Assembly (NCBI GenBank): GCA_949751835.1
Contig: CATKHK010000028.1
Location: 124,001 to 188,000, forward strand
From: Blepharisma japonicum
Taxonomy: Eukaryota > Ciliophora > Heterotrichea > Heterotrichida > Blepharismidae
Direction of reading: 5' to 3'
DNA length: 64,000 nucleotides
Shown piece after piece: positions 1 through 64,000 of the stretch (position 1 is its first letter; every line of letters begins with the position of its first letter). The position numbers and the translations under genes are program-made. The notes under the pieces were generated by a model. It ran no database searches, was not told the origin of the DNA, and was given only the letters and a program-made list of their open reading frames with translations.

Positions 1-690
1 TATAAGCTTATCTTCTCCCTTAGCATGTATATAGCTTGCTCGCCTGATTTTTACTAAATGTGGCCTACTGTTGTCTTTTTGAATAGTAGCTGATGCTTTG
101 ATTTCTCTTGAAACTTCTGAAAAACTTTCAGCTCCGAAATTTCGAATTAAATGAGTTTCTATTTTTCCTCTGTCACCTTCTTTAATAATAACATTTCTTA
201 TGCAATCTTTGCCACAGTGCTTCGCTTCTATTTTTTCTAAATCTTCAGATTCCTTTGCCCACAGACCTCTTGCAAATAGTCAGAAATCTCTGCAGTCTTT
301 TGTTAATTTATCTAATAAGACTCTTTTTTCTTCTTGGGTCAGTCCTCGGTCTTGCATAAGCGCAATATTTGAAATTAAAGTATCAGGCTCGGTTATTCCT
401 TGAAATTCATCTTTTACATTTGCTGAGAATTTGATAGTCAAATTTGGCAAGTCATAAGATATTTTCTTATCGTAATCAATAACTTTTTCATCCTGCAAGG
501 TAAAATCTCTTCCAAGTCAAGTAAGATTAGACTCAGTTACTCGATTCTTCCCACTTTCTGTATTGACATCTTTAGTTTCTTCATCATAGAAAGCTTTAAA
601 TTTCATGCTTTTAATTTTGACTTTACCTTGACTCCCCCATGCAAAAAAATTAGTCATAGTGTTAGTTGCAGAACTTCCTCCGCATCCCAT
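1..690 (-). CDS. Unknown N-terminally lipidated protein (3' part outside window)
   Basis: The reading frame is open from the ATG at 690 to the window edge (230 codons), with TGA read as Trp at two sites (near 518 and 278). The protein starts MGCGGSSATN, a classic N-myristoylation (Gly2) plus palmitoylation (Cys3) signal, so attachment to the cytoplasmic face of a membrane is likely. The rest is hydrophilic and mixed-charge, with no transmembrane segment. I see no domain I can name. Near the middle there is a TQEEKRVLLDKL helix-like stretch and several Trp and Phe residues that suggest a folded globular protein. The C-terminus is missing from the window. The frame, its length and the lipidation signal are seen directly; membrane location is inferred; function is unknown. 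Confidence 0.8.
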
Positions 691-1005
691 TTTATAAAAT
701 GCTTAAATTCTTTCATATTAATTTTAGCTAATATGTATAGTTTTTAGTATTTATCATTTAAATATATTAATAGTAATTAATTTAGACATTAAGCTTGTTT
801 CCTTCCATTAGTCATTGGTTTATCAGGAGGCTTGGCATAAAATCGTAGCTTGGAACTAAAGATTACTTGAAGTACAAGCATTTGAAGCGTCACAAAAAGC
901 AGCGAGTCCATTTTCTGATCCATTCTCCAGATTTTTATAATTATAAACTACCCCCCTATATTTCATCTAACAAAAAATGAAATCAAAATAATACTGATAT
1001 CATCT
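691..1005. other. Intergenic spacer between divergent genes
   Basis: This 315-nt AT-rich spacer separates two divergently transcribed genes and so probably holds both promoters. I see no further reading frame, tRNA-like B box or strong repeat. A short C-rich run lies near 951-957. Confidence 0.5.
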
Positions 1006-1914
1006 ATGATACCTAATTTCAGTCCACCTTCCGAAAGAGAAAAATCTCAAGCTCTTGGCGCACTAGGTGGCTCTAACTTTTCCATTAGAAAAGCATTGAG
1101 TAACCTTCAAAATGATTTTCCTCCTATTGAAACCCCAGGTCCAGATGATTGGCTTGCCCAAAACTTTGAAGCAGGACAAACATATGAGCAGTTTAAATCT
1201 TATGCAAATATTCCTGCAGAAAAATCAAAAATCTATATACAGCCTTATGATAATATCATTTCCTTTGAAATGATAAATATTACTAAAAAATATTGCAATG
1301 CATTTTTCCCTGGTGTTAAATTTATTATACGTCGACCAATTAATATTGAAATTTTGAACATCGAGTACAGAGAAGTAGAATGGGGAAAACAATTTAGTGC
1401 TGACAAAATATTAAATAAAATGTATCAAATTGCTCCTCTTAATAGATTCGCAATGATTGGAGTTACAATGGCTGATATTTATAATGGAGAGGCTTCTAAT
1501 TTTGTGTTCGGATTAGCCAATGTGATCACGAAATCAGGAATTTTCTCATTTGCAAGGTACAGTCCAAGCTTTTACGGAGAAGACTCTGAAAATGAAAATG
1601 AGATTATTATATATAGAGCAGTTAAGGTGATGATCCATGAAATTGGGCACATGTTTGGGCTGCTTCATTGTATTTATTATAAATGTATTATGAACGGATC
1701 TAATCATATTGAAGAGAATGACAGAAAACCTTTACATTTGTGCCCTATATGTTTGCGAAAACTCCATCACTGTTTGAATTTTAACCCTATAGAAAGATAC
1801 CATAATTTAGAAACCGTTTGCAGAGAATTAGGTGGGAAATTTCTAGATCAAGCTGACTGATATAGCAGCAGAGCGTTCACAATAGAAAATTCATTGCCAA
1901 AATCAAGAAAATAA
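1006..1914 (+). CDS. Archaemetzincin-like zinc metallopeptidase
   Basis: This 302-aa protein carries the full archaemetzincin signature: HEIGHMFGLLHC at about residues 211-222 (two zinc His and the catalytic Glu in HExxH, third His in GLLHC). It is followed by CIMNGSNHIEEND and then the downstream CPICLRKL cysteines that bind the second, structural zinc in this family. Archaemetzincins (AMZ1/AMZ2 in animals) are soluble metallopeptidases whose physiological substrates are poorly defined. The N-terminal 100 residues match the usual leader region of eukaryotic members, and no signal peptide is visible. A TGA at 1858-1860 would end the protein early. Because TGA is Trp elsewhere in this window, I extend the gene by 18 further codons to the TAA at 1912-1914. 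The family call is firm; the exact C-terminus depends on the genetic code. Confidence 0.92.
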
Positions 1915-2009
1915 TTTTTATTTATTTCACTATTTATAAATTCATCTTTAATAAATTTCTCAAATCTTATAAATGATTTTTCTATCATCTATTTTATATC
2001 AATTGAAAA

Positions 2010-2804
2010 ATGTTCATCAAAGTTGTATATGGGTATAAACAAGGAACTCTTTTCAATATCAACTGTCAAACTGGCCCACTTCTCGACGCTGTAAAGAAGC
2101 AGGCTTTCACTGACATTACTTCCCTCATTTCTTCAAAAATCATCTCTTTTACACAAGAAGTCGAAAACACGTCCAAGAAAATCGAGTCTAAACAAAAGAA
2201 GCTTTATAAGCTCGAAAACCCTCCTCCAGATGAAGAAGCAAAAACTCCAGCTGATAAAACAATCCAAGGCCAAAGGTCAATAAAAGAAGAAAACAAAGAG
2301 CCGCCAAAACAGGAACAGTTTTTACTTATGTCTGAAAATACAAAAATTGAAGAAGCAAAAGCAAAAGCTAAGCCAGCAGGAAAAAAAGGGAAAAAAGAAG
2401 AAGTAAAAGAGCTGACTCCTGAAGAAATCAAACAGCAGCAGTTGGAAGCACAAAAGGAAGAGCTGAGAACTGGGATATCTGAGCTTTCCAGGAGAAGAGA
2501 TATTATGAATGAAAAGCTTAAAATGCTTAATATGTATCAAGAAAAGCACCAAACACTCCCTACAAGTATTGATTTTGTTGATCCGGTAGGAGCCAGAAAA
2601 TTTTTAGGTTCGAGAATTGAAGATAATGCTTCAACAATATTAAATAATCGAACGATTTATCAGCTGAATGTGATTGATGCTGAAAATAATGCAGCACCAT
2701 ATGATATTGATGGGTTTTGTATTAGAACTATTGAAGAGGATGCTACTTATGTAGAAGAGCCAGATCCCAAAACTAAAGGGAAAGCTAAAGCTAAAAAGAA
2801 ATAA
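2010..2804 (+). CDS. CXorf65-like protein with charged central insert
   Basis: The protein is 264 aa and ends at TAA. Its N-terminus (MFIKVVYGYKQGTLFNINC, then LLDAVKKQAF) and its C-terminal part (DFVDPVGARKFL, ILNNRTIYQLNVI) resemble the small uncharacterised CXorf65 family, found in animals and ciliated protists. Between these lies a long Lys/Glu-rich, probably helical or disordered insert at about residues 55-165 (AKAKAKPAGKKGKKEE), and the C-terminus is again basic (TKGKAKAKKK). The family has no established biochemical role. The resemblance is from memory of short motifs and is moderate. The open frame, codon pattern and clean TAA stop support a real gene. Confidence 0.8.
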   Translation: MFIKVVYGYKQGTLFNINCQTGPLLDAVKKQAFTDITSLISSKIISFTQEVENTSKKIESKQKKLYKLENPPPDEEAKTPADKTIQGQRSIKEENKEPPKQEQFLLMSENTKIEEAKAKAKPAGKKGKKEEVKELTPEEIKQQQLEAQKEELRTGISELSRRRDIMNEKLKMLNMYQEKHQTLPTSIDFVDPVGARKFLGSRIEDNASTILNNRTIYQLNVIDAENNAAPYDIDGFCIRTIEEDATYVEEPDPKTKGKAKAKKK

Positions 2805-3031
2805 ATAATGATTACTACTAATAAGCACGTTTTAGATAGATATAGTAGTAATAAATATTCATATTTTCAAAATAATCTCACTAATGGCAAATGCTATTAT
2901 GCAGAAATATTAATTCAGTATTAAAAGTTCATAAAGTTCAATTTAATGACTATATTTCAAGTTTCTTATGCGAAATTTCTACATAACTCTTTTTACCTTC
3001 ATAAGATTAAAATTTCAATTACTAAAAATAT

Positions 3032-4240
3032 ATGGAGCCAGAATTTAGGTCACCTAGTCAACAAAGACTTTATGATAACAGTTACCCAGTCGGAGAAGAC
3101 TCCAAACTTTCATATGAAAAATTGCAAAAATATCAAATTCAAAACCACCAGCCTGAAAATGAAGTTGAAATAACTCTCAGCAATCCACTCATAAAAGATT
3201 CACTTTTAAAGTATGTTGTATACACCATCAATGGAAAAGACAAAACAGGCACATTTGAGGCTTATAGACGATACAAAGACTTTGAAGCTTTAAGAACGCT
3301 ACTAATTCGGCACTGGCCAGGTTGCGTCATTCCTAAAATCCCTCCAAAGCAAACTTTAGGAAACTTAGAAGGCGACTTCATCGAGCAGCGTCGGAAATTG
3401 CTTGAAGCTTTCTTAGTCAGGGTAGCAAATACTCCATATCTTCACCAATCTGAAGAGTTTCACATGTTTTTAAGAGGTCCAAATGAATATCACAAAGCCA
3501 TTGCAAATTTCAGAAGGCCAACATACGATCAGCTTGCTGCAACATACCAATCAATATTTCCAAGTTTTGCTGATTTTCAAGTTACCGATAGTATTCAAAA
3601 AGAACTAGAAGAAGCTTTTAAATATTTTCAACAAGGCCAAATCACATTAGAAATTTTCCATGGGAAAAGCAAAATGTGCGTGGATTATTTTGGCTACTAT
3701 AAAAATGAGCTTTTTGGAATGTTCCAAGGGCTTAAAGGGATTAATAGCCAGTATTTAGAGTCAAAAAATGAAATCCAGTTCGATCTATTGGAAAGTAAAG
3801 AAAATCCTTATGGGGAGTTGTTAGATTGAATCAGAATTGAAATCTTGGATATGGGAGGGATGGTTGAAGCTTTTAAAAAGAAAAAAGAATATGAAAGGAT
3901 CAAAGAAAAAATTTCGGAGAGAATTGATGAAGAAAGAAAAAAACTTCTAAATTTGCAATTGGATAAGAAAACTGTTATGCAAATCCTTGTAAGAAAGCCA
4001 AAAGAATACTATACTGATAAAATATCCAAAACAATCCAAAACTTGGAAACAGAGCTAAGAAGCATCAATACAATTAACAACATCATAGCAGGGAGACTCA
4101 TGCAAGTTGAAATCCCCAGGTTTAGAAAATCAAAAACAGCGATTTATGAATTAGTAATCAGAAATCTCACAAGCTCAAGCAACAATCAGCTAGAATTCAT
4201 TATTGCTCAAACCAGAAAAGTTGAAGAGAGCCTAAATTAA
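3032..4240 (+). CDS. PX-BAR sorting nexin
   Basis: This is a 402-aa sorting nexin. A PX domain at about residues 55-150 contains YRRYKDFEALRTLL, the conserved Pro-rich loop (IPKIPPKQTLG) and FIEQRRKLLEAFLVRV, the phosphoinositide-binding core. The C-terminal 230 residues are predicted to be helical with many heptad-like Leu/Lys positions and fit a BAR domain. The family works on endosomal membranes, where PX binds PI3P and BAR senses or drives tubule curvature. An in-frame TGA at 3827-3829 (LLD-W-IRIEIL) joins two halves that a standard-code reading would split. I chose ATG 3032 because it precedes a hydrophilic leader typical of SNX1/2-like proteins. The specific SNX subclass is uncertain. 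Confidence 0.9.
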
Positions 4241-4268
4241 TAACATTGTTATAAGTTTCTTCATAAAT

Positions 4269-5399
4269 ATGTCAAAACTTTCAGCATTCTTATTACTCTT
4301 TTCAATTGCATTCTGCTGTGACCAAACCGAGCTCACTTCTCTTTCTCAAAATGATATTGTATGCCCCTCATACACCTGTAAACTTCCAACCCAAGAATTC
4401 TCCCTGGGCACTTGCGTTTATTATGACACAACTGGAAATGGGACTTATTATGTTACAAACTGCACAAATACAGCTAGTCCTTATTGTTCAGTAATAGCTG
4501 GCCAAAATAGCACCTGTGCAATAAAGCCACAACCCGCATCTAATTCTAAATATCCTGGTGAAAAATGTGTAAGTGATCTTGATTGTGGCACTTATGCGCC
4601 TCAAGGCTGTGTAGACGGAGTCTGCAAAGGCTCATCTGAAGGAGGATCCTGTCAAAGTCACGATATGTGTGATCCTGGGCTTTATTGTGCAAACTCCACT
4701 TGCAATCTTCAGATTGGAATTGGAAATAAAGGATGCACTACTGATGAAGAGTGCGTCAATAGTGCTGGATGTGATATAGCTCCAAATGCAGCAGAAGGAA
4801 CCTGTGTGAAGTATTTAAGTGTAGCTGAATATAGAAGAGTACAAACTTGTGACCAAATAAATCATATTAATAATTTTTGCCAATCGATGTTGTGCATCAC
4901 GCAGTGCCAATACTCTTATTGTCTGCCAAACTTGGCAAGCGAAAATAAGGCTCCAAATATTTGTAAAACGGAAGGAGATTGCAGTTCTGAGCAGGATAAT
5001 CAATTCAACCTGGTACTTTTTTCAAGCTGCAGTTGTGGGTATAATTCAAAAGGAAATGCATATTGCGGACTATTTCCAGGAGATAATGAATATAGCCAGT
5101 ATTTAGATAGCCTAAGCTCATATGTGAATAGTGACTCAATTTTGAATTGTAATGCAATAAGAAGATTTCACACAGTTTGCATGAAAGATTGATGGGGTGC
5201 CAAAAATACTGCAGTTTATTCTTATTATCTTATGGTTGTTAAGCAATATTCTAATATTCAAGAAAACGATGAGTGCGTTGAAAATGTCTTTAATGCGAAA
5301 TATATTAGTGCCTTACAGGAGTTTGACTACTATAACAATAACTTTGGAAGTGTTATGACTGTTTTGGCTGGGACTATTTATATAGGTATGATAGTTTAA
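4269..5399 (+). CDS. Secreted Cys-rich, probably GPI-anchored protein (copy 1)
   Basis: This 376-aa protein has a clear signal peptide (MSKLSAFLLLFSIAFCC) and about 40 cysteines in repeated short-spaced pairs (for example CVSDLDCGTYAPQGCVDGVC and CDPGLYCANSTC), followed by a hydrophobic C-terminus (GSVMTVLAGTIYIGMIV) without a basic tail. That pattern suggests a GPI-anchored cell-surface protein with disulfide-rich repeats. The middle resembles prokineticin/dickkopf-like small Cys-rich folds only in spacing. A TGA at 5190-5192 is read as Trp in MKD-W-WG; the downstream paralog has TGG at the same place, which validates the readthrough. It lies 116 nt upstream of its tandem paralog. Surface coat or immobilisation-antigen-like roles are possible but unproven. 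Confidence 0.88.
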
Positions 5400-5515
5400 T
5401 TCAGTTTTTATGTTATTTATAATCTATAAGAAATTATAGCTTTAATTAAATTTCTTTAGCCCTTTTATTATTTGCTAAAATATTTCAATCGTGCATTAAA
5501 TCTGTTCTTAATAAA

Positions 5516-6631
5516 ATGGAATTCAAGTTTGCAACTTTATTTTGTATTATTTCATTGTCAGCTTGCAAATATACTGACGAGATGCACTTAGAAGAATCTT
5601 CCATCATATGTCCATCTTATACTTGCCAAGCATCAGATCAAAAATTCGCTGATGGAACATGCATTTATTACTCATCTGCAGCCTCAACTTATTATGTATC
5701 AGGCTGTAGCTCTACTCAGACTCCTTACTGCCCTCCGTCAGTGGGACAAAATAGCACTTGTACATATATACCATCTTCAACTCCTACAACTAAGTGGCCA
5801 GGCGAAAGATGCTCAAGCTCTTCTCCTTGTAGTTCCAATGCTATAAACGGCTGTGATAACGAAGTTTGCAAAGGATCAGCTTACAATAGCCAGTGCTACA
5901 CAAATGATAACTGCAATCCAGGCTATTACTGTGCAAATAATCGATGCATTGCTCAAATAGAAATTGGGAAGCCCGGATGCATCAATGACTATCAATGCGT
6001 TAATAATGCTGGCTGTGATGTTTCTTCTTCTGCTTTAAGTGGAGTATGCGTTGAATATTTTAGTCTGGCTGACTACTCAGAGGTCAAAAATTGCAACGGA
6101 TATATCAATTTATTATGCAAATCCTCACTTTGTGGTAATGATGATGGTAAAAAAGCATGCATAAGCCAATTAGCAAGCCAAAAAGATACACCAATGGTAT
6201 GCACGAGCAATAATAATTGCACGTCTAAGATTGATAGTAATTATGGGTCAATTATGCTATTTTCTACATGCAGCTGCGGGTATAATAATAAAGCTGAGGC
6301 TTATTGTGGATTATTCCCAGGAGATTCAGTATACAGTAGATATTTAGAGCAAGCTCGGATTTATGTGAAAAATATAGCAATCCAATATTGTAATACAAAT
6401 AGAAGATTTAATGTTGAATGCATGAAAGACTGGTGGGGTAAAAAAGAAGCTTCAACCTTTAATTATTATTTAGCAGCTGTTACTTATTATGCTGCAGTTC
6501 AGAATAGCGAAGATTGCGTTTTGAATGTTTATAATTCATTATACCAAAGCATCAAGAAAGATTATAATACTGAGTCCTTAGGCATATTGACTGCAGTTAT
6601 TGGAGTTGCTTATGTAAGTATCTTAATTTAA
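5516..6631 (+). CDS. Secreted Cys-rich, probably GPI-anchored protein (copy 2)
   Basis: This tandem paralog of the gene at 4269-5399 is 371 aa long and collinear over its whole length. It has a signal peptide (MEFKFATLFCIISLSAC) and the same cysteine framework (CPSYTC, CNPGYYCANNRC, CSCGYNNKAEAYCGLFPGD), and ends in a hydrophobic tail (GILTAVIGVAYVSILI) fitting a GPI-attachment signal. All Trp codons in the conserved CMKDWWGKK segment are TGG here, whereas copy 1 uses TGA for the first one. No catalytic motif is visible. Outer surface location is inferred from the topology signals; function is unknown. Confidence 0.9.
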   Translation: MEFKFATLFCIISLSACKYTDEMHLEESSIICPSYTCQASDQKFADGTCIYYSSAASTYYVSGCSSTQTPYCPPSVGQNSTCTYIPSSTPTTKWPGERCSSSSPCSSNAINGCDNEVCKGSAYNSQCYTNDNCNPGYYCANNRCIAQIEIGKPGCINDYQCVNNAGCDVSSSALSGVCVEYFSLADYSEVKNCNGYINLLCKSSLCGNDDGKKACISQLASQKDTPMVCTSNNNCTSKIDSNYGSIMLFSTCSCGYNNKAEAYCGLFPGDSVYSRYLEQARIYVKNIAIQYCNTNRRFNVECMKDWWGKKEASTFNYYLAAVTYYAAVQNSEDCVLNVYNSLYQSIKKDYNTESLGILTAVIGVAYVSILI

Positions 6632-6870
6632 TTTCGAAGTTCCATTTACTGAATTTATTTTTTAATAAAAATTTCTTCAAATAAATTTTTAAGCATGAAT
6701 AATAAAAATATTTCAAAATTTTTCCTTAAGTGAAGTAATTTATTCCAAAGTGAATATGATTTATCTTAAAATTTTATTATAATTTCTAATTATTTTGACT
6801 CTAAATTGAAAAAATTACGTCATCATATATATAAAAGATATCAGTTGGTGAAGGTGGTGAATAAATAAAA

Positions 6871-8175
6871 ATGGTATCCAGAAGATTTAGCATCATATTT
6901 CTTTTGTTAGCTTCTTCAATTGCACTTACCGAAGGTGAAAAATTACTTGGGGACACTGATGGGACATGAAATTATCTTGGGTATAACGGCTATGCTGGAA
7001 ATGTTCTTATGAATCCTTTAACAGGCTCATCTTATTTCTATTGGCTATTTAATGCAATCAATGGAAATATTTTCAGCGATAGCTTGCCGTTAGTTATATG
7101 AATTTGGGGAGGGCCAGGCTGTTCTGGAGATATGGCTATGATGTATGACAATATTGGCCCGTTTATATTGAATAACAATGGACAGCCAGTTACAAATCCT
7201 TTAACCTGGACCAACAACTACCATGTAATGACAATTGATCATCCACTAGGCACTGGGTTTTCATTAGCAAATGCGCCTTCTGACTTTGCTAATTCCACGA
7301 CTTCTGCGTCTAATGCCTTATATAACTTTTTGGTAAAATTGGCTCAAAAATATCCAACTTGGTTTAATAGAGATCTTTACTTTTTTGGAGAAAGTTATGC
7401 TGGACATTGAATTCCTGGGATTGCTTATAAAATAATAAGTGAAAATAACAGCCCTAGTCCATTGTTCCATTTTAATCTGAAAGGTATTGGAATTGGAGAT
7501 CCATGGATAGACCCAGCAACGCAAGGCAATTATTCAGGCTATGCTTATTCAAATTCCTATATAGATAAGGAAGAACTTCAGATAATACAATCATATGAGC
7601 AAAGCATGAGTAAAGCTTTAAATGCGTCTCAATTGCTTAAAGCTCATCAAGATTGGAGCTACATTTTAGATCTGACCCAAAAATATTCAGGAGGGTTCAA
7701 CATTTATAATGTAAGAGAATTTACCCAGCTAAATTCCACCCTCTATGCTAACTGGTTAAACCTAAATACAACCAAAATAATGCTTCATGCACCATTAAAC
7801 GTTACTTGGGTAGATTGCAGTGATCCGGTTTACAATTATTTGGTGACAGATATGATGATCACTGTAGGAAATTTACTTCCTTACATTATTGACAATATTA
7901 AGGTACTTATTTGGAATGGTCAAGACGATTTTATGGTAAATACACTGTCAACTGAGAACATGCTCAATAGTCTGAAATGGACAGGAATTTCAAATTTAAT
8001 CAATTCGAATAAGATTGCATGGAAAGTCAACGGAAGCATTGCTGGGTATGTAATAACTTATCAGACGTTAAGTTATGCGCTTCTGTTGAAGGCAGGGCAT
8101 ATGGGATCACATGATCAGCCAGCAAATGCACGGGATATGATCAATAGATTTATTAACAACCAAGGATGGAACTAA
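6871..8175 (+). CDS. S10 serine carboxypeptidase, copy A
   Basis: This is a 434-aa secreted serine carboxypeptidase of family S10 (clan SC alpha/beta hydrolase). The signal peptide is MVSRRFSIIFLLLASSIALT. The substrate-binding WGGPGCSG motif is followed by the nucleophile in GESYAGH (Ser about 175), the catalytic Asp in GQDDF (about 353) and His in KAGHMGSHDQP (about 410). S10 enzymes release C-terminal residues at acid pH, so lysosomal/food-vacuole digestion or secretion is likely. In-frame TGA encodes Trp at GT-W-NYLG, VI-W-IWGG and AGH-W-IPG, positions normally Trp in the family. First of four head-to-tail copies, each 434-435 aa. Several N-glycosylation sequons are present. Confidence 0.95.
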
Positions 8176-8460
8176 ATTCTTTAAATTATTTAAGATAACT
8201 TAAAGGATAAGTCGTCAATTAAGTTTTATTGTTTTAAATAAATTAATTTAAATCGGCAGCAAAGATTATTCATCCATGAAGCACCAGCTGTCTTCTAGCT
8301 TTAACTATATAAAATTTTAATTATTTAGATTCGATAAAGTTGACTCTCAGAGTTTCTATCATTGTTTGGAGTTATTTCAAAAGTATCTAAAGGTGAATTT
8401 TATCTTCCATTGTTTTGGGGAAAATAATAATAATTTCACCATAAGAAATAAGAAGTATAG

Positions 8461-9765
8461 ATGAGAATAAAATCATTGAATTTGGCACTTTTTCTTGTAG
8501 TAATGCAATCATCTGCTCAAAGTGAAGGACTTCTTGGAGACACAGACGGTGAATGAAATTTTCTTGGTTTTACAGGATACGCGGGGGAAGTTGTAATAAA
8601 TCCTTTAACTGGCTCGTCTTATTTCTATTGACTTTTTCAAGCAATTCAAGGTAATATCTTAACTGATAAGTATCCTCTAGTTATTTGGCTAGCAGGGGGT
8701 CCTGGCTGTTCAGGCGATCCTGCAGTTATATTTGATTATATTACTCCTTTTATCATAGATGATAATGGTGAGCCTATTTTGAATCCAAATAACTGGGTAA
8801 ATCAAGTTCATTTCATGGCAATTGATCATCCAATAGGAACCGGATTTTCATTCTCAAACTCTCCAAATGATTATAAAAATAATACATCTGGAGATACAAA
8901 TCAATTATACACACTTTTAGTTAGACTAGCTCAAAAATATCCAACCTGGTTCAATAGAGATCTTTATATCTTTGGTGTAAGCTATGGAGGAAAGTGGGCT
9001 CCTGCGATTGCTTATAAGATTTTAAGTGAAAATCAAGGCCCAAGCCCTCCTTATCGATTTAACCTTAAAGGGATTGGAGTTGGAGACCCTTGGACCAACC
9101 CTGCAGTTCAAACTTCATTTTATGGTTATGTTGCGTATTCAAGTGGATTAATAAACCAAGAAGAACTTAGTATAATTCAAGCTTATGAGCAAGAAGTTCA
9201 AAGCCAGATTAGTTCTGGAGATTTCTATGGAGCCCAAAACAATGTAGGCATGATTATGGAGCTCATATATGAATATACAGGAGGAATTAACACTTATGAT
9301 ATAAGAAAATTTACTGACTATAACTCTACAGCTATAGAATACTGGCTCAATTTGAATTCCACAAAAGCACTCCTGCATGCCCCACTGAGTATGGAGCACC
9401 ATGGCTGTAGCAGCGAAGTCTATAGCATGACAACTGATTTTATGGAATCTTCAGCTATGCTATTTCCGTATATCCTTGATAATATTAATGTCTTGATGTG
9501 GATAGGACAAGATGACTTACTCCTCAATACCCCTTCAGTAGAAAACCTCGTAACTAATTTTAACTGGCCAGGCATTCAAGGTCTGCTTAATACAAATAAA
9601 ATGATTTGGAAAGTAAATGGAACAGTAGCTGGATATGTAAAAAATTATTCAACATTTACATTTGTGCATCTCTTAAAGTCAGGACATATTGGATGCCATG
9701 ACCAACCTCTTAATTCGAGGGATATGTTTTTTAGGTTTATTTATAATGAAGGCTGGCAACAATAA
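8461..9765 (+). CDS. S10 serine carboxypeptidase, copy B (variant nucleophile motif)
   Basis: This 434-aa paralog of copy A has a signal peptide (MRIKSLNLALFLVVMQSSAQ). It keeps GGPGCSG, a catalytic Asp in GQDDLLLNT and His in KSGHIGCHDQP. The nucleophile motif is changed: GVSYGGKW replaces GESYAGHW. The Glu before the catalytic Ser is replaced by Val. In carboxypeptidase Y the equivalent Glu helps bind the substrate C-terminal carboxylate and shifts the pH optimum, so this copy may differ in specificity or pH profile (inference). Trp codons are a mix of TGG and TGA (for example GE-W-NFLG and YFY-W-LFQ use TGA). Spacing from copy A is 285 nt. Confidence 0.94.
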
Positions 9766-9923
9766 TAGATTTAAGCAACTTTAATAAGCTAATAAATCTA
9801 CTTAATTATCGACCAATAAAGCAATAAAATAAGAATATAATGGGTTCTTAAAGAAGGGAATTTGATATTCTGATTTAATTCTTTTAGATTTTAATATTAT
9901 TTTATAGGAAAATAGATTTGAAA

Positions 9924-11228
9924 ATGGGTAAATTACTATACTTTACCTTAGTTTTATTCCCAATTTTGCAAGTTTTATCACAAAGTGAAAATCTTTTAGG
10001 TGATACAGATGCTGAATGAAATTTGCTTGGCTACAGCGGCTACGCCGGAGAAGTTGTTATAAATCCATTGACTGGCTCATCCTATTTTTACTGACTTTTC
10101 CAAGCAAATCAAGGGAATATTTTTGCAGACAAACGTCCTTTAATTATATGACTATCAGGAGGTCCAGGGTGCTCAGGTGATACCTATTTAATATTTGACA
10201 ACGCTACCCCTTTTATCATAAACAGCAATGGCCAGCCAGTTCCAAATCCATATGCATGGACAGGTGAATATCATTTAATGACAATTGATTATCCTTTAGG
10301 AGTTGGATTCTCATTCGCCAACTCACCCTATGATTATAAAAATACTACAACTGGCGATTCAAATCAGCTCTATAACTTCCTCATCAGATTAACGCAAAAA
10401 TACCCAGCTTGGTTTAACCGAGATATTTATTTCTTTGGGGAAAGCTATGGAGGCCATTGAGTCCCAGGGATTGCTTATAAAATTTTAAGTGAAAACCAAA
10501 GCCCAAACCCTCAATTTAAATTTAACCTTAAAGGTATAGGAATGGGAGATCCTTGAATAGATCCTTCAACCCAAACTTCTTCATATGGCCATTATGCATA
10601 TTCAAGTGGGCTTATAAATCAAGAAGAGCTTCAAATTATTGAAACATATGAGCAAGAACTGCAAACTGAGCTCAGCTTAGGAAATTTTGGTGACGCTTAC
10701 ATGAATTGGGGTAATATTTTAGGCTTGACAGCTGAATATTCAGGCGGAATAAACATATATGATATTAGACAATACACAAATTATAATTTTACTATAATTG
10801 AAAATTGACTTAATTCAAATGAAACAAAAACAATGCTCCATGCTCCCTTGGATATTGTGCATGAAGATTGCAGTCTTGCAGTATATAATATGACTCAAGA
10901 TTTTTTATCGTCAACAGGAATTTTACTTCCTTATATCCTTGACAACATCAATGTTTTAATATGGATCGGGCAAGATGATTTTATCGTCAACACCCCAGCT
11001 ATAGAAAATACTATAGCCAATATAAATTGGCCTAATATTCAAAACCTAATCAATACAAATAAAATTATTTGGAGGGCGAACGGCCAAATTGCTGGATATG
11101 TCAAAAATTTTTCGACCTTTACATTTGTATCACTTATGAAATCAGGGCATATGGGATCACATGACCAGCCAGTTAATGCCAGAGATATGCTATATAGGTT
11201 TATCAATAATGAGGGTTGGCAGCAGTAA
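9924..11228 (+). CDS. S10 serine carboxypeptidase, copy C
   Basis: This 434-aa member has a signal peptide (MGKLLYFTLVLFPILQVLSQ), SGGPGCSG, the nucleophile in GESYGGHW, Asp in GQDDFIVNT and His in KSGHMGSHDQP. At least six Trp codons are TGA (AE-W-NLLG, FY-W-LFQ, II-W-LSGG, GGH-W-VPG, DP-W-IDP, EN-W-LNS), so a standard-code reading breaks it into short fragments. It is closest to copy B by eye in the N-terminal half. Spacing to copy D is only about 50 nt. Extracellular or vacuolar proteolysis is the expected role. Confidence 0.95.
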
Positions 11229-11280
11229 TAGTAATAATTCTAATATTAGATTCTCCCATATAGATAAATTTGGGGAAGAA

Positions 11281-12588
11281 ATGATAAATATGAGACCTAT
11301 TTTCTTTTTGCTTCTTTTAGGAATCGCTTTTTCTTTAGAAAACGATACACCTTTACTTGGGGACACAGATGGCCCTTGGTCTTATTTTGGGTATACAGGA
11401 TACTCAGGAGAAGTAGTAATAAACTCACTAACAGGATCATCTTATTTCTATTGGCTGTTTCAAGCAATCAAAGGAAATATCTTGACTGACAAGCTTCCAC
11501 TTATACTTTGGTTTGAAGGTGGTCCTGGCTGTACTGGAGAAATAGGAATATTTTATGACAACATCGGCCCTTTTCTCATAAACAATCAGACTCAGCCTGT
11601 AAATAATCCTCTTACCTGGACAAATAATTTTCACGTAATGATTATCGATTATCCACTAGGAACTGGCTTTTCATACGCTAACTCTCCATCTGATATGACA
11701 AACACCACAACTTCAGCATCAGCCCAACTCTACAACCTACTCGTAAAACTCGCCAAAAAATACCCTACCTGGTTCAATAGAGATATTTATATTTTCGGAG
11801 AAAGTTATGCTGGACACTGAATTCCTGGTATTGCTTATAAAATTTTGAGTGAAAATAAGAGTACAAATCCTCCTTATAAATTCAACTTAAAAGGCATTGG
11901 GATGGGAGATCCATGGGTGGACCCTCAAACTCAAACGCAGACATATTCATATTATGGATCTCAGACAGGATTGATTAATCAAGAGGAAAAATCGATCATT
12001 GCTCAATATGAAAGCACTGTGCTTCAAATGATGAATGCTGGAAACCTAACGCAAGCTATGAATGAGACTGATACGTCCGTTGATTTAGTTGCACAATATG
12101 CAGGTGGGGTTTCTATTTATAATGTTAGGATTTTTGAATCCTATCCTTCTTTAGGACAATTTCCAGCTTGGCTAAATTTAAATTCAACTAAAACTCTGCT
12201 TAGAGTCCCTCAGAATTTAGTATGGGAAGATTGCAACCCTGAGATAAATACTGCTATGGCAGTAGACGTCATGACCTCATTTATTAATTTAATGCCTTAT
12301 ATAATAGACAATATAAAGGTTGTTATATATAGTGGGCAGGATGATTTAATTTGCAATACAATAGGACAAGAATTAATGATTTCGAAAATAAATTGGCCTT
12401 ATATTAAAGAATTTATGGGGTCGATAAAAAGAGTGTGGAAAGTTAATGGAGAAGTTGCTGGTTATGCTCAAAGTTATAAGAATCTTGCTGCGATATCAAT
12501 AATGAAGTCTGGGCATATGGTAGGACATGACCAACCATTACATCTGAGAGATTTAGTAATAAGGTTTGTCAACAATCAAGGATGGTAA
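11281..12588 (+). CDS. S10 serine carboxypeptidase, copy D
   Basis: This 435-aa fourth copy starts at ATG 11281 (a second in-frame ATG at 11290 is equally possible) and has a signal peptide (MRPIFFLLLLGIAFSLE). It has GGPGCTG, GESYAGHW with the Trp encoded by TGA, GQDDLICNT (closest of the four to the canonical fungal and plant GDLDLICN) and KSGHMVGHDQP, the canonical His motif. All catalytic residues are present. The final 227 nt plus the 3' flank recur in decayed form at about 15123-15340, showing that the duplication block of the next region included this gene's tail. Confidence 0.95.
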
Positions 12589-12718
12589 TAAGATTTTTAA
12601 AATCTCCATTATTAAATCTATGTTTATAATTTTATAAATTAGAAACCTTTAATTGAGTAAATATTATATTAAAAGATTCAAATTTAAACTACTTTTTTCT
12701 GAGAATTAAAAATCCTTA

Positions 12719-13878
12719 GTGTCATATCTTTATGAATTTGTAAAAATTGTTTTTGATAATAAGAAAATGGATGAATTTTCTCTCTCACCCAAATTTATGA
12801 ATTTTGCCATCGAAGATAGCTGTGCGACAGAGAAAACCCGAGATTTTAGCTAAGAAAAATAAAAAAACTGGGAGCAAAGCCACGGGGTCGCAAGTGGCAT
12901 AGTTCTGGGTGGGCGAAGTCTAGGCTAACTGAGTGTCCCCTTGATCCACAGACAAGATGACTGACGGTGCAACACTTATCAGGCACTTCTGGAGGAGCAT
13001 AATACTGCCCTGGAAATGGCGGAGATAGATCCAGAAGGAGGCATCGAATATTTATCTCATATCCTGAGTATTATCATGGGTTAAGAAGTCATTTGCTGAA
13101 ATTTTTTGGTTAGGATGAGAATTCCCCGAAAGGTCACCATTTTGTAGACGTCAGCAGAAAAGGGTGTTAGGGTGTTAGGTGGCTTTAATACTTAGCACCC
13201 ATAGGAGCGTGAAGCTGAAGCTCGGCTGGATTAGGGGCTGAAATAAACTCCACTTTAACCCTCTCTAGCCGTAATCTCTCTCATCCAATTTTTATTATTA
13301 TAGGGTTAGATTTTTGCACGCGCAATTCTGTATGATAGAGAAATGGCGAAGCTTTTCTTACTTCAGATCCTCCAAACAACGTGTTTTACCTCTTTAAACT
13401 GCTCGATAAAGGTAGAATCCAGGCAACACGCCAAGGTTTTGGTGTTTCTGGAACTTCTTGGCATTCTAATGGCCTTATAGACTCTAGAATGAGCGATCTT
13501 GCTGACAGGCTATACGTGAAATCCATGGTAGCGTCAAATCTAAGGAAAAAGGTCCTTCACTAGCCTGTGCATCCAAGACTTCAATTCGAGGTGAATTAAA
13601 TTAAGTAATTATTTACAAAAGATTTTTTTCACGAACCACTGTCAAAAAACATTTTGAAAAAATCTATTGGTCTTCATCAAGGATCAAATTCATATGGATT
13701 CCTTCTTGATCTTTAGTTCAGTTGGTAGCTTTTTATAGCAACCCCAACTTCATAATTCAATGAAGATCTAGTAGTTCAATATTTATAAATATATATATTT
13801 ACATGATATTTATGTGAAATTAAACTATTGCCAGTCTATAGGCTGATTTGCCTTAGAAATCTTAATGAGAAGGAGTTA
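12719..13878. mobile_element. Putative 1.16-kb insertion between paralogous flanks (unknown element)
   Basis: The flank after carboxypeptidase D (about 12590-12718) and the flank before the first two-TM gene (13879 onward) are adjacent in the duplicated copy at 15340-15470 (junction near 15465). In the first copy they are separated by this segment. The insertion is bounded by TTA on each side (12716-12718 and 13876-13878), and its middle (about 12830-13580) is visibly richer in G and C than its surroundings. No inverted repeat at the ends is evident. It contains a telomere-like tract and short coding-like stretches but no long frame. A germline-type insertion (IES or transposon remnant) retained in one copy fits. 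A deletion in the other copy is the alternative. Confidence 0.45.
13161..13179. repeat. Interstitial telomere-like tract, about 2.4 x TGTTAGGG
   Basis: The plus strand reads AGGGTGTTAGGGTGTTAGG, i.e. 19 nt of uninterrupted 8-nt repeat (C-strand CCCTAACA). This is the repeat I recall for Blepharisma and Stentor telomeres. It lies inside the GC-richer insertion, more than 13 kb from the window edge. On the minus strand it would look like a telomerase-RNA template followed by a T-run. Confidence 0.75.
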
Positions 13879-14128
13879 TTAAACCATATTTTCTTAATTA
13901 TTTTGCGTCATTTTTACTCTAATATAATGTAGAAAATAATTGTAGAATTTCTTATAAAAATTGAACGCTTTTGATCTCCTTTTATAATAATTCTATATGC
14001 AAAGCTATTATAAAATTTTTTAAAATATGTGCCAAACAATCAATTCACTTATTCTTCTGATAGGTCTATTTCCTTCTATTTAGCATTATAAACTTTTAAA
14101 ATTATTTTGCAATATAAATCAACAATTA

Positions 14129-15025
14129 ATGGGCTGCTTGGGATGCCGAAATCTTTTCGGATGGAGAAGGATATCATTCTGGTTGCATATTTCCTTTAGA
14201 GTTTTTATTATAGGGATTTGTGTGTGATCAGGGATTTTCTTTGGTATTTATTTGCCATTGCTTAAGAGAGACTACAAAGAAGGCAAATGTACAATAGACA
14301 GAGTTGATAAATTTTCTTTCAAGCATGCAGTTTATTATAGCTACACTGTATATGTAAATATAAGCAACATTCCATATCAAGCTTATGGTTGCAGTACTAC
14401 TGATGGAGAATATACCATCGGAAAAGAATGAGCTGCCGGATCTTATCCTTATCTATATTCTGATTGCAAAACAGACAGTGTTGTAGCTCATGGTAAACCT
14501 TGTCATGATGATCAGCTATTTCAACCTCTCTGGACTTGCCGTGATACAAGTGCTGTATTTGCTGATCTTGAAACTGTCCCTTGCAAATGATGACTTGCGA
14601 ATGATGTTGATTCTGAAACTGAACCATCTAAAATAAAAAATCTCAAATATCCTTCCAAAGGAAAAGCTTGAATAGAGGTGATTTTCATGGATGAAGTATA
14701 CATACCAATAATTCATTATATATTTCTTTGGGTTGCTCCTTTCTTTATTTTAACTTGTGGATCACTTGTAATTCTAGGGTGATATAACTATGGATTTTAT
14801 TTTTTGGGATATAAACAAGAATTTAAAAGAGATATTATTTATTACTATATGAAATATATAAGAAGAAACAAACACATTAGAAAAATATATGGGCCTACTC
14901 ATATTGAGGCTATTGAGAATAATAGAGTAGTCTCAACAAATATTTTTTTGATGTCAATTCTGCATAGCGAAAGAATGTCGAAATTTCCTAAAACTCTGAT
15001 AAGAAGCACAACTCAATACTTTTAA
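14129..15025 (+). CDS. Two-TM Cys-rich protein family, member A1
   Basis: This 298-aa protein is of a family I do not recognise. The N-terminus MGCLGCRN is a potential myristoylation/palmitoylation signal. TM1 spans about residues 21-46 and ends in GIYLPLLKRDYKEGKC. A roughly 150-residue ectodomain has conserved cysteines in YGC, DC, PCHDDQLF, LWTC and CKWW, followed by AWIEVIF and YIP before TM2 (about 198-225). A basic cytoplasmic tail of about 70 residues ends in SKFPKTLIRSTTQYF. Six Trp are TGA and four TGG, so it is fragmented under the standard code. Topology (short cytosolic N-terminus, Cys-rich loop, cytosolic C-terminus) recalls two-TM channel or channel-accessory proteins, but no sequence motif supports that. 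It heads an array of similar genes to 23.7 kb. Confidence 0.85.
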
Positions 15026-15122
15026 ATTGAAAGCTGATGAAATGAACTTTAGTAGTTTCTTAATGATTTAAATAAATAGAATTAAATGATTATCAATTTA
15101 ATATTAAAGACAAGCGCTAGCC

Positions 15123-15340
15123 TAGGACAAGAATTAATGATTTGAAAAATAAATTGGCCTTTTATTAAAGAATTTATAGGGTTGATAAAACAAGTCTGAA
15201 AAGCTAATGGAGAAGTTGCTGGGTATACTCAAAGTTATAAGAATTTAACTGCCATATCAGTATGAAGTCGGGAAATATGATAGGGAAATAAGCAGCCATT
15301 TCATCTGATAAGATTTGTCAGCAATAAAGGTAGTGTTAAG
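15123..15340 (+). pseudogene. Decayed 3' end of an S10 carboxypeptidase (relic of copy D)
   Basis: This stretch aligns by eye with 12362-12588, the last 227 nt of carboxypeptidase D (for example GGACAAGAATTAATGATTT and GTTGCTGG). It has in-frame stops, small deletions and loss of the catalytic His context. The homology continues into the 3' flank (TAAGATTTTTAA, CTCCATTATTAAAT) up to about 15465. It lacks the upstream three quarters of the gene. It marks the left edge of a tandem duplication that carried the S10 tail together with a two-TM gene. Confidence 0.85.
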
Positions 15341-15734
15341 ATTTTTAATAACTCCATTATTAAATTTATTTTTAAAGTTTAGCTGTTTAATTAAATTAAT
15401 CATTATATAAAAATAAAATTTAATCTTCTTCTTTTTCCATTTTTCTGAAAATTAAAATTCTTATTAAAAACCATATTTTCCTAAATATTTTGGTCTTCTT
15501 TTTTCTTTAATATAATGTCGAGAAAATTATTTGAAGGCTTCTTATAAATCAATTGATGCTTTTTGATTATTTTTATGGTAATTCTTGAATTGCAATGTGA
15601 TATCCAAAGCTAACATAATATTTTTTTAAATATATAACAAATAATCAATTCAATTATTCTTCTAATAAATCTATTTCCTTTTGTTTAGCATTATAAACCT
15701 TTTACCATTATTTTGCAATATAAATCAATAATTA

Positions 15735-16634
15735 ATGGGTTGTTTGAGATGCTTCGACCTTTTCAGATGGGAAAAACGATACCTCATCAATTTTATTTTC
15801 TTTCCGATTTTTATTATAGGGGTTTGTGTGTGATCTGGGATTTTCTTTGGTATTTATTTGCCATTGCTTAAGAGAGACTACAAAGAAGGCATATGTACAA
15901 TAAACGAAGCTGATTTATTTTCTTTCAACAATACCATTTATTATTATGGCTACACTGTATCTGTAAATATAAGCAACATTCTATATCCAGCCTATGGTTG
16001 CAGTACTACTTATGGAGAATACTCCATCTCCAATGGATGAGCCGCTGGATCATATCCTTATCAATATGCTGATTGTCACGCAGACACTGTCGTAGCTCAT
16101 AATAAACCTTGCTATGATGATCAGCTATTTCAACCCCTCTGGACTTGTCGTGATACAAGTGCTGTATATTTTAAACTTGCAACTGTCCCTTGTAAATGAT
16201 GACTTGCGAATGATATTGATTCTGAAACTGAACCATCTAAAATAAAAAATCTCAAATATCCTTCCTATGGAAAAGCTTGAATAGAAGTGATTTTCATGGA
16301 TAAAGTCTATATACCCAAAATTGATTATATGGCTCTTTGGATTGCTCCTTTCTGAATCTTAGCCTGTGGATCAATTGTAATTCTTGGATGATATAACTGT
16401 GGAATTTATTTTGTGGGATATAGACATGAATTTAAAAGAGATATTATTTATTACTATATGAAATATATAAGAAGAAACAAACACATTAGAAAAATGCATG
16501 GGCCTCCTCGTATTGGGGCTATTGAGAATGATAGAACAGTCTCAACAAATATTTTTTTGATGTCAATTCTGCATAGCGAAAGAATGTCGAAATTTCCTAA
16601 AGCTTTGATAAGAAAAACAACTCAATACTTTTAA
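15735..16634 (+). CDS. Two-TM Cys-rich protein family, member A2
   Basis: This 299-aa protein is a close duplicate of A1 (same N-terminus type MGCLRCFDLFRW, same cysteine spacing, near-identical C-terminal 70 residues). TM1 lies around residues 20-46 and TM2 around 199-226. Trp is encoded by TGA at many sites (CV-W-SG, NG-W-AAG, K-WW-LA, KA-W-IEV, PF-W-ILA, LG-W-YN). Its upstream 250 nt match those of A1. Both N-terminal Cys are kept, favouring a lipidated N-tail. Substitutions between A1 and A2 are concentrated in the ectodomain. Role unknown. Confidence 0.85.
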
Positions 16635-16763
16635 ATAAAAACCGATAAAATGAACTTTAGTAATTGCTTAATGATATAAATAAATAGAATTAAATAATTA
16701 TTTAAGCTAATCCATTCTAATTCATTTTACTTGAATGCTTAATTTATAAATATTTATTGATAT

Positions 16764-17579
16764 ATATGTGCTTGAGCAGGAGTATTTTTTGTAATTTACT
16801 TTCCTTTAGTTAAAAGAGACTATAAAGAAGCTTCATGCACAATAACTGACTTCAAAACATTTTCTATTTCTACCTACTCATCAAGGAGCTACCACAGTTA
16901 TAGCCTAGACGTTAATATAAACAATAGAACGTATAAAGCTTATGGCTGTATATCTAATTCTGTTGAAACGATGATATCAACCGCAGTTATGACTAATTAT
17001 TATCCTTATAATTATGTGCCATGCGATTCGGATGGATATGTTATGCCTTTAGATAATTGCCTTGATGATCAAATATTTTTACCTTTATGGACTTGTAAAA
17101 ATGCATCAGATGCATATTTGACTGTAGGGTCTACTGTAAAATGCAAGTGGTGACTAGCTGATAAAGATGGAGAAACTGACCCAGCAAAATCAAAAAGCAT
17201 CACTTACCCTGCCTATGATAACTCTTGAATTGAAGTTCTTTTCAAAGATGAGATCTATATTCCATCTGATGATTATAATGCTTTGTGGGCAATACCTTTT
17301 GCTCTTTTTATATGTATTCCTTTGATTATAATAATTTGAATTAATTGTGGAATTTATTGCTGTGGATACTCAGAAGATTTTAAATTACTTTTTAATTATT
17401 GAAATACAAAATATATAAAATGCAAAAGAGCAAAAAAGCCTATTTTATTTCATGATGCTGATAAAACTGGAATTGACAAGAATATTTCAACAATTGCATT
17501 TCTTATGGCACTCACGAAAGGAAAACATAGTTCAAAATTCCCAAAATCTCTAATCAAAAGCACAATTAATTATCTATAA
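16764..17579 (+). pseudogene. Two-TM family, member C1, 5'-truncated
   Basis: The frame ending at TAA 17577-17579 encodes everything from the end of TM1 (C-A-W-AGVFFVIYFPLVKRDYKEASC) to the C-terminus, and is nearly identical to the intact C2 at 20569-21468. The first about 28 codons and the start ATG are missing. The frame runs back only to a TAA at 16740-16742, and the sequence immediately upstream (about 16690-16757) instead matches the 3' flank of A-type genes (compare 20180-20260). A deletion therefore fused the A2 3' flank to the interior of C1. The first in-frame ATG is at 16971, inside the ectodomain, so a functional product is unlikely unless an unseen upstream exon exists. Confidence 0.75.
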
Positions 17580-17727
17580 CTGTTTTAAATTATATATTGA
17601 TTTAATAAATTCGTAATTGTTTATATATTGGATCCTTTTAGATCTTAAATGATATAAAGGTAAAGCTAGAAATTTAAATTAGCAATTTTTATAATAAATC
17701 GATTCTAATATCTGTAATTATTAATAA

Positions 17728-18627
17728 ATGTGTAATTCTAAATGCTTCAATTGTAACAAAAGATCGTGCTTTGTTCTAAACGCAATTCTATTTTCATTTT
17801 ATGTGATGGGCATATGCATTTGAGCAGGAATTTTTTTTGTAGTTTACTATCCTTTGATTAGAAGAGACTATAAAGAAGCTTCATGCAGAGTTTCTGGTGT
17901 CACATCTTTTGCTATTACTGATGTTACAACGCACAGTTATCACAGCTATGACTTATACATCGATATAAATAACTCAACGTATAGAGCTTATGGATGCATT
18001 TCAGATTCTGCAGAAATGATCATATCAAATCCATATATGGGCCTTTATTATCCTTATATGTATACACCTTGTGATGATAGTTATTATGTTACACCTTCCG
18101 ACAGCTGCCTCGATGATCAGCTATTTCTACCTCTATGAACATGTAAAAATGCATCATATGCATATTTGAGTCCAGGAACTTCTTTTACCTGCAAATGATG
18201 GTTGGCTGACAAAGATGGAGAAACTGATCCGGCCAAATCAGAAAACATTACTTATCCAGGCTATGGGAATTCTTGAATTGAGGTTCTCTTTAAGGATGAT
18301 ATTTATATTCCAACTGATGATTACAATTCTTTGTGAGTGATTCCTTTTGGCTTTTTAACTATTATTCCTTTAATTTTTATAATTTGGGTTAACTTTGGAA
18401 TTTATTGTTGTGGGTATTCAGCAGAATTTAAACAACTTTTTACTTATTGATATTGAAAATATATAAAATGCAAAAAAGCAAAGAAACCATATGCGCACTA
18501 TGAAACTGGTAAAGTTGAAATGGACAAAAAACTTTCAACGATTGCATTTCTTATGGCTCTCACAAAAGGTAAACGCGCTTCAAAATTCCCAAAATCATTA
18601 ATTAAAAAAACAGTAAGTTGCTTTTAA
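17728..18627 (+). CDS. Two-TM Cys-rich protein family, member D1
   Basis: The 299-aa protein starts MCNSKCFNCNKRSC, a Cys-rich cytosolic N-tail without the Gly2 seen in A members. TM1 (about 20-45) ends YYPLIRRDYKEASC. The ectodomain keeps AYGC, YTPCDD, DSCLDDQLF, LWTC and CKWW. TM2 (about 205-232) is followed by GIYCCGY, and the tail carries KYIKCKKAKKP and KFPKSLIKKT. At least seven Trp are TGA. The paralog D2 at 21602-22496 is decayed, so this is the only intact D-type copy in the window. Confidence 0.85.
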
Positions 18628-18865
18628 TCTGCTTGAATTATAAATTGATAATTGTTTTTCTATTAAGTATATCTATTTGAATGCCAACTTGTAGAACACT
18701 TGTCTCCATATTTTATATAAAAAACAATTGAGATGATAGTATTCAAAAAATATTTATATATACAATTTTATTCTTTTAATTAAACGGAAACTGAAACAAA
18801 GCTTAAAGAAAATAATGATTTTTATTGAAATTCCAAGAATTGAGGAATTACTTTATTAAATTTAA

Positions 18866-18970
18866 TAATTATAAATCTAGTGATTATATGAAGCAGAAAA
18901 TCCTGATTTTGGATAAATTCAGTTTTATTTTCGTTGTATGTTGTAGGTTATGCATTTGAATAAGATCAAG
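18866..18970 (+). pseudogene. Two-TM family, member E1, 5' relic
   Basis: About 100 nt match the start of E2 (22793 onward), including CAGAAAATCCTGATTTTGGAT and ATGCATTTGA versus ATGTGTTTGA. The start codon is lost and stops are present. The homology stops abruptly near 18970, where unrelated sequence begins. The upstream flank (18690-18865) also matches the E2 upstream flank. Confidence 0.7.
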
Positions 18971-19640
18971 ATCAATATTATTGGGCCATTTGAGGTAAAT
19001 CATTATCTATCACCTTTTCTACCCTAGTCTCCATAGACCTCGGAACTCAGATAAGTGGAATAGAATTCTGTCATTTTGGATATTAGAACTGAACCACCTG
19101 TTCCAGGAATCAGCTTCTGGGCAGAACACCCTGAAAATTTCAATTGGGATAGAATATGTGGTAGCAAAAATTTTGTTGCCTAAGGAAGAGTATGCGCAGA
19201 TAAGGGCCGATAATTGAAGCAGATGAAACTATTCAAAATTCACAGCTATCTCAAGATTGCACACATAAGCATAGGAGGATTTGAAAATGAGCTGGATGAG
19301 ATAGAAAAAAATGCTGTCAGAAAAAGAGTTTGGCATTCAGGAATTTATGAAACCAATTTGGGACAAAGATCTGATTCTTGGATGGATTATTTTTGAAAAG
19401 AAATATAAGCGCAAGGCTATACCCTTTCAAGAGCAAAATAGTTACATAAAGCTAGAATTATAATACTTGATAATTGTGGATGTTTATGATCCGGTAGAAT
19501 TTGAAGGAAAAAAAGCAAGAGATAAATTATTTGACAGCTTGATTCACGAAATTCTGAGTGTAAACTTCAAAGTTAAAGTTAAGTGTTTTGTGCTAATAGA
19601 GGATAAGAATGCCTATATTATAGGGTTTTGCCTCAGCTAA
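18971..19640 (+). pseudogene. Unrelated decayed coding segment inserted in the array
   Basis: This stretch interrupts the paralogous alignment. It contains several coding-like pieces in different frames with TGA as Trp: one reading NSDKWNRILSFWILELN from about 19053, one at 19224-19407 (KNAVRKRVWHSGIYETNLG, ending at TAA), and one from about 19472 to 19638 (IIVDVYDPVEFEGKKARDK). Each is broken by a frameshift or stop from the next. The set looks like one decayed gene rather than random DNA. I cannot name the family. Confidence 0.45.
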
Positions 19641-19746
19641 AACAAATGGGAATGAATAAATTCACTTATTTTTCTGATAAGTCTATTTTCTTCTATTTAG
19701 CATTATAAGCTATTTGCTATTGTTTTGCAAAATAAATCAATAGTTA

Positions 19747-20146
19747 ATGGGATGCTTAAGATATTAAAACTATTTCAGATGGAAAACTAAGCAGTTTGTT
19801 ATTGAGAGGGAAGGGATGGGTTTTATGCTTATTTAAAAGTCTACATACCCAAATTATAATATATATTTCTTTGGATTGCTCTTTTCTGGGTCTTAACTTA
19901 TGGAAGTTTGTGATTCTTGGATGATATAATTGCGAAATTTATTTGTGGGACATAGACATGAATTTAAACGAGACGTTATTTATTGCTTTATGAAACATAT
20001 AAAATGAAACAAACATATTAGAAAAATTTATGGAGCTGTTGAAAATGATAGAACAGCCTAAACAAATATTATTTAATATCAATTCTGAGTAGATTGTTGA
20101 AATTTCCTAAAGCTTTGATAAGAAAAATAGTTTAATATTTGAATAA
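19747..20146 (+). pseudogene. Two-TM family, member A3, decayed with internal deletion
   Basis: The upstream flank and start (ATGGGATGCTTAAGATATTAA) match A1/A2, but the seventh codon is a stop. Most of TM1 and the ectodomain are deleted. Homology resumes around 19840 (TCTACATACCCAAATTA) and runs through TM2 and the C-terminal tail with frameshifts and stops. Roughly 500 nt are missing relative to A2. Confidence 0.85.
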
Positions 20147-20568
20147 AGTCTAAAGAAATGAAATTTAGAAATTTCTTAATGGTATTAATAAAATTAAATA
20201 GTTATTCCATTTTAATTCGTTTTACTTAAGTTGCTTATTTTATAAATATCTTATCGAGTTATTTTAGTTTTATTCAATATTAAACCTAAAAAATTATAAG
20301 GGTAATATAGTTTGGTTATTAAGATTCTTAAAGAATAGCAAGATTGCTTTAAATTTGAAATAAAATGTTAATATTATTAGCTAGAATCAGATTAAACTTT
20401 ATAAATTTAATTTATTACATAAGTAGTTAAATATGATACAGATAACCATATATTGAAGCTATTGGTCAACAAATTTTATTTATATGATTTACCCTGACTA
20501 TTTTTAAGGAAGAAGATTCAATTTTTCTTGATTTAATATAGAGGTACCATTTTATGTAACTGTTAATA

Positions 20569-21468
20569 ATGTGTAAATCAAAATTTTACAGATGCGGCAA
20601 AAAACCTTGCATTTGGATCAATGCAATTTTATTTTCATGCTATGTAATCGGTATATGGATTTGAGCAGGAATATTTTTTGTAATCTACTATCCTTTAGTT
20701 AGAAGAGACTATAAAGAAGCTACATGTACAGTCACTGGTTTCACAACATTTTCTATTTCTTCCTCTTCATCAAGGAGCTACCACAGTTATAGCCTAGACG
20801 TTTATATAAACAATAAAACGTACAGAGCTTATGGCTGTATATCTAATGCTGTTGATACAACGATATCAACTGATGTGATGCTTTCTTATTATCCTTATAA
20901 TTATGTCCCATGTGATTCGGATGGATATGTTTTACCTTTATATGAATGTCTTGATGATCAAATATTTTTACCTTTATGGACTTGTAAAAATGCACCAGAT
21001 GCATATTTGACTGTCGGGTCTACGATAAAATGCAAGTGGTGACTAGCTGATAAAGATGGAGAAACTGACCCAGCAAAATCAAAAAGTATCACTTACCCTG
21101 CCTATGATAACTCTTGAATTGAGGTTCTTTTCAAAGATGAGATCTATATTTCATCTGGTGATTATAATGCTTTGTGGGGAATTCCTTTTGCTCTTTTTAT
21201 ATGTGTTCCTTTGATTATAATAGTTTGGATTAATTGTGGAATTTATTGTTGTGGATATTCAGAAGAATTTAAACTACTTTTTAATTATTGAAATACAAAA
21301 TATATAAAATGCAAAAGAGCAAAAAAGCCTATTTCATTTCATGATGCTGATAAAACTGAAATTGACAAAACGATTTCAACAATTGCATTTCTTATGGCAC
21401 TCACGAAAGGTAAACATGGTTCAAAATTCCCGAAAAATTTAATAAAAAGCACAATTAACTACCTATAA
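20569..21468 (+). CDS. Two-TM Cys-rich protein family, member C2
   Basis: This intact 299-aa member starts MCKSKFYRCGKKPC. TM1 (about 20-45) includes W-I-W-AGIFFVIYYPLV. The ectodomain keeps AYGC, YVPCDSDGY, ECLDDQIF, LWTC and CKWW. WIEVLFKDEIYI precedes TM2 (about 206-230), which ends in NCGIYCCGY. The tail contains KYIKCKRAKKP and KFPKNLIKSTINYL. Four Trp are TGA and six TGG. The gene is invisible as one ORF under the standard code. C1 at 16764 is a near-identical but truncated copy. Confidence 0.85.
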
Positions 21469-21601
21469 TTTTTTTAAATTGCATATTACATTTAATAAAT
21501 TGATCATTGCTTGTATGTCAGATCTTTTAGACATTTAGTGATAAAATTTTAAATTAGCAATTCTTATAATAAATTGACACTATTATTTGTGATTATAATA
21601 A

Positions 21602-22496
21602 ATATATTGATCCTAAATATTTCAATTGCAACAAAGCTAATTTCTATATGATCAACCTGATGGTATTTTTTGTTTATGTGCTAGGAATATTCATTTAAGG
21701 AGGAATATTTTTTGATGTTTACTATCCTTTGATTAGAAGAAACTATAAAGAAGCTACATGCATAGTTTCTGGTGTCATATCTTTTACATTACTGATACTA
21801 ATATGCACCATTATCACAGCTATGCCTTAAACATCGATATAAATAACTCAAATGTATAGAGGTTATGGATGTGTATCAGATTCTGCAGATATGATCATAT
21901 CAAATCCATATATGGACACTTACTATCCTTATTTGTATACTCCTTGTGATGATAGCTATTATGTTAATCCTTCCGACAACTGCCTTGACGCTCAGTTATT
22001 TTTACATCTGTGAATATGTAAAAATGCATCATCTGCATTTTTGAGTGCAGGCGCTTCTTTTATCTGCAAATGGTGATTGACAAAGATGGAGAAACCAACC
22101 CAGCAAAATCCGAAATATTACTTATCCAGGATACGGAAATTCTTGAATTGAGATTCTCTTTAAGGATGATATTTATATTCCAACTGATAATTACAATGCT
22201 TTGCGAGTGATTCCTTTTGGCTTTTTAACTATTATTCCTTTAATTATTGTAGCTTGGGTTGACTTTGGAATTTATTGTTGTGGGTATTCAGCAGAATTTA
22301 AACAACTTTTTACTGATTGATATTGAAAATATATAAAATGCAAAAAAGCAAAGAAACCATATGTGCACTATGAAGGTGTTAAAATTGAATTGGACAAAAA
22401 ATTTCAACGATTGCATTTCTGATGACCATCACAAAAGGCAAGCATGCTGCAAAATTTCCAAAATCATTAATTAAAAAAACAGTAAGTTGCTTTTAA
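21602..22496 (+). pseudogene. Two-TM family, member D2, decayed full-length copy
   Basis: This aligns with D1 from start to stop (shared flank AATTTTAAATTAGCAATT and shared end AGTAAGTTGCTTTTAATCTG). The start ATG is ATA, the TM1 region has frameshifts (CATTTAAGGAGG in place of CATTTGAGCAGG), there is a 1-nt loss near 21781, an insertion at 21850 and a short deletion at CAAATGGTGATTGACAAAG. It cannot encode a full protein. Confidence 0.88.
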
Positions 22497-22631
22497 TCTG
22501 CTTAAATTATAAATCGATAAATATTTTTCTATTAGTGTATATCTATTAGGATGTCAACTTGTAGAACACTTGGCTCCATATTTTATATAAAAAACAAAAG
22601 CAATTGGGATGGCAATACACCAAAAAATATA

Positions 22632-22675
22632 TATACTCTCTCAGCACAAACAACAATGTGTGCTGTGGGAGTATA
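22632..22675. repeat. Small hairpin inserted in the E2 upstream flank
   Basis: TATACTCTCTCAGCACA and TGTGCTGTGGGAGTATA form an imperfect 17-bp inverted repeat around a short loop (AACAACAATG). In the paralogous flank of E1 (18750-18780) the neighbouring sequence AAAAAATATTTATATATAC runs directly into AATTTTATTC, so the hairpin is an insertion in one copy. Confidence 0.65.
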
Positions 22676-22792
22676 AACAATTTTTACTTTTTATAAAAAA
22701 GAAACTGAAACGAAGCTAAAAGAATTATTATTAAAAACCTAAATAAAATTAATTTTTAAGAATATGAAAAATTATTTTACTAAATTTAATAA

Positions 22793-23692
22793 ATGTGTAT
22801 ACCTATAGCTTGTAAACGCAACAGAAAATCCTGATTTTGGATTAATGCAATTGTATTTTCCCTCTATATGATAGGCATATGTGTTTGAGTAGGACTTCTC
22901 TTTATAATTTACTATCCTTTGATGAAAAGAGATTACAAAGAAGCTTCATGTACAATTACTGATTTAACTTCTTTTACTATATCTGCTACTTATTTGGTAA
23001 CTTACCACAGTTATGGTCTAGACATTTATATAAACAATAAAACGTACAGAGCTTATGGTTGCATATCAGGCTCTTCAGAAATGATGATATCAGAAACAGT
23101 TATGAGTATGTATTACCCTTATATGTATATTCCATGTGATAATAGTGATTATATTAGCCCTGCTAATAGCTGTTTAGATGATCAGCTATTTTTACCCTTA
23201 TGAGCATGTAAAAATTCATCATATGCATATTTGACTGTCGGGTCTACTTTAAACTGCAAGTGATGGCTAGCTGATAAAGATGGAGAAACTGATCCAGCAA
23301 AATCAAAAGGCATCACATACCCTGCCTATGATAACTCTTGAATTGAGGTTCTTTTCAAAGATGAGATCTATATTCCACCTGATGATTATAATGCTATGTG
23401 AGCAATTCCTTTTGCTCTTACAGTATGTGTCCCTTTGATTATAATAGTTTGGATTAATTGTGGAATTTATTGTTGTGGATATTCAGGAGAATTCAGACTG
23501 CTTTTCAGGTATTGAGAAGCAAAATATATAAAATGCAAAAGAGCAAAAAAGCCATATGGATATTATGAAATTAATAATGTTGAGATGGATAAAAAAGTTT
23601 CAACAATTGCATTCCTTATGGCGCTAACGAAAGGCAAATACGCTTCAAAATTTCCAAAATCATTAGTCACGAAAACAGCAAATTACTTATAG
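22793..23692 (+). CDS. Two-TM Cys-rich protein family, member E2
   Basis: This 299-aa member starts MCIPIACKRNRKSWFW and ends at TAG. TM1 ends LLFIIYYPLMKRDYKEASC. Ectodomain cysteines are in AYGC, YIPCDN, NSCLDDQLF, LWAC and CKWW. TM2 is followed by GIYCCGY and a tail with KYIKCKRAKKP and KFPKSLVTKTANYL. Trp is TGA at CV-less sites such as KS-W-FW, CV-W-VG, PL-W-AC, KW-W-LA, NS-W-IEV and AM-W-AIP. The second half is more like C-type members than the first half, consistent with a mosaic. It is the last gene of the array, followed 99 nt later by the stop of a convergent EF-hand gene. Confidence 0.85.
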
Positions 23693-23791
23693 TTCGCTTA
23701 AATTATTATTTTAATATTATTTATTCCTAAAATTGAGCCAATCAATGCTCTATATCAAAATAATTCATTCTTCATATTTATAAAATTAAAA

Positions 23792-24493
23792 TTACAGAGG
23801 TAAGCACCTTGATTTTGATTTTTTAATAACAACTTGTCTATTACTATGAGCGACTCTTTCCATATCAATTCCTAGCCACTTTACAACTCGATTATCATTC
23901 ATAACCATCCTCTTATAAGAATTTTTATCAATATACTTCCCGTTCTCATCCTCATGGCACATTTCTGTTTTTATTAAGCTGTCAATAATTTGTGAGATTT
24001 GCTCCTGACTTAATTGAAAAGAATTCACATGAGAAATTGCAGAAACTAATAATTCTTTAATATCGCTAATATAAACTTTATCATCCTCTTTTACATTGTA
24101 CATTCTGAACGAAGCTTCAACCTGGTCTCTGTATTTTGATGCTAAAACAGAAGAAGCTGTTCCCTGAGATGTTCGAGGAGTTTCATGAGTCTTTGAAATA
24201 AATGTGCTTAACGCTAATAAAAACTCTCGAAAATTTATCACTCTGTCTCCATTAGCATCAAATAATCGAAAAGCTCTGTCAGAAATAAGAGGTGAAACAG
24301 GCAATTTTAAACCTAGGCAAAATTCAGAGAAATCAATTACGCCATCATCAACTTCTGATTTAGAAATTTCATAAAATCGTTTGTAGAGCATTTCAACTTC
24401 TTCCATTGTAAATAATGTTTGGCGTGAAAATTCTTGGACTTCTGATTGACGAAGCCTAGGGATTTTGCTCGTCTTACTAGGTGCTGAACCCAT
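23792..24493 (-). CDS. N-myristoylated EF-hand protein, calcineurin B-like
   Basis: This 233-aa protein starts MGSAPSK, a strong N-myristoylation signal. Four EF-hand-like helix-loop-helix units are arranged as in calcineurin B/CIB/CBL proteins. The second unit has a canonical loop (DANGDRVINFREF). The others are degenerate (KSEVDDGVIDFSEF; KEDDKVYISDIKEL; DENGKYIDKNSY). A linker at about residues 105-120 is Ser/Thr-rich. Such proteins act as calcium sensors on membranes or as regulatory subunits for phosphatases, kinases or exchangers. No partner is evident from context. Convergent with the two-TM array. Confidence 0.88.
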   Translation of the reverse strand: MGSAPSKTSKIPRLRQSEVQEFSRQTLFTMEEVEMLYKRFYEISKSEVDDGVIDFSEFCLGLKLPVSPLISDRAFRLFDANGDRVINFREFLLALSTFISKTHETPRTSQGTASSVLASKYRDQVEASFRMYNVKEDDKVYISDIKELLVSAISHVNSFQLSQEQISQIIDSLIKTEMCHEDENGKYIDKNSYKRMVMNDNRVVKWLGIDMERVAHSNRQVVIKKSKSRCLPL

Positions 24494-25047
24494 ATTTAAT
24501 AGAAAATTAATCTAAGTCCATCTAATTTATCTTTTTTAAGAAAATTATTTGATTCATTGCCAATAATTAAATCAAATTTATATTGCATTCATCTTTTGAG
24601 GGGCTAATGAGCAAGTCTTCTATATAAATACGATAGCTATGTTCTGAATTAGCCAGCATCAATTGAAAAAAGTGGACTTAGTTAAATTTATATAATATGA
24701 TCAAATAAAATAACTCTTATTTAATCTCAATTTTAATGTTTGTAGAAAAATCCTAGCGTATTTAATCTAATTAAATACCCTGGTAGGTTATATTTCTTTA
24801 TACTTGAAATCCATGTGCCTTAAGTATATAAATTTTTTTGAATTATATTTAAACAATATTGCTATAATTCATAGTTTCTATACATATAATATATTTTAAA
24901 ATAAAATCAATAAATTTTTTATTTTTCTAGAGGTAGGTTTACCTATTGAAAATCATATTTTGTAAAAATAGGCGAAAATAAATTGTGTATTGATATATTA
25001 TAAGCATTTAACTAAAGCCTAATAAAAAAGCCCTATAAATAATTAAT
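24494..25047. other. AT-rich intergenic spacer
   Basis: About 550 nt of AT-rich DNA contain no frame, tRNA-like box or repeat that I can support. It separates the EF-hand start from the 3' end of the first Mpv17-like gene. Confidence 0.5.
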
Positions 25048-25596
25048 CTATTTTTTTAAATTTGTCACATAAGACAAATAAGAGTTCCAAAAAAGTGCAA
25101 CAAAATTCACAAAAAGTACTTGGAAGTGCAAAGGAACAAAATTGAAATTGATAACCATCGCAAGTGGCCAAATTCTTCAGTTCATTTTAAGAGCTTCCCA
25201 GAAATCTTCTTTTATTTTTGTGACACCTGCGGATAAACCAGCGTTATTCATTAATGGGACAGCAGTAAAAAAGGAGCATATAACAAATGATGAGAAAAGA
25301 GTTTGGTCAAGAAAAACCTTTTTTGCCGTTGAAATCACACCTTTTTGAGGGAATAATACTGCAAGAAGTCCATACCAGTTATGAAGAATCGGACCGAGAT
25401 AAAATCCTCCAAATAAGCTGAGTTTTAGATATCTGGGGAAATCGAAATTTTGTATGAAAGGTCTATTATGAATTTTGCTTTCAATATATTGGCTTAAAAC
25501 ATCTCCTAACCCTACTGTGCAAAATGTTGAGATTGACTTAGTAAGCAATGGCCGAGCGTTCAGGTTTCGATTGTAAAAACTGAGAAATTTCGCCAT
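25048..25596 (-). CDS. Mpv17/PMP22 family membrane protein, copy 1
   Basis: This 182-aa protein is of normal length for the Mpv17/PMP22 family. Motifs are Y.R.L..RPLLTKSISTF near the N-terminus, GDVLSQYIE, the GP.LHNWYG motif (GPILHNWYGLL), LDQTLFSSFV and the C-terminal signature (NWRIWPLAMVINF, then FVNFVALFWNSYLSY). The TGA at 25174-25176 is the family's invariant Trp of NWxxWP; under the standard code the last 43 residues would be lost. Family members are four-helix proteins of the inner mitochondrial or peroxisomal membrane. A tandem paralog lies 54 nt upstream. Confidence 0.93.
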
Positions 25597-25650
25597 TTAC
25601 TTAAAATTATCAATTATATCGCATTAGGAATTAAATTATTTAATTTGAAC

Positions 25651-26202
25651 TTATTTTTTATAGTTCGATAAGTAGGATAAATAAGCGTTCCAAAATACAG
25701 CAACAAAGTTGACAAAGATTACCTGAGTATGGAGAGGAATAATTGAAAAATTAATCAACATCACTGGAGGCCAAACTTTCCAGTTTACAACAAGAGCTTC
25801 CCAGTAATCTTTTTTAATTTTCTCTTGAGCTTGTTGCAGAGTGCCACCATTAAATAAGGTTGCAGCTGTAAAGAAAGACCAAATGCACCAACTGCAAAAA
25901 AATGTTTGGTCAAGTGACAACTTCTTTATAGTTGACAAAGCACCAGGAGCTGGAAAAGTTTTCGCTAAAAACCCATACCAGCCATGCAGAAGTGGGGCCA
26001 AATAAAAGGCTCCATAGCAGCTCAGCTTAAAGCACCTTTTATAATCAAAATTCTGAAGGAATGATTTGCTTTGAAGCCTGCTTTCAATATATTGACTTAC
26101 AGCGTCACCAGCCCCTATGATGAAGAAGGTGGAAATTGACTTTGTTACCAAAGGACGTGTATTAAGGGCACGGTTATAGGCCGCGATAAGCTGGATTACC
26201 AT
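25651..26202 (-). CDS. Mpv17/PMP22 family membrane protein, copy 2
   Basis: This 183-aa tandem paralog of the preceding gene has the same motifs: RPLVTKSISTFF, GDAVSQYIE, LLHGWYGFL, LDQTFFCSW and NWKVWPPVMLINF...FVNFVAVFWNAYLSY. Here the Trp codons are TGG, which confirms the TGA readings in copy 1. Four hydrophobic helices are expected. Mitochondrial or peroxisomal membrane location is from family knowledge. Confidence 0.94.
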   Translation of the reverse strand: MVIQLIAAYNRALNTRPLVTKSISTFFIIGAGDAVSQYIESRLQSKSFLQNFDYKRCFKLSCYGAFYLAPLLHGWYGFLAKTFPAPGALSTIKKLSLDQTFFCSWCIWSFFTAATLFNGGTLQQAQEKIKKDYWEALVVNWKVWPPVMLINFSIIPLHTQVIFVNFVAVFWNAYLSYLSNYKK

Positions 26203-26289
26203 TTATATAGAAACTAATAGGACAAAGGATATTTATTCACCTTCAAGCTAAAAGACTCGCAAAGCTTAAAAATAGAAGACTTGCTTTAT

Positions 26290-27474
26290 TTAGACAAAGT
26301 GTTCCATTTCGTTATAATTTTTTAAGTATTCACTTGAATTACAATACTCAGGGTATACGCAGCTATCAAATTGAGAAATAATATAATCCTCAATATCTCT
26401 AAATAGCTCAAAATTCACAACTTCGTTGTTTTCTAACGAAAAAGTTATAGATGCTTTTATCCCTCTTACTATCGCCGCTGGCAATATTGATTGATTTTGG
26501 ATAAAATGATTATAAATTTCTTGTGCTCTAAGTGCTGTATTATTGATTTTAAAGACATTTATTGAAACTAATAAATTTAGATAATAAAGCCAAACATTGT
26601 TCTTTGACTTTATTATGAAACTTCTGAAGGCTTCATAGAGGTGGAAATTTTCAAGGACCATACGGGAATCTTTAAGATTCGGCAGAGGTATTATAGATCG
26701 CTTTGTACTTTCTTTATTAGTAATTAAGATAGTGACAAGCATGGTGAGCAAATTTCTTATTGGCATAATGCAGATATAAAAGACGTCTATTGTCATTCAA
26801 GGAAAAGTAAATCCTAGAGATCATATCAAAAGATATATAAGCAATTCAGTCTTCATAAGCCCAACATTACTTGCCTTTCTGATCCTCCAAATATAGACTA
26901 AATAGATAATTTCTTCACTGACAACATCAGTTAGCCACATATACATATAATAATATTTTAGCTTCCTTTTAAGGTCTCTGCTAAGGGAATCTGAATGATT
27001 ATATCCAAATTCAACTGAAAAAAGCACGATAAATATAGAGGATAAGGTAATAGTATAAATAATTATAACTTTTAAGTTCCAACGATCTGTAAGCCTTTCT
27101 TTTCTATTTAATAGCTTTTCATAATTACTTATATCGCCTGACCTGATTTGATAGATCAATCGTAGACGATATACTTTTAAGATGGTCGTGATATATAAAG
27201 CATGTCTGGATAAGCAGTAAATTACCATAATAGGAAAACCTATTGGCATATCTCTTTCTTCTCCCATAGTAAAAAGACATCCCATCAAAATAGATGAAAT
27301 TGTGTGTGTATAGCTTAATACAATTGATAGTAATAAAATCACTGGAGACTTTGCAAAGAGTTCCTGGTACTCCCTTCTTCTGTATACATAAACTCAAGCT
27401 ACTGAATATGCTAAGGATAATATAATAAACAGAATCGGCAATATGATCACAGTTGGCAAATATTTAGGTTCCAT
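26290..27474 (-). CDS. Seven-transmembrane receptor with C-terminal RGS domain
   Basis: This is a 394-aa protein when TGA is read as Trp (at 27394-27396, 26821-26823 and 26797-26799) and translation starts at ATG 27474. About seven hydrophobic helices occupy residues 5-250. Residues about 270-385 form an RGS domain: FHLYEAFRSFIIKSKNN, LNLLVSINVFK, AQEIYNHFI and FELFRDIEDYIISQF follow the RGS helix pattern. RGS proteins accelerate GTP hydrolysis by G-alpha subunits. A 7TM-RGS fusion is known from plants (AtRGS1) and several protists, where it may couple a ligand-sensing membrane part to G-protein shut-off. Ligand is unknown. Confidence is high for RGS, moderate for the exact helix count. Confidence 0.85.
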
Positions 27475-27681
27475 TATTGTCGAAAAATTGCAAAATAAGC
27501 AATTTTTTCGAAAATGGAACCAATTGATTTATAAGTTCAAATTGCAAAATAAATTTTATTTAAATAATGAATTTTATATTAAAATTAAGTTTTACTTATA
27601 TAAAAATTCTTTTGATTTAAAAGCTTCCCAAGAAATATTTCTATTAATGAAATTTGCATTAAAATGAAAAGATAAATAACA

Positions 27682-28806
27682 ATGGAAGAACAATTTGAGT
27701 AAATTCTATTTAGATTTGACGAAGAAATTACTGAAACTCATTTGAAAAAGTTCCAAGCATGCTCAACAAATTTTGTAGGCTCTAGAGGAAAATTTAATAA
27801 TTTCCTTTCAAATATTGTATTTGAAGAAGAGCCATCAGCTCCATGAAGGCCTCCAAAACCAACCCCTTTAGATAACTCAAAATCAAAAATACCAAACTCT
27901 TTATTTCATCAGGGTAATAATAGAACAAAATCACTTTTCAAAATTGAAATCCCTCAAAACAATAGTTTAAGTGATGGGAAGAATTTGAAAATTGAGAGCA
28001 AATCCTTAACTGCAAGAAGCGAATCTAATAAAGAATATGAAAATACAGTAAAAAATATAACTAAAAGGTATGTATTTCCAAAAGAAACTGAAATTAATGA
28101 AAAAATTAGTAAAAACCCGTTTACTGAGTTATTAAGCAGGAAAAAAGAAGCATTAATACCCAATAAGAAAGACGTAGGATTGATACAAAAGTTAACTGAG
28201 ATTGATAAGGCTGCAAAAATGCAGAAACCTCAAGAAAATTCATGACAAAAAGCATGCTTAGAAAATCCGGAAAGCAAAAATATAAACGAAAATGGAAATA
28301 GCGCTCCTAAAATTTCTCATAGATCCCATCACTCTGATTCTGATGTTTTTGCTAGAATTTTCAAATCAATTGATAGTATAAAATCTTCAGAGTTTTCAAT
28401 CCAAAAGCCAATCTTCAACCAGCAAGCAATTTTACCTTTCGAGCCTTTCTCTTCTTCAAAATCTATACTTATCCCAGGTATAAAAACTCATGAAAAATCA
28501 AAATTGGATACAAAAGCTCAAGAATTATTGTTGTCTAGATTATATCAAACTCCTAGAACTTGCAGAAGCGAAATGACATCTCCAACTATGACGAGCTCTT
28601 CTAAAAGATCACTCACAAATAATAATAGTCCAGAAGCAACCAGAATGAAAATTAAAGATGATGGGCGCAGACCTCCAATTAAGTTAAGAAATAACCATAA
28701 AAGCAGTGGAAATTTAACTGATAGAACTGCAAAGCCGCATTTAGAGTCAAAAATGAACAAAGCACCCAGAGTTAAGCAAAAATATTTGGACCTTAAAAAT
28801 AAATAG
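27682..28806 (+). CDS. Unknown basic, low-complexity protein with one 15-nt intron
   Basis: ATG GAA GAA CAA TTT GA is followed by the intron 27699-27713; exon 2 (27714-28806) continues the frame to TAG, giving 369 aa. Without splicing the gene stops after six codons. Two Trp are TGA (around 27844 and 28243). The protein is hydrophilic and rich in Ser, Lys, Asn and Pro, with no recognisable domain. Short motifs such as LLSRLYQTPRTCRSEMTSP and a basic C-terminus (RVKQKYLDLKNK) suggest a cytoskeletal or nuclear protein, but this is a guess. It is divergent from the 7TM-RGS gene with a 207-nt spacer. Confidence 0.75.
27699..27713 (+). other. 15-nt spliceosomal intron
   Basis: GTAAATTCTATTTAG. 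Its removal joins TTT-GA to ATTTGAC and restores a 369-codon frame that is otherwise stopped by TAA at the first intron bases. Confidence 0.85.
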
Positions 28807-29137
28807 AATATAAAATTGAAGTTTAAAAGCAATAATTAAGAGTGAATAAATAGTAAATTTAGCAATAAATATAGTAATTTAATGAAGTTGACACTTTACT
28901 TTCTCGGCTTAGGTGCTAAGAGTAATCTACTATTAAGCTTAAGTAATTTTCAAATTATATTAGAGAAGAAACCAATGATTTAGTAGTCTCAAATTTTCAC
29001 AAAACTATATTAAATGCTTTATATCTGCTTTAATATGATAAAATATTAATTGATTATCATTAAAAATCTATTGAATTAATTATAAATTAAGCAAAAAGTC
29101 TAAATGAGGCTTTGCCTTCCATTTATGTATAAACTTA
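28807..29137. other. Intergenic spacer
   Basis: This 331-nt AT-rich region holds a 33-codon ATG frame (28882-28983), too short to support. I see nothing else. Confidence 0.4.
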
Positions 29138-30028
29138 ATGAACATGGAAAATCTGATCAGAAACCCCTCCGAATTAATGAAAAATGCCCAAGGTGAGATG
29201 CGAAATTTGGAAGTAGAGCTTCAATATGGTCATATTGGTCGATATGAGCAAGATTTGATTCGAAATATCGATCCAAAAAATATCCATTTTACTATAGCTG
29301 GTGATTTATCGCTCAATCAAGTCTTGAAATTCATTGAAACAACAGGCTATTCCATCTCCGGATCCATGATTTCTTATTATTCATATGAAAAAGATATCTA
29401 TATCTTCGTAGGTCATTACCCTTTGACTCATGATGTGCCAATCTCTCAAAATAACCTAAGAAACCACACACTCAAATTGAAGTGCAGATATGTAAATCCA
29501 ACTGAAAATTCAAATGAAGAAGCTGGAATTGATGATGATGAAGCTTCAGAGAAAGGAGAGCAAGGCTCAAGACGCACAAAAGAAAGAAAAATTGGTTATA
29601 TCATTGAAAAGGTTGCAAGATGAAGAAATTTATATAATGGAACAATTAACTCCAGAGGAGAAACTGTTAGACTTACTCTGGAAGAAGCTGCAGTCCAAGT
29701 TGGAATTTCAAAAAAATCGCTCGATGATTATTTACTTCAGCTTAGATTTGGAAGAAAATTTGGGTTCAATTTTGAAGAGCATAAAGGCGATAAAGTAGGA
29801 TTATTAAGAGCCTATGTAAAAAAATTCAAACAAATTCAGTCAGAAGTTGCAAAGCTGGGGCCAGGGGATCAGCTTTCAAAAGAAAGTTTGGAACTGTTAA
29901 ACCAAAAAGGAACACTAGCTTGTAAAAGTCGCAAATGCTGTGTACCGCCTCCAGGAGTGCTGAAGCTTCCTATTCAAGCTCATGGACCTCAAGTTGACAA
30001 TGAGTTTTTGAAATATGTCAATCAATAG
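29138..30028 (+). CDS. Unknown protein with helix-turn-helix-like central motif
   Basis: The 296-aa frame includes one TGA-encoded Trp (29621-29623) and ends at TAG. The N-terminal half is acidic/mixed. Residues about 170-230 (VRLTLEEAAVQVGISKKSLDDY, then LRFGRKFGFNFEEHKGDKVG and LLRAYVKKF) have the periodicity of a helix-turn-helix and resemble a motif I recall from protist proteins of unknown role. The C-terminal part has a CKSRKCC cluster. DNA binding is possible but not shown. Start ATG 29138 has a second ATG two codons later. Confidence 0.75.
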
Positions 30029-30351
30029 AGTAATTATTTTATTTTATAAATAAGTTCAAAATATTCTAGAAGATGTACTTCAATATTGCATTAAAATATT
30101 TTTTTATGTAAATAATCAAAATAAATTGTGATGCGGAGGGAAAACATCTTAAAGTTAGCACAGTTTTAAGAATAATTATAATTTAATTTAGAGTAAAGAA
30201 AATTTGAATAATAACTATCAAAATCATTGTTTTTAATTTATGTGGGATTATTTTTATGTAAGTTTGAAAATTGTGTTTGTTCAGACAAATCTATAAAAAT
30301 GGCATTTTAAATATCAATTTAAGAGCTAATAATAATATCTTGCATTATACA
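30029..30351. other. Intergenic spacer
   Basis: This 323-nt AT-rich spacer holds nothing recognisable. The frame of the next gene is open upstream to about 30271 but without an ATG, so I treat this part as 5' leader. Confidence 0.4.
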
Positions 30352-30942
30352 ATGACAGAAGAGTGTGAACAAATAGATTTCTCAACAATGAAAAAGAAAA
30401 GAAAATCCAAACTGGCTCCTGCTAAAACAGATTCCATCCAGCTACAAAATGACATAAAATATAATGAAATGCTTAATCAAATTTTTTCCAATTTGAAAAC
30501 ACACAGAGGAGGCAGCTTAAAAACTGATAGCCAAAAGATAATTATTAAGGGGCCAGAAATACAAAAGATCGGGACAAAAAAGACAGCAATAGTTAATTTT
30601 CAAGAAATTTGTGATACGCTTAGAAGACCATCGGATCATGTGTCTGAATTTTTTTTCCAAGAATTTGGAAACGAAGGCAGCATTTCTCAAAATATGCTAA
30701 TAATGAAAGGAAGGTATAGTGAAAATCAAATTGAAGTGGTCCTAAAGAAATATATCACAGAATATGTTCTTTGTCAAATGTGTAGAAGTATGCAGACTAA
30801 TTTGATTAGGGATTCAAGCATAAGGACTTTTATGCTGAAATGCGAAAAATGTGAGTGCACAAGAAGTGTCCAGCCTTTACACAAATTTTACCATCATTCT
30901 CTTAAAGCGGATAGAAAGAAAGCAAAGATGGCGGAAAATTAA
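30352..30942 (+). CDS. EIF2S2: Translation initiation factor eIF2 subunit beta
   Basis: This 196-aa protein carries the conserved C-terminal eIF2-beta/eIF5 domain. The alpha/beta core includes FFFQEFGNEGS, MKGRYSENQIEVVLKKYI and EYVLCQMC. The zinc ribbon is CQMC...CEKC. It is part of the eIF2 heterotrimer that brings Met-tRNAi to the 40S subunit and contacts eIF5 and eIF2B. The N-terminal extension is short (about 100 aa) and has a single basic cluster (KKKRKSK) instead of the three lysine blocks of yeast and human. I start at ATG 30352 because upstream in-frame codons lack an ATG. Convergent with tRNase Z, 41 nt between stops. Confidence 0.93.
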   Translation: MTEECEQIDFSTMKKKRKSKLAPAKTDSIQLQNDIKYNEMLNQIFSNLKTHRGGSLKTDSQKIIIKGPEIQKIGTKKTAIVNFQEICDTLRRPSDHVSEFFFQEFGNEGSISQNMLIMKGRYSENQIEVVLKKYITEYVLCQMCRSMQTNLIRDSSIRTFMLKCEKCECTRSVQPLHKFYHHSLKADRKKAKMAEN

Positions 30943-30983
30943 TGCTAATAATATGTGTTTATATATTTTTCTTATAATTGTGT

Positions 30984-33059
30984 CTACTCTTCTTCGCTAC
31001 TTTCATTTCCATTTACAACATTATTATTTCTTGTTTTCTCATATATTTTAAGAATCCCACTCATATTTTTTGCAATTTCATAAGATTCTGACAACTTAAA
31101 CCTCATTAAGTCAAATCCTATTATGCTGCCCTTTAGATTATAATTCCTATTCACTTCACAATATGGATTAGTCCTAGAAAAATGAGTAAGCAAAATCCTT
31201 CAAGCGTTCATTTTTTTCCCAACGTTAATTGCCTCCCCAACTGTAGAATGCATATATTTTTGGGCTTTTAATATATCTTTATTCACAAAAGTAGCTTCAT
31301 GAATTAATAAAGTTGCGTCTTTTCCCTCATTTATTAAATCTTCGCAAGGTCTTGTATCTCCGCTATAAACTATTTTTCAGCCGCTTTTGTGCTTAATAAT
31401 GACAGCTTTAGATTGGATATTGTGAATTGTATTGACAAATTTGATTGATTCTATTCCTGGAATATTTGGAGGCTTTGAGTATGTGCAAAAATTATAGTCG
31501 AAAGGAGAAAAAATTTCTTTAAAAGCTTCTAAATTGTATCGATATTGGGGAGAAATGACTATATTTATTGGCTCTGAGGTAAGTTTTGACCGTTCATGGA
31601 TTATTTTAGTTATCCCGGCAGAATGGTCTGCATGCAGGTGTGAAATAAAAATGGTATTTAGTTTAACTAAAGCTTTGTCAACATTTTCACCAAAATGCCT
31701 ACACAATTGGCCATAAGTGCCTTCTCCACAGTCAAATAAAAAGCTTGAGCCAAAATCTCCAACCCAAATGCTGCTTACATTTCTGAACTGGTCCGGTTTG
31801 GCAGATGAAGTCCCTAATATGAGAATGGATGGATCTGAACCTTTTATTTCAGTATTTACAACACTATTATATGGTACATTATTGCAATTATTTTCTTTAG
31901 GCAGCTCAATTGTTTCCGCCTCATCACGTATTTTTTGTATATTTAAAGGGTTTATTGCATCAGACATTTCAATAGTTCCTTTAGCAGCAAGAGGATTCAG
32001 GTGTATTTTCATTCCAGATTTTGGGATAAGTAAATTTTTAAATAGAAATTTTAGATATTCAGCATAATTTAAATCTATAGCAGGATACATATTCGTCGAG
32101 CAAGTAAAAAATTTTGGAAAAACTTTGTTTAGCTTGATAAGAAAATTATCAGAATATGGATAAATAGGAGATATTAGTGTGTTTTTAAAGGAATGTGTGA
32201 GACCTTGGTTAAAAACTACATTGCTTATATGAGGAGGCAAGGTATCTAAAAATTGATTATAATCCGAGTGTAGGAGCACTGATGTAGGAGACATATGGAA
32301 AATGTAATCAAAATCATTTTCTTCAGTAAAATAGCTAGAAATAGTTTTAGAAATATCAGAAAACAAATATTTTGTGGATGGCATATAAATCAAGCCAAAA
32401 ACTGGAGATTTCGTAGGAGGCCCAAGGACATCATCTGGATATATAACTTTTCCATTGAGCATGATAGAATTTCCTCCTACAAGCTGCCCATAAAGCTTAC
32501 CTCGAGGAATTCCCAATTCTTCAGCTTTTTCTACTAAAAATTTTCTGCATTCTTTCTTGCATTTCACAATATAACTTGCACATGAATCTTCAGCAAATTT
32601 CAATTTTTTGTTGTCATAGGTATAAAATGTATGATATTTTCCAGAATTAAAAGATAGAGCTTTTACCTGAATATTTTCATCACTATAAGAATCTCCAACT
32701 TCTTCATTCATTGAAAAGCTATCATTTTCTTGTTTTCCATATTCAATGATATCAAATTTACTATTCCTAAAAATCTCTGTAAATGATTTTATGCCAACCG
32801 GTCCATGGATTCTTCTTTTGAATGTTTGATTACTATCCAAAACTAAGTGAGAAATAATCCCTGGTAATGATGATATTGCATCCAAATTAATTCCGGTCAC
32901 AAAAACATCTTTTATGTTATTTCTGTAATTTGAGTGTACTAACGATCGTGGCAAGTTTTGACCGCAATTGAAAATGTATTTCTGTGTTTCAAAACTCAGC
33001 ATCAATGATGGGCTTGTAAGCTTAGAATGGACGCCTAATATCTCAATGTGACACTTCAT
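30984..33059 (-). CDS. ELAC2: tRNase Z, long form
   Basis: This 691-aa long-form tRNase Z endonucleolytically removes 3' trailers from tRNA precursors in nucleus and mitochondria. Two metallo-beta-lactamase halves are visible: a degenerate N-terminal half (RSLVHSNYRNNIKDVFVTGI) and a catalytic C-terminal half with ILGTSSAKPDQFRNVSS, the zinc motif HLHADH (about residues 474-479), GDTRPCEDLI, LLIHEATF and the final motif HFSRTNP. Two in-frame TGA Trp codons (at 31374-31376 and near 31200) lie between these motifs; without them the enzyme would lose its last zinc ligands. The last motif reads HFSRT where most homologs have HFSQR. Typical length for ELAC2 is 700-830 aa. Confidence 0.95.
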
Positions 33060-33271
33060 ATTAATTTAGGAAAAATGTCAATATCAATTTAGACGAAATA
33101 ATATCTGATTGAGCGTTTTGAAATTATTATTTTGCTGAACAATTCATAATTATATAAATATAATAATTTAATTAAAATTATATCTCTCTAAACATATGAT
33201 TATAAATTCAATCATGATCAATAATGTAATATAAAGATCTTTTATGTGCATTTATAATTTTAAAATATTAA

Positions 33272-33730
33272 ATGTCTCAGAAAAAGACTACAGATGTCGA
33301 GCTAATGCCAATGCCTTCCAGAACATACCCAGATGAACCTCCATCTCCTGAGCCCACAATAATTGAAGAAACCAAATCTCCAACTCCTATTTATACTCCT
33401 CCCCCACCTCCTCCTATTTTTAATCAGCCCAATCCTCCTAATCCAGCTCCCCGTCCTCAATCCCAAACATTTACTCCGCAAATGCAAAATTATCCTTCCA
33501 GCTTTTCAGGCCAACAAGGCACAATTAAATGCGCAACTTGCAGTTTGGCAATGGCCTATCCAATTGAAGCTTATTTTGTAACATGTCCAGCATGCAGAAA
33601 TGTGACTGCAACTAAACACTTAATTCCAATGGTTTGCAATTACTGTCAAATACGCAGCTATTTCCCAATGGAGGCTACCACAGTGAGATGCCCATGTGGA
33701 GCTATTTATTCAAACCCTTATAGAAGATAA
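33272..33730 (+). CDS. Proline-rich protein with C-terminal zinc-ribbon pair
   Basis: The protein is 152 aa. Residues 1-75 are Pro-rich and disordered (TYPDEPPSPEP, PIYTPPPPPPIFNQ). Residues about 85-150 contain two similar zinc-binding modules: CATCSLAMAYPIEAYFVTCPAC and MVCNYCQIRSYFPMEATTVRCPC, each C-x2-C...P-E/M-A...C-x-C/x2-C. The spacing recalls LSD1-type/TMEM55-like zinc ribbons. No transmembrane segment follows. A protein-protein adaptor is possible. Its stop is 34 nt from the stop of the next, convergent gene. Confidence 0.82.
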   Translation: MSQKKTTDVELMPMPSRTYPDEPPSPEPTIIEETKSPTPIYTPPPPPPIFNQPNPPNPAPRPQSQTFTPQMQNYPSSFSGQQGTIKCATCSLAMAYPIEAYFVTCPACRNVTATKHLIPMVCNYCQIRSYFPMEATTVRCPCGAIYSNPYRR

Positions 33731-33764
33731 CTAATTTTGCTGAAATTAAAATTATTTATATGAA

Positions 33765-34763
33765 TTATTTTATATTAGATAATTTCACGCTTGGACGAAG
33801 TGAAAATAATCTTAATGCTGCAGCTGCTCCATTTACTCCTGAAATTTCAATAATATTTTGAATGCTCCTAATCGCATTTGCTTGTTCTGGTTTTGCTAAG
33901 TTTTCTACCATTTCAGCAACATTTTTATGGAGATTTTTGATTTTTCTTATAAAACTCAGTCCAGCAGTCAAAGCTTTTGACAGTGTTTCAGCTTCTAACA
34001 AAAAGTTATTGCTTTTTTTAAATTCACTATTACTATTCATACTGTGCTGTTTCAAACCTATCTGAACCTCAACAAAATTTTTTTTCATATTGGGCAGTTG
34101 AGGAATAATCCTCTGTAAGCACGTAGAGAAATCATTCCAGTATTTTGCCCCTTCTAAAGCTTCACCTTCCAGAAGCTCTATGTTGAAATCAATATATGGA
34201 AAAGAATTGAGGAAAACCATTGCTGTTTTGGCATTAGGAGAACTTGATATAACAAGAATGAGAGTAGTAATCACTACCTTGATACTAGGGCTTTTAGTGT
34301 AAGCGCTAAACTTTTCAGCAAAATTCAATAAATTGTTATACCCTTCTAATAAAGTAACCACATACTCTTCAATAATCCCAGCATGCTTTACTAAAGCCAT
34401 AACGGAATCATCAAGATTGGGAGACCCTGATTCACAGGTATTTAACGCAAACATGCATTTATAAGAATCTCGGTCAACCCTCACTTGTAAAACTTTATCA
34501 TTTCAATTTCTAAAAGCAGCTTGAAAAGATTTTTCGTCTATAAGCTGCTGCTGTGCTCCTGTTTTAGAATGCATATAAGACATATGGTAATAGTCTAAAG
34601 GGTCAAAAGATTGATACATGTATTTTGCAACCAACTCGACATTTTGTTCCAGCGATTCATAAGATACTGGCAAAATAGGCAGACTAAAAGTTTCATCTCT
34701 TATCAGCAGCTGTACCTTTTTAGGTGCATATGTATTGCTTGGTCTACGGCAGTCATTTCCCAT
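33765..34763 (-). CDS. Unknown N-myristoylated helical protein
   Basis: The 332-aa frame reads TGA as Trp at 34503-34505, joining an 86-residue N-terminal part (MGNDCRRPSNTY..., probable Gly2 myristoylation and Cys5 palmitoylation) to a mostly helical remainder ending LSNIK. Segments such as VVTLLEGYNNLLNFAEKF and IRKIKNLHKNVAEMVENL look amphipathic. The pattern is reminiscent of lipid-anchored helical regulators, but I recognise no family. There is no transmembrane segment. Confidence 0.78.
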
Positions 34764-35254
34764 TTTAAATATATTGGTATGAATTTAAGTTGGGAGAAAC
34801 TTAACAAGAGATGCATAAAAAAGATGCCAATATGTTAACAGTAAAAATTTTATAATAAAGTTCAAAAATCTTTTGTGATGAAAATTTTGAAAATAATCAA
34901 ATTTAATTTTTTTTTAAGTTTTCGGTCAATAATGATTAGAAAGCAAAGATTTATCTTTTCGTTTTTTTTATTTTTTAATAATTGATATTTCATGCCATTT
35001 CCAATAGAGATATAAAATAGGCAGAAAATGGTTGCTAATAATCATAAAATTACAGCAAAATCCCAAATGTTTTCTATTGATTATATTAATTTCATTAACA
35101 AAAAGACTATAAAGGTTTCACACAAATTTCTTAAACATAATTTCAATAATAAATCTTCTGATTTTAAAGCTAGAATAATGCTAATTTGCAAAATTGGCGT
35201 AAAATATATTCTGAGTTATTTCCAAATTTTTATCCTTGACTCTCTCAGTATAAT
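34764..35254. other. Intergenic spacer between divergent genes
   Basis: About 490 nt, AT-rich, with T-runs near 34900-34980. An 87-codon ATG frame at 35028-35291 has no coding character and overlaps the real start of the next gene in another phase. Probably two promoters. Confidence 0.45.
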
Positions 35255-36466
35255 ATGGACCCTCAAGAACTGTCTTACAAATCTCTCTTAAAAAAGCTCG
35301 TAATCCTAAAATAGAAACGTAAAGGTGGCCTCAAACAAATTAGCTGTGAGTTTTGCCTGAAAGATATCACGCTCTGCACCTATATTCAATGTGCTGAATG
35401 CACAAATTTTTTCATTTGTTTGCAATGCTACATCTCTGGCCAAGAAAAAACAGAACATTCGCGGCTTCACAAATATCATGTAGTTGACCCACTTAAATTT
35501 CCTCTTTTTATGCTAAATTGAACCGCAAAGGAAGAACTTATGCTGCTCGAAGGCTTATTAAAATTTGGCTATGGGAATTGGGGTTCTATATCTGAATTTA
35601 TAAGCTCATCTAAGAACAGTTGGGAATGTGAAAAACACTATAAGCAAATTTATCTGGGAAAAGCCAAAGAAGCCTTATTGCAACTAAATATTTTGAGTCA
35701 TAGAGATGAAAATGAACATTTAGTGTCTGCTGAGGTCGATCACTCAGAGAATTTTATGGATATCGTGCCAGATGTTTTTCCCAATCCTGAACCCAGAGTT
35801 GAAATAGAAAAGCATCCTCTTACTGAATTTGCAGGATATATGCCCTTAAGACGCGATTTTGAAATTGAATATGAAAATGATATCGAAATGTATTTAGCGG
35901 ACTTGGAATTTTATGAAGATGACACACAAGAAGATACCAATATAAAACTCAGACAATTAGAAGTCTATAATAAAGTACTCGAAGAAAGAGAAGAAAGAAA
36001 AAAATTTGTAATTGAGAGATGGCCACAAGAATTACGGAATGAAAAAAATTTCAGCAGAAATATCATTGAAAAAACGATTTATCAAGCTATGAAACCTTAC
36101 GCAAGGCTACTGACACCTGAAAAACACTTTCAATTATGCACAGGACTTGTAAAAGAATATACACTTAGGCTGAAGCTGGAAGAATTAAGAGAGGCTAAAA
36201 GTCTTGGAATAAAAACAGAAGAGGAATTTAGAAAATTTATAAATGATAAAAAAGCGAATAAAAGCAAAGAGTTTGATGTAGTTTTTAAAGATTTTAAGCC
36301 TCAGCAAAGATCACAAGAAAGTCCAAGGAAGATAGAAAATAAAGAAGAAGCTCCAAAAATTAACCAAAATTCTGCTGATAATATGGAAATAGATGAGCAA
36401 GAAAAGCCTGAAGAAAAAAACCCTGAAGATGATGTCATTGATTTCTTGAAATCTGACGATAGATAA
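35255..36466 (+). CDS. ADA2: Transcriptional adaptor ADA2 (ZZ-SANT), with one 15-nt intron
   Basis: Exon 1 (35255-35299) encodes MDPQELSYKSLLKKL; after the 15-nt intron, exon 2 (35315-36466) completes a 398-aa protein. A ZZ zinc finger (CEFC, CAEC, CLQC...H...H) is followed by a SANT/Myb domain (NWTAKEELMLLEGLLKFG, YGNWGSISEFI). This is the fixed ADA2 architecture, continuing into YMPLRRDFEIEYENDIEMYL, a hallmark of the family. ADA2 bridges GCN5 to SAGA/ADA complexes and stimulates histone acetylation. The C-terminal SWIRM domain of typical ADA2 is not evident; the last 100 residues are acidic and low complexity. TGA encodes the first SANT Trp (ML-N-W-TAKE). Confidence 0.95.
35300..35314 (+). 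other. 15-nt spliceosomal intron in ADA2
   Basis: GTAATCCTAAAATAG. Phase 0; joins LLKKL to KRKGGLKQISCEFC. Without splicing the frame meets TAG at its end. Confidence 0.88.
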
Positions 36467-36923
36467 ATATAAATAAACTATTCGTCTTTAGTTTAAATGC
36501 AAAAAAATTAAATACATAAGCAAAATAGCACGATGTTATTGAGTATTATTCTTTCTTAATGAAATATATATATATATTACAAGTTATGACGGCTTTACAT
36601 TTTTCAATTATTCTTATATCATCTTGTCTTTTATATTAATTTAATTTTGTGCTATATATTTGTTTCTAAGTGTTATTAAAATTTACTTTTTAGATTATAA
36701 ACTCTTTAAAATCATATATTAAAGCAAAAGGATTATCTATTTTGTAACGCAAAAGCATTGAACTGTATGCTATATACAGTAAAAATTGCTTAATATTATA
36801 TTTTTTATGCTAAGAGAAGCATTTTTCAAAGGTACGAGATCTAGATTTTGCAGGCTTATATCGAAACTTATTCAAATCCTTAATTACCTGAAATAATATT
36901 AATTTAACATTTCATTATTTTAC
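36467..36923. other. AT-rich spacer between convergent genes
   Basis: About 450 nt with no supportable frame. A short (TA)n run occurs near 36566-36577. Confidence 0.4.
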
Positions 36924-37364
36924 TTATAGTAATCTTTGATTTTCTATCCTTTTTACAAAATTCTGATCTTTCATCTTAAGATCCTTAATTGAATTTTGAT
37001 ATTTAAATCAATTAGAATTACTTTTATCTTCATCTGCTTCCATAACGTGAGAAAAAAATTCACGTTGACTTCCTAACATTTCCGATATTTTTGAGTTCAC
37101 TTCTTGAAATACATAATTGCAATTGTCTATCTGGTTGTTTTTCTGTACTTTATTATAATTTACTTGATTTTCATCAACTGGTTCTTTAAATGTGACATGT
37201 CTTTTTTTGCGAAGAATTTGTTTAACATCAACCATTCCAAGAGGATTGTTTTTATAGTCCTTTTCGCCTGTGATTTTCACTTCACTCGTTTGGAATGCTT
37301 TATTGGTTTTAAGAATAGAATTGAGTGATTTCACACTCAATGAAGATTTTAAGACTTGGGACAT
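36924..37364 (-). CDS. Unknown small basic protein
   Basis: The 146-aa frame starts MSQVLKSSLSVKSLN and reads TGA as Trp at 37008-37010 before a TAA at 36924-36926. It is rich in Lys, Asn and Ser, with a basic patch (ILRKKRHVTFKEP) that includes an RVxF-like HVTF motif, as found in PP1-binding proteins. That resemblance is weak. No domain recognised. Confidence 0.65.
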
Positions 37365-37814
37365 ATTTATTATATTGCTGACTTCAGAATAGTAAAAAAA
37401 TGGTTTGAAATTGGGGTATAAAAAATGATTATGGGCTAATCAAATTAGCAGTAATTAGGAAAACTTGAGGGTTTTTTTAATGGAAAAAGAGATATTGTAA
37501 AAGACTTTAATTGTTTATATGAAATTAATAGACATCTAGCATTTAATTTATAATTTTAATTTTTCTGTGTGCGACTGGTATGGTGGGGAATTAGGTATCT
37601 TTTGATTCTATTGCTAAGTTTAATTTGAAATCCTTTATTTTTGCTATATTTTGGTATGATTTTTGCTGATTTCAATTTGCATTATTTTTTAATATCAAAA
37701 TTAATTTAAAAAGAGCTTATCAGAACCATTTTAATAAATATGAGACACTAGCCAAATATTATCATTTTGGTAAAAATTTAAAACTTACTTATTAATCTAC
37801 GATACCTTTATAAT
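37365..37814. other. AT-rich intergenic spacer
   Basis: About 450 nt. Nothing recognisable apart from AT-rich runs. Confidence 0.4.
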
Positions 37815-38327
37815 TTAGATAAAAATCGAAGTATAATTTTTTTTCATTTCATTTCTTTCCGTTAAAACTTTTAAATTTTCCTTTCATCCTCCCTTCAAAT
37901 TTATATCACATTCTTTCAGCACTTCTCCAGAATGCTGTGAGTCAATTAGAAATGATAGAATTTCATGGTGATTATTGAGCATACTTGACAAATCTTCGTT
38001 CATTTTCTGCACAACACGCTTTAATTCTAAGCTTTTGCTAGTTCTTCTGTTAACTTCTTCTCTTACTTTTGAGGAGAAAGAGAAAATTGCATCTGGATGA
38101 AATTCATACTCCTTATTTGTTGAATTTCTGGCTAATTGAGGAGAATTTTCAAAATCGTTAGGAGTCGAATTCATGATATCGAGGAAACTTTCTTGGGCAA
38201 GAGGATGACTAAGCTTAAGAGGAGATTTTATGAGGTCTGGACTGTAAATTTTATCGAAATGTTGGGTGAAATCTTCGAGATTATAGATAAGAGGGCGAAT
38301 TCTTTCCATAGTGTTGTTATTATTCAT
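37815..38327 (-). CDS. Unknown protein, paralog of the gene at 38887-39384
   Basis: The 170-aa frame starts at ATG 38327 (MNNNNTMERIRPLIYNLEDF) and ends at TAA after a TGA-encoded Trp at 37884-37886. It shares an N-terminal motif (ERIRPLIYNLEDFTQHFDKI) and a C-terminal coiled segment (MNEDLSSMLNNHHEILSFLI) with the next gene upstream. The frame is open further upstream to 38435 (another ATG), but the paralog comparison favours 38327. Between the motifs the sequence is Ser/Pro-rich with possible phosphosites. Ciliate-specific as far as I can tell. Confidence 0.68.
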
Positions 38328-38886
38328 GAAATATATTTTAAATTGCAGAAAATTGTAGCTGATGTAGTTCAAAATGCTATTAGTTTTATTGGGAATATCC
38401 AAGCCTAAATAAGATCTAACATTAATGGCATTCAAAGATGAGTTTTAGCATTCACTCTAGAATCTCTTAAATTATTTTTAAACAGGTTCGTTGAAATAAG
38501 CATAAAGTGTCATAAGTTCTTACTTATTCTAACTTCATGGAAAATGAATTATAGCATTTTTAAAGGATCAGATTGATTACACACAATGATTAAATTTATT
38601 AATAAAATATAAAATGGATTTGAATTTAAAATTTAAACCGCCATATAGTTCTATCACAATTATAAGCAAATTAACACTTAAAAAAATTAATATAAAAAGA
38701 AGCTTTTCATTAAGCTTACATTCTTCAACTAGCCCGCTCAAATCATGTTCCTTGCATTTCTCTTAGGCCTTGAATTTTTTTTCTAAATCTCCCACCCAAA
38801 AATGGAGATTTCAACAAGAGTCAGTAATCTCATGCATCCCGCAATTTTTATCTCAAAAACTACTTACATTAATTTAATACTTATAC
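38328..38886. other. Intergenic spacer
   Basis: About 560 nt between two tandem paralogs on the minus strand. AT-rich, no other frame or repeat supported. The 5' 100 nt are open in frame with the downstream gene. Confidence 0.4.
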
Positions 38887-39384
38887 TTAACTCTTCATCA
38901 TTGCTAAATGTCTTCTTAATCTACAGTTCTCTAAATGAAGTTTTGAATTATCTCTACGGAGCTGTATAAGTTTGCACACGTCATTAGCTTGATGGGTTTC
39001 TCCAGTATGAGTATCCATCAAAAATGAAAGTAATTTATGTTGGTTACTTAGTAGACTTGAAAGTTTGTCGTCCATCCTTTCTACAATGGAATTTAAATCT
39101 TCTTCTGTTTCATGGCGACAAGATCATGACCAAGTTGTCTGAGAGGATGACTGGGGATTCGTGTCATCTCACTCTGGCTCCTTGCATTTTTGGGGGGATT
39201 TTACAGGATTTTTCGAAAAATTTTGATTGCTTGGGAAGTAGCTGATGAATTCGTTTCAGTTTTCTTCGGTCAGCAATTTACTTTGTGAGGCTTTGTATTT
39301 TCGTGTCTCTTCTATTGGGAACGAGTCTATTGTGTGTGTAAATTCTTCAAAATTTGAGAAAGCTGGCTTTAATTTTTTGATCAT
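38887..39384 (-). CDS. Unknown protein, paralog of the gene at 37815-38327
   Basis: The 165-aa frame runs from ATG 39384 (MIKKLKPAFSNFEEFTHTID) to TAA. Four Trp codons are TGA, so a standard-code view shows only the last 62 residues. The N-terminal IKKLKPAFSNFEEFT and the C-terminal MDDKLSSLLSNQHKLLSFLM match the paralog. The C-terminus adds LIQLRRDNSKLHLENCRLRR, a coiled-coil-like heptad stretch. Function unknown. Confidence 0.7.
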
Positions 39385-39490
39385 ATTTATTTTTATTATT
39401 CAGTCAGTACAAAAATATGAAATTCTAGTGCATATTTTTGAAATTGAAATTAATTATATGATTATGGAGGCTAAGGTTCTATTTTGTTAG

Positions 39491-39952
39491 TTATAAATTT
39501 TGCTCAAAAAGAGTTTTTCGATTGAATCCTCCTGTATCTTTTCTAGTTATTCTTTTGAGACTAATCGACCTTGAATCGTTCTCATTAAATGCATTAAAAT
39601 ATTTTTTATTCTTTTCTTTCTCATAAGAGGAATTCTTCAAAGATTCAGCACTTTCAATTATATTTTTACTTGATCTTGGGCTTCTAAATCTCTGCCCACG
39701 GACATATGTTGGTGTTAAATCTCTAACATGTATCCTTCCTCTTGAAATTTCTCTATTAATTTCATCCATAGTTTTTACTCTTCTTTCACTAGTTCCCACT
39801 GCCGTTAAGCCTCCTTTATTGTGTTTACATTCTACTTCTCGTAAATAATTATATATTTTTGGAGAAAGCATAAGAGGTCGTTGCACAGGGACCTTTTTGA
39901 ATTTTAGATTTAGACTTTGTTTAATTCAATTGCAAAGCATTTCTTCAGTCAT
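39491..39952 (-). CDS. Unknown basic protein
   Basis: From ATG 39952 (MTEEMLCNWIKQSLN, Trp by TGA) the frame encodes 153 aa to TAG. It is Arg/Lys-rich with TPTYVRGQRFRSPRSSKN and a basic C-terminus. The frame stays open and coding-like upstream to 40067 (LDYPYWRSLLDEIESDSN) but without an ATG, so the true 5' end may lie upstream through an intron or a frameshift I could not resolve. No family recognised. Confidence 0.6.
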
Positions 39953-40298
39953 TGCAGGATCTGCAGAATTTCGATTAGAATCACTTTCAATTTCATCGAG
40001 CAAACTTCTTCAATATGGATAATCAAGTTCCTGTTTTCGTGTATAAGTTTCACATTCAGCTAAGAATTATGTGATTGAGACAGATATATTAATAGTGCTT
40101 TGGACATTAAATATTATTTCCAGCGAAATGAATGCCTGATTTCATGTGTGATTGAAGTCTATTCTGCTGCATTATTAAGTGTATATTTAAAATACAATTT
40201 ATCTAGATGCATTATATCATTGTAAGTATCTTAATTATAATTCTTTTTTGAATTAACAATATTTTATATATCAACTCTTAATAAAATATTGGTAAAAT
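39953..40298. other. Spacer, possibly containing an unresolved 5' exon
   Basis: The first 115 nt are in frame with the gene at 39491-39952 and look coding. The rest, to the stop of the Kelch gene, is AT-rich with nothing recognised. Confidence 0.4.
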
Positions 40299-41954
40299 TT
40301 ATTCATTAAATTCTATTCTATCTAACATGTCTTTATCTTCAAAAGAAGACTCATATGAGTCTTCCTCTGATCCAACTGATGATAATTCTCCAATATTTTC
40401 AGGCAGCTTATACGTAATAGCCACATCTTCAGATATCCCTAAATGTACTTCATTATTTGCCAGGGCACATTCATTTCCAGTCTTTGAGCTAAAAGATGTC
40501 TTTAAGTTATCTAGTATCCTTATCCTGCCATTCTTCAAGTCAAAGCTCCACACATTTTTAGATGTTTTTATTCCTGCCCCACAGTTTCCCCCAAACAGTA
40601 AAATTTCATTTTTTACCATGCAAGCCCCCATATTGCTTCTGCTTTCAGGAAGCTGAACATCCAGCAAATTTCATTTTCCATTTCAGACTTCAATATTATA
40701 AAGTATTGTTCCATCAGAGACACCTCCAAATACATAGACTAATTCGCCTACATTAATGCAAGTTGCATGCGATCTTGGATAATTCAAAGATGAAGAGAGA
40801 GTTCATTTGACACCATCAAGAGTGTAAACTTTGTCAACTGGCGATTTGTCTAGGCCCCCAATTATTGCTGGCATATTGTTGATAAAAGCCATACAATGCA
40901 AACGAATAGGTTTTGGCTTTGGTAAATTCTGGATATAACCATTACTAACATCAATTTCTATACTAATTCTGGCCATTCCTCCAGTAACAATTATATGTTT
41001 TTTACTTGACCAGAGGAATGCAGTGCCTTTTAGGTCTTGAACGCAATTTAAGGTCCTTTTTTCGCCGATCAGAGGGCTATAGAGTATTATTTTGGGGCCA
41101 TTGGTCACTATTAAAAGGCTCTCTCCAGACTTAGAAAGAAACCTTTTTACAAGGCTGCATTCATTCCATTTATTTTTATTTCTCTCCTCTGATATTGAAT
41201 TTTCTCGATTTAAAGCTGAAGAATTGAGTTCACTAATTAACTGCTCTGAAAAGCCAGACTCCCTTAAATTTCCCAAAAGATCTTTATTAATTGTCTTTGA
41301 AAAGAAATTTCTTGTATAATCTAATAAAGAGTTCAAACCTGCACATGTTTCATCCATTGACCCATTGCATAATTGAATTTCATTAAAGCATTTAGAATTA
41401 ACATCGCATAGTATTTTGACTTGCTCTATTGCATTTATTATCAAGCTCTCAATTGAGCTTTTAGTACTGTCTAGTATAATTTGCTTTTGTTTAGTAATTG
41501 TGTCAAGCAATCTTTCATAATTATTTGAACTGGCAATGGTAGAATTAAATACATCTCTAAATTTTTCTTTGCCAATTTCCTTTAGAGGTTTTGGATGATT
41601 ATTCATAGCTTGAGGTATGTATTTTCTTTCTTCAAATTCAGGGATCGCATTTGCTTTGCTTACTGGGATAGGAATTGACCTCGAGATATTTTCAACACGA
41701 TCAGCTGAGAGCTTTGGATATATGTTAAGAGTTTGATTTGATTGACTATCGATAAGCCCTTGATTATCATTAATTCTATCCTGTTCTGAGTAAAGACCAG
41801 GCTTGATAAGGGTATTATTAAATTTCTTATCTGGAATGGAAATTTTGCCTTGAAATTTTGGCCAGTCTTGATTCAGAGGCTTTTTCACAGTATTTTTACT
41901 TTTCTTTTTGCTGCTCTCAGCTTTATTTTCTACTTTTTGACCCAAGTCCGACAT
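40299..41954 (-). CDS. Kelch-repeat protein, copy 1
   Basis: The 551-aa frame reads TGA as Trp at 40800-40802 and twice near 40685. The N-terminal 240 residues are charged and contain a helical stretch (ITKQKQIILDSTKSSIESLI). The C-terminal 300 residues form Kelch blades: IIVTGGMARISIEID, MPAIIGGLDKSPVDKVYTLD, LVYVFGGVSDGTILYNIEVW, EILLFGGNCGAGIKTSKNVW, with the GG and distant aromatic pattern of the repeat. Kelch propellers mediate protein binding. A shared IPDKKFNNTLI motif near residue 42 also occurs in copy 2. The final 25 residues are acidic. Confidence 0.88.
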
Positions 41955-42038
41955 CTAAGTATAGATAACTTAAGATCTTTATTATTAACTAGCTAAAAAA
42001 TGAAAACTCTATAATGAATTAAAAATAAATTAATTTGT

Positions 42039-43562
42039 TTAGCTATTTTCAAGCAGCGAGTATTCGTTAAATTCATTTTTCTTTAACAAATAAACTACAT
42101 TCCCACTCAATACACATTCATTTCCAGATTTTGCAAAAAAATCAAAATATAAAGGCTCAAGCTTACTCACTTTATTTGTTTTATAGTTAAATTTTCACAC
42201 ATCTCTTGTGCCAACATCTCTTCATCCTGATTTCCCTCCAAATATTATGATTTCATCACCATATAAGCATAGGCCTACGTTTAGTTTAAAAATAGGCTGC
42301 AAGATATTTAGCAGTTTTCACCTTATGTTTCACATATCTATTGATTTTACTACTCCTTTATTTGTGGACATGCCTCCAAATACAAAGACTGTATTATTTA
42401 CATTGATGCATGAAGCATCATGCCTTTTTGTTACAAGAGGATCAAATTCTTCCCATTGATTATCCTTAAGGATGTAAACTTTGTTAGAAGATGTTTCCAT
42501 ATTAAACCCTCCAATTACGGCTGCATATCCGTTAATATACGCCATACAGTGAAATTGCACTTTCTCAGGCAAGGCAGGCAAATATTTTTTTTCTCCTGTA
42601 GCTATGTCTATTTCTTCATGCTTATTTTCATTTCCGCCAACATGTAAAATACTATTACGATCAGTAAAAAGAACTGCAGATCCTGTAACTTCTTTATCTC
42701 ATTTAAATTTGTTTATTTTTTTATTTATCAGTGGATCATATATAGAAATTGAATTTCTGTTCAGTTTAAGAGCAAGATCTCTATATGGAGTAGCAATTTC
42801 TGAGGGTTCTGAGTCTATTTTTAATTCTTCAATAGCGGATTTATCTGTTTCTGGTCGGAAAAGAGGTATATTTTGCTCTTTTGATATATTCTTCAAGTGC
42901 TTATTTTTTGGGGTATTTTTATGGAAATTTTTTAACTTTTTGTTAAAGGTCCTTTCAAAACCGTATTTGAAATTATTTAGCTTTAATATGAGTTCATTAT
43001 CAGGGTTTGAAACATTTCTAGATGCTCCTATTAATTCATCTTCCAAATCGCATAAAGCTTTAATTTGGATGATTGATGAACTTATCAGGCTGTCAATAGT
43101 TTGCTTTGTGCTTAAGAGAATATGTTCTTTTTGCATAGAATAAATATTTGAAGTTTTAGAAGCCTCTACACTTTGTATAATATTGCTTTTAATATTATCA
43201 GCTGGATCTTTAATATTAGCATTTGGGATCGCTATGGGTATTTTAATACTTTGAGAACTTTTTTCAGTTGCTTCTTTTAAAAATACATAATTATTTGGTG
43301 GGATAATTTCTTTTCTTTCCGGTATTTTCATCTGTGGAATAGATTCAGGTTCTATATTATCTATGCTCATTTCAACTGGTATAGGTTTAATCACAAATCC
43401 ATTACTTTCTTCCTGCAATTTTCTACTTTCATTGAAAAATAAATCCCTCGAAATCAATGGATTATTAAAAGTTTTGTCAGGAATTTTAAGCTTGCTTGCT
43501 CCTCTTTGCTGATTTGTATTGGCATTACTTTTATCCTTATCTTCATAATCTTTATCTCACAT
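42039..43562 (-). CDS. Kelch-repeat protein, copy 2
   Basis: The 507-aa tandem paralog of copy 1 starts at ATG 43562 (MWDKDYEDKDKSN, Trp by TGA) and ends at TAA 42039-42041. It keeps the N-terminal LKIPDKTFNNPLI motif, the helical segment (LLSTKQTIDSLISSSIIQIK) and Kelch blades (YAAVIGGFNMETSSNKVYIL, TVFVFGGMSTNKGVVKSIDM, EIIIFGGKSGWRDVGTRDVW). At least six Trp are TGA. It is separated from copy 1 by 84 nt. Function likely scaffold or adaptor; no BTB or catalytic domain is present. Confidence 0.87.
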
Positions 43563-43625
43563 TATAAATATATTCCCTCAAAATTATTACAATTTCCTAT
43601 AATTTAATAAACTAAGATTATGCTA

Positions 43626-44801
43626 TTATGGCTCTCTTAAACAGGAGAATGGTATCAGTTTTTCATATTTTGTCCAAGCTTTATCTTGTCTATTGAGCTG
43701 CATGCTGACCATTTCACAAAGCCAGACAGTGTTCCTAATTTCTTGTTCTTTCAGCTTAAGATAAGCATAAAAGCATCCATAATGAAATTGCTGGTCAAAA
43801 GCCAAGCTATATTTTTTAATCCCGATTTCGTACATAATGTCATCTAAGGTTTTTCTTGAAGGGTCGTTCATTTCTTCTTCATTAGCCGGATCTGCAACAT
43901 TTCTGAGCATTTCAATATAAAGTGGGAAACTTTCCACAGCGGCTCTTAATGTTGTGATATCAAAGGCTCTTGATAGTTGAGCTTCATATTCTGGGTAGAG
44001 GTATCCTACATTAGGACATAATGCTTTTCTGTCAGTTTCTCTGGCTGCTGGTTTGTTTAGTTCTTCATTGCTAATTGAGTTGTAAATAATTTGGATTGTC
44101 ATGCAATCAGCTTCGAATTTTATTAAATCTTCTAAAATTTCTTTGGAAATCCCGTTAAGTTGTTTGGCAAGGTCGAATAAGTCTTCTAGCCACATTTTCT
44201 TCAGAGAAATTCTTAATACTTCAGGTGTGATTTCAGCTAGCTGCCTATGGACATCTTCTATACTTCTATTTTGCATAGCTCCAGCTTTAATGATATCTTC
44301 AAGCAGTCTTTGGAAATAATCACCTACTGGTGTGTCAATCAGTACAATTTGGTAAAGTTCAGCGATATCATCACTCTCAAACCTCAAAATGCCTTCAATG
44401 CCTCTAAAATACCCTAAAGGATCTGGTTGTGCTTGTCTCTTTCTGTTTATGTCTTTATTTTTTATAATTTCAATCATATTGACTACATTATCTATCATGT
44501 ATTTGTGAGACACTTTTTCTAAGAAATTGAAAAGTTGCGGAGCTGCATTGGATTTCATGTGTTCAAACTCTTTTGCAAGCTTTTCTTTCATGCGAGCTCT
44601 AATGACGTTCGGCTGGCATGGGCTTGGCTCATTCTGAAGGAAAGGCAGATAATCAGTCTCTTCCAAAAGCATTTTTGCATCTCCCAATGAAGCGCAGTCC
44701 TTAAGAGCGTCATATTCTTCTTTTCTGATGAAGGACATTCTCATACCACGGATTAAAGCTTCTGCATAGCCATCATCGACGTTGAAAGTCAGGAGTTCCA
44801 T
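43626..44801 (-). CDS. ATP6V0D: V-type H+-ATPase subunit d (V0)
   Basis: The 391-aa protein begins MELLTFNVDDGYAEALIRGM, nearly the textbook start of V-ATPase subunit d (yeast Vma6). Further family motifs are LLEETDYLPFL, EFEHMKSNAAPQLFNFLEKV, YMIDNVVNMIEII, DPLGYF, LIDTPVGDYFQ and CTI-like ADCMTIQIIYNS. Subunit d sits on the c-ring of V0 and couples it to the central stalk, in membranes of contractile vacuole, lysosome and endosome. It is about 40 residues longer than human or yeast subunit d, with an extra stretch near NEEEMNDPSRKTLDDIMYEI. All Trp are TGG. Confidence 0.95.
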   Translation of the reverse strand: MELLTFNVDDGYAEALIRGMRMSFIRKEEYDALKDCASLGDAKMLLEETDYLPFLQNEPSPCQPNVIRARMKEKLAKEFEHMKSNAAPQLFNFLEKVSHKYMIDNVVNMIEIIKNKDINRKRQAQPDPLGYFRGIEGILRFESDDIAELYQIVLIDTPVGDYFQRLLEDIIKAGAMQNRSIEDVHRQLAEITPEVLRISLKKMWLEDLFDLAKQLNGISKEILEDLIKFEADCMTIQIIYNSISNEELNKPAARETDRKALCPNVGYLYPEYEAQLSRAFDITTLRAAVESFPLYIEMLRNVADPANEEEMNDPSRKTLDDIMYEIGIKKYSLAFDQQFHYGCFYAYLKLKEQEIRNTVWLCEMVSMQLNRQDKAWTKYEKLIPFSCLREP

Positions 44802-44832
44802 ATTACTAATTTAATCCAATAATCTTTGAAAA

Positions 44833-46365
44833 TTACATATTAAAAGGAATAGAATTTTTAGATGTAAACGAAAATGTTTTCGTATATTTTAATTTTGATA
44901 ATAAGGATTTTTGTTCATTGAAAAGAGATGGCATAAATTTATCTACATTGGAAATTCCAACAATGGTAGAAATCAGATCACGAAGCGATGTATTGTGGGT
45001 TTTTTCATAGTTATTGATGGAGCATTCAGAGACAAGACGCTTCATTTCTTGAAGTTGAAGATGGCTCATTTGAGCTTTTAAATAGGAAATTTGTGCTTCA
45101 ATTGTTCTCATGTCTTTTAGATCTTCAGATTCTTCTGTTATAGGACTAGACAATGTAGGAGAAATCGGAGCTCATACAGTCACATTAGTTTTCTTTTGTT
45201 TATCTCATTGAGATATGGGCTTTTGGATCTCTATATTTTTGCTTAATTTGAATAGACGAGACTTTATATTATTTCATCTCGTGGTTATATTTTTTGATGA
45301 TTTTGTAAGAGAAGATGATGGGTTTAAGAAACAGCCTTGAAGCTTGTCTATATCAAAACTAATTTGGGCAAGATCAACTAGGCATGCTATAGTTTTTTGA
45401 TCTAAAAAGCAAGGAAAGTGTTCAGGTGTTAATTCTTGGTCTAAGTCTCATAAAACTTTGATTATCCATCATAGCCCATCGGTTCTTGTGTCTTTTCCTT
45501 CACATAACAACTCTAAGTAATGACTGATCCTTTCTTTATTTATTTTTTTCAATTTATTTTTCACATTCTTTACTTCTATGTCAATATCTTCTAAATTCTT
45601 TGCCTGTTTATCAATCTCTTGGCTTATGGTATTCACTAAACTTAGAATTTCTGATTCCTTTTTTAGCAAATTTTCCTTTGATTCTATTTGTTTTGGGATT
45701 GTAAATTTTTTAAAAAACTGATAAGGCTTTTTAACTAACCTTGTTTTTTCTAAGCTTTCTTGAGACTTAATGTTCTCCTTGGTTTCTCTAAGATCTTTGA
45801 GTGCTTCATTTAATTCTTCTTTCAATTGGGTAAATTCAGATCTTAATTCATATCTTTCATCTTGCAATTTTATTAGGTTTTCTTCAGTATTTCTGTAATT
45901 TGAATTGAGAATGTCTTCATAGAGCTTAGACTTCAAAGACATTTCTTTATGGATTTTATACTGCTGTACTTTTATTAAACGAATATGCTTTGCGTTAGGG
46001 AGAATTTTTGCTTCTGAAAAAGAACGATTATGAGCTGGCAAAGGATGCCTCCTTAAAATATTTTCTTCAAGTAAATTTTTAGTGCTAAAAGTAAAATTAA
46101 GTTGTGGTGGATTTTCATAAGTGGTCTTGATGAGATTATGAGGAGTATTCAAGCCGAAGTTATTTAATTTAAAAACTTCTTCTTTTTCATTCACTTCAAA
46201 AGAGCAGGACGCTTTTCTTGGATGCTTCTTTTCAAAAATTTTTGGGACTTTTGTAAACGACTCATTCTTTTTAATTGCATTCGGGCTTTCTTGTCGAGAT
46301 CATGCTAAAGAGCTTCCTAGACTATGAGAAGATTTAGCAGACGTATTTGATGTTTGTGCTCTCAT
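44833..46365 (-). CDS. Unknown coiled-coil protein
   Basis: The 510-aa frame runs from ATG 46365 (MRAQTSNTSAKSSHSLGSS) to TAA. Five or more Trp are TGA (for example 46300-46302, 45469-45471, 45448-45450), so a standard-code view shows only two separate fragments. The middle (residues about 110-290) is a long coiled coil (EENLIKLQDERYELRSEF, LKEELNEALKDLRETKENIK). A short C-terminal coiled segment (IEAQISYLKAQMSHLQLQEM) follows. No motor or enzymatic domain is seen. A structural or ciliary/cortical role is plausible only by analogy. Confidence 0.8.
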
Positions 46366-46469
46366 TTTGATTTTTTATTATATTTTGTTAGAAATAATAA
46401 ATTTATTATTGAAATTATTTAGCGAAAGCTTAAGTACGCATTCATAAATTTTTTTTAGATAAATTTTTA

Positions 46470-47423
46470 ATGGATTACAAAATCAATCTCAATGACATCG
46501 ATATCCTTCAAACCTTAGGCAAAGGTAACTGCTATTTAGGTGCTTATGGAAGAGTGAGGCTCGGCTACATGAAATCAACTGGTCAATATGTAGCAGTAAA
46601 AATAATAAAAAAAGCAGCAATATTACAACAAAAGGAAGTTGAGCATCTTATCTCAGAATTTTCAATTTTAAGAAGAATAAATCATCCTTTTATAGTAGAC
46701 TTCAAAGGATTTAACCAAGACACGAGGTACTTATATTTGATATTGGAATATGTACCAGGAGGGGATCTATTTCGATACCTCCGAACTATCGGTAAACTTG
46801 ACAACAGCCACGCGTGTATTTACGTTGCACAAATGATTTTGTCTTTGCAATATTTACACCAAAATAATATTGTATATAGAGATTTGAAGCCAGAAAATAT
46901 TTTAATTGGAGCTGATGGTTACTTAAAGCTAACAGATTTTGGGTTTGCGAAAGTTATAGAAGCAAGAACTTATACTCTTTGTGGTACACCAGAATATTTA
47001 GCTCCAGAAATCATATTAAATAAAGGCCATGATCATAGTGTAGACTGATGGACGATTGGAGTTCTTATTTTTGAGATGCTTGCAGGGATTGACCCATTCA
47101 ACACAAGTGACCCATCAAAAATATACAAAAGAATTCTTAGTGGAAAAATAAGATATCCACAAAATTTTAATCCAAGGGCAAAAAATTTAGTAAAGCATTT
47201 GATTGTCCACGATGCATCAAAAAGATACAGACTCAACGACATAAAAAATCACGCATGATTTGAAGAAATTGACTGAAACCGTTTGTTACGCAAAGATCTC
47301 AGGATGCCATATGTTCCAGTACCCCGAGATCCCACAGAAAATTCAAACCTCGGCTACTACCCCGACTCATTGACTCTGGCTCCAGAAATTGCTCCAGAAT
47401 CTGACCCATTTATAGAGTGGTAG
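46470..47423 (+). CDS. PKA-like AGC protein kinase catalytic subunit, with one 15-nt intron
   Basis: Exons 46470-46524 and 46540-47423 give 312 aa. Removing the in-frame 15-nt intron restores a normal glycine loop (LGKGAYGRVRLG). Other kinase landmarks: AVKIIKK (Lys of VAIK), YRDLKPEN (catalytic loop), DFGFAKV, activation loop TYTLCGTPEYLAPE with the PDK1-site Thr, and SVD-W-W in subdomain IX (first Trp by TGA). The AGC C-terminal tail ends PFIEW in place of the PKA FxxF. Length and lack of cyclic-nucleotide domains fit a PKA catalytic subunit, which signals to cilia and behaviour in ciliates. PKG-like origin cannot be excluded. Confidence 0.94.
46525..46539 (+). other. 15-nt intron, length a multiple of three and without a stop
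   Basis: GTAACTGCTATTTAG. Retention would add five residues inside the ATP-binding glycine loop; splicing yields the canonical GKGAYGRV. ORF finding alone cannot detect it. Confidence 0.85.
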
Positions 47424-47455
47424 TGTAAGCATAATGTTAATAACTTTTTTATCTA

Positions 47456-47650
47456 TTAAAGCTCGATTTTTGGCTGCTGTGTAAGCAAAAGGCCAAATCT
47501 TTTCTTGCATGTAATCCTCTCCTGTGAAAAGGTATCGTCAGGGGAAAACTTCGCAGGATGTGCTGACTGTGTGCAGGTTCCGTCTGGTGCTTCCTCCTTT
47601 AGCGTGTAAACTCTTTTACCGTCAGACCCTTTGTAATGTCTCAAAAGCAT
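47456..47650 (-). CDS. NOP10: H/ACA snoRNP protein NOP10
   Basis: The 64-aa protein matches NOP10 length exactly. It has the family sequence (M-L-L-R-Y-like start, [39 protein letters not shown]). NOP10 is a core subunit of H/ACA ribonucleoproteins with dyskerin/Cbf5, NHP2 and GAR1, guiding rRNA pseudouridylation and, in many eukaryotes, binding telomerase RNA. Like other eukaryotic NOP10 it lacks the archaeal zinc cysteines. It lies convergent to the PKA-like gene (32 nt between stops) and 56 nt downstream of eS4. Confidence 0.96.
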
Positions 47651-47706
47651 TATGCAATTATAATCCCATATTAAAAGCCTCAGATTATTAAGAATAGGTA
47701 TTAAGC

Positions 47707-48498
47707 TTATTCTGCTTGCTTCTTAATGAATTCAGCTTGTTCTTCTAAGATGGACTTCTTAACACCTTCTCCCTTAGGCAGAGCTACCAAAGGTTTTTTA
47801 CCTTTTCCAATGACAAAAGCGTAGGTAAGTCTGGTGGCGAACACGTTTCCATGGGCATCTTTGATGTGGACGATATCAAAACCACCTTCGTGTCTTTCTA
47901 AATAGCTGAGGGTTCCGACTCTTCCAGTGTTTTTACCTCCTGTGACCATGACCAAGTTTCCCATTTCCATTTTGACGAAGTCGCTGATTTCTCCAGTGGC
48001 TAAGTCGAGCTTAATGCTATCGTTGATCTTAATATCTGGATGTGGGTATCTAAAGGTTCTTCCATCATGTGTAATAATGTATGGCACATGGTTTGGCCCT
48101 ACAATACGGTTCTTGACCTTGCAAAGCTTGAATTTTGCTTCTGCTTCATCAATCCTAAGTACCTGGAAGCGTCCTTTGGTGTCGTAAAGGAGTCTGAAGT
48201 GTTCTTTTGTTTGAGGCAGTGAGATGACATCCATGAATCCAGTTGGGTACTTTACGTCTTTTCTGACCTTGCCGTCAACCATGACTGATCCATGCCTGTC
48301 TTTCACGATTAGTGTGGCTTCTCTGAAATTCAGAGCGTAGCGAAGCCTGTTGCGGAGCAAAACAACGAGAGGAAGGCACTCACGGCGCTTGTGTGGGCCA
48401 GTAGATGGACGAGGAGCCCAAGTGCCACCCATTTTGCTAAGCATCCAGTGATGAGGGGCTCTGATTCTCTTCAAGTGTTTTTTGATTCCTCCAGCCAT
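47707..48498 (-). CDS. RPS4: 40S ribosomal protein eS4
   Basis: The 263-aa protein has the exact length of eS4 in most eukaryotes. The start [20 protein letters not shown] is canonical. The S4-type RNA-binding region, the KOW motif ([16 protein letters not shown]) and the C-terminal [11 protein letters not shown] block follow. Upstream GTG codons extend the frame slightly, but the ATG at 48496-48498 fits the family start. Codon use is richer in C-ending codons than neighbours, and both Trp are TGG, as expected for a highly expressed gene. Confidence 0.97.
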
Positions 48499-48570
48499 AA
48501 CCACAGATTATTATGGAATCTGAAATTAGGTTTAGTTGATAATTTAAGTATGAAGAGATAGCTTTAGTTA

Positions 48571-49074
48571 TTAAAACTTCAGTAAGTGAGGATACATCCC
48601 ATTTCTAAGCCTAAATTTGGTAGAAAGATACTTCTTAACTGTAGCATCTGAAATGTTGATTTTGCCATCTATTTGCTTTTGAGCTGCTTTTTTGAATTCT
48701 GGGGTTTCTTTTTTGGTAGCCTTTGCGACGAAGAATTGTTCTTCTGATTTGGCTGCTTTAGCTTTTGGCTTGGCAAAGAAAGCATCGGTGACTGAGGAGA
48801 GATCGAGATCATTTGTAGGGATGGAAAGGGTTGTTGGGATTGTGTAGGCTTGTGGAATACGCTTGAGAGGGACACCGTTTAGCTTGTAAGGTCCTGTGAC
48901 TAGAAGAAGTCCACTTTCAAGCTGTTTTAGAAAGATAACTCTTTTTCCTTGATGCTTGCCGGCAAGTAATATTAAAATTTGGCCTGGCTTGATGCCTCCG
49001 CGAAGACGAGTTGGTTTCTGTTCTTCTTTAACCTTAGATTGTTTGTAATCTTCAGTTGGATACCACTTGACCAT
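48571..49074 (-). CDS. RPL6: 60S ribosomal protein eL6
   Basis: This 167-aa eL6 has RGGIKPGQILILLAGKHQGK (KOW region), RVIFLKQLESGLLLVTGPY, KLNGVPLKRIPQAYTIPTT and the C-terminal RLRNGMYPHLLKF. The N-terminal extension is shorter than in animals and close to fungal length. The single Trp is TGG. Same strand as eS4, 72 nt upstream of it, though no operon is implied. Confidence 0.96.
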   Translation of the reverse strand: MVKWYPTEDYKQSKVKEEQKPTRLRGGIKPGQILILLAGKHQGKRVIFLKQLESGLLLVTGPYKLNGVPLKRIPQAYTIPTTLSIPTNDLDLSSVTDAFFAKPKAKAAKSEEQFFVAKATKKETPEFKKAAQKQIDGKINISDATVKKYLSTKFRLRNGMYPHLLKF

Positions 49075-49342
49075 TTTGCTAAACTATTAATATCCTACCA
49101 TAAATAAATTAAATAATTTCCTCTGCATAAAGGATAGCTTTCAGAAGATTTTGCTAAAATTCAACAAAAACTTTGTTATTGAAAGAAAATATAAGTCAAA
49201 TGCTGATCTGAATGTATTCTGCATAATTTAAGGAGAATAGCTATAACCAAGTTTTGATAAGTTTTATTAGTTAAGCTGAAATATAGAATTTGCTTTAATA
49301 CAATAAGCATTTTGAATCATCTAATAAATGATAAATTTCGAT

Positions 49343-50245
49343 TTATTTTAGATTTCTAAACCTATCTTCTATCGAATCCAAATAATTTGAACCTTTAAAG
49401 CTAGGATAATTTCCTTGACCTGGAAATCCTGTTGGAGGTGATGGAAATTGATTGGAATCTCCATTAGGCTTCGGTGATGAAGGCTGATTAGAGCCTCCAT
49501 TAGGTTTCGGTGATGGAAATTGATTAAAACCTCCATTTGATTTTGGTGATGGGAACTGATTTGAGTTTCCATTTGGTTTTTGCCCTGAATATGATCTATC
49601 AGTTTGCTGGCTTGAAGGTCTTGAGTTAAGATCAGGAGCATTGGGTACATACTGATAATTATTAAATTTCATCATCTGCATATCAATTACATTTTTCGCT
49701 TGATCTTTTGTGACATAATCCACCTTTTTCGCTACAGCTATTTCCTGAATTTTCACCAATTTAAGCTCCTCACAAGGAACTGTCACAGTTAATTTTTCAA
49801 CAATCATTTTATTTACAAGATGATTTTCATCAAAATTGGCTTTTTTTGAAAATTCCACACCAAATTTTCCAGTGAACTGTTGGCGAGCTTCTATTAATTC
49901 TTTGCAGTCTACTCTATTAGCTGCATAAATAATAGATTCAACAGCAGTTCTTATATCGGTTGGACATTCTTTTGCTCCCCTGAATTGCTGGATTCTTTCG
50001 CAACACTGGAGACAGAATAGGTTTATAACTTCTAACGCCATTAAGAGATTTTCGTTGTTGATGTAACCTTCAACTTTTATCATAGCCATCTCTTCTTGGC
50101 TACTTCGTAGAAACCCAGCAATTTCATCTCTCAATTGAGAGTTCTTACCAATGATCTTGTTTTTTAGAATGCCAATTCGAATTGAACTCATTTTTAAGCT
50201 TGAATGAAGCTTTCTTGGATTAAATTTCACCTGAGTGTTTCCCAT
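49343..50245 (-). CDS. IST1: IST1-like ESCRT-III-associated protein
   Basis: The 300-aa protein has an N-terminal IST1/ESCRT-III helical domain (residues about 8-190): FNPRKLHSSLKMSSIRIGIL, LRDEIAGFLRSSQEEMAMIK, VEGYINNENLLMALEVINLF, then LIEARQQFTGKFG. IST1 binds Did2/CHMP1 and the MIT domain of Vps4 and tunes ESCRT-III disassembly in endosomal sorting and abscission. The C-terminal third is low complexity, with four 12-residue repeats (SPKPNGGSNQFP-like). The last 20 residues (GSNYLDSIEDRFRNLK) resemble a MIT-interacting motif. Confidence 0.93.
   Translation of the reverse strand: MGNTQVKFNPRKLHSSLKMSSIRIGILKNKIIGKNSQLRDEIAGFLRSSQEEMAMIKVEGYINNENLLMALEVINLFCLQCCERIQQFRGAKECPTDIRTAVESIIYAANRVDCKELIEARQQFTGKFGVEFSKKANFDENHLVNKMIVEKLTVTVPCEELKLVKIQEIAVAKKVDYVTKDQAKNVIDMQMMKFNNYQYVPNAPDLNSRPSSQQTDRSYSGQKPNGNSNQFPSPKSNGGFNQFPSPKPNGGSNQPSSPKPNGDSNQFPSPPTGFPGQGNYPSFKGSNYLDSIEDRFRNLK
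49440..49583 (-). repeat. Four 36-bp in-frame tandem repeats in IST1
   Basis: Four head-to-tail 36-bp units (49440-49475, 49476-49511, 49512-49547, 49548-49583) encode NG-(G/D/N)-SNQFPSPKP-like 12-mers with a few substitutions. Copy number is likely to vary among strains (inference). Confidence 0.85.
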
Positions 50246-50893
50246 TTTTATAGCTCAGAAATAGTTTGGTAGATAATGAAAAATAATTTGCTTAATTGAA
50301 ATTTATAAGAATATTGATATTATATTTATTTATATGGCGTATAAGACTTTTAATAAAAATATTATGCAACAACTTTTAATGAAAAGCTGTTTTGGCTTAT
50401 TTTTCATCAAATCTTAGAATATCAATAGCCACATTATTAAGGTTAAAAGAAAAAATAAATAATTAGAAAAGTTGTATATTGTTTGAATTATATCAAATAA
50501 TAAGTTAATGGGGATTCATTAAAATCTTCTATACATTCTATAATTTCAATTTAAATTGTGATGATTATACCTTAAAATCATACAGAAGTATGCTTAAATA
50601 TCATTTTATTGTTTGGCTAATAGCAAAAAGAGAAAATATAGGCAACTATTTTAAGCAATTCAATGCTATATAAATGAGAATTAACTTCACCAAAATTTTT
50701 CAATATTAAATAGCAATTTTCATATATTTGAGTAGCAGCTATTCAATTATAACTAAAATTTCAAAGCCTCCTAATATTCGTCATCTTTTCAAAATCAAAT
50801 TGCATTAATAAATCAAAAAACCTAAAATTAGCATTAATTTCATGGTTGTATACATTTCTCTTATTATTTGGAATAATTAACCTGTTAACTAGA
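50246..50893. other. AT-rich intergenic spacer
   Basis: About 650 nt between two minus-strand genes. No frame, RNA gene or repeat that I can support. Confidence 0.45.
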
Positions 50894-51292
50894 TTATTCT
50901 ATTGGTTGTCCTTCAAGCACATTGACTCTCTTCATACCTAATAAGATTGGAAGAAGTGGATAAAGTGGGAGTAAAGCCCAACGAAGCATCCAAACCTTAT
51001 CAAAGAATGAATCAAGTCTTCCTCTATTATGAGCGTCTTTTAGGTGATAGAAGATTTTAGGCTGAGCACAATTTTCAACACATTCAACCCATTGTCTAAA
51101 TCTAAAAATGCACTTTTTCTCACTATCAACTCCTTTGATGATTTTAAGTGCTGCTTCGCATCTTTCTACCATAGCTTTGTAATCAAGGCACTTTGGTTTG
51201 CACCATTCAAGGACAAATGGTTTAGGATCTTCACCTTTTTGGAGGGTTTCTAAGACTTTATGATGTAGTTGGTCCTCTGATAAATCAGCCAT
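50894..51292 (-). CDS. QCR6: Complex III hinge protein (QCR6/UQCRH-like) with C-terminal hydrophobic extension
   Basis: The 132-aa protein has a central four-cysteine helical hairpin: CKPKCLDYKAMVERCEAAL followed by KKCIFRFRQWVECVENCAQP and KIFYHLK. This matches the hinge protein of the cytochrome bc1 complex (C...C twin pairs, then H-K-L/I-F...L-K at the end). The family protein lies in the mitochondrial intermembrane space and aids cytochrome c docking. This copy continues 45 residues beyond the usual end, with a hydrophobic segment (WALLPLYPLLPILLGM). That extension is unusual and may anchor it to the inner membrane. All Trp are TGG. Confidence 0.75.
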   Translation of the reverse strand: MADLSEDQLHHKVLETLQKGEDPKPFVLEWCKPKCLDYKAMVERCEAALKIIKGVDSEKKCIFRFRQWVECVENCAQPKIFYHLKDAHNRGRLDSFFDKVWMLRWALLPLYPLLPILLGMKRVNVLEGQPIE

Positions 51293-51631
51293 TTATTTAT
51301 GAACCATTTGAGAATGCTGTTTAAGATATTCCTTTTTAAAATTTGATTAAATCGAGATCTTCAGAAATAGTGGCTCTTGCATTAGAATATGTTACCAAGA
51401 AGAAGACATCAATGAATTGAAATGGTGCTATTTGTTATTTTATTTTTAAATAGTTGATTTTAAAATTTATGCATTTTTAAGCTGAAAATATAACTTCAAA
51501 AAGGGAAATTATCAATTTTTATTATTCAACTGGCTATTTCAAGTTTATTTATAAGACAAAAATATGCATTATTAAAGTTTTCATAATTTGATATGCAAGA
51601 AATTTCCCATCTTAATTAAAAAAATTAAGTT
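51293..51631. other. Intergenic spacer between divergent genes
   Basis: About 340 nt, AT-rich, likely two promoters. Nothing else recognised. Confidence 0.4.
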
Positions 51632-52042
51632 ATGCGCTTAATAAACCTCCTATTTAGATGCTGCAACTGGGTCCATGAAAAAGATAATGATAGCACTTCA
51701 ATTGACATAAACCGTCCTCCAGATCTTACTTTAAAGAAAATCGAAGATTATTCAAGTTTATCTGAGAAAAACAATCTTTCAGAAAGCTTACACTCAATCT
51801 CGGAGGTGAAGCTTGAGCTTTCCAAAAAAGAAGACCAAGAAAACGCAGAAATAATCAAAAAAGCACAGCCAAAAAATTACCCCAAAATCCATTTGATTAA
51901 TCTCGAGGTTTCTCCTGACCCAATTGTGCTTTTTGAAAAGAAGGATAAAAACAACATAAAAGTAGCTACACCTCATAAAAAGAAAGCAAAGAAGAAGAAA
52001 TCAAGCGAAAAGGCTTTGAAAAAGGAAGAAAAGAAAAGTTAG
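51632..52042 (+). CDS. Unknown small protein with basic C-terminus
   Basis: The 136-aa frame starts MRLINLLFRCCNWVHEKDND and ends at TAG. The first 14 residues are hydrophobic with two Cys, possibly palmitoylated. The remainder is charged, ending in a Lys-rich tail (KKKAKKKKSSEKALKKEEKKS). No domain recognised. Coding status is supported by length and codon pattern only. Confidence 0.6.
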   Translation: MRLINLLFRCCNWVHEKDNDSTSIDINRPPDLTLKKIEDYSSLSEKNNLSESLHSISEVKLELSKKEDQENAEIIKKAQPKNYPKIHLINLEVSPDPIVLFEKKDKNNIKVATPHKKKAKKKKSSEKALKKEEKKS

Positions 52043-52692
52043 AAATAGACTATGTTATAAATTTTAATGTAAATATAATCAAACTAATTTAAAATGCTCT
52101 TGAGAAGATCTGGATTAAAAATTATTTGTTTCTTTATTGAATATTAGCAAATAAAGGCATAATGGAAAAGATAGTGGATAATTTGCTCTTAGGAAAATGA
52201 AACAACACTGGTAATAAATTAAAAATGAAAGCAAAATCTTTATTATAATTATATTTTATCTTATTGAAATCTCTATATAAAAATGATCATAAAAATTGAA
52301 TCAATGATTTCATGATGAAAGCTATCTAAAAGTAATAATTCTTAAGTAAATTATTATTTGCAAATACAAATTACCAAAAATCTTTGAATAAATAATGCAT
52401 CTTTAAAATAGTGGTAAAATTTTAGAAAGCGATATTTCATAATTATAACTTGGGAATAATTGGAAATTAATCAAACTTTCTATTAAATAAAATTAGTGAA
52501 TTAAGGTTTCAAGTGATATTAAGCAAATCGAGCGGCCTCTTCTTAAAATCATATGATGGATGAGAATTTAGTTTTCTGGCTCAAATTTTTCAAAAAAGAA
52601 AGAAATGAGATAAATTTTTCCAATTTTTTACTTAAAAAGTATATTTTACTTTAATTTATAATTCATTATTTAATAGTTTCCATAATTACAAA
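52043..52692. other. AT-rich intergenic spacer
   Basis: About 650 nt with no recognisable feature. Confidence 0.45.
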
Positions 52693-53433
52693 ATGCAGTC
52701 AATTCCTCAATTAAAACGCTTAGAAGATTTTGAGCTCCCAAAATATCAAAATTCTTGTCCCCAACCCAAAGGTGTCCGTCGATATCCTGTCCATAAGAAT
52801 TTTGTATCTTCAGAATATGCACTTGCCCAAGATGATTATTCGAATTACTTAAAACGAATTTTAAAACTTGACGAATCTTCAACGCCAAGTCAAGCTTATA
52901 GATCTCCAACTCAATTGAGTACTCAATCAACAACAACCGACGACTACTATAAAACTGAAATTCCTACAAGGTCAGCTTCTTCACTAGAAAAACCAATTAA
53001 CATAATTAAGGTAAAAGACAGTGGAATGCAAACAGAAATTTTTGAACAAGAAAATGAAAGTTCTAGTGATGAAGAGGAGGAATATCGAGAAAAACTGTCA
53101 AGAATAAGAGAAAGTAGAAGCTTGAATCAGCTTCCAAATATTATGACGCAAGAGCTGCCCCCAAAACTGCTGCAGCCTCATTACAATTTATCTAGTCCAG
53201 TTAGAACTCCATATAGTAATACTATGAACCCTTATTCAACTCCAAAAAATATAAACCCTTTTATTGATTACGGGAAACTTCCAGCTTTTCATCAGCCTCT
53301 ATATTCTCATAACCACCCAAAACTACACCCAGATAATCCAATTGTAGGCTATGGAAGAGATGCTTATAAATATACGCCTAGGAAGATGTCAAATTTCGGC
53401 TCCCTGATGGTAAAGCCAAACAATTTTAGATAA
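52693..53433 (+). CDS. Unknown protein, paralog pair member 1
   Basis: The 246-aa protein is hydrophilic and Pro/Ser/Tyr-rich. The N-terminal block (MQSIPQLKRLEDFELP; RRYPVHKNFVSSEYALAQDD; YSNYLKRI) and the C-terminal block (KMSNFGSLMVKPNNFR) are shared with the next gene. The middle diverges, apart from a short DSGMQTE element (GIQTE in the paralog). Such short conserved ends around a disordered middle suggest two binding motifs on a flexible linker. No known family. A common A/T-rich leader (AATTTATAATTCAT) precedes both genes. Confidence 0.8.
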   Translation: MQSIPQLKRLEDFELPKYQNSCPQPKGVRRYPVHKNFVSSEYALAQDDYSNYLKRILKLDESSTPSQAYRSPTQLSTQSTTTDDYYKTEIPTRSASSLEKPINIIKVKDSGMQTEIFEQENESSSDEEEEYREKLSRIRESRSLNQLPNIMTQELPPKLLQPHYNLSSPVRTPYSNTMNPYSTPKNINPFIDYGKLPAFHQPLYSHNHPKLHPDNPIVGYGRDAYKYTPRKMSNFGSLMVKPNNFR

Positions 53434-53484
53434 TGTATTTTACACTAAAATAAAGAAATAAATTTATAATTCATATCTATTATA

Positions 53485-54294
53485 ATGCAAAGCTTCCCTC
53501 AAACCAAAAGACCAGAGGATCTAAGATTTTATACAAATCGAGCTGCACATCTCCATCTGAATGGAAAAAAGCGATTTTTTGTTCATAAAAATTCAGTTTC
53601 TCCAGATTACGCATTAGCTCAGGATGATTATACAAATTTTTTAATTAGAAGTGAAAGGATGGATATTAACCAAATTAAAGATAATCCAATGCTTTCACCT
53701 TCACAGATAAGCGGAAGTATACAAAATTTTGAAGAATACGATAAATTTACTCAAAGTAGATCGGTTTCACAAATGGAATCACCAGTAAGAAAAATAAAAA
53801 TAAGTGAGATTGGAATTCAGACTGAAAAAAATAGAGAAAGATTAAATGAAAGAGAAGAAGCTAACAAGTTTCATTTAGATTTAAAACCTAGTCCTAGTCT
53901 TAATGCATTACCCACATATAATAAACATGAAAAGCACCGCAGGAATACTGTAAGAAATGACTTTTACACTCCAATTAGTCCATATGCAGCAGCTGACCAA
54001 ATAAACACCAATAAGAATAAAGTAGAAAGAAATATTTTTTACCAACAGACTCCAAAAAATTATCAGCAAAATAAAATAGACTATCAAAATCCTTTCCCTA
54101 ATATCCCAACTTCAGATACACTAAATTTTCATAGTGAATCTCCGTATCATTCCCCCAATCGAAACTCTGACACCAAACAAATTTTTAGACCTCAGAACCA
54201 ATTAATTTCAAATAATCAAAGTAACATTAACAATTTCTCCAGTAACCTTTCAAACTTCGGCTCAATGCTACTAAAGCCTACCAATTTTAGATAA
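53485..54294 (+). CDS. Unknown protein, paralog pair member 2
   Basis: The 269-aa tandem paralog starts MQSFPQTKRPEDLRFY and has KKRFFVHKNSVSPDYALAQD and DYTNFLIRS near the N-terminus, IGIQTEKN in the middle and LSNFGSMLLKPTNFR at the C-terminus. Asn/Gln-rich in the last third. It begins 51 nt after the first member's stop and ends 23 nt before the stop of the convergent PPP4R1-like gene. Confidence 0.8.
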   Translation: MQSFPQTKRPEDLRFYTNRAAHLHLNGKKRFFVHKNSVSPDYALAQDDYTNFLIRSERMDINQIKDNPMLSPSQISGSIQNFEEYDKFTQSRSVSQMESPVRKIKISEIGIQTEKNRERLNEREEANKFHLDLKPSPSLNALPTYNKHEKHRRNTVRNDFYTPISPYAAADQINTNKNKVERNIFYQQTPKNYQQNKIDYQNPFPNIPTSDTLNFHSESPYHSPNRNSDTKQIFRPQNQLISNNQSNINNFSSNLSNFGSMLLKPTNFR

Positions 54295-54317
54295 TTTTTT
54301 TAAAATAATTAAATAAT

Positions 54318-56403
54318 CTATGATTCTATTAAAAGTTCCGAAACAGTAGCTGAGCTAATTCGGATATCTTCCACAAATCCGTTCCAGTCAGGTCTAATTG
54401 TATCCTTTAAAACTTCAAATTCTAAGCTTGCTCCTGAACAGTTGAAACTAATAATTTCTCCAATATCATTATCAGCCATAATAGGTCTCAAAATAGGGGG
54501 TGTTAAAACAGGTGGCATTTTGGGTGCTGGCCGCAAGATATTGACACCTCTATTATCTTCATATTTTCCTGTAATATTTCATCTTACATCTGCGTCAAAA
54601 TCATGGCTCATAGCTGTGTTCAACCCTAGCCAATATTCATTTGTGGGGTATTTCTTGTGTCCTTTTTTAACTGCTAGAGAGCAAGCAATACGAACATTAA
54701 CAACTGGGTCATTGGCAGCATTCGATAATTCTTCTGCAAATAAATTTTGGAAATCAGGCAGATCGATGAGATGAAGAGCAGCTTGAGAAAAAATCAATCG
54801 GTTTGTGTAGCTTTGATCAATTGCAAAACTTTTGACTGCTTGAATTATTTCTTCTTTTTTACCTGATGATAATATTAGAGCTGTAGCTTTCCCTAGTCCT
54901 AATGCAGCGTCATCTCTAATTTTTGCAATTTTGTCCTTGCACAAATCAAATATTATTTGCCAAAGATCACCTATAATTACAGAAATGGGATATAAGTCTA
55001 CTAAATCTTCTAATTGCTTAGCAATAGTATGTCTAATTCTTCAATTTCCATTTTTTGAGTTTCTTTTTACGTACTGCAGAAAAATTGGCCTTGACTCTTC
55101 TTTGATATATTTCAAAAAATTAGTTAAATTATCCAATGCAATTGCTTTTGCTGGACAAGTTTCTAAAAACATTCCTTGGTAAACTTTTATCAAATCATTA
55201 CTAGCTGCTTCTGGACCTATAACTTTTGCTACTTCATGAATACTTCTTGCGATGCTCTTTTTTGCTATATTTTCTCCTTCACTGCACAATTGGAAGTATG
55301 AATTGCTTAAGATATTCCAAGTTTCAGGGCCTAATATCTGCAATATTCCTGGAAAATAATATGCACAATGGTATTGGAATTCTCCTTTACTAGTATTGTT
55401 TTGCGATAATCCTGCAAACTGATCTAAAATTGCTGGCGATACAGTTCCTTTAGAGTATGCAATTATTTCTCCTAACTGTAATAAAGTAGCTTGTTTTACA
55501 GAATTCGATTTATCTTTCATCATTTCTATAAATCTCGACTGCAGAGTGTTTGCTTGTGCTTCTTCATTATACGCTTGAACCATAATAGAAAATCCTTCGA
55601 CACATGATTTTCTAACTCCCCAAATAGGATCATTACTAAGCGTTATATAAATATTCAGCAATTTATCCAATAATGCAGGCTCTGTTACCTGCTTAGCTGC
55701 CTTTGGCACACAATAAGCCACAAATTTTCTAATTTTTACTATTGGGTCTGCTGCAAATGATGCAATTTCAGGAACCACAAAATGTGCACAAATATCAGAA
55801 GTGATATAAGGAATAATATCTTTAAGAGCAGCAAGTCCTTTTAGCTTATTTTCTTCTTCTTCATCATGTATTAATCTCAATACTAAAGTCAAAATAACGC
55901 CTTCTCTTTCATCTTTTTCTACAATAGGAGTCAGTTTTATTGCAGCATCACATGCGCCTTTGACCACTTCGGAATTTGGATCACTTAATAATTTATCCAA
56001 GCATGGCAAAATCCGCTCTACAACATCTGAATAAGAGTCCATTTCTTTGATTAAAATATCTGCTAAGTGAGGCAGCTGCAAAGCAAACTCAGTTTTAATA
56101 TCAGGCTGATCTTCAATCTGGCTGATTAGGGCTTACAATTTGAGAGAATAAATTGAATGCTGAGTCTTTTGATGATTTTCCAAGCTGCTGAAGGAGCTCA
56201 GGCAGATTTCTTGTGAATTTTATGCGGTCTGATATGGAAGTTGACATTGCATATTGAGTAATTTTGAACAAAGCAAAGTCTACAGAAAGATCGCCAGTGC
56301 TTCTAGGAAAATTGACAGTTCCTGGGCCATTTCAATCGTCTTGATCTAGTGCAGAACCTATAGGAAGATTTATTGTAATATCAGGTCGAGCTGAAAACTC
56401 CAT
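54318..56403 (-). CDS. HEAT-repeat phosphatase regulatory subunit, PPP4R1-like, with one probable 19-nt intron
   Basis: Exon 1 (56137-56403) starts MEFSARPDITINLPIG; after the intron, exon 2 (54318-56117) completes 688 aa ending LLIES. HEAT repeats fill residues about 90-600: DPNSEVVKGACDAAIKLTPI, DPIVKIRKFVAYCVPKAA, DPIWGVRKSCVEGFSIMV, MMKDKSNSVKQATLLQLGEI, DPVVNVRIACSLAVKKG. NDPIWGVRK and the D-x-SxxVxQA repeat resemble the PP4 regulatory subunit 1 and PP2A A-subunit families, which scaffold phosphatase catalytic subunits. TGA encodes Trp in NGN-W-RIRH and ADVR-W-NITG. Assignment to PPP4R1 rather than PP2A-A is by length and terminal extensions. Confidence 0.85.
56118..56136 (-). other. Probable 19-nt intron
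   Basis: Minus strand GTAAGCCCTAATCAGCCAG. Only this GT-AG choice keeps both flanking frames (FNLFSQI to IEDQPDIKTEF) continuous; ending at the inner CAG (15 nt) breaks the frame. A 1-nt sequence error is the alternative. Confidence 0.6.
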
Positions 56404-56446
56404 ATATATTAAAGCCAACTAAATAAGCATTTGATTAGTAATTAGA

Positions 56447-56866
56447 TTAATAATCAGAGTCCGAACTAGCTCTCTTTTTCGCTTTCTTTTTACCTCTTTT
56501 AGGTGCCTGATCCCACGACTCATCAGACTCAGACTCAGATTTGGATTCAGATTCAGAATAATCTTCGTCAGATGGTTGGCTTTCTTCGCTTTCTTCCTCT
56601 TCTTCGCTATATGATTCTTCTTCAGAAGGAGTTTTTTGCTTTGGCTTCATTATAATTTTTGGCTTTATATTTTGATTTGTATCGCTTTCATCTGAAAGGA
56701 GAACGCTTTCTTCATCAGAATTCTGTATAATTGTCTGTTTTGGTAAAAGGTTTCCGTTTAACTTTGTATCCGGAATTTCATCTTTGGGCTTTTTATTAGG
56801 AGTCCCTGTACTTGGATCGCTTTTTTCATTTTGGCGCTTAAGTGGCAAGGTGTTAGAACTGGACAT
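56447..56866 (-). CDS. Unknown acidic Ser-rich nuclear-like protein
   Basis: The 139-aa protein is low complexity: Ser/Glu/Asp tracts (SEEEEESEESQPSDEDYSES), basic patches (NKKPKDEIP; KRGKKKAKKR) that could be nuclear localisation signals, and a terminal SSDSDY. It is typical of casein-kinase-2-phosphorylated nuclear proteins, but no family can be named. The stop is TAA. Confidence 0.7.
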   Translation of the reverse strand: MSSSNTLPLKRQNEKSDPSTGTPNKKPKDEIPDTKLNGNLLPKQTIIQNSDEESVLLSDESDTNQNIKPKIIMKPKQKTPSEEESYSEEEEESEESQPSDEDYSESESKSESESDESWDQAPKRGKKKAKKRASSDSDY

Positions 56867-57147
56867 AATCTTTTATTTTATCCTCACTAGACTATTTATA
56901 AAGTATATATGTATGAATTTTATAATAGGGCAAATCAAATTATTTTGTATCTTTGACCAAATCATAATATATCTGTGATAATTTTATTAAGAGAATAGCC
57001 ATGATATCTGCTATAAATGGTACTTTTTTATTCTCCTATCATTTTCTTTAAATAATTAAATTATGCAAATTTTTATATATTTCAGATATAGATGGACAAA
57101 AAAGCAGATCTTTAACTGTAATACATTAAATATTCATAGTTATGAGT

Positions 57148-58215
57148 TTATAAGCTGATTTCAAAAGTCTTCTTTTTCTTAGCAGGCTTTTTATTCCTCA
57201 TAAAGCTCGGAACATAATCAACATTTCCGGCTGGTGGAGCTTTAGTTGTAGGTGTCGACGATCTTACAGAAGTACTTCCATGCCTTAATGAAGTTTCACT
57301 TTTCTGTGAACTCATGCTGACACTTTTTAAATTCAAAGCCTTTATTTCTTCTTTTTTCGGGCTTCTTGCCATTGGTGGCGATTCAGAGTCATTTTCTTCA
57401 TCCAAATATCTTTCATTGTTCACCGGAGGCAAAAACTCGCTTTTTATCATATAAGCCTCAGGCATCTGCACAAAATTCGTTTTCTGCACTTCTGACTCAG
57501 TTGTGGACGCTGTTTGGTTCCTTCTATTTGAGGTCTTAAATTTCGCCAAATCCAAAGCCCCTTCTTTTTGAATTTCTTCTAATAAAATTTCATAGCTCCT
57601 CACTTTATTCCTTAATTCATCATTTTCATCAAGAACTGCTTGGACTTGAGTTTCTATTTGAAATCTTTGATGCTGGGCATCTTCTAGCTGTGTTTGTAGC
57701 TTAGGGATGGTTTCTCTTTTTAACAAGGTATTTTCAGATCTAAGGACTTCATTTTCTTCACGAAATTCATTTAGCTCATCTTCGTCGATATCTTTGGTTT
57801 CAGCTTTAACTAGTAGTGCTTTGGCTTCTCTATATTTCTCTTCAAATGTTTCTTTCATCTTATTAGCGAAATCAAGTTCATCCTTTAATTTTTCAATTTC
57901 TGCATTGTTTGTTTCTCTATTTTGAAAAGATTGGCTCTCTTGTTCTTCAGTTTCTCTGGAATTTTTAAGGGAGCTTAATTTATTGTTTTTTTCCACTTGC
58001 TGTTTAATTATTTCTTTGAGATGGACGATTTCTTCATCTTTAGCTTGAAGTAGTGCTTTAAGCTCACTGATTTTTACTTCCATTTGGCTTACTTGGGCAA
58101 CATAATATTGGTTTGCACGGGTAATTGTATCTTTTTCTGATTTGAACTGCCGGAGTTCAAAGAGTTCTTTAATGATTTGTTGGTTGAGTGTGATCTCTTT
58201 AGAGAAATCAGACAT
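57148..58215 (-). CDS. Unknown coiled-coil protein
   Basis: The 355-aa protein has a coiled coil spanning about residues 5-225 (QMEVKISELKALLQAKDEEI, EIEKLKDELDFANKMKETFE, NEFREENEVLRSENTLLKRE). The C-terminal 120 residues are Ser/Thr/Pro-rich and basic at the end (MRNKKPAKKKKTFEISL). Such architecture is common in basal body and cortical scaffold proteins, but no specific family is visible. No TGA codon is needed. Confidence 0.82.
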   Translation of the reverse strand: MSDFSKEITLNQQIIKELFELRQFKSEKDTITRANQYYVAQVSQMEVKISELKALLQAKDEEIVHLKEIIKQQVEKNNKLSSLKNSRETEEQESQSFQNRETNNAEIEKLKDELDFANKMKETFEEKYREAKALLVKAETKDIDEDELNEFREENEVLRSENTLLKRETIPKLQTQLEDAQHQRFQIETQVQAVLDENDELRNKVRSYEILLEEIQKEGALDLAKFKTSNRRNQTASTTESEVQKTNFVQMPEAYMIKSEFLPPVNNERYLDEENDSESPPMARSPKKEEIKALNLKSVSMSSQKSETSLRHGSTSVRSSTPTTKAPPAGNVDYVPSFMRNKKPAKKKKTFEISL

Positions 58216-58684
58216 ATTAATTAAATAATAAATTTTAAGCTATTATAAAAGCTATAATAAGGAAATAAGGTTCATATCAAATCAATTTGATCTTAGTTCA
58301 AACTCATATATTATAATTAATTTCATAATAAGCCATTTGAGTTCTTGTCTTTTGGGTTAAAAGTTTTCTTTAATTAATGTAAATATTATTTGTTAGGCTT
58401 AACAATAGCCTTTCTAAGATAAAAAGACAGCTAATTAGGTTTCTATTCATAAATTTAGAGCTAAAGTATATATTAAAAGACCATATTTACCTTAACCTTC
58501 CTCGAACCTATGCATTTTTCATTCATAGCCGCAGCAATTTTTTAATAAAGACTTCAATAATTTTTTGCTTATTCGTAATCCCTTCTCTATTCTAACTATT
58601 TTCTCCTTCAAATTTCATTCTCCGCTCCTCTAAATTCCAAGAATTAACTAAATCTTGCAATCATATAATAAATTAGTGGTCAAA
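58216..58684. other. Spacer between divergent genes
   Basis: About 470 nt, likely the promoter region of the highly expressed uL10 gene and of the coiled-coil gene. Pyrimidine-rich sequence lies at 58575-58635. No other feature. Confidence 0.45.
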
Positions 58685-59686
58685 ATGGCAGAGGTCAAGG
58701 CTAAGAAGTATGAGTACTGGGAAACCCTCTGGAAACTAGTTGAAGAGTACCCACAGGTTTTGATCTGCGAAGCCAACAACGTTGGTAGCAACCTCTTGCA
58801 GGACATCAGAACTAAAATCAGAGGACAAGCTGTCATGCTCTTCGGAAAGAACACACTGATTAGAGCTGGGCTTAAGCACAGATTGGAAGAGCCAACTCCA
58901 GAACAAGAAGACTACGAGAAGAGAAAAGACAAATGGTTCCCATTAGAAAACATCAAAGAGCTCATCCCAAATATCAAAGGCAACGTCGGCTTAATCTTCT
59001 GCAAAGGAGGAATGGACAAGATCCTTGAAATCATTGAAACTTCCACCACTCCAGCCGAAGCTAAAGCTGGCACAGTCTCTCCTTGCAACGTCTTTGTGCC
59101 TCCAGGACCAACCGGTATGGATCCTTCACAGACTGCCTTCTTCCAGGCCCTTGGTATTTCCACCAAGATCGCTAAAGGCCAAATTGAAATTATCACAGAA
59201 GTCCAAGTCATTGAGCAAGGCAAGAAGGTAGGAAACAGTGAAGCTGTCCTCTTGAAAAAGCTCAACATCAAGCCATTCAAATTCGGTCTTAAAGTAACCA
59301 AGGTTTACGATAATGGCTCAGTCTACAGTGCTGAAGTCCTCAAATTAACACCAGACATTGTAATTGAAAAATTCTTGAACGGTGTCAGAAACATCGCTGC
59401 CATGTCTTTGGAACTTGGAATCCCAACCGCAGCCTCAGTCCCTCACTCAGTTCTTAATGGATTTAAGAATTTGGTCGGAATTGCAATTGCTATTGACTAT
59501 CCATTAAAGCAAGCACAAACAATCATTGATGTCATCAAAGATCCATCAAAACTTGCAGCTCTTCAAGCTGCTCCAGCCACAACTGCCACTGCCGCCCCAC
59601 AGGAAACATCTAAGCCTGTAGAAGAAGAGAAAGAAGTTGAGGTCGATGAAGATCTTGGAGGAATGTTTGGAGATGAAGACTATTAA
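58685..59686 (+). CDS. RPLP0: 60S acidic ribosomal protein P0 (uL10)
   Basis: The 333-aa protein has the uL10 N-terminal domain (YWETLWKLVEEYPQVLICEA, NNVGSNLLQDIR, GKNTLIRAGLKHRLE), the central block (PCNVFVPPGPTGMDPSQTAF) and the Ala-rich hinge with the acidic C-terminal peptide. The terminal tail (EDLGGMFGDEDY) replaces the standard D-D-M-G-F-G-L-F-D and still fits the P-stalk consensus loosely. P0 anchors the P1/P2 stalk for elongation-factor GTPase activation. I start at ATG 58685, since upstream in-frame codons begin with TTG. Strong codon bias (many C-ending codons), Trp only as TGG. Confidence 0.97.
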   Translation: MAEVKAKKYEYWETLWKLVEEYPQVLICEANNVGSNLLQDIRTKIRGQAVMLFGKNTLIRAGLKHRLEEPTPEQEDYEKRKDKWFPLENIKELIPNIKGNVGLIFCKGGMDKILEIIETSTTPAEAKAGTVSPCNVFVPPGPTGMDPSQTAFFQALGISTKIAKGQIEIITEVQVIEQGKKVGNSEAVLLKKLNIKPFKFGLKVTKVYDNGSVYSAEVLKLTPDIVIEKFLNGVRNIAAMSLELGIPTAASVPHSVLNGFKNLVGIAIAIDYPLKQAQTIIDVIKDPSKLAALQAAPATTATAAPQETSKPVEEEKEVEVDEDLGGMFGDEDY

Positions 59687-60203
59687 ATAACATATTTTCT
59701 TGAAATTGAGATTAAAAAATGAATTATAAATAATTTTATGATGGATGCAAAAATGCTGAAAAATTATTTTTTATTTAAAATTCCTATTAAAGTTATTTAA
59801 CTGGCTTTGTTTTGTATATTTTATAATAATGGTAGCCATGGTTCATAAATCATTTAATGCATAAATCGAATCTTTAAATATAGAAATAAGTTAACTGATT
59901 TAATATTACTTTTCATCCCAAAATTTGCTTCATCCATGCTTTCCATATAGAATTTGATGCGAATTACCCAAGCTGTAATTTTCTTTACACATTTTTGCTC
60001 ATTTCCGTATGTGTATTAATTACAATTGCATAGCATTTGAAAGCATTTTTTCTCTTAATAGCTTCAACAAATAGCAGCCATCTCAATTTTAGCTTATTTA
60101 GGCTAATCATGAAATTTGTTTTTACGAATTTCTCCTATAATCAGTGTTCACCATTTATGATAGAAGAGTATTGATCCAATAATAGCCTATATAAAATTAT
60201 TAT
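59687..60203. other. AT-rich intergenic spacer
   Basis: About 520 nt following P0. No frame or RNA gene that I can support. Confidence 0.45.
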
Positions 60204-60563
60204 ATGTCAGAGGTAACTCAAGCATCTTGTACAGGCGAATTTGATAAAAATTCGTGTATTTTTTCCCCTAAACCTAAAAGGACATCAATTCCTCCAATTC
60301 GAAGTCCAGTAGAAAACCCATTTTGTTCTATGTTCCAAGAAGACATTTCCAAGGAAGAAGCTCACATCCTAAAAGAGCTTAATTCGATCCTTATGCAGCC
60401 AGAAGTAAAAAGACCATTTAAGCTGGTCCAAACTCCATCACCTGCATTTTGCAGGTCCCAACGACCACTTTCCCGGCATACAAGCAATCCGATGATAAAT
60501 GACGTTTTATTCGAAGAAATTAACTCCAATTCATGTAACCTACCAACATATGTTTTTACTTAG
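60204..60563 (+). CDS. Unknown small Ser/Pro-rich protein
   Basis: The 119-aa frame starts MSEVTQASCTGEFDKN and ends at TAG. It contains short SP/TP motifs (FSPKPKRTS, RSPVENP, QTPSPAF) suitable for proline-directed kinases and a helical stretch (EEAHILKELNSILMQP). No domain is recognised. Isolated by large spacers on both sides. Confidence 0.6.
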   Translation: MSEVTQASCTGEFDKNSCIFSPKPKRTSIPPIRSPVENPFCSMFQEDISKEEAHILKELNSILMQPEVKRPFKLVQTPSPAFCRSQRPLSRHTSNPMINDVLFEEINSNSCNLPTYVFT

Positions 60564-61548
60564 ATAATAAACTAAAATTTTTCAATTAGCTTTAATCCTT
60601 GTGCCATTCTGGAAAGGTAATTCTGAGCAAAACAATTGGAATATGGTAGGGATTGGACAGAAAGAAAGGAAAGATGATGAAATGTGGATGCATAAAGAGG
60701 AAAATAAAGCTTAGATATATGAAAGAGTAAAACAATAAAGAGCAAGGGGACTTAAGAAATAATCTTTAATTGCTATTTTTGAGACAAAATAATTATTAGA
60801 AAAATAAGTTAGTAGTCACCAATGCTGAAAGAAAAATATTTAAAATCTTTAAAACATAGGAAGTGTTTCTTATCCTTAATTGTAAATTTTATAGGATAAA
60901 GTTTATTAGTAGAAGTAATTAAGCAGTTATGGAATGATGAAAGTTACGTGAAAATTCAAATAGGGATGCAAATTAATCCTTATAAGCTTTAAGCTTATAA
61001 AAGAAAATCAAGTTTATGCTTGTAATATCAATAGAAAATTAAACTACATTTTTGCGGAAGTACAACATCTAAAAACTTAAAATTGGATCGAGTGATTAGC
61101 ATTGATTGAGATAAATAGACTCTTAAGAGCCATAAGGTTAGAGCATTGGTGAAGATTAACAGATATGTAATGAATGAGATAAATAGACTCCTCAGTCTTT
61201 AATTATGCTATGTATGGAAAATAAAAAATGATCTAAATTAATGAGAATAGATATTCTATATTCTTAAGCCCCAATCTTATTATCATACCTTTGAATTTAG
61301 CTCTAAATCTAAATTTAAAATGCTTTTCAAAAAGAAGTTGATAATAATTAAAAAATATCCCAATTTCTCTGCTGAGAAATAATATAGCTTATTCAGCGTT
61401 GCGTTCACTCTATCTATGACCTAAAATTAATAAATAGCTAGAAACGAATCCAGCCTATTTATAATATTTCTTTTTTAAAGATCTTCCAATTTGAATCCTA
61501 TTCCTATACTATTTTCCAATTCACTCACTGCCATTTTGCAAATAAAAA
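60564..61548. other. Long AT-rich spacer with short direct repeats
   Basis: About 985 nt without a supportable gene. TGAGATAAATAGACTC occurs twice, at about 61107-61122 and 61175-61190. The rest is AT-rich with many stops in all frames. Confidence 0.5.
61107..61190. repeat. Two 16-bp direct repeats 68 bp apart
   Basis: TGAGATAAATAGACTC is repeated exactly, followed by similar CTTAAGAG / CTCAGTC tails. No known function; could be a decayed small duplication. Confidence 0.5.
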
Positions 61549-63876
61549 ATGAAATTAGGCTTTGAAATACAAGGCATCGGATATCCCGATATTACATATG
61601 CATCCCCGCCAGAGTTGTATTTTCACCAAGCTCAGCATTTTCTTTTTCAAAAGAACTTAGATATGGCTCTAAGGTGTTTTGACTTAGTTTGCCACTTAGC
61701 TCCAGCAAATCCATCATATTGGATCGCATATGCAGAGTGCTTAAAGCTGGCAAACTGTTCAAATGACTCTTTAAGAGCATATTTGGCTGCTGCTTCACTA
61801 CAGAACTCCTCCGCTTTACAAGTAATTATAGGATACCTATATGAAGAATTGGGCTTTGACAATGAAGCTCTACAGTCATATGATCAAAGCATCTCACTGG
61901 ATCCATACAAGTTTGAAGGGTATAATTATAAAGGAAATTTATTGCGAAAACTAAGGAAACTACAAGAGGCTGTGGAAGTTTTTTGTACTGGACTTAGAAT
62001 GGGCGGTAAAAATGAGCATCTGTATAATAATCTTGGAAATTGCTATTTAGACTCAAATTTGATACTGGAAGCTGAACAATGCTATATGTCAGCAATTTCA
62101 ATTGTCCCCGAAATGGTTGCAGCACATTGCAACTTATCAAACGTATTAAAAGCACAAGGAAGAGTATCAGAAGCATTAGACCAATGTAAACAAGCAATTT
62201 GCATTGATCCTTCTTATTCCGACGCTTATGCTTGCATGGGGAATATTTTGAAAGATACACACAATATTCAAGAATGCTTGATTTATTATCAACAAGCATT
62301 GCAGTTAAATCCTACATCTGTGGTGATTCTTAATAACTTAGCTAATGCATTGAAGGATATAGGAGACGTGCATAATGCAATTGTTTGCTATAAAAAAGCA
62401 TTAGAAATTACTCCATGATTTCCAGAAGCATATTGCAATTTGATATATTCAAAGATTTTTATATGTGACTGGGAAGACCAGCAAAATTCTTTTATACAGA
62501 TGGCCAAATATATAAAATATCAAGTGGAAAATAAACAATTGCCGAGCGTGCAGCCTTTTCACGCAATAATTTATCCATTGGCGCCTGAAGATAAATTAAC
62601 ATTATCAAGAAAATATGCAGAGCATGCTCAGTCATTGGTAGCGGGATATTCAATTTTCCCAAAATCTCAGCCTAATGAAGGAAAAATCAGAATTGGGTAT
62701 GTTTCAAGCGACTTTGGAGATCACCCTTTGAGCCATTTACTGCAAAGTATTTTTAAGTTCCATAATAGGCAATATTTTGAAGTTTATGGATTTGCTTTAA
62801 GTCCAAATGATAAGTCTGAATATCGACGAAGAGTAGAAGAAGGATGTGATGAATTTATTGATATATCTAGAATTGATGATCCTTATAAAGCTGCACAAGC
62901 TATACACCAATATAATATTGATATTTTGGTCAATTTGAATGGATACACAAAAGGTTCTCGGAATGAAATATTTGCCTTAAAGCCTGGCAGGGTGCAAGCA
63001 CAGTTTATGGGATTTCCAGGGACTTTAGGTGCTGATTACATTCCCTATATGATCACTGACAAATCTGTCTGCCCTCCTGCATATACGCATTATTATTCTG
63101 AAAAGATGATCTGGATGCCTCATAGCTATTTCGCAAACGACCATGCCCAGTCAAATCGTGACGTCTTAGATCTTTCAAACCGTCCTACTAGGCAAGAATA
63201 TGGCCTTCCTGACGATAAATTTATTTTCGCGAACTTTAATCAGCTCTATAAAATCGATCCAGATACTTTTGCAATATGGATGAATATTCTGAAGAGAACA
63301 CCCAACAGTGTGCTATGACTTTTAAGATTCCCTTCAGTTGGTGAAGCTAATATAAGAAAATATGCATCGGAATATGGAATAGAGCAATCACGGATTATTT
63401 TTACAGATGTCGCTCAGAAGAGAATACACATAAATAGATGCTTTTTGGCTGACTTGTGCTTAGATACTCCACTATACAATGGGCACACAACTGGCTGTGA
63501 TTTATTATGAAGTGGCTTACCAATGGTAACATTTCCTCTTAAAACAATGGCTTCAAGAGTCGCATCAGGCCTTGTCACAGCACTAGAATGTCCAGAAATG
63601 ATTGCAAGCTCTCCTTCAAACTATGAAGAAAAAGCAGTTCAATACGCCAATGGGCCAGTTATAAGCCAAATTGAAAGCACCTTCCCTAAACACATTAGAA
63701 CTAGATTAGGCTCAAGCGAGCTTAAACTTTTACGTTGTAAAATAGAACACAAAAGATTGACAGCGCCTCTCTTCAACACTGAGATGTGGGTCAGAAATCT
63801 TGAAAAAGGTTTAAAAGAAGTCATGAAAATTGAATTAGAAAATGGAAGTCATTCAAATATTGAAATTGTTCCATAG
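61549..63876 (+). CDS. OGT: O-GlcNAc transferase (UDP-GlcNAc: polypeptide, GT41)
   Basis: The 775-aa OGT has TPR repeats over about residues 20-300 ([58 protein letters not shown]). The GT41 catalytic region follows: [20 protein letters not shown] (catalytic-region His), [58 protein letters not shown], then [15 protein letters not shown] and [15 protein letters not shown]. All signature motifs are conserved relative to the animal/plant enzyme, which attaches GlcNAc to Ser/Thr of nuclear and cytosolic proteins. TGA encodes Trp at three sites, including SVL-W-LLRFP and LL-W-SGLP, both invariant Trp in the family. Confidence 0.97.
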
Positions 63877-64000
63877 CTAAATAAAATTCTGGCTCTTGAA
63901 ATAAGTTTAAATAATCAAAAACATGCATTAAAGTTAATAAGTAAGAAAATTCTAAAGTTTAGATTTCATATTGAATTAATGGATTATATAATAAAAAGGC

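Follow-up and report, generated by a model that had tools for sequence, protein, structure and literature searches.

The window analysed here, a stretch of 64,000 nucleotides, contains a tandem array of genes for cysteine-rich membrane proteins and raises the question of whether these are channels, channel subunits, receptors or copies in decay. The array comprises five intact genes running from ATG to stop, all on the forward strand, with TGA read as tryptophan and TAA and TAG as stops. As the first-pass annotation had claimed, they encode proteins of 298–299 residues, located at 14129..15025 (298 aa, six in-frame TGA codons read as Trp, stop TAA), 15735..16634 (299 aa, 76% identical to the preceding one), 17728..18627 (299 aa), 20569..21468 (299 aa, the first row in the family alignments) and 22793..23692 (299 aa, stop TAG); we name them by their start positions. 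Their pairwise identities range from 40 to 76%, and the listed pairs reach E = 1e-65 or better, a similarity far above chance. The array also holds, on the same strand, two damaged copies and two remnants. A 5'-truncated copy (16722..17576), in which the start and the first half of TM1 are gone, aligns without gaps to gene 20569 from residue 28 onward at 91% DNA identity, and a copy with several frameshifts (21609..22494) shares 86% DNA identity with gene 17728. The remnants are an N-terminal/TM1 coding piece (18892..18948; tblastn E = 7.6e-05) and a C-terminal half with a broken frame (19748..20141), nearest to genes 14129 and 15735. Between these two genes lies a forward-strand fragment of a serine carboxypeptidase (S10) at 15123..15262, 88% identical to positions 12362-12501 of its source gene (Peptidase_S10, 11161-12585).

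The earlier statement that most members lack an open reading frame above 100 codons under the standard code is true of frames opening with ATG, the longest of which in any forward frame span 58, 58, 41, 54 and 93 codons (0/5 above 100), but not of stop-to-stop stretches in the frame of the gene, where three of five exceed that length (104, 125 and 104 codons; the others 80 and 80). The related concern that such genes had been missed in annotations is weakened, because the published annotation of Blepharisma stoltei, with 25,711 predicted genes, already reads UGA as Trp (PMC9942806). The use of TGA for Trp and the CCCTAACA telomere repeat are both pointers to Blepharisma.

The family recognised in the first reading is coherent, but the array is not its limit, since it extends to six other contigs and a second subfamily. 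From the 45.2 Mb genome of the window we took 19 members, all free of in-frame stops: five in the window, single genes on contigs C27, C26, C21 and C129, and arrays on C119 and C116. Their C-terminus is either short (short-tail subfamily, n = 12) or a basic tail of ~75-80 residues (long-tail subfamily, n = 7, window genes included), and the homology of the two subfamilies is clear (hhalign E = 1.6e-26). The family is genuine and genome-wide, and consists of ciliate membrane proteins. Its members are probably lineage-specific surface or channel-accessory proteins, the function being predicted and "lineage-specific" resting on one eukaryote genome, that of the window itself.

Gene 20569 exemplifies the layout. 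Its hydropathy peaks correspond to TM1 at 20626..20682 (residues 20-38) and TM2 at 21169..21225 (residues 201-219), enclosing an ectodomain at 20692..21168 (approximately residues 42-200, with cysteines 53, 90, 115, 127, 139 and 155), and are followed by a basic tail at 21226..21465, all on the forward strand; this tail, with its SKFPK motif, is confined to the long-tail subfamily and is expected on the cytosolic side. All five window proteins have two hydrophobic regions by hydropathy (single peaks in three, an overlapping chain of peaks across the second region in two), separated by ~160 residues with six cysteines. Across the family, two hydrophobic regions are found in 19/19 members (single peaks in nine, overlapping in ten), with at least six cysteines between them in every one, and these profiles suggest a two-TM topology. 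Among the motifs first described, YGC, CKWW and SKFPK occur in all five window proteins, but the others vary: KRDYKE is exact in three and RRDYKE in the other two, CLDDQLF is exact in two and appears elsewhere as CLDDQIF, CHDDQLF or CYDDQLF, and LWTC is found in four, with LWAC in gene 22793. In the alignment of all 19 members, cysteines 90, 115, 127, 139 and 155 are invariant and the sixth, C53, is kept in 18, being Ser in L019; G28 in TM1 is invariant as well, and 17 members have P214 in TM2. Basic residues outnumber acidic ones in the tails of all seven long-tail members, and N-glycosylation sequons lie between the hydrophobic regions in 14/19 members.

The first-pass annotation could place these proteins in no family, and our sequence searches of Pfam, NCBIfam, PHROGs (with three of the 19 members only) and the PDB likewise gave no credible match. 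The Pfam scan of all 19 members matched six families, one member each, with a best E of 0.095, and neither a channel family, nor CaKB, nor DUF3592 was among them; the NCBIfam search of members returned nothing credible. PDB searches used three profiles (all members, short-tail set and long-tail set). A weak match to the sulfhydryl oxidase ERV1 was obtained with the long-tail profile (E = 0.028) and the all-member profile (E = 2.2), and none with the short-tail profile. ERV1 is a soluble helical FAD enzyme with a CxxC, and a W.C ... C.W spacing is common to it and the long-tail profile, but the window ectodomains have no CxxC, and this match was rejected because the other profiles gave no support. 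A match to LRP1 with the all-member profile (E = 8.8) was discarded for the same lack of support. DUF3592 proteins (PF12158) have two TM helices and a small ectodomain, and the likeness lies in two helices around a Y.Y.V.V.I.G-type segment; this model has no match in the genome of the window and rings in 3/14 control genomes. Scans of IMG/VR (alignment A2) and of GTDB genomes (alignment A1) yielded 130 and 84 pattern matches, respectively, with no relatives among them, and no paper on this two-helix family was found in the open-licence literature.

The pattern of selection bears on two alternatives. The array could consist mostly of decaying copies of one functional gene and have little function itself: two damaged copies and two remnants are interspersed with the five intact genes, and genes 14129 and 15735 show a dN/dS of ~0.75, which may mean that some of the array is under drift. 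Nevertheless, five frames are uninterrupted and keep all six cysteines, and dN/dS is 0.22-0.44 in nine of the ten pairs among the window genes; as an account of the array, decay seems to us very unlikely. Indeed, purifying selection acts in most pairs, and the family displays both expansion and decay of copies, although we call it a birth-and-death family with low confidence. A surface receptor or a cell-recognition/adhesion family, in which the ectodomain would bind a partner cell or an external ligand (in Blepharisma, e.g., a gamone active in mating) and signalling would fall to the long cytosolic tail, is rather doubtful but agrees with the tandem expansion, copy-number difference and decay, with the sequons, and with the tail common to the long-tail subfamily. 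Putative gamone 1 receptors are mentioned, with no molecule named in the passages concerned (PMC10892320). Against a receptor, the proteins contain no known signalling domain according to Pfam, and diversifying selection on the ectodomain is not seen, its dN/dS being below 1 in 9/9 pairs where it could be computed. In four of five close short-tail pairs, the ectodomain gives 0.32, 0.29, 0.17 and 0.12, and the N-terminus with TM1 gives 0.73-2.48 (few changes each). The short-tail pair L016/L014 has an ectodomain value of 0.91, on only five changes, and in the four window pairs that were analysed region by region, constraint is not clearly stronger in the ectodomain than elsewhere.

The suggestion of a channel divides into a pore and an accessory subunit. 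A multisubunit pore of two-TM proteins, like that of P2X or ASIC/ENaC channels, would share with these channels the order TM1, Cys-rich ectodomain, TM2; moreover, in the short-tail set (12/19) an E or Q sits close to the outer end of TM1 and a Q begins TM2, and all five window genes retain Asn 222 at the inner TM2 end. However, a pore is disfavoured by the lack of any TM-core position conserved as polar across the two subfamilies; the E/Q of TM1 is replaced by F, Y or L in long-tail members. In addition, the ectodomain is much smaller than that of P2X or ASIC, and neither Pfam nor the PDB gives a credible match, so that a pore is highly improbable. By topology, the nearest functional analogue would be the BK-channel beta subunit: beta4 has two TM helices joined by an extracellular linker of 120 residues, carries four disulfides and forms a crown over the pore (PMC6934384). 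Both have two helices around one Cys-rich linker (~160 residues in our family) and a first cysteine soon after TM1. In contrast, no significant sequence or profile relation to KCNMB1-4, CaKB (PF03185) or beta4 (PDB 6v22) emerged, the cysteine order past the first is not reproduced, the long-tail members carry their additional tail, and the family is a tandem multigene set in a ciliate. True, if distant, homology to the animal subunits is hard to sustain and, in our view, improbable, despite the common layout and some suggestive scores. In the best hhalign stretch (P = 0.017), both TM1 and the first cysteine line up, but its probability is 2.7%, block shuffles score above the real alignment (1/60 plus 1/60), and the global mode gives no sensible alignment. 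Our own global profile alignment, for which shuffled, rotated and reversed profiles and 32 unrelated segments served as controls, places the ectodomain at z 2.3-2.8 over column shuffles with no rotation as high (0/75, 0/73 and 0/76), but three of the control segments reach z 2 and the best (2.83) is level with the family profiles. Single members average z 1.65 against 0.31 for unrelated segments, although the 19 members are not independent, and in profile alignments with KCNMB1-4 the two subfamilies agree on the first cysteine only and pair the later ones differently. The first figures, from the short-tail set with one long-tail row, had been encouraging (2/150 shuffles, 0/150 local shuffles and 0/76 rotations). 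Homology to KCNMB is not claimed, because three of the 32 unrelated segments give comparable or nearly comparable results. A nested arrangement of the KCNMB disulfides was also considered and abandoned, because the conserved beta2 cysteines are published as pairing C1-C5 and C6-C8. CaKB has no match at E<=10 in the genome of the window, in a search run without a eukaryotic positive control. All five matches in this genome to BK_channel_a, a domain of Slo-type alpha subunits, are above the Pfam cut-off and represent possible partners, silent on binding. A channel subunit, as first proposed, is possible, but the BK beta comparison does not clearly exceed its controls.

The explanation that we tentatively prefer, as a possible one, is a lineage-specific, tandemly expanding family of disulfide-locked, non-pore accessory or recognition subunits of the cell surface or a secretory compartment. 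Each protein would have a short N-terminus, TM1, the Cys-rich ectodomain, TM2 and a short or basic-tailed C-terminus, with both ends presumably cytosolic and the cysteines forming disulfides. The paired helices would bind a partner protein, for which an ion channel or transporter is the most plausible candidate, and the rigid ectodomain would cap or modulate this partner; the long-tail forms may contribute a cytosolic anchoring or sorting segment, and the many copies could provide a diversity of such complexes. We count in its favour the hydrophobic regions and cysteine content of 19/19 members, the conserved cysteines, the basic tails, the absence of TM-core positions conserved as polar in both subfamilies, the dN/dS of the short-tail ectodomains and of nine of the ten window pairs, the BK_channel_a domains and the beta4 layout. 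Against it, the likeness to BK beta is one of layout, with sequence tests within or near the control range and no CaKB match; dN/dS is ~0.75 for genes 14129/15735 and 0.91, on few changes, for the L016/L014 ectodomain, ectodomain constraint in window pairs is not clear, and L019 has lost one of the six cysteines.

To our knowledge, little is known at the molecular level of the membrane physiology and mating receptors of Blepharisma. These results add a membrane-protein family new to the searched libraries, with two subfamilies, 19 stop-free members and clear alignment landmarks. It is conceivable, though quite unlikely, that Blepharisma-type ciliates evolved, seemingly independently of animals, a multigene set of auxiliary subunits with two helices and a disulfide crown. 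These long- and short-tailed forms would serve as caps and regulators of the ciliates' own K+ or Ca2+ channels, and their genes would be renewed by tandem duplication and lost by decay. Should the members not be auxiliary subunits of channels, the family would join the lineage-specific orphan families that are common in ciliates; if they are, the BK-beta architecture would have arisen a second time or would have a very deep root.

All five intact genes that the first-pass annotation reported for the array at 14129..23692, encoding 298 or 299 residues, were found in place (14129, 15735, 17728, 20569 and 22793, named by their start coordinates), and its motif list was correct in outline, with small variations from copy to copy. 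Its description of a tandem-array family captured a real family but understated its extent, as own-genome protein searches show a genome-wide distribution: at least 23 matches were retrieved with gene 20569, at least 26 with the short-tail protein L023, at least 23 with L012 and at least 27 with L018, in overlapping sets. From these loci, 19 members without an in-frame stop were taken, namely the five window genes, one each on contigs C27 (L010), C26 (L012), C21 (L018) and C129 (L019), six on C119 (L014, L017, L020, L022, L023 and L024) and four on C116 (L015, L016, L021 and L026). We excluded L025 on C116, whose frame is interrupted by a single TAA at a point that is uninterrupted in L024, its C119 counterpart, together with the damaged stretches C119:6168-6821 and C21:192909-193328 and the damaged copies of the window. 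The starts of C116 (1-7783, 7.8 kb) and C119 (1-10575, 10.6 kb) carry parallel arrays of short-tail genes, with main blocks 87-98% identical. C119 additionally carries L023 and a broken L014-type gene copy in inverted orientation. These parallel starts could represent haplotypes or stem from a segmental duplication.

The window (G000:C28:124001-188000) belongs to an assembly of 45,185,585 bases in 224 contigs. Each of its five genes contains four to seven in-frame TGA codons and terminates with TAA or TAG, and TGA codons coincide with conserved tryptophans, such as those in CKWW. Three head-to-tail CCCTAACA units gave 77 forward and 91 reverse matches in the genome, and the reversed-pattern control gave 0; among the matches listed, CCCTAACA runs lie at very low or high contig coordinates, a placement resembling that of chromosome ends. 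The same telomere unit is described for Blepharisma stoltei, with UGA read as tryptophan, 66% AT, 41 Mbp and 25,711 genes (PMC9942806). A species of Blepharisma is thus the most probable source of the window.

The phylogenetic tree (midpoint root, with a long-branch warning) splits seven long-tail members (window, C27 and C26) from 12 short-tail members with a support of 100/100, and the two sets are homologous across 201 columns (hhalign probability 99.7, E 1.6e-26). Eighteen residues, numbered on gene 20569, are invariant in 19/19 (G28, P42, Y71, C90, Y110, Y112, C115, C127, P135, W137, C139, C155, K156, L159, Y176, P177, I184 and Y199), and Y40, C53, P109 and D198 are kept in at least 90% of the members. 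Between the hydropathy peaks there are 8-10 cysteines in short-tail and six in long-tail members; the former end soon after TM2, whereas the latter have a basic tail with a terminal FLM...SKFPK...Y block, weaker in L010 and L012.

Hydropathy reveals two hydrophobic regions in all 19 members, as single peaks in nine and overlapping peaks in ten. According to the positive-inside rule, basic ends are cytosolic. Because the window proteins have a basic N-terminus (3-5 positive, 0-2 negative residues) and a strongly basic tail (14-17 positive, 4-6 negative), a cytosolic location is predicted for the two termini. No position in the TM cores is polar and conserved across both subfamilies, in the 19 members. 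In short-tail proteins, E or Q occurs close to where TM1 ends on the outer side, and TM2 begins on that side with Q; in the five window proteins, TM2 has an Asn at its inner end.

Nei-Gojobori estimates (own script) gave dN/dS of 0.22-0.44 in nine of the ten window pairs and 0.74 for genes 14129 and 15735, pairs across the two window groups having a dS of 1.3-2.2, near saturation. In five close short-tail pairs, ectodomain dN/dS was 0.32, 0.29, 0.17, 0.12 and 0.91, the last resting on one synonymous and four nonsynonymous changes, and the N-terminus plus TM1 of the first four gave 0.73-2.48 on few changes. Two further pairs, L015/L019 and L010/L012, were dropped as saturated. From the regional values, the ectodomain is therefore the constrained part of the short-tail proteins. 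In four window pairs, ectodomain values of 0.67, 0.42, 0.23 and 0.22 showed no clear excess of constraint over the remaining regions, and no sign of diversifying selection on the ectodomain was detected in regional dN/dS of short-tail or window pairs.

Within the array, a copy at 16722-17576 is 5'-truncated, having lost its start and aligning gap-free from residue 28 onward with gene 20569 at 91% DNA identity, and a copy with several frameshifts (21609-22494) shows 86% identity to gene 17728. Family remnants lie at 18892-18948 and 19748-20141, and a serine carboxypeptidase (S10) gene fragment derived from the neighbouring gene is found at 15123-15262, between the first two family genes. The array looks like the outcome of ordinary tandem birth and death.

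Just upstream, four serine carboxypeptidase-like genes are arranged in tandem (6871-12588, forward strand); the two scanned with Pfam match Peptidase_S10 (8461-9762, E 3e-71; 11161-12585, E 1e-85) and the other two are alike by DNA repeats. The roughly 700 bases at 18949-19660, between array copies and directly 3' of a TM1 remnant, contain no long coding frame and, among the matches listed, no similarity to the rest of the window. Elsewhere in the window, a forward-strand tandem pair (4269-5399 and 5516-6631) appears by eye to be Cys-rich and secreted, the protein of the former having no Pfam match at E 0.001. On the reverse strand there are a tandem Mpv17/PMP22-like pair (25048-26202; the first by Pfam match, the second alike by eye) and a pair of neighbouring genes, similar on visual inspection (40299-43562), the second (42039-43562) with kelch repeats.

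The first-pass annotation could not place the proteins in a family, and this holds for the libraries searched (Pfam, NCBIfam, PHROGs and PDB). Pfam gave one chance match for the five window proteins (E 0.11) and single-member matches alone for the 19 (best E 0.095), NCBIfam single-member matches (best E 0.029), and PHROGs, with three members tried, a best E of 0.22. The PDB profile search returned ERV1 at E 2.2 with all members, at 0.028 with long-tail and not at all with short-tail members, and no relative turned up when viral and prokaryote contigs were scanned.

Regarding animal BK-channel beta subunits (KCNMB1-4), the two TM helices of beta4 flank an extracellular linker of 120 residues, which holds four disulfides, and the subunit forms a crown over Slo1 (PMC6934384); conserved beta2 cysteines are described as pairing C1-C5 and C6-C8 (PMC6298698). 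The Slo-type alpha domain BK_channel_a has five matches over cut-off in the genome; CaKB, an animal family for which the 14 control genomes supply no positive control, has none. In hhalign, a family profile matched KCNMB1-4 in a single 38-column stretch that covers TM1 and includes the first cysteine (P 0.017, probability 2.7%), its score being exceeded by 1/60 shuffles in blocks of 10 and 1/60 in blocks of 20, and the global mode gave no sensible alignment. Global comparison of ectodomain profiles gave z 2.48 for all members (3/500 shuffles as high), 2.30 for long-tail (13/500) and 2.77 for short-tail (3/500); single members, which are non-independent sequences, ranged over z 0.5-3.7 (mean 1.65). 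Among 32 unrelated control segments from the window's other proteins, mean z was 0.31, although three reached z 2 (highest 2.83). Only the first KCNMB cysteine is matched in both subfamilies. These comparisons of non-independent sequences lean weakly toward a BK-beta relation and fall short of showing membership; on topology alone, the family may act in a BK-beta manner.

This is a real ciliate membrane-protein family, undescribed within the libraries searched, and its proteins may, as a best guess of low confidence, be accessory or recognition subunits with a rigid, disulfide-locked ectodomain.
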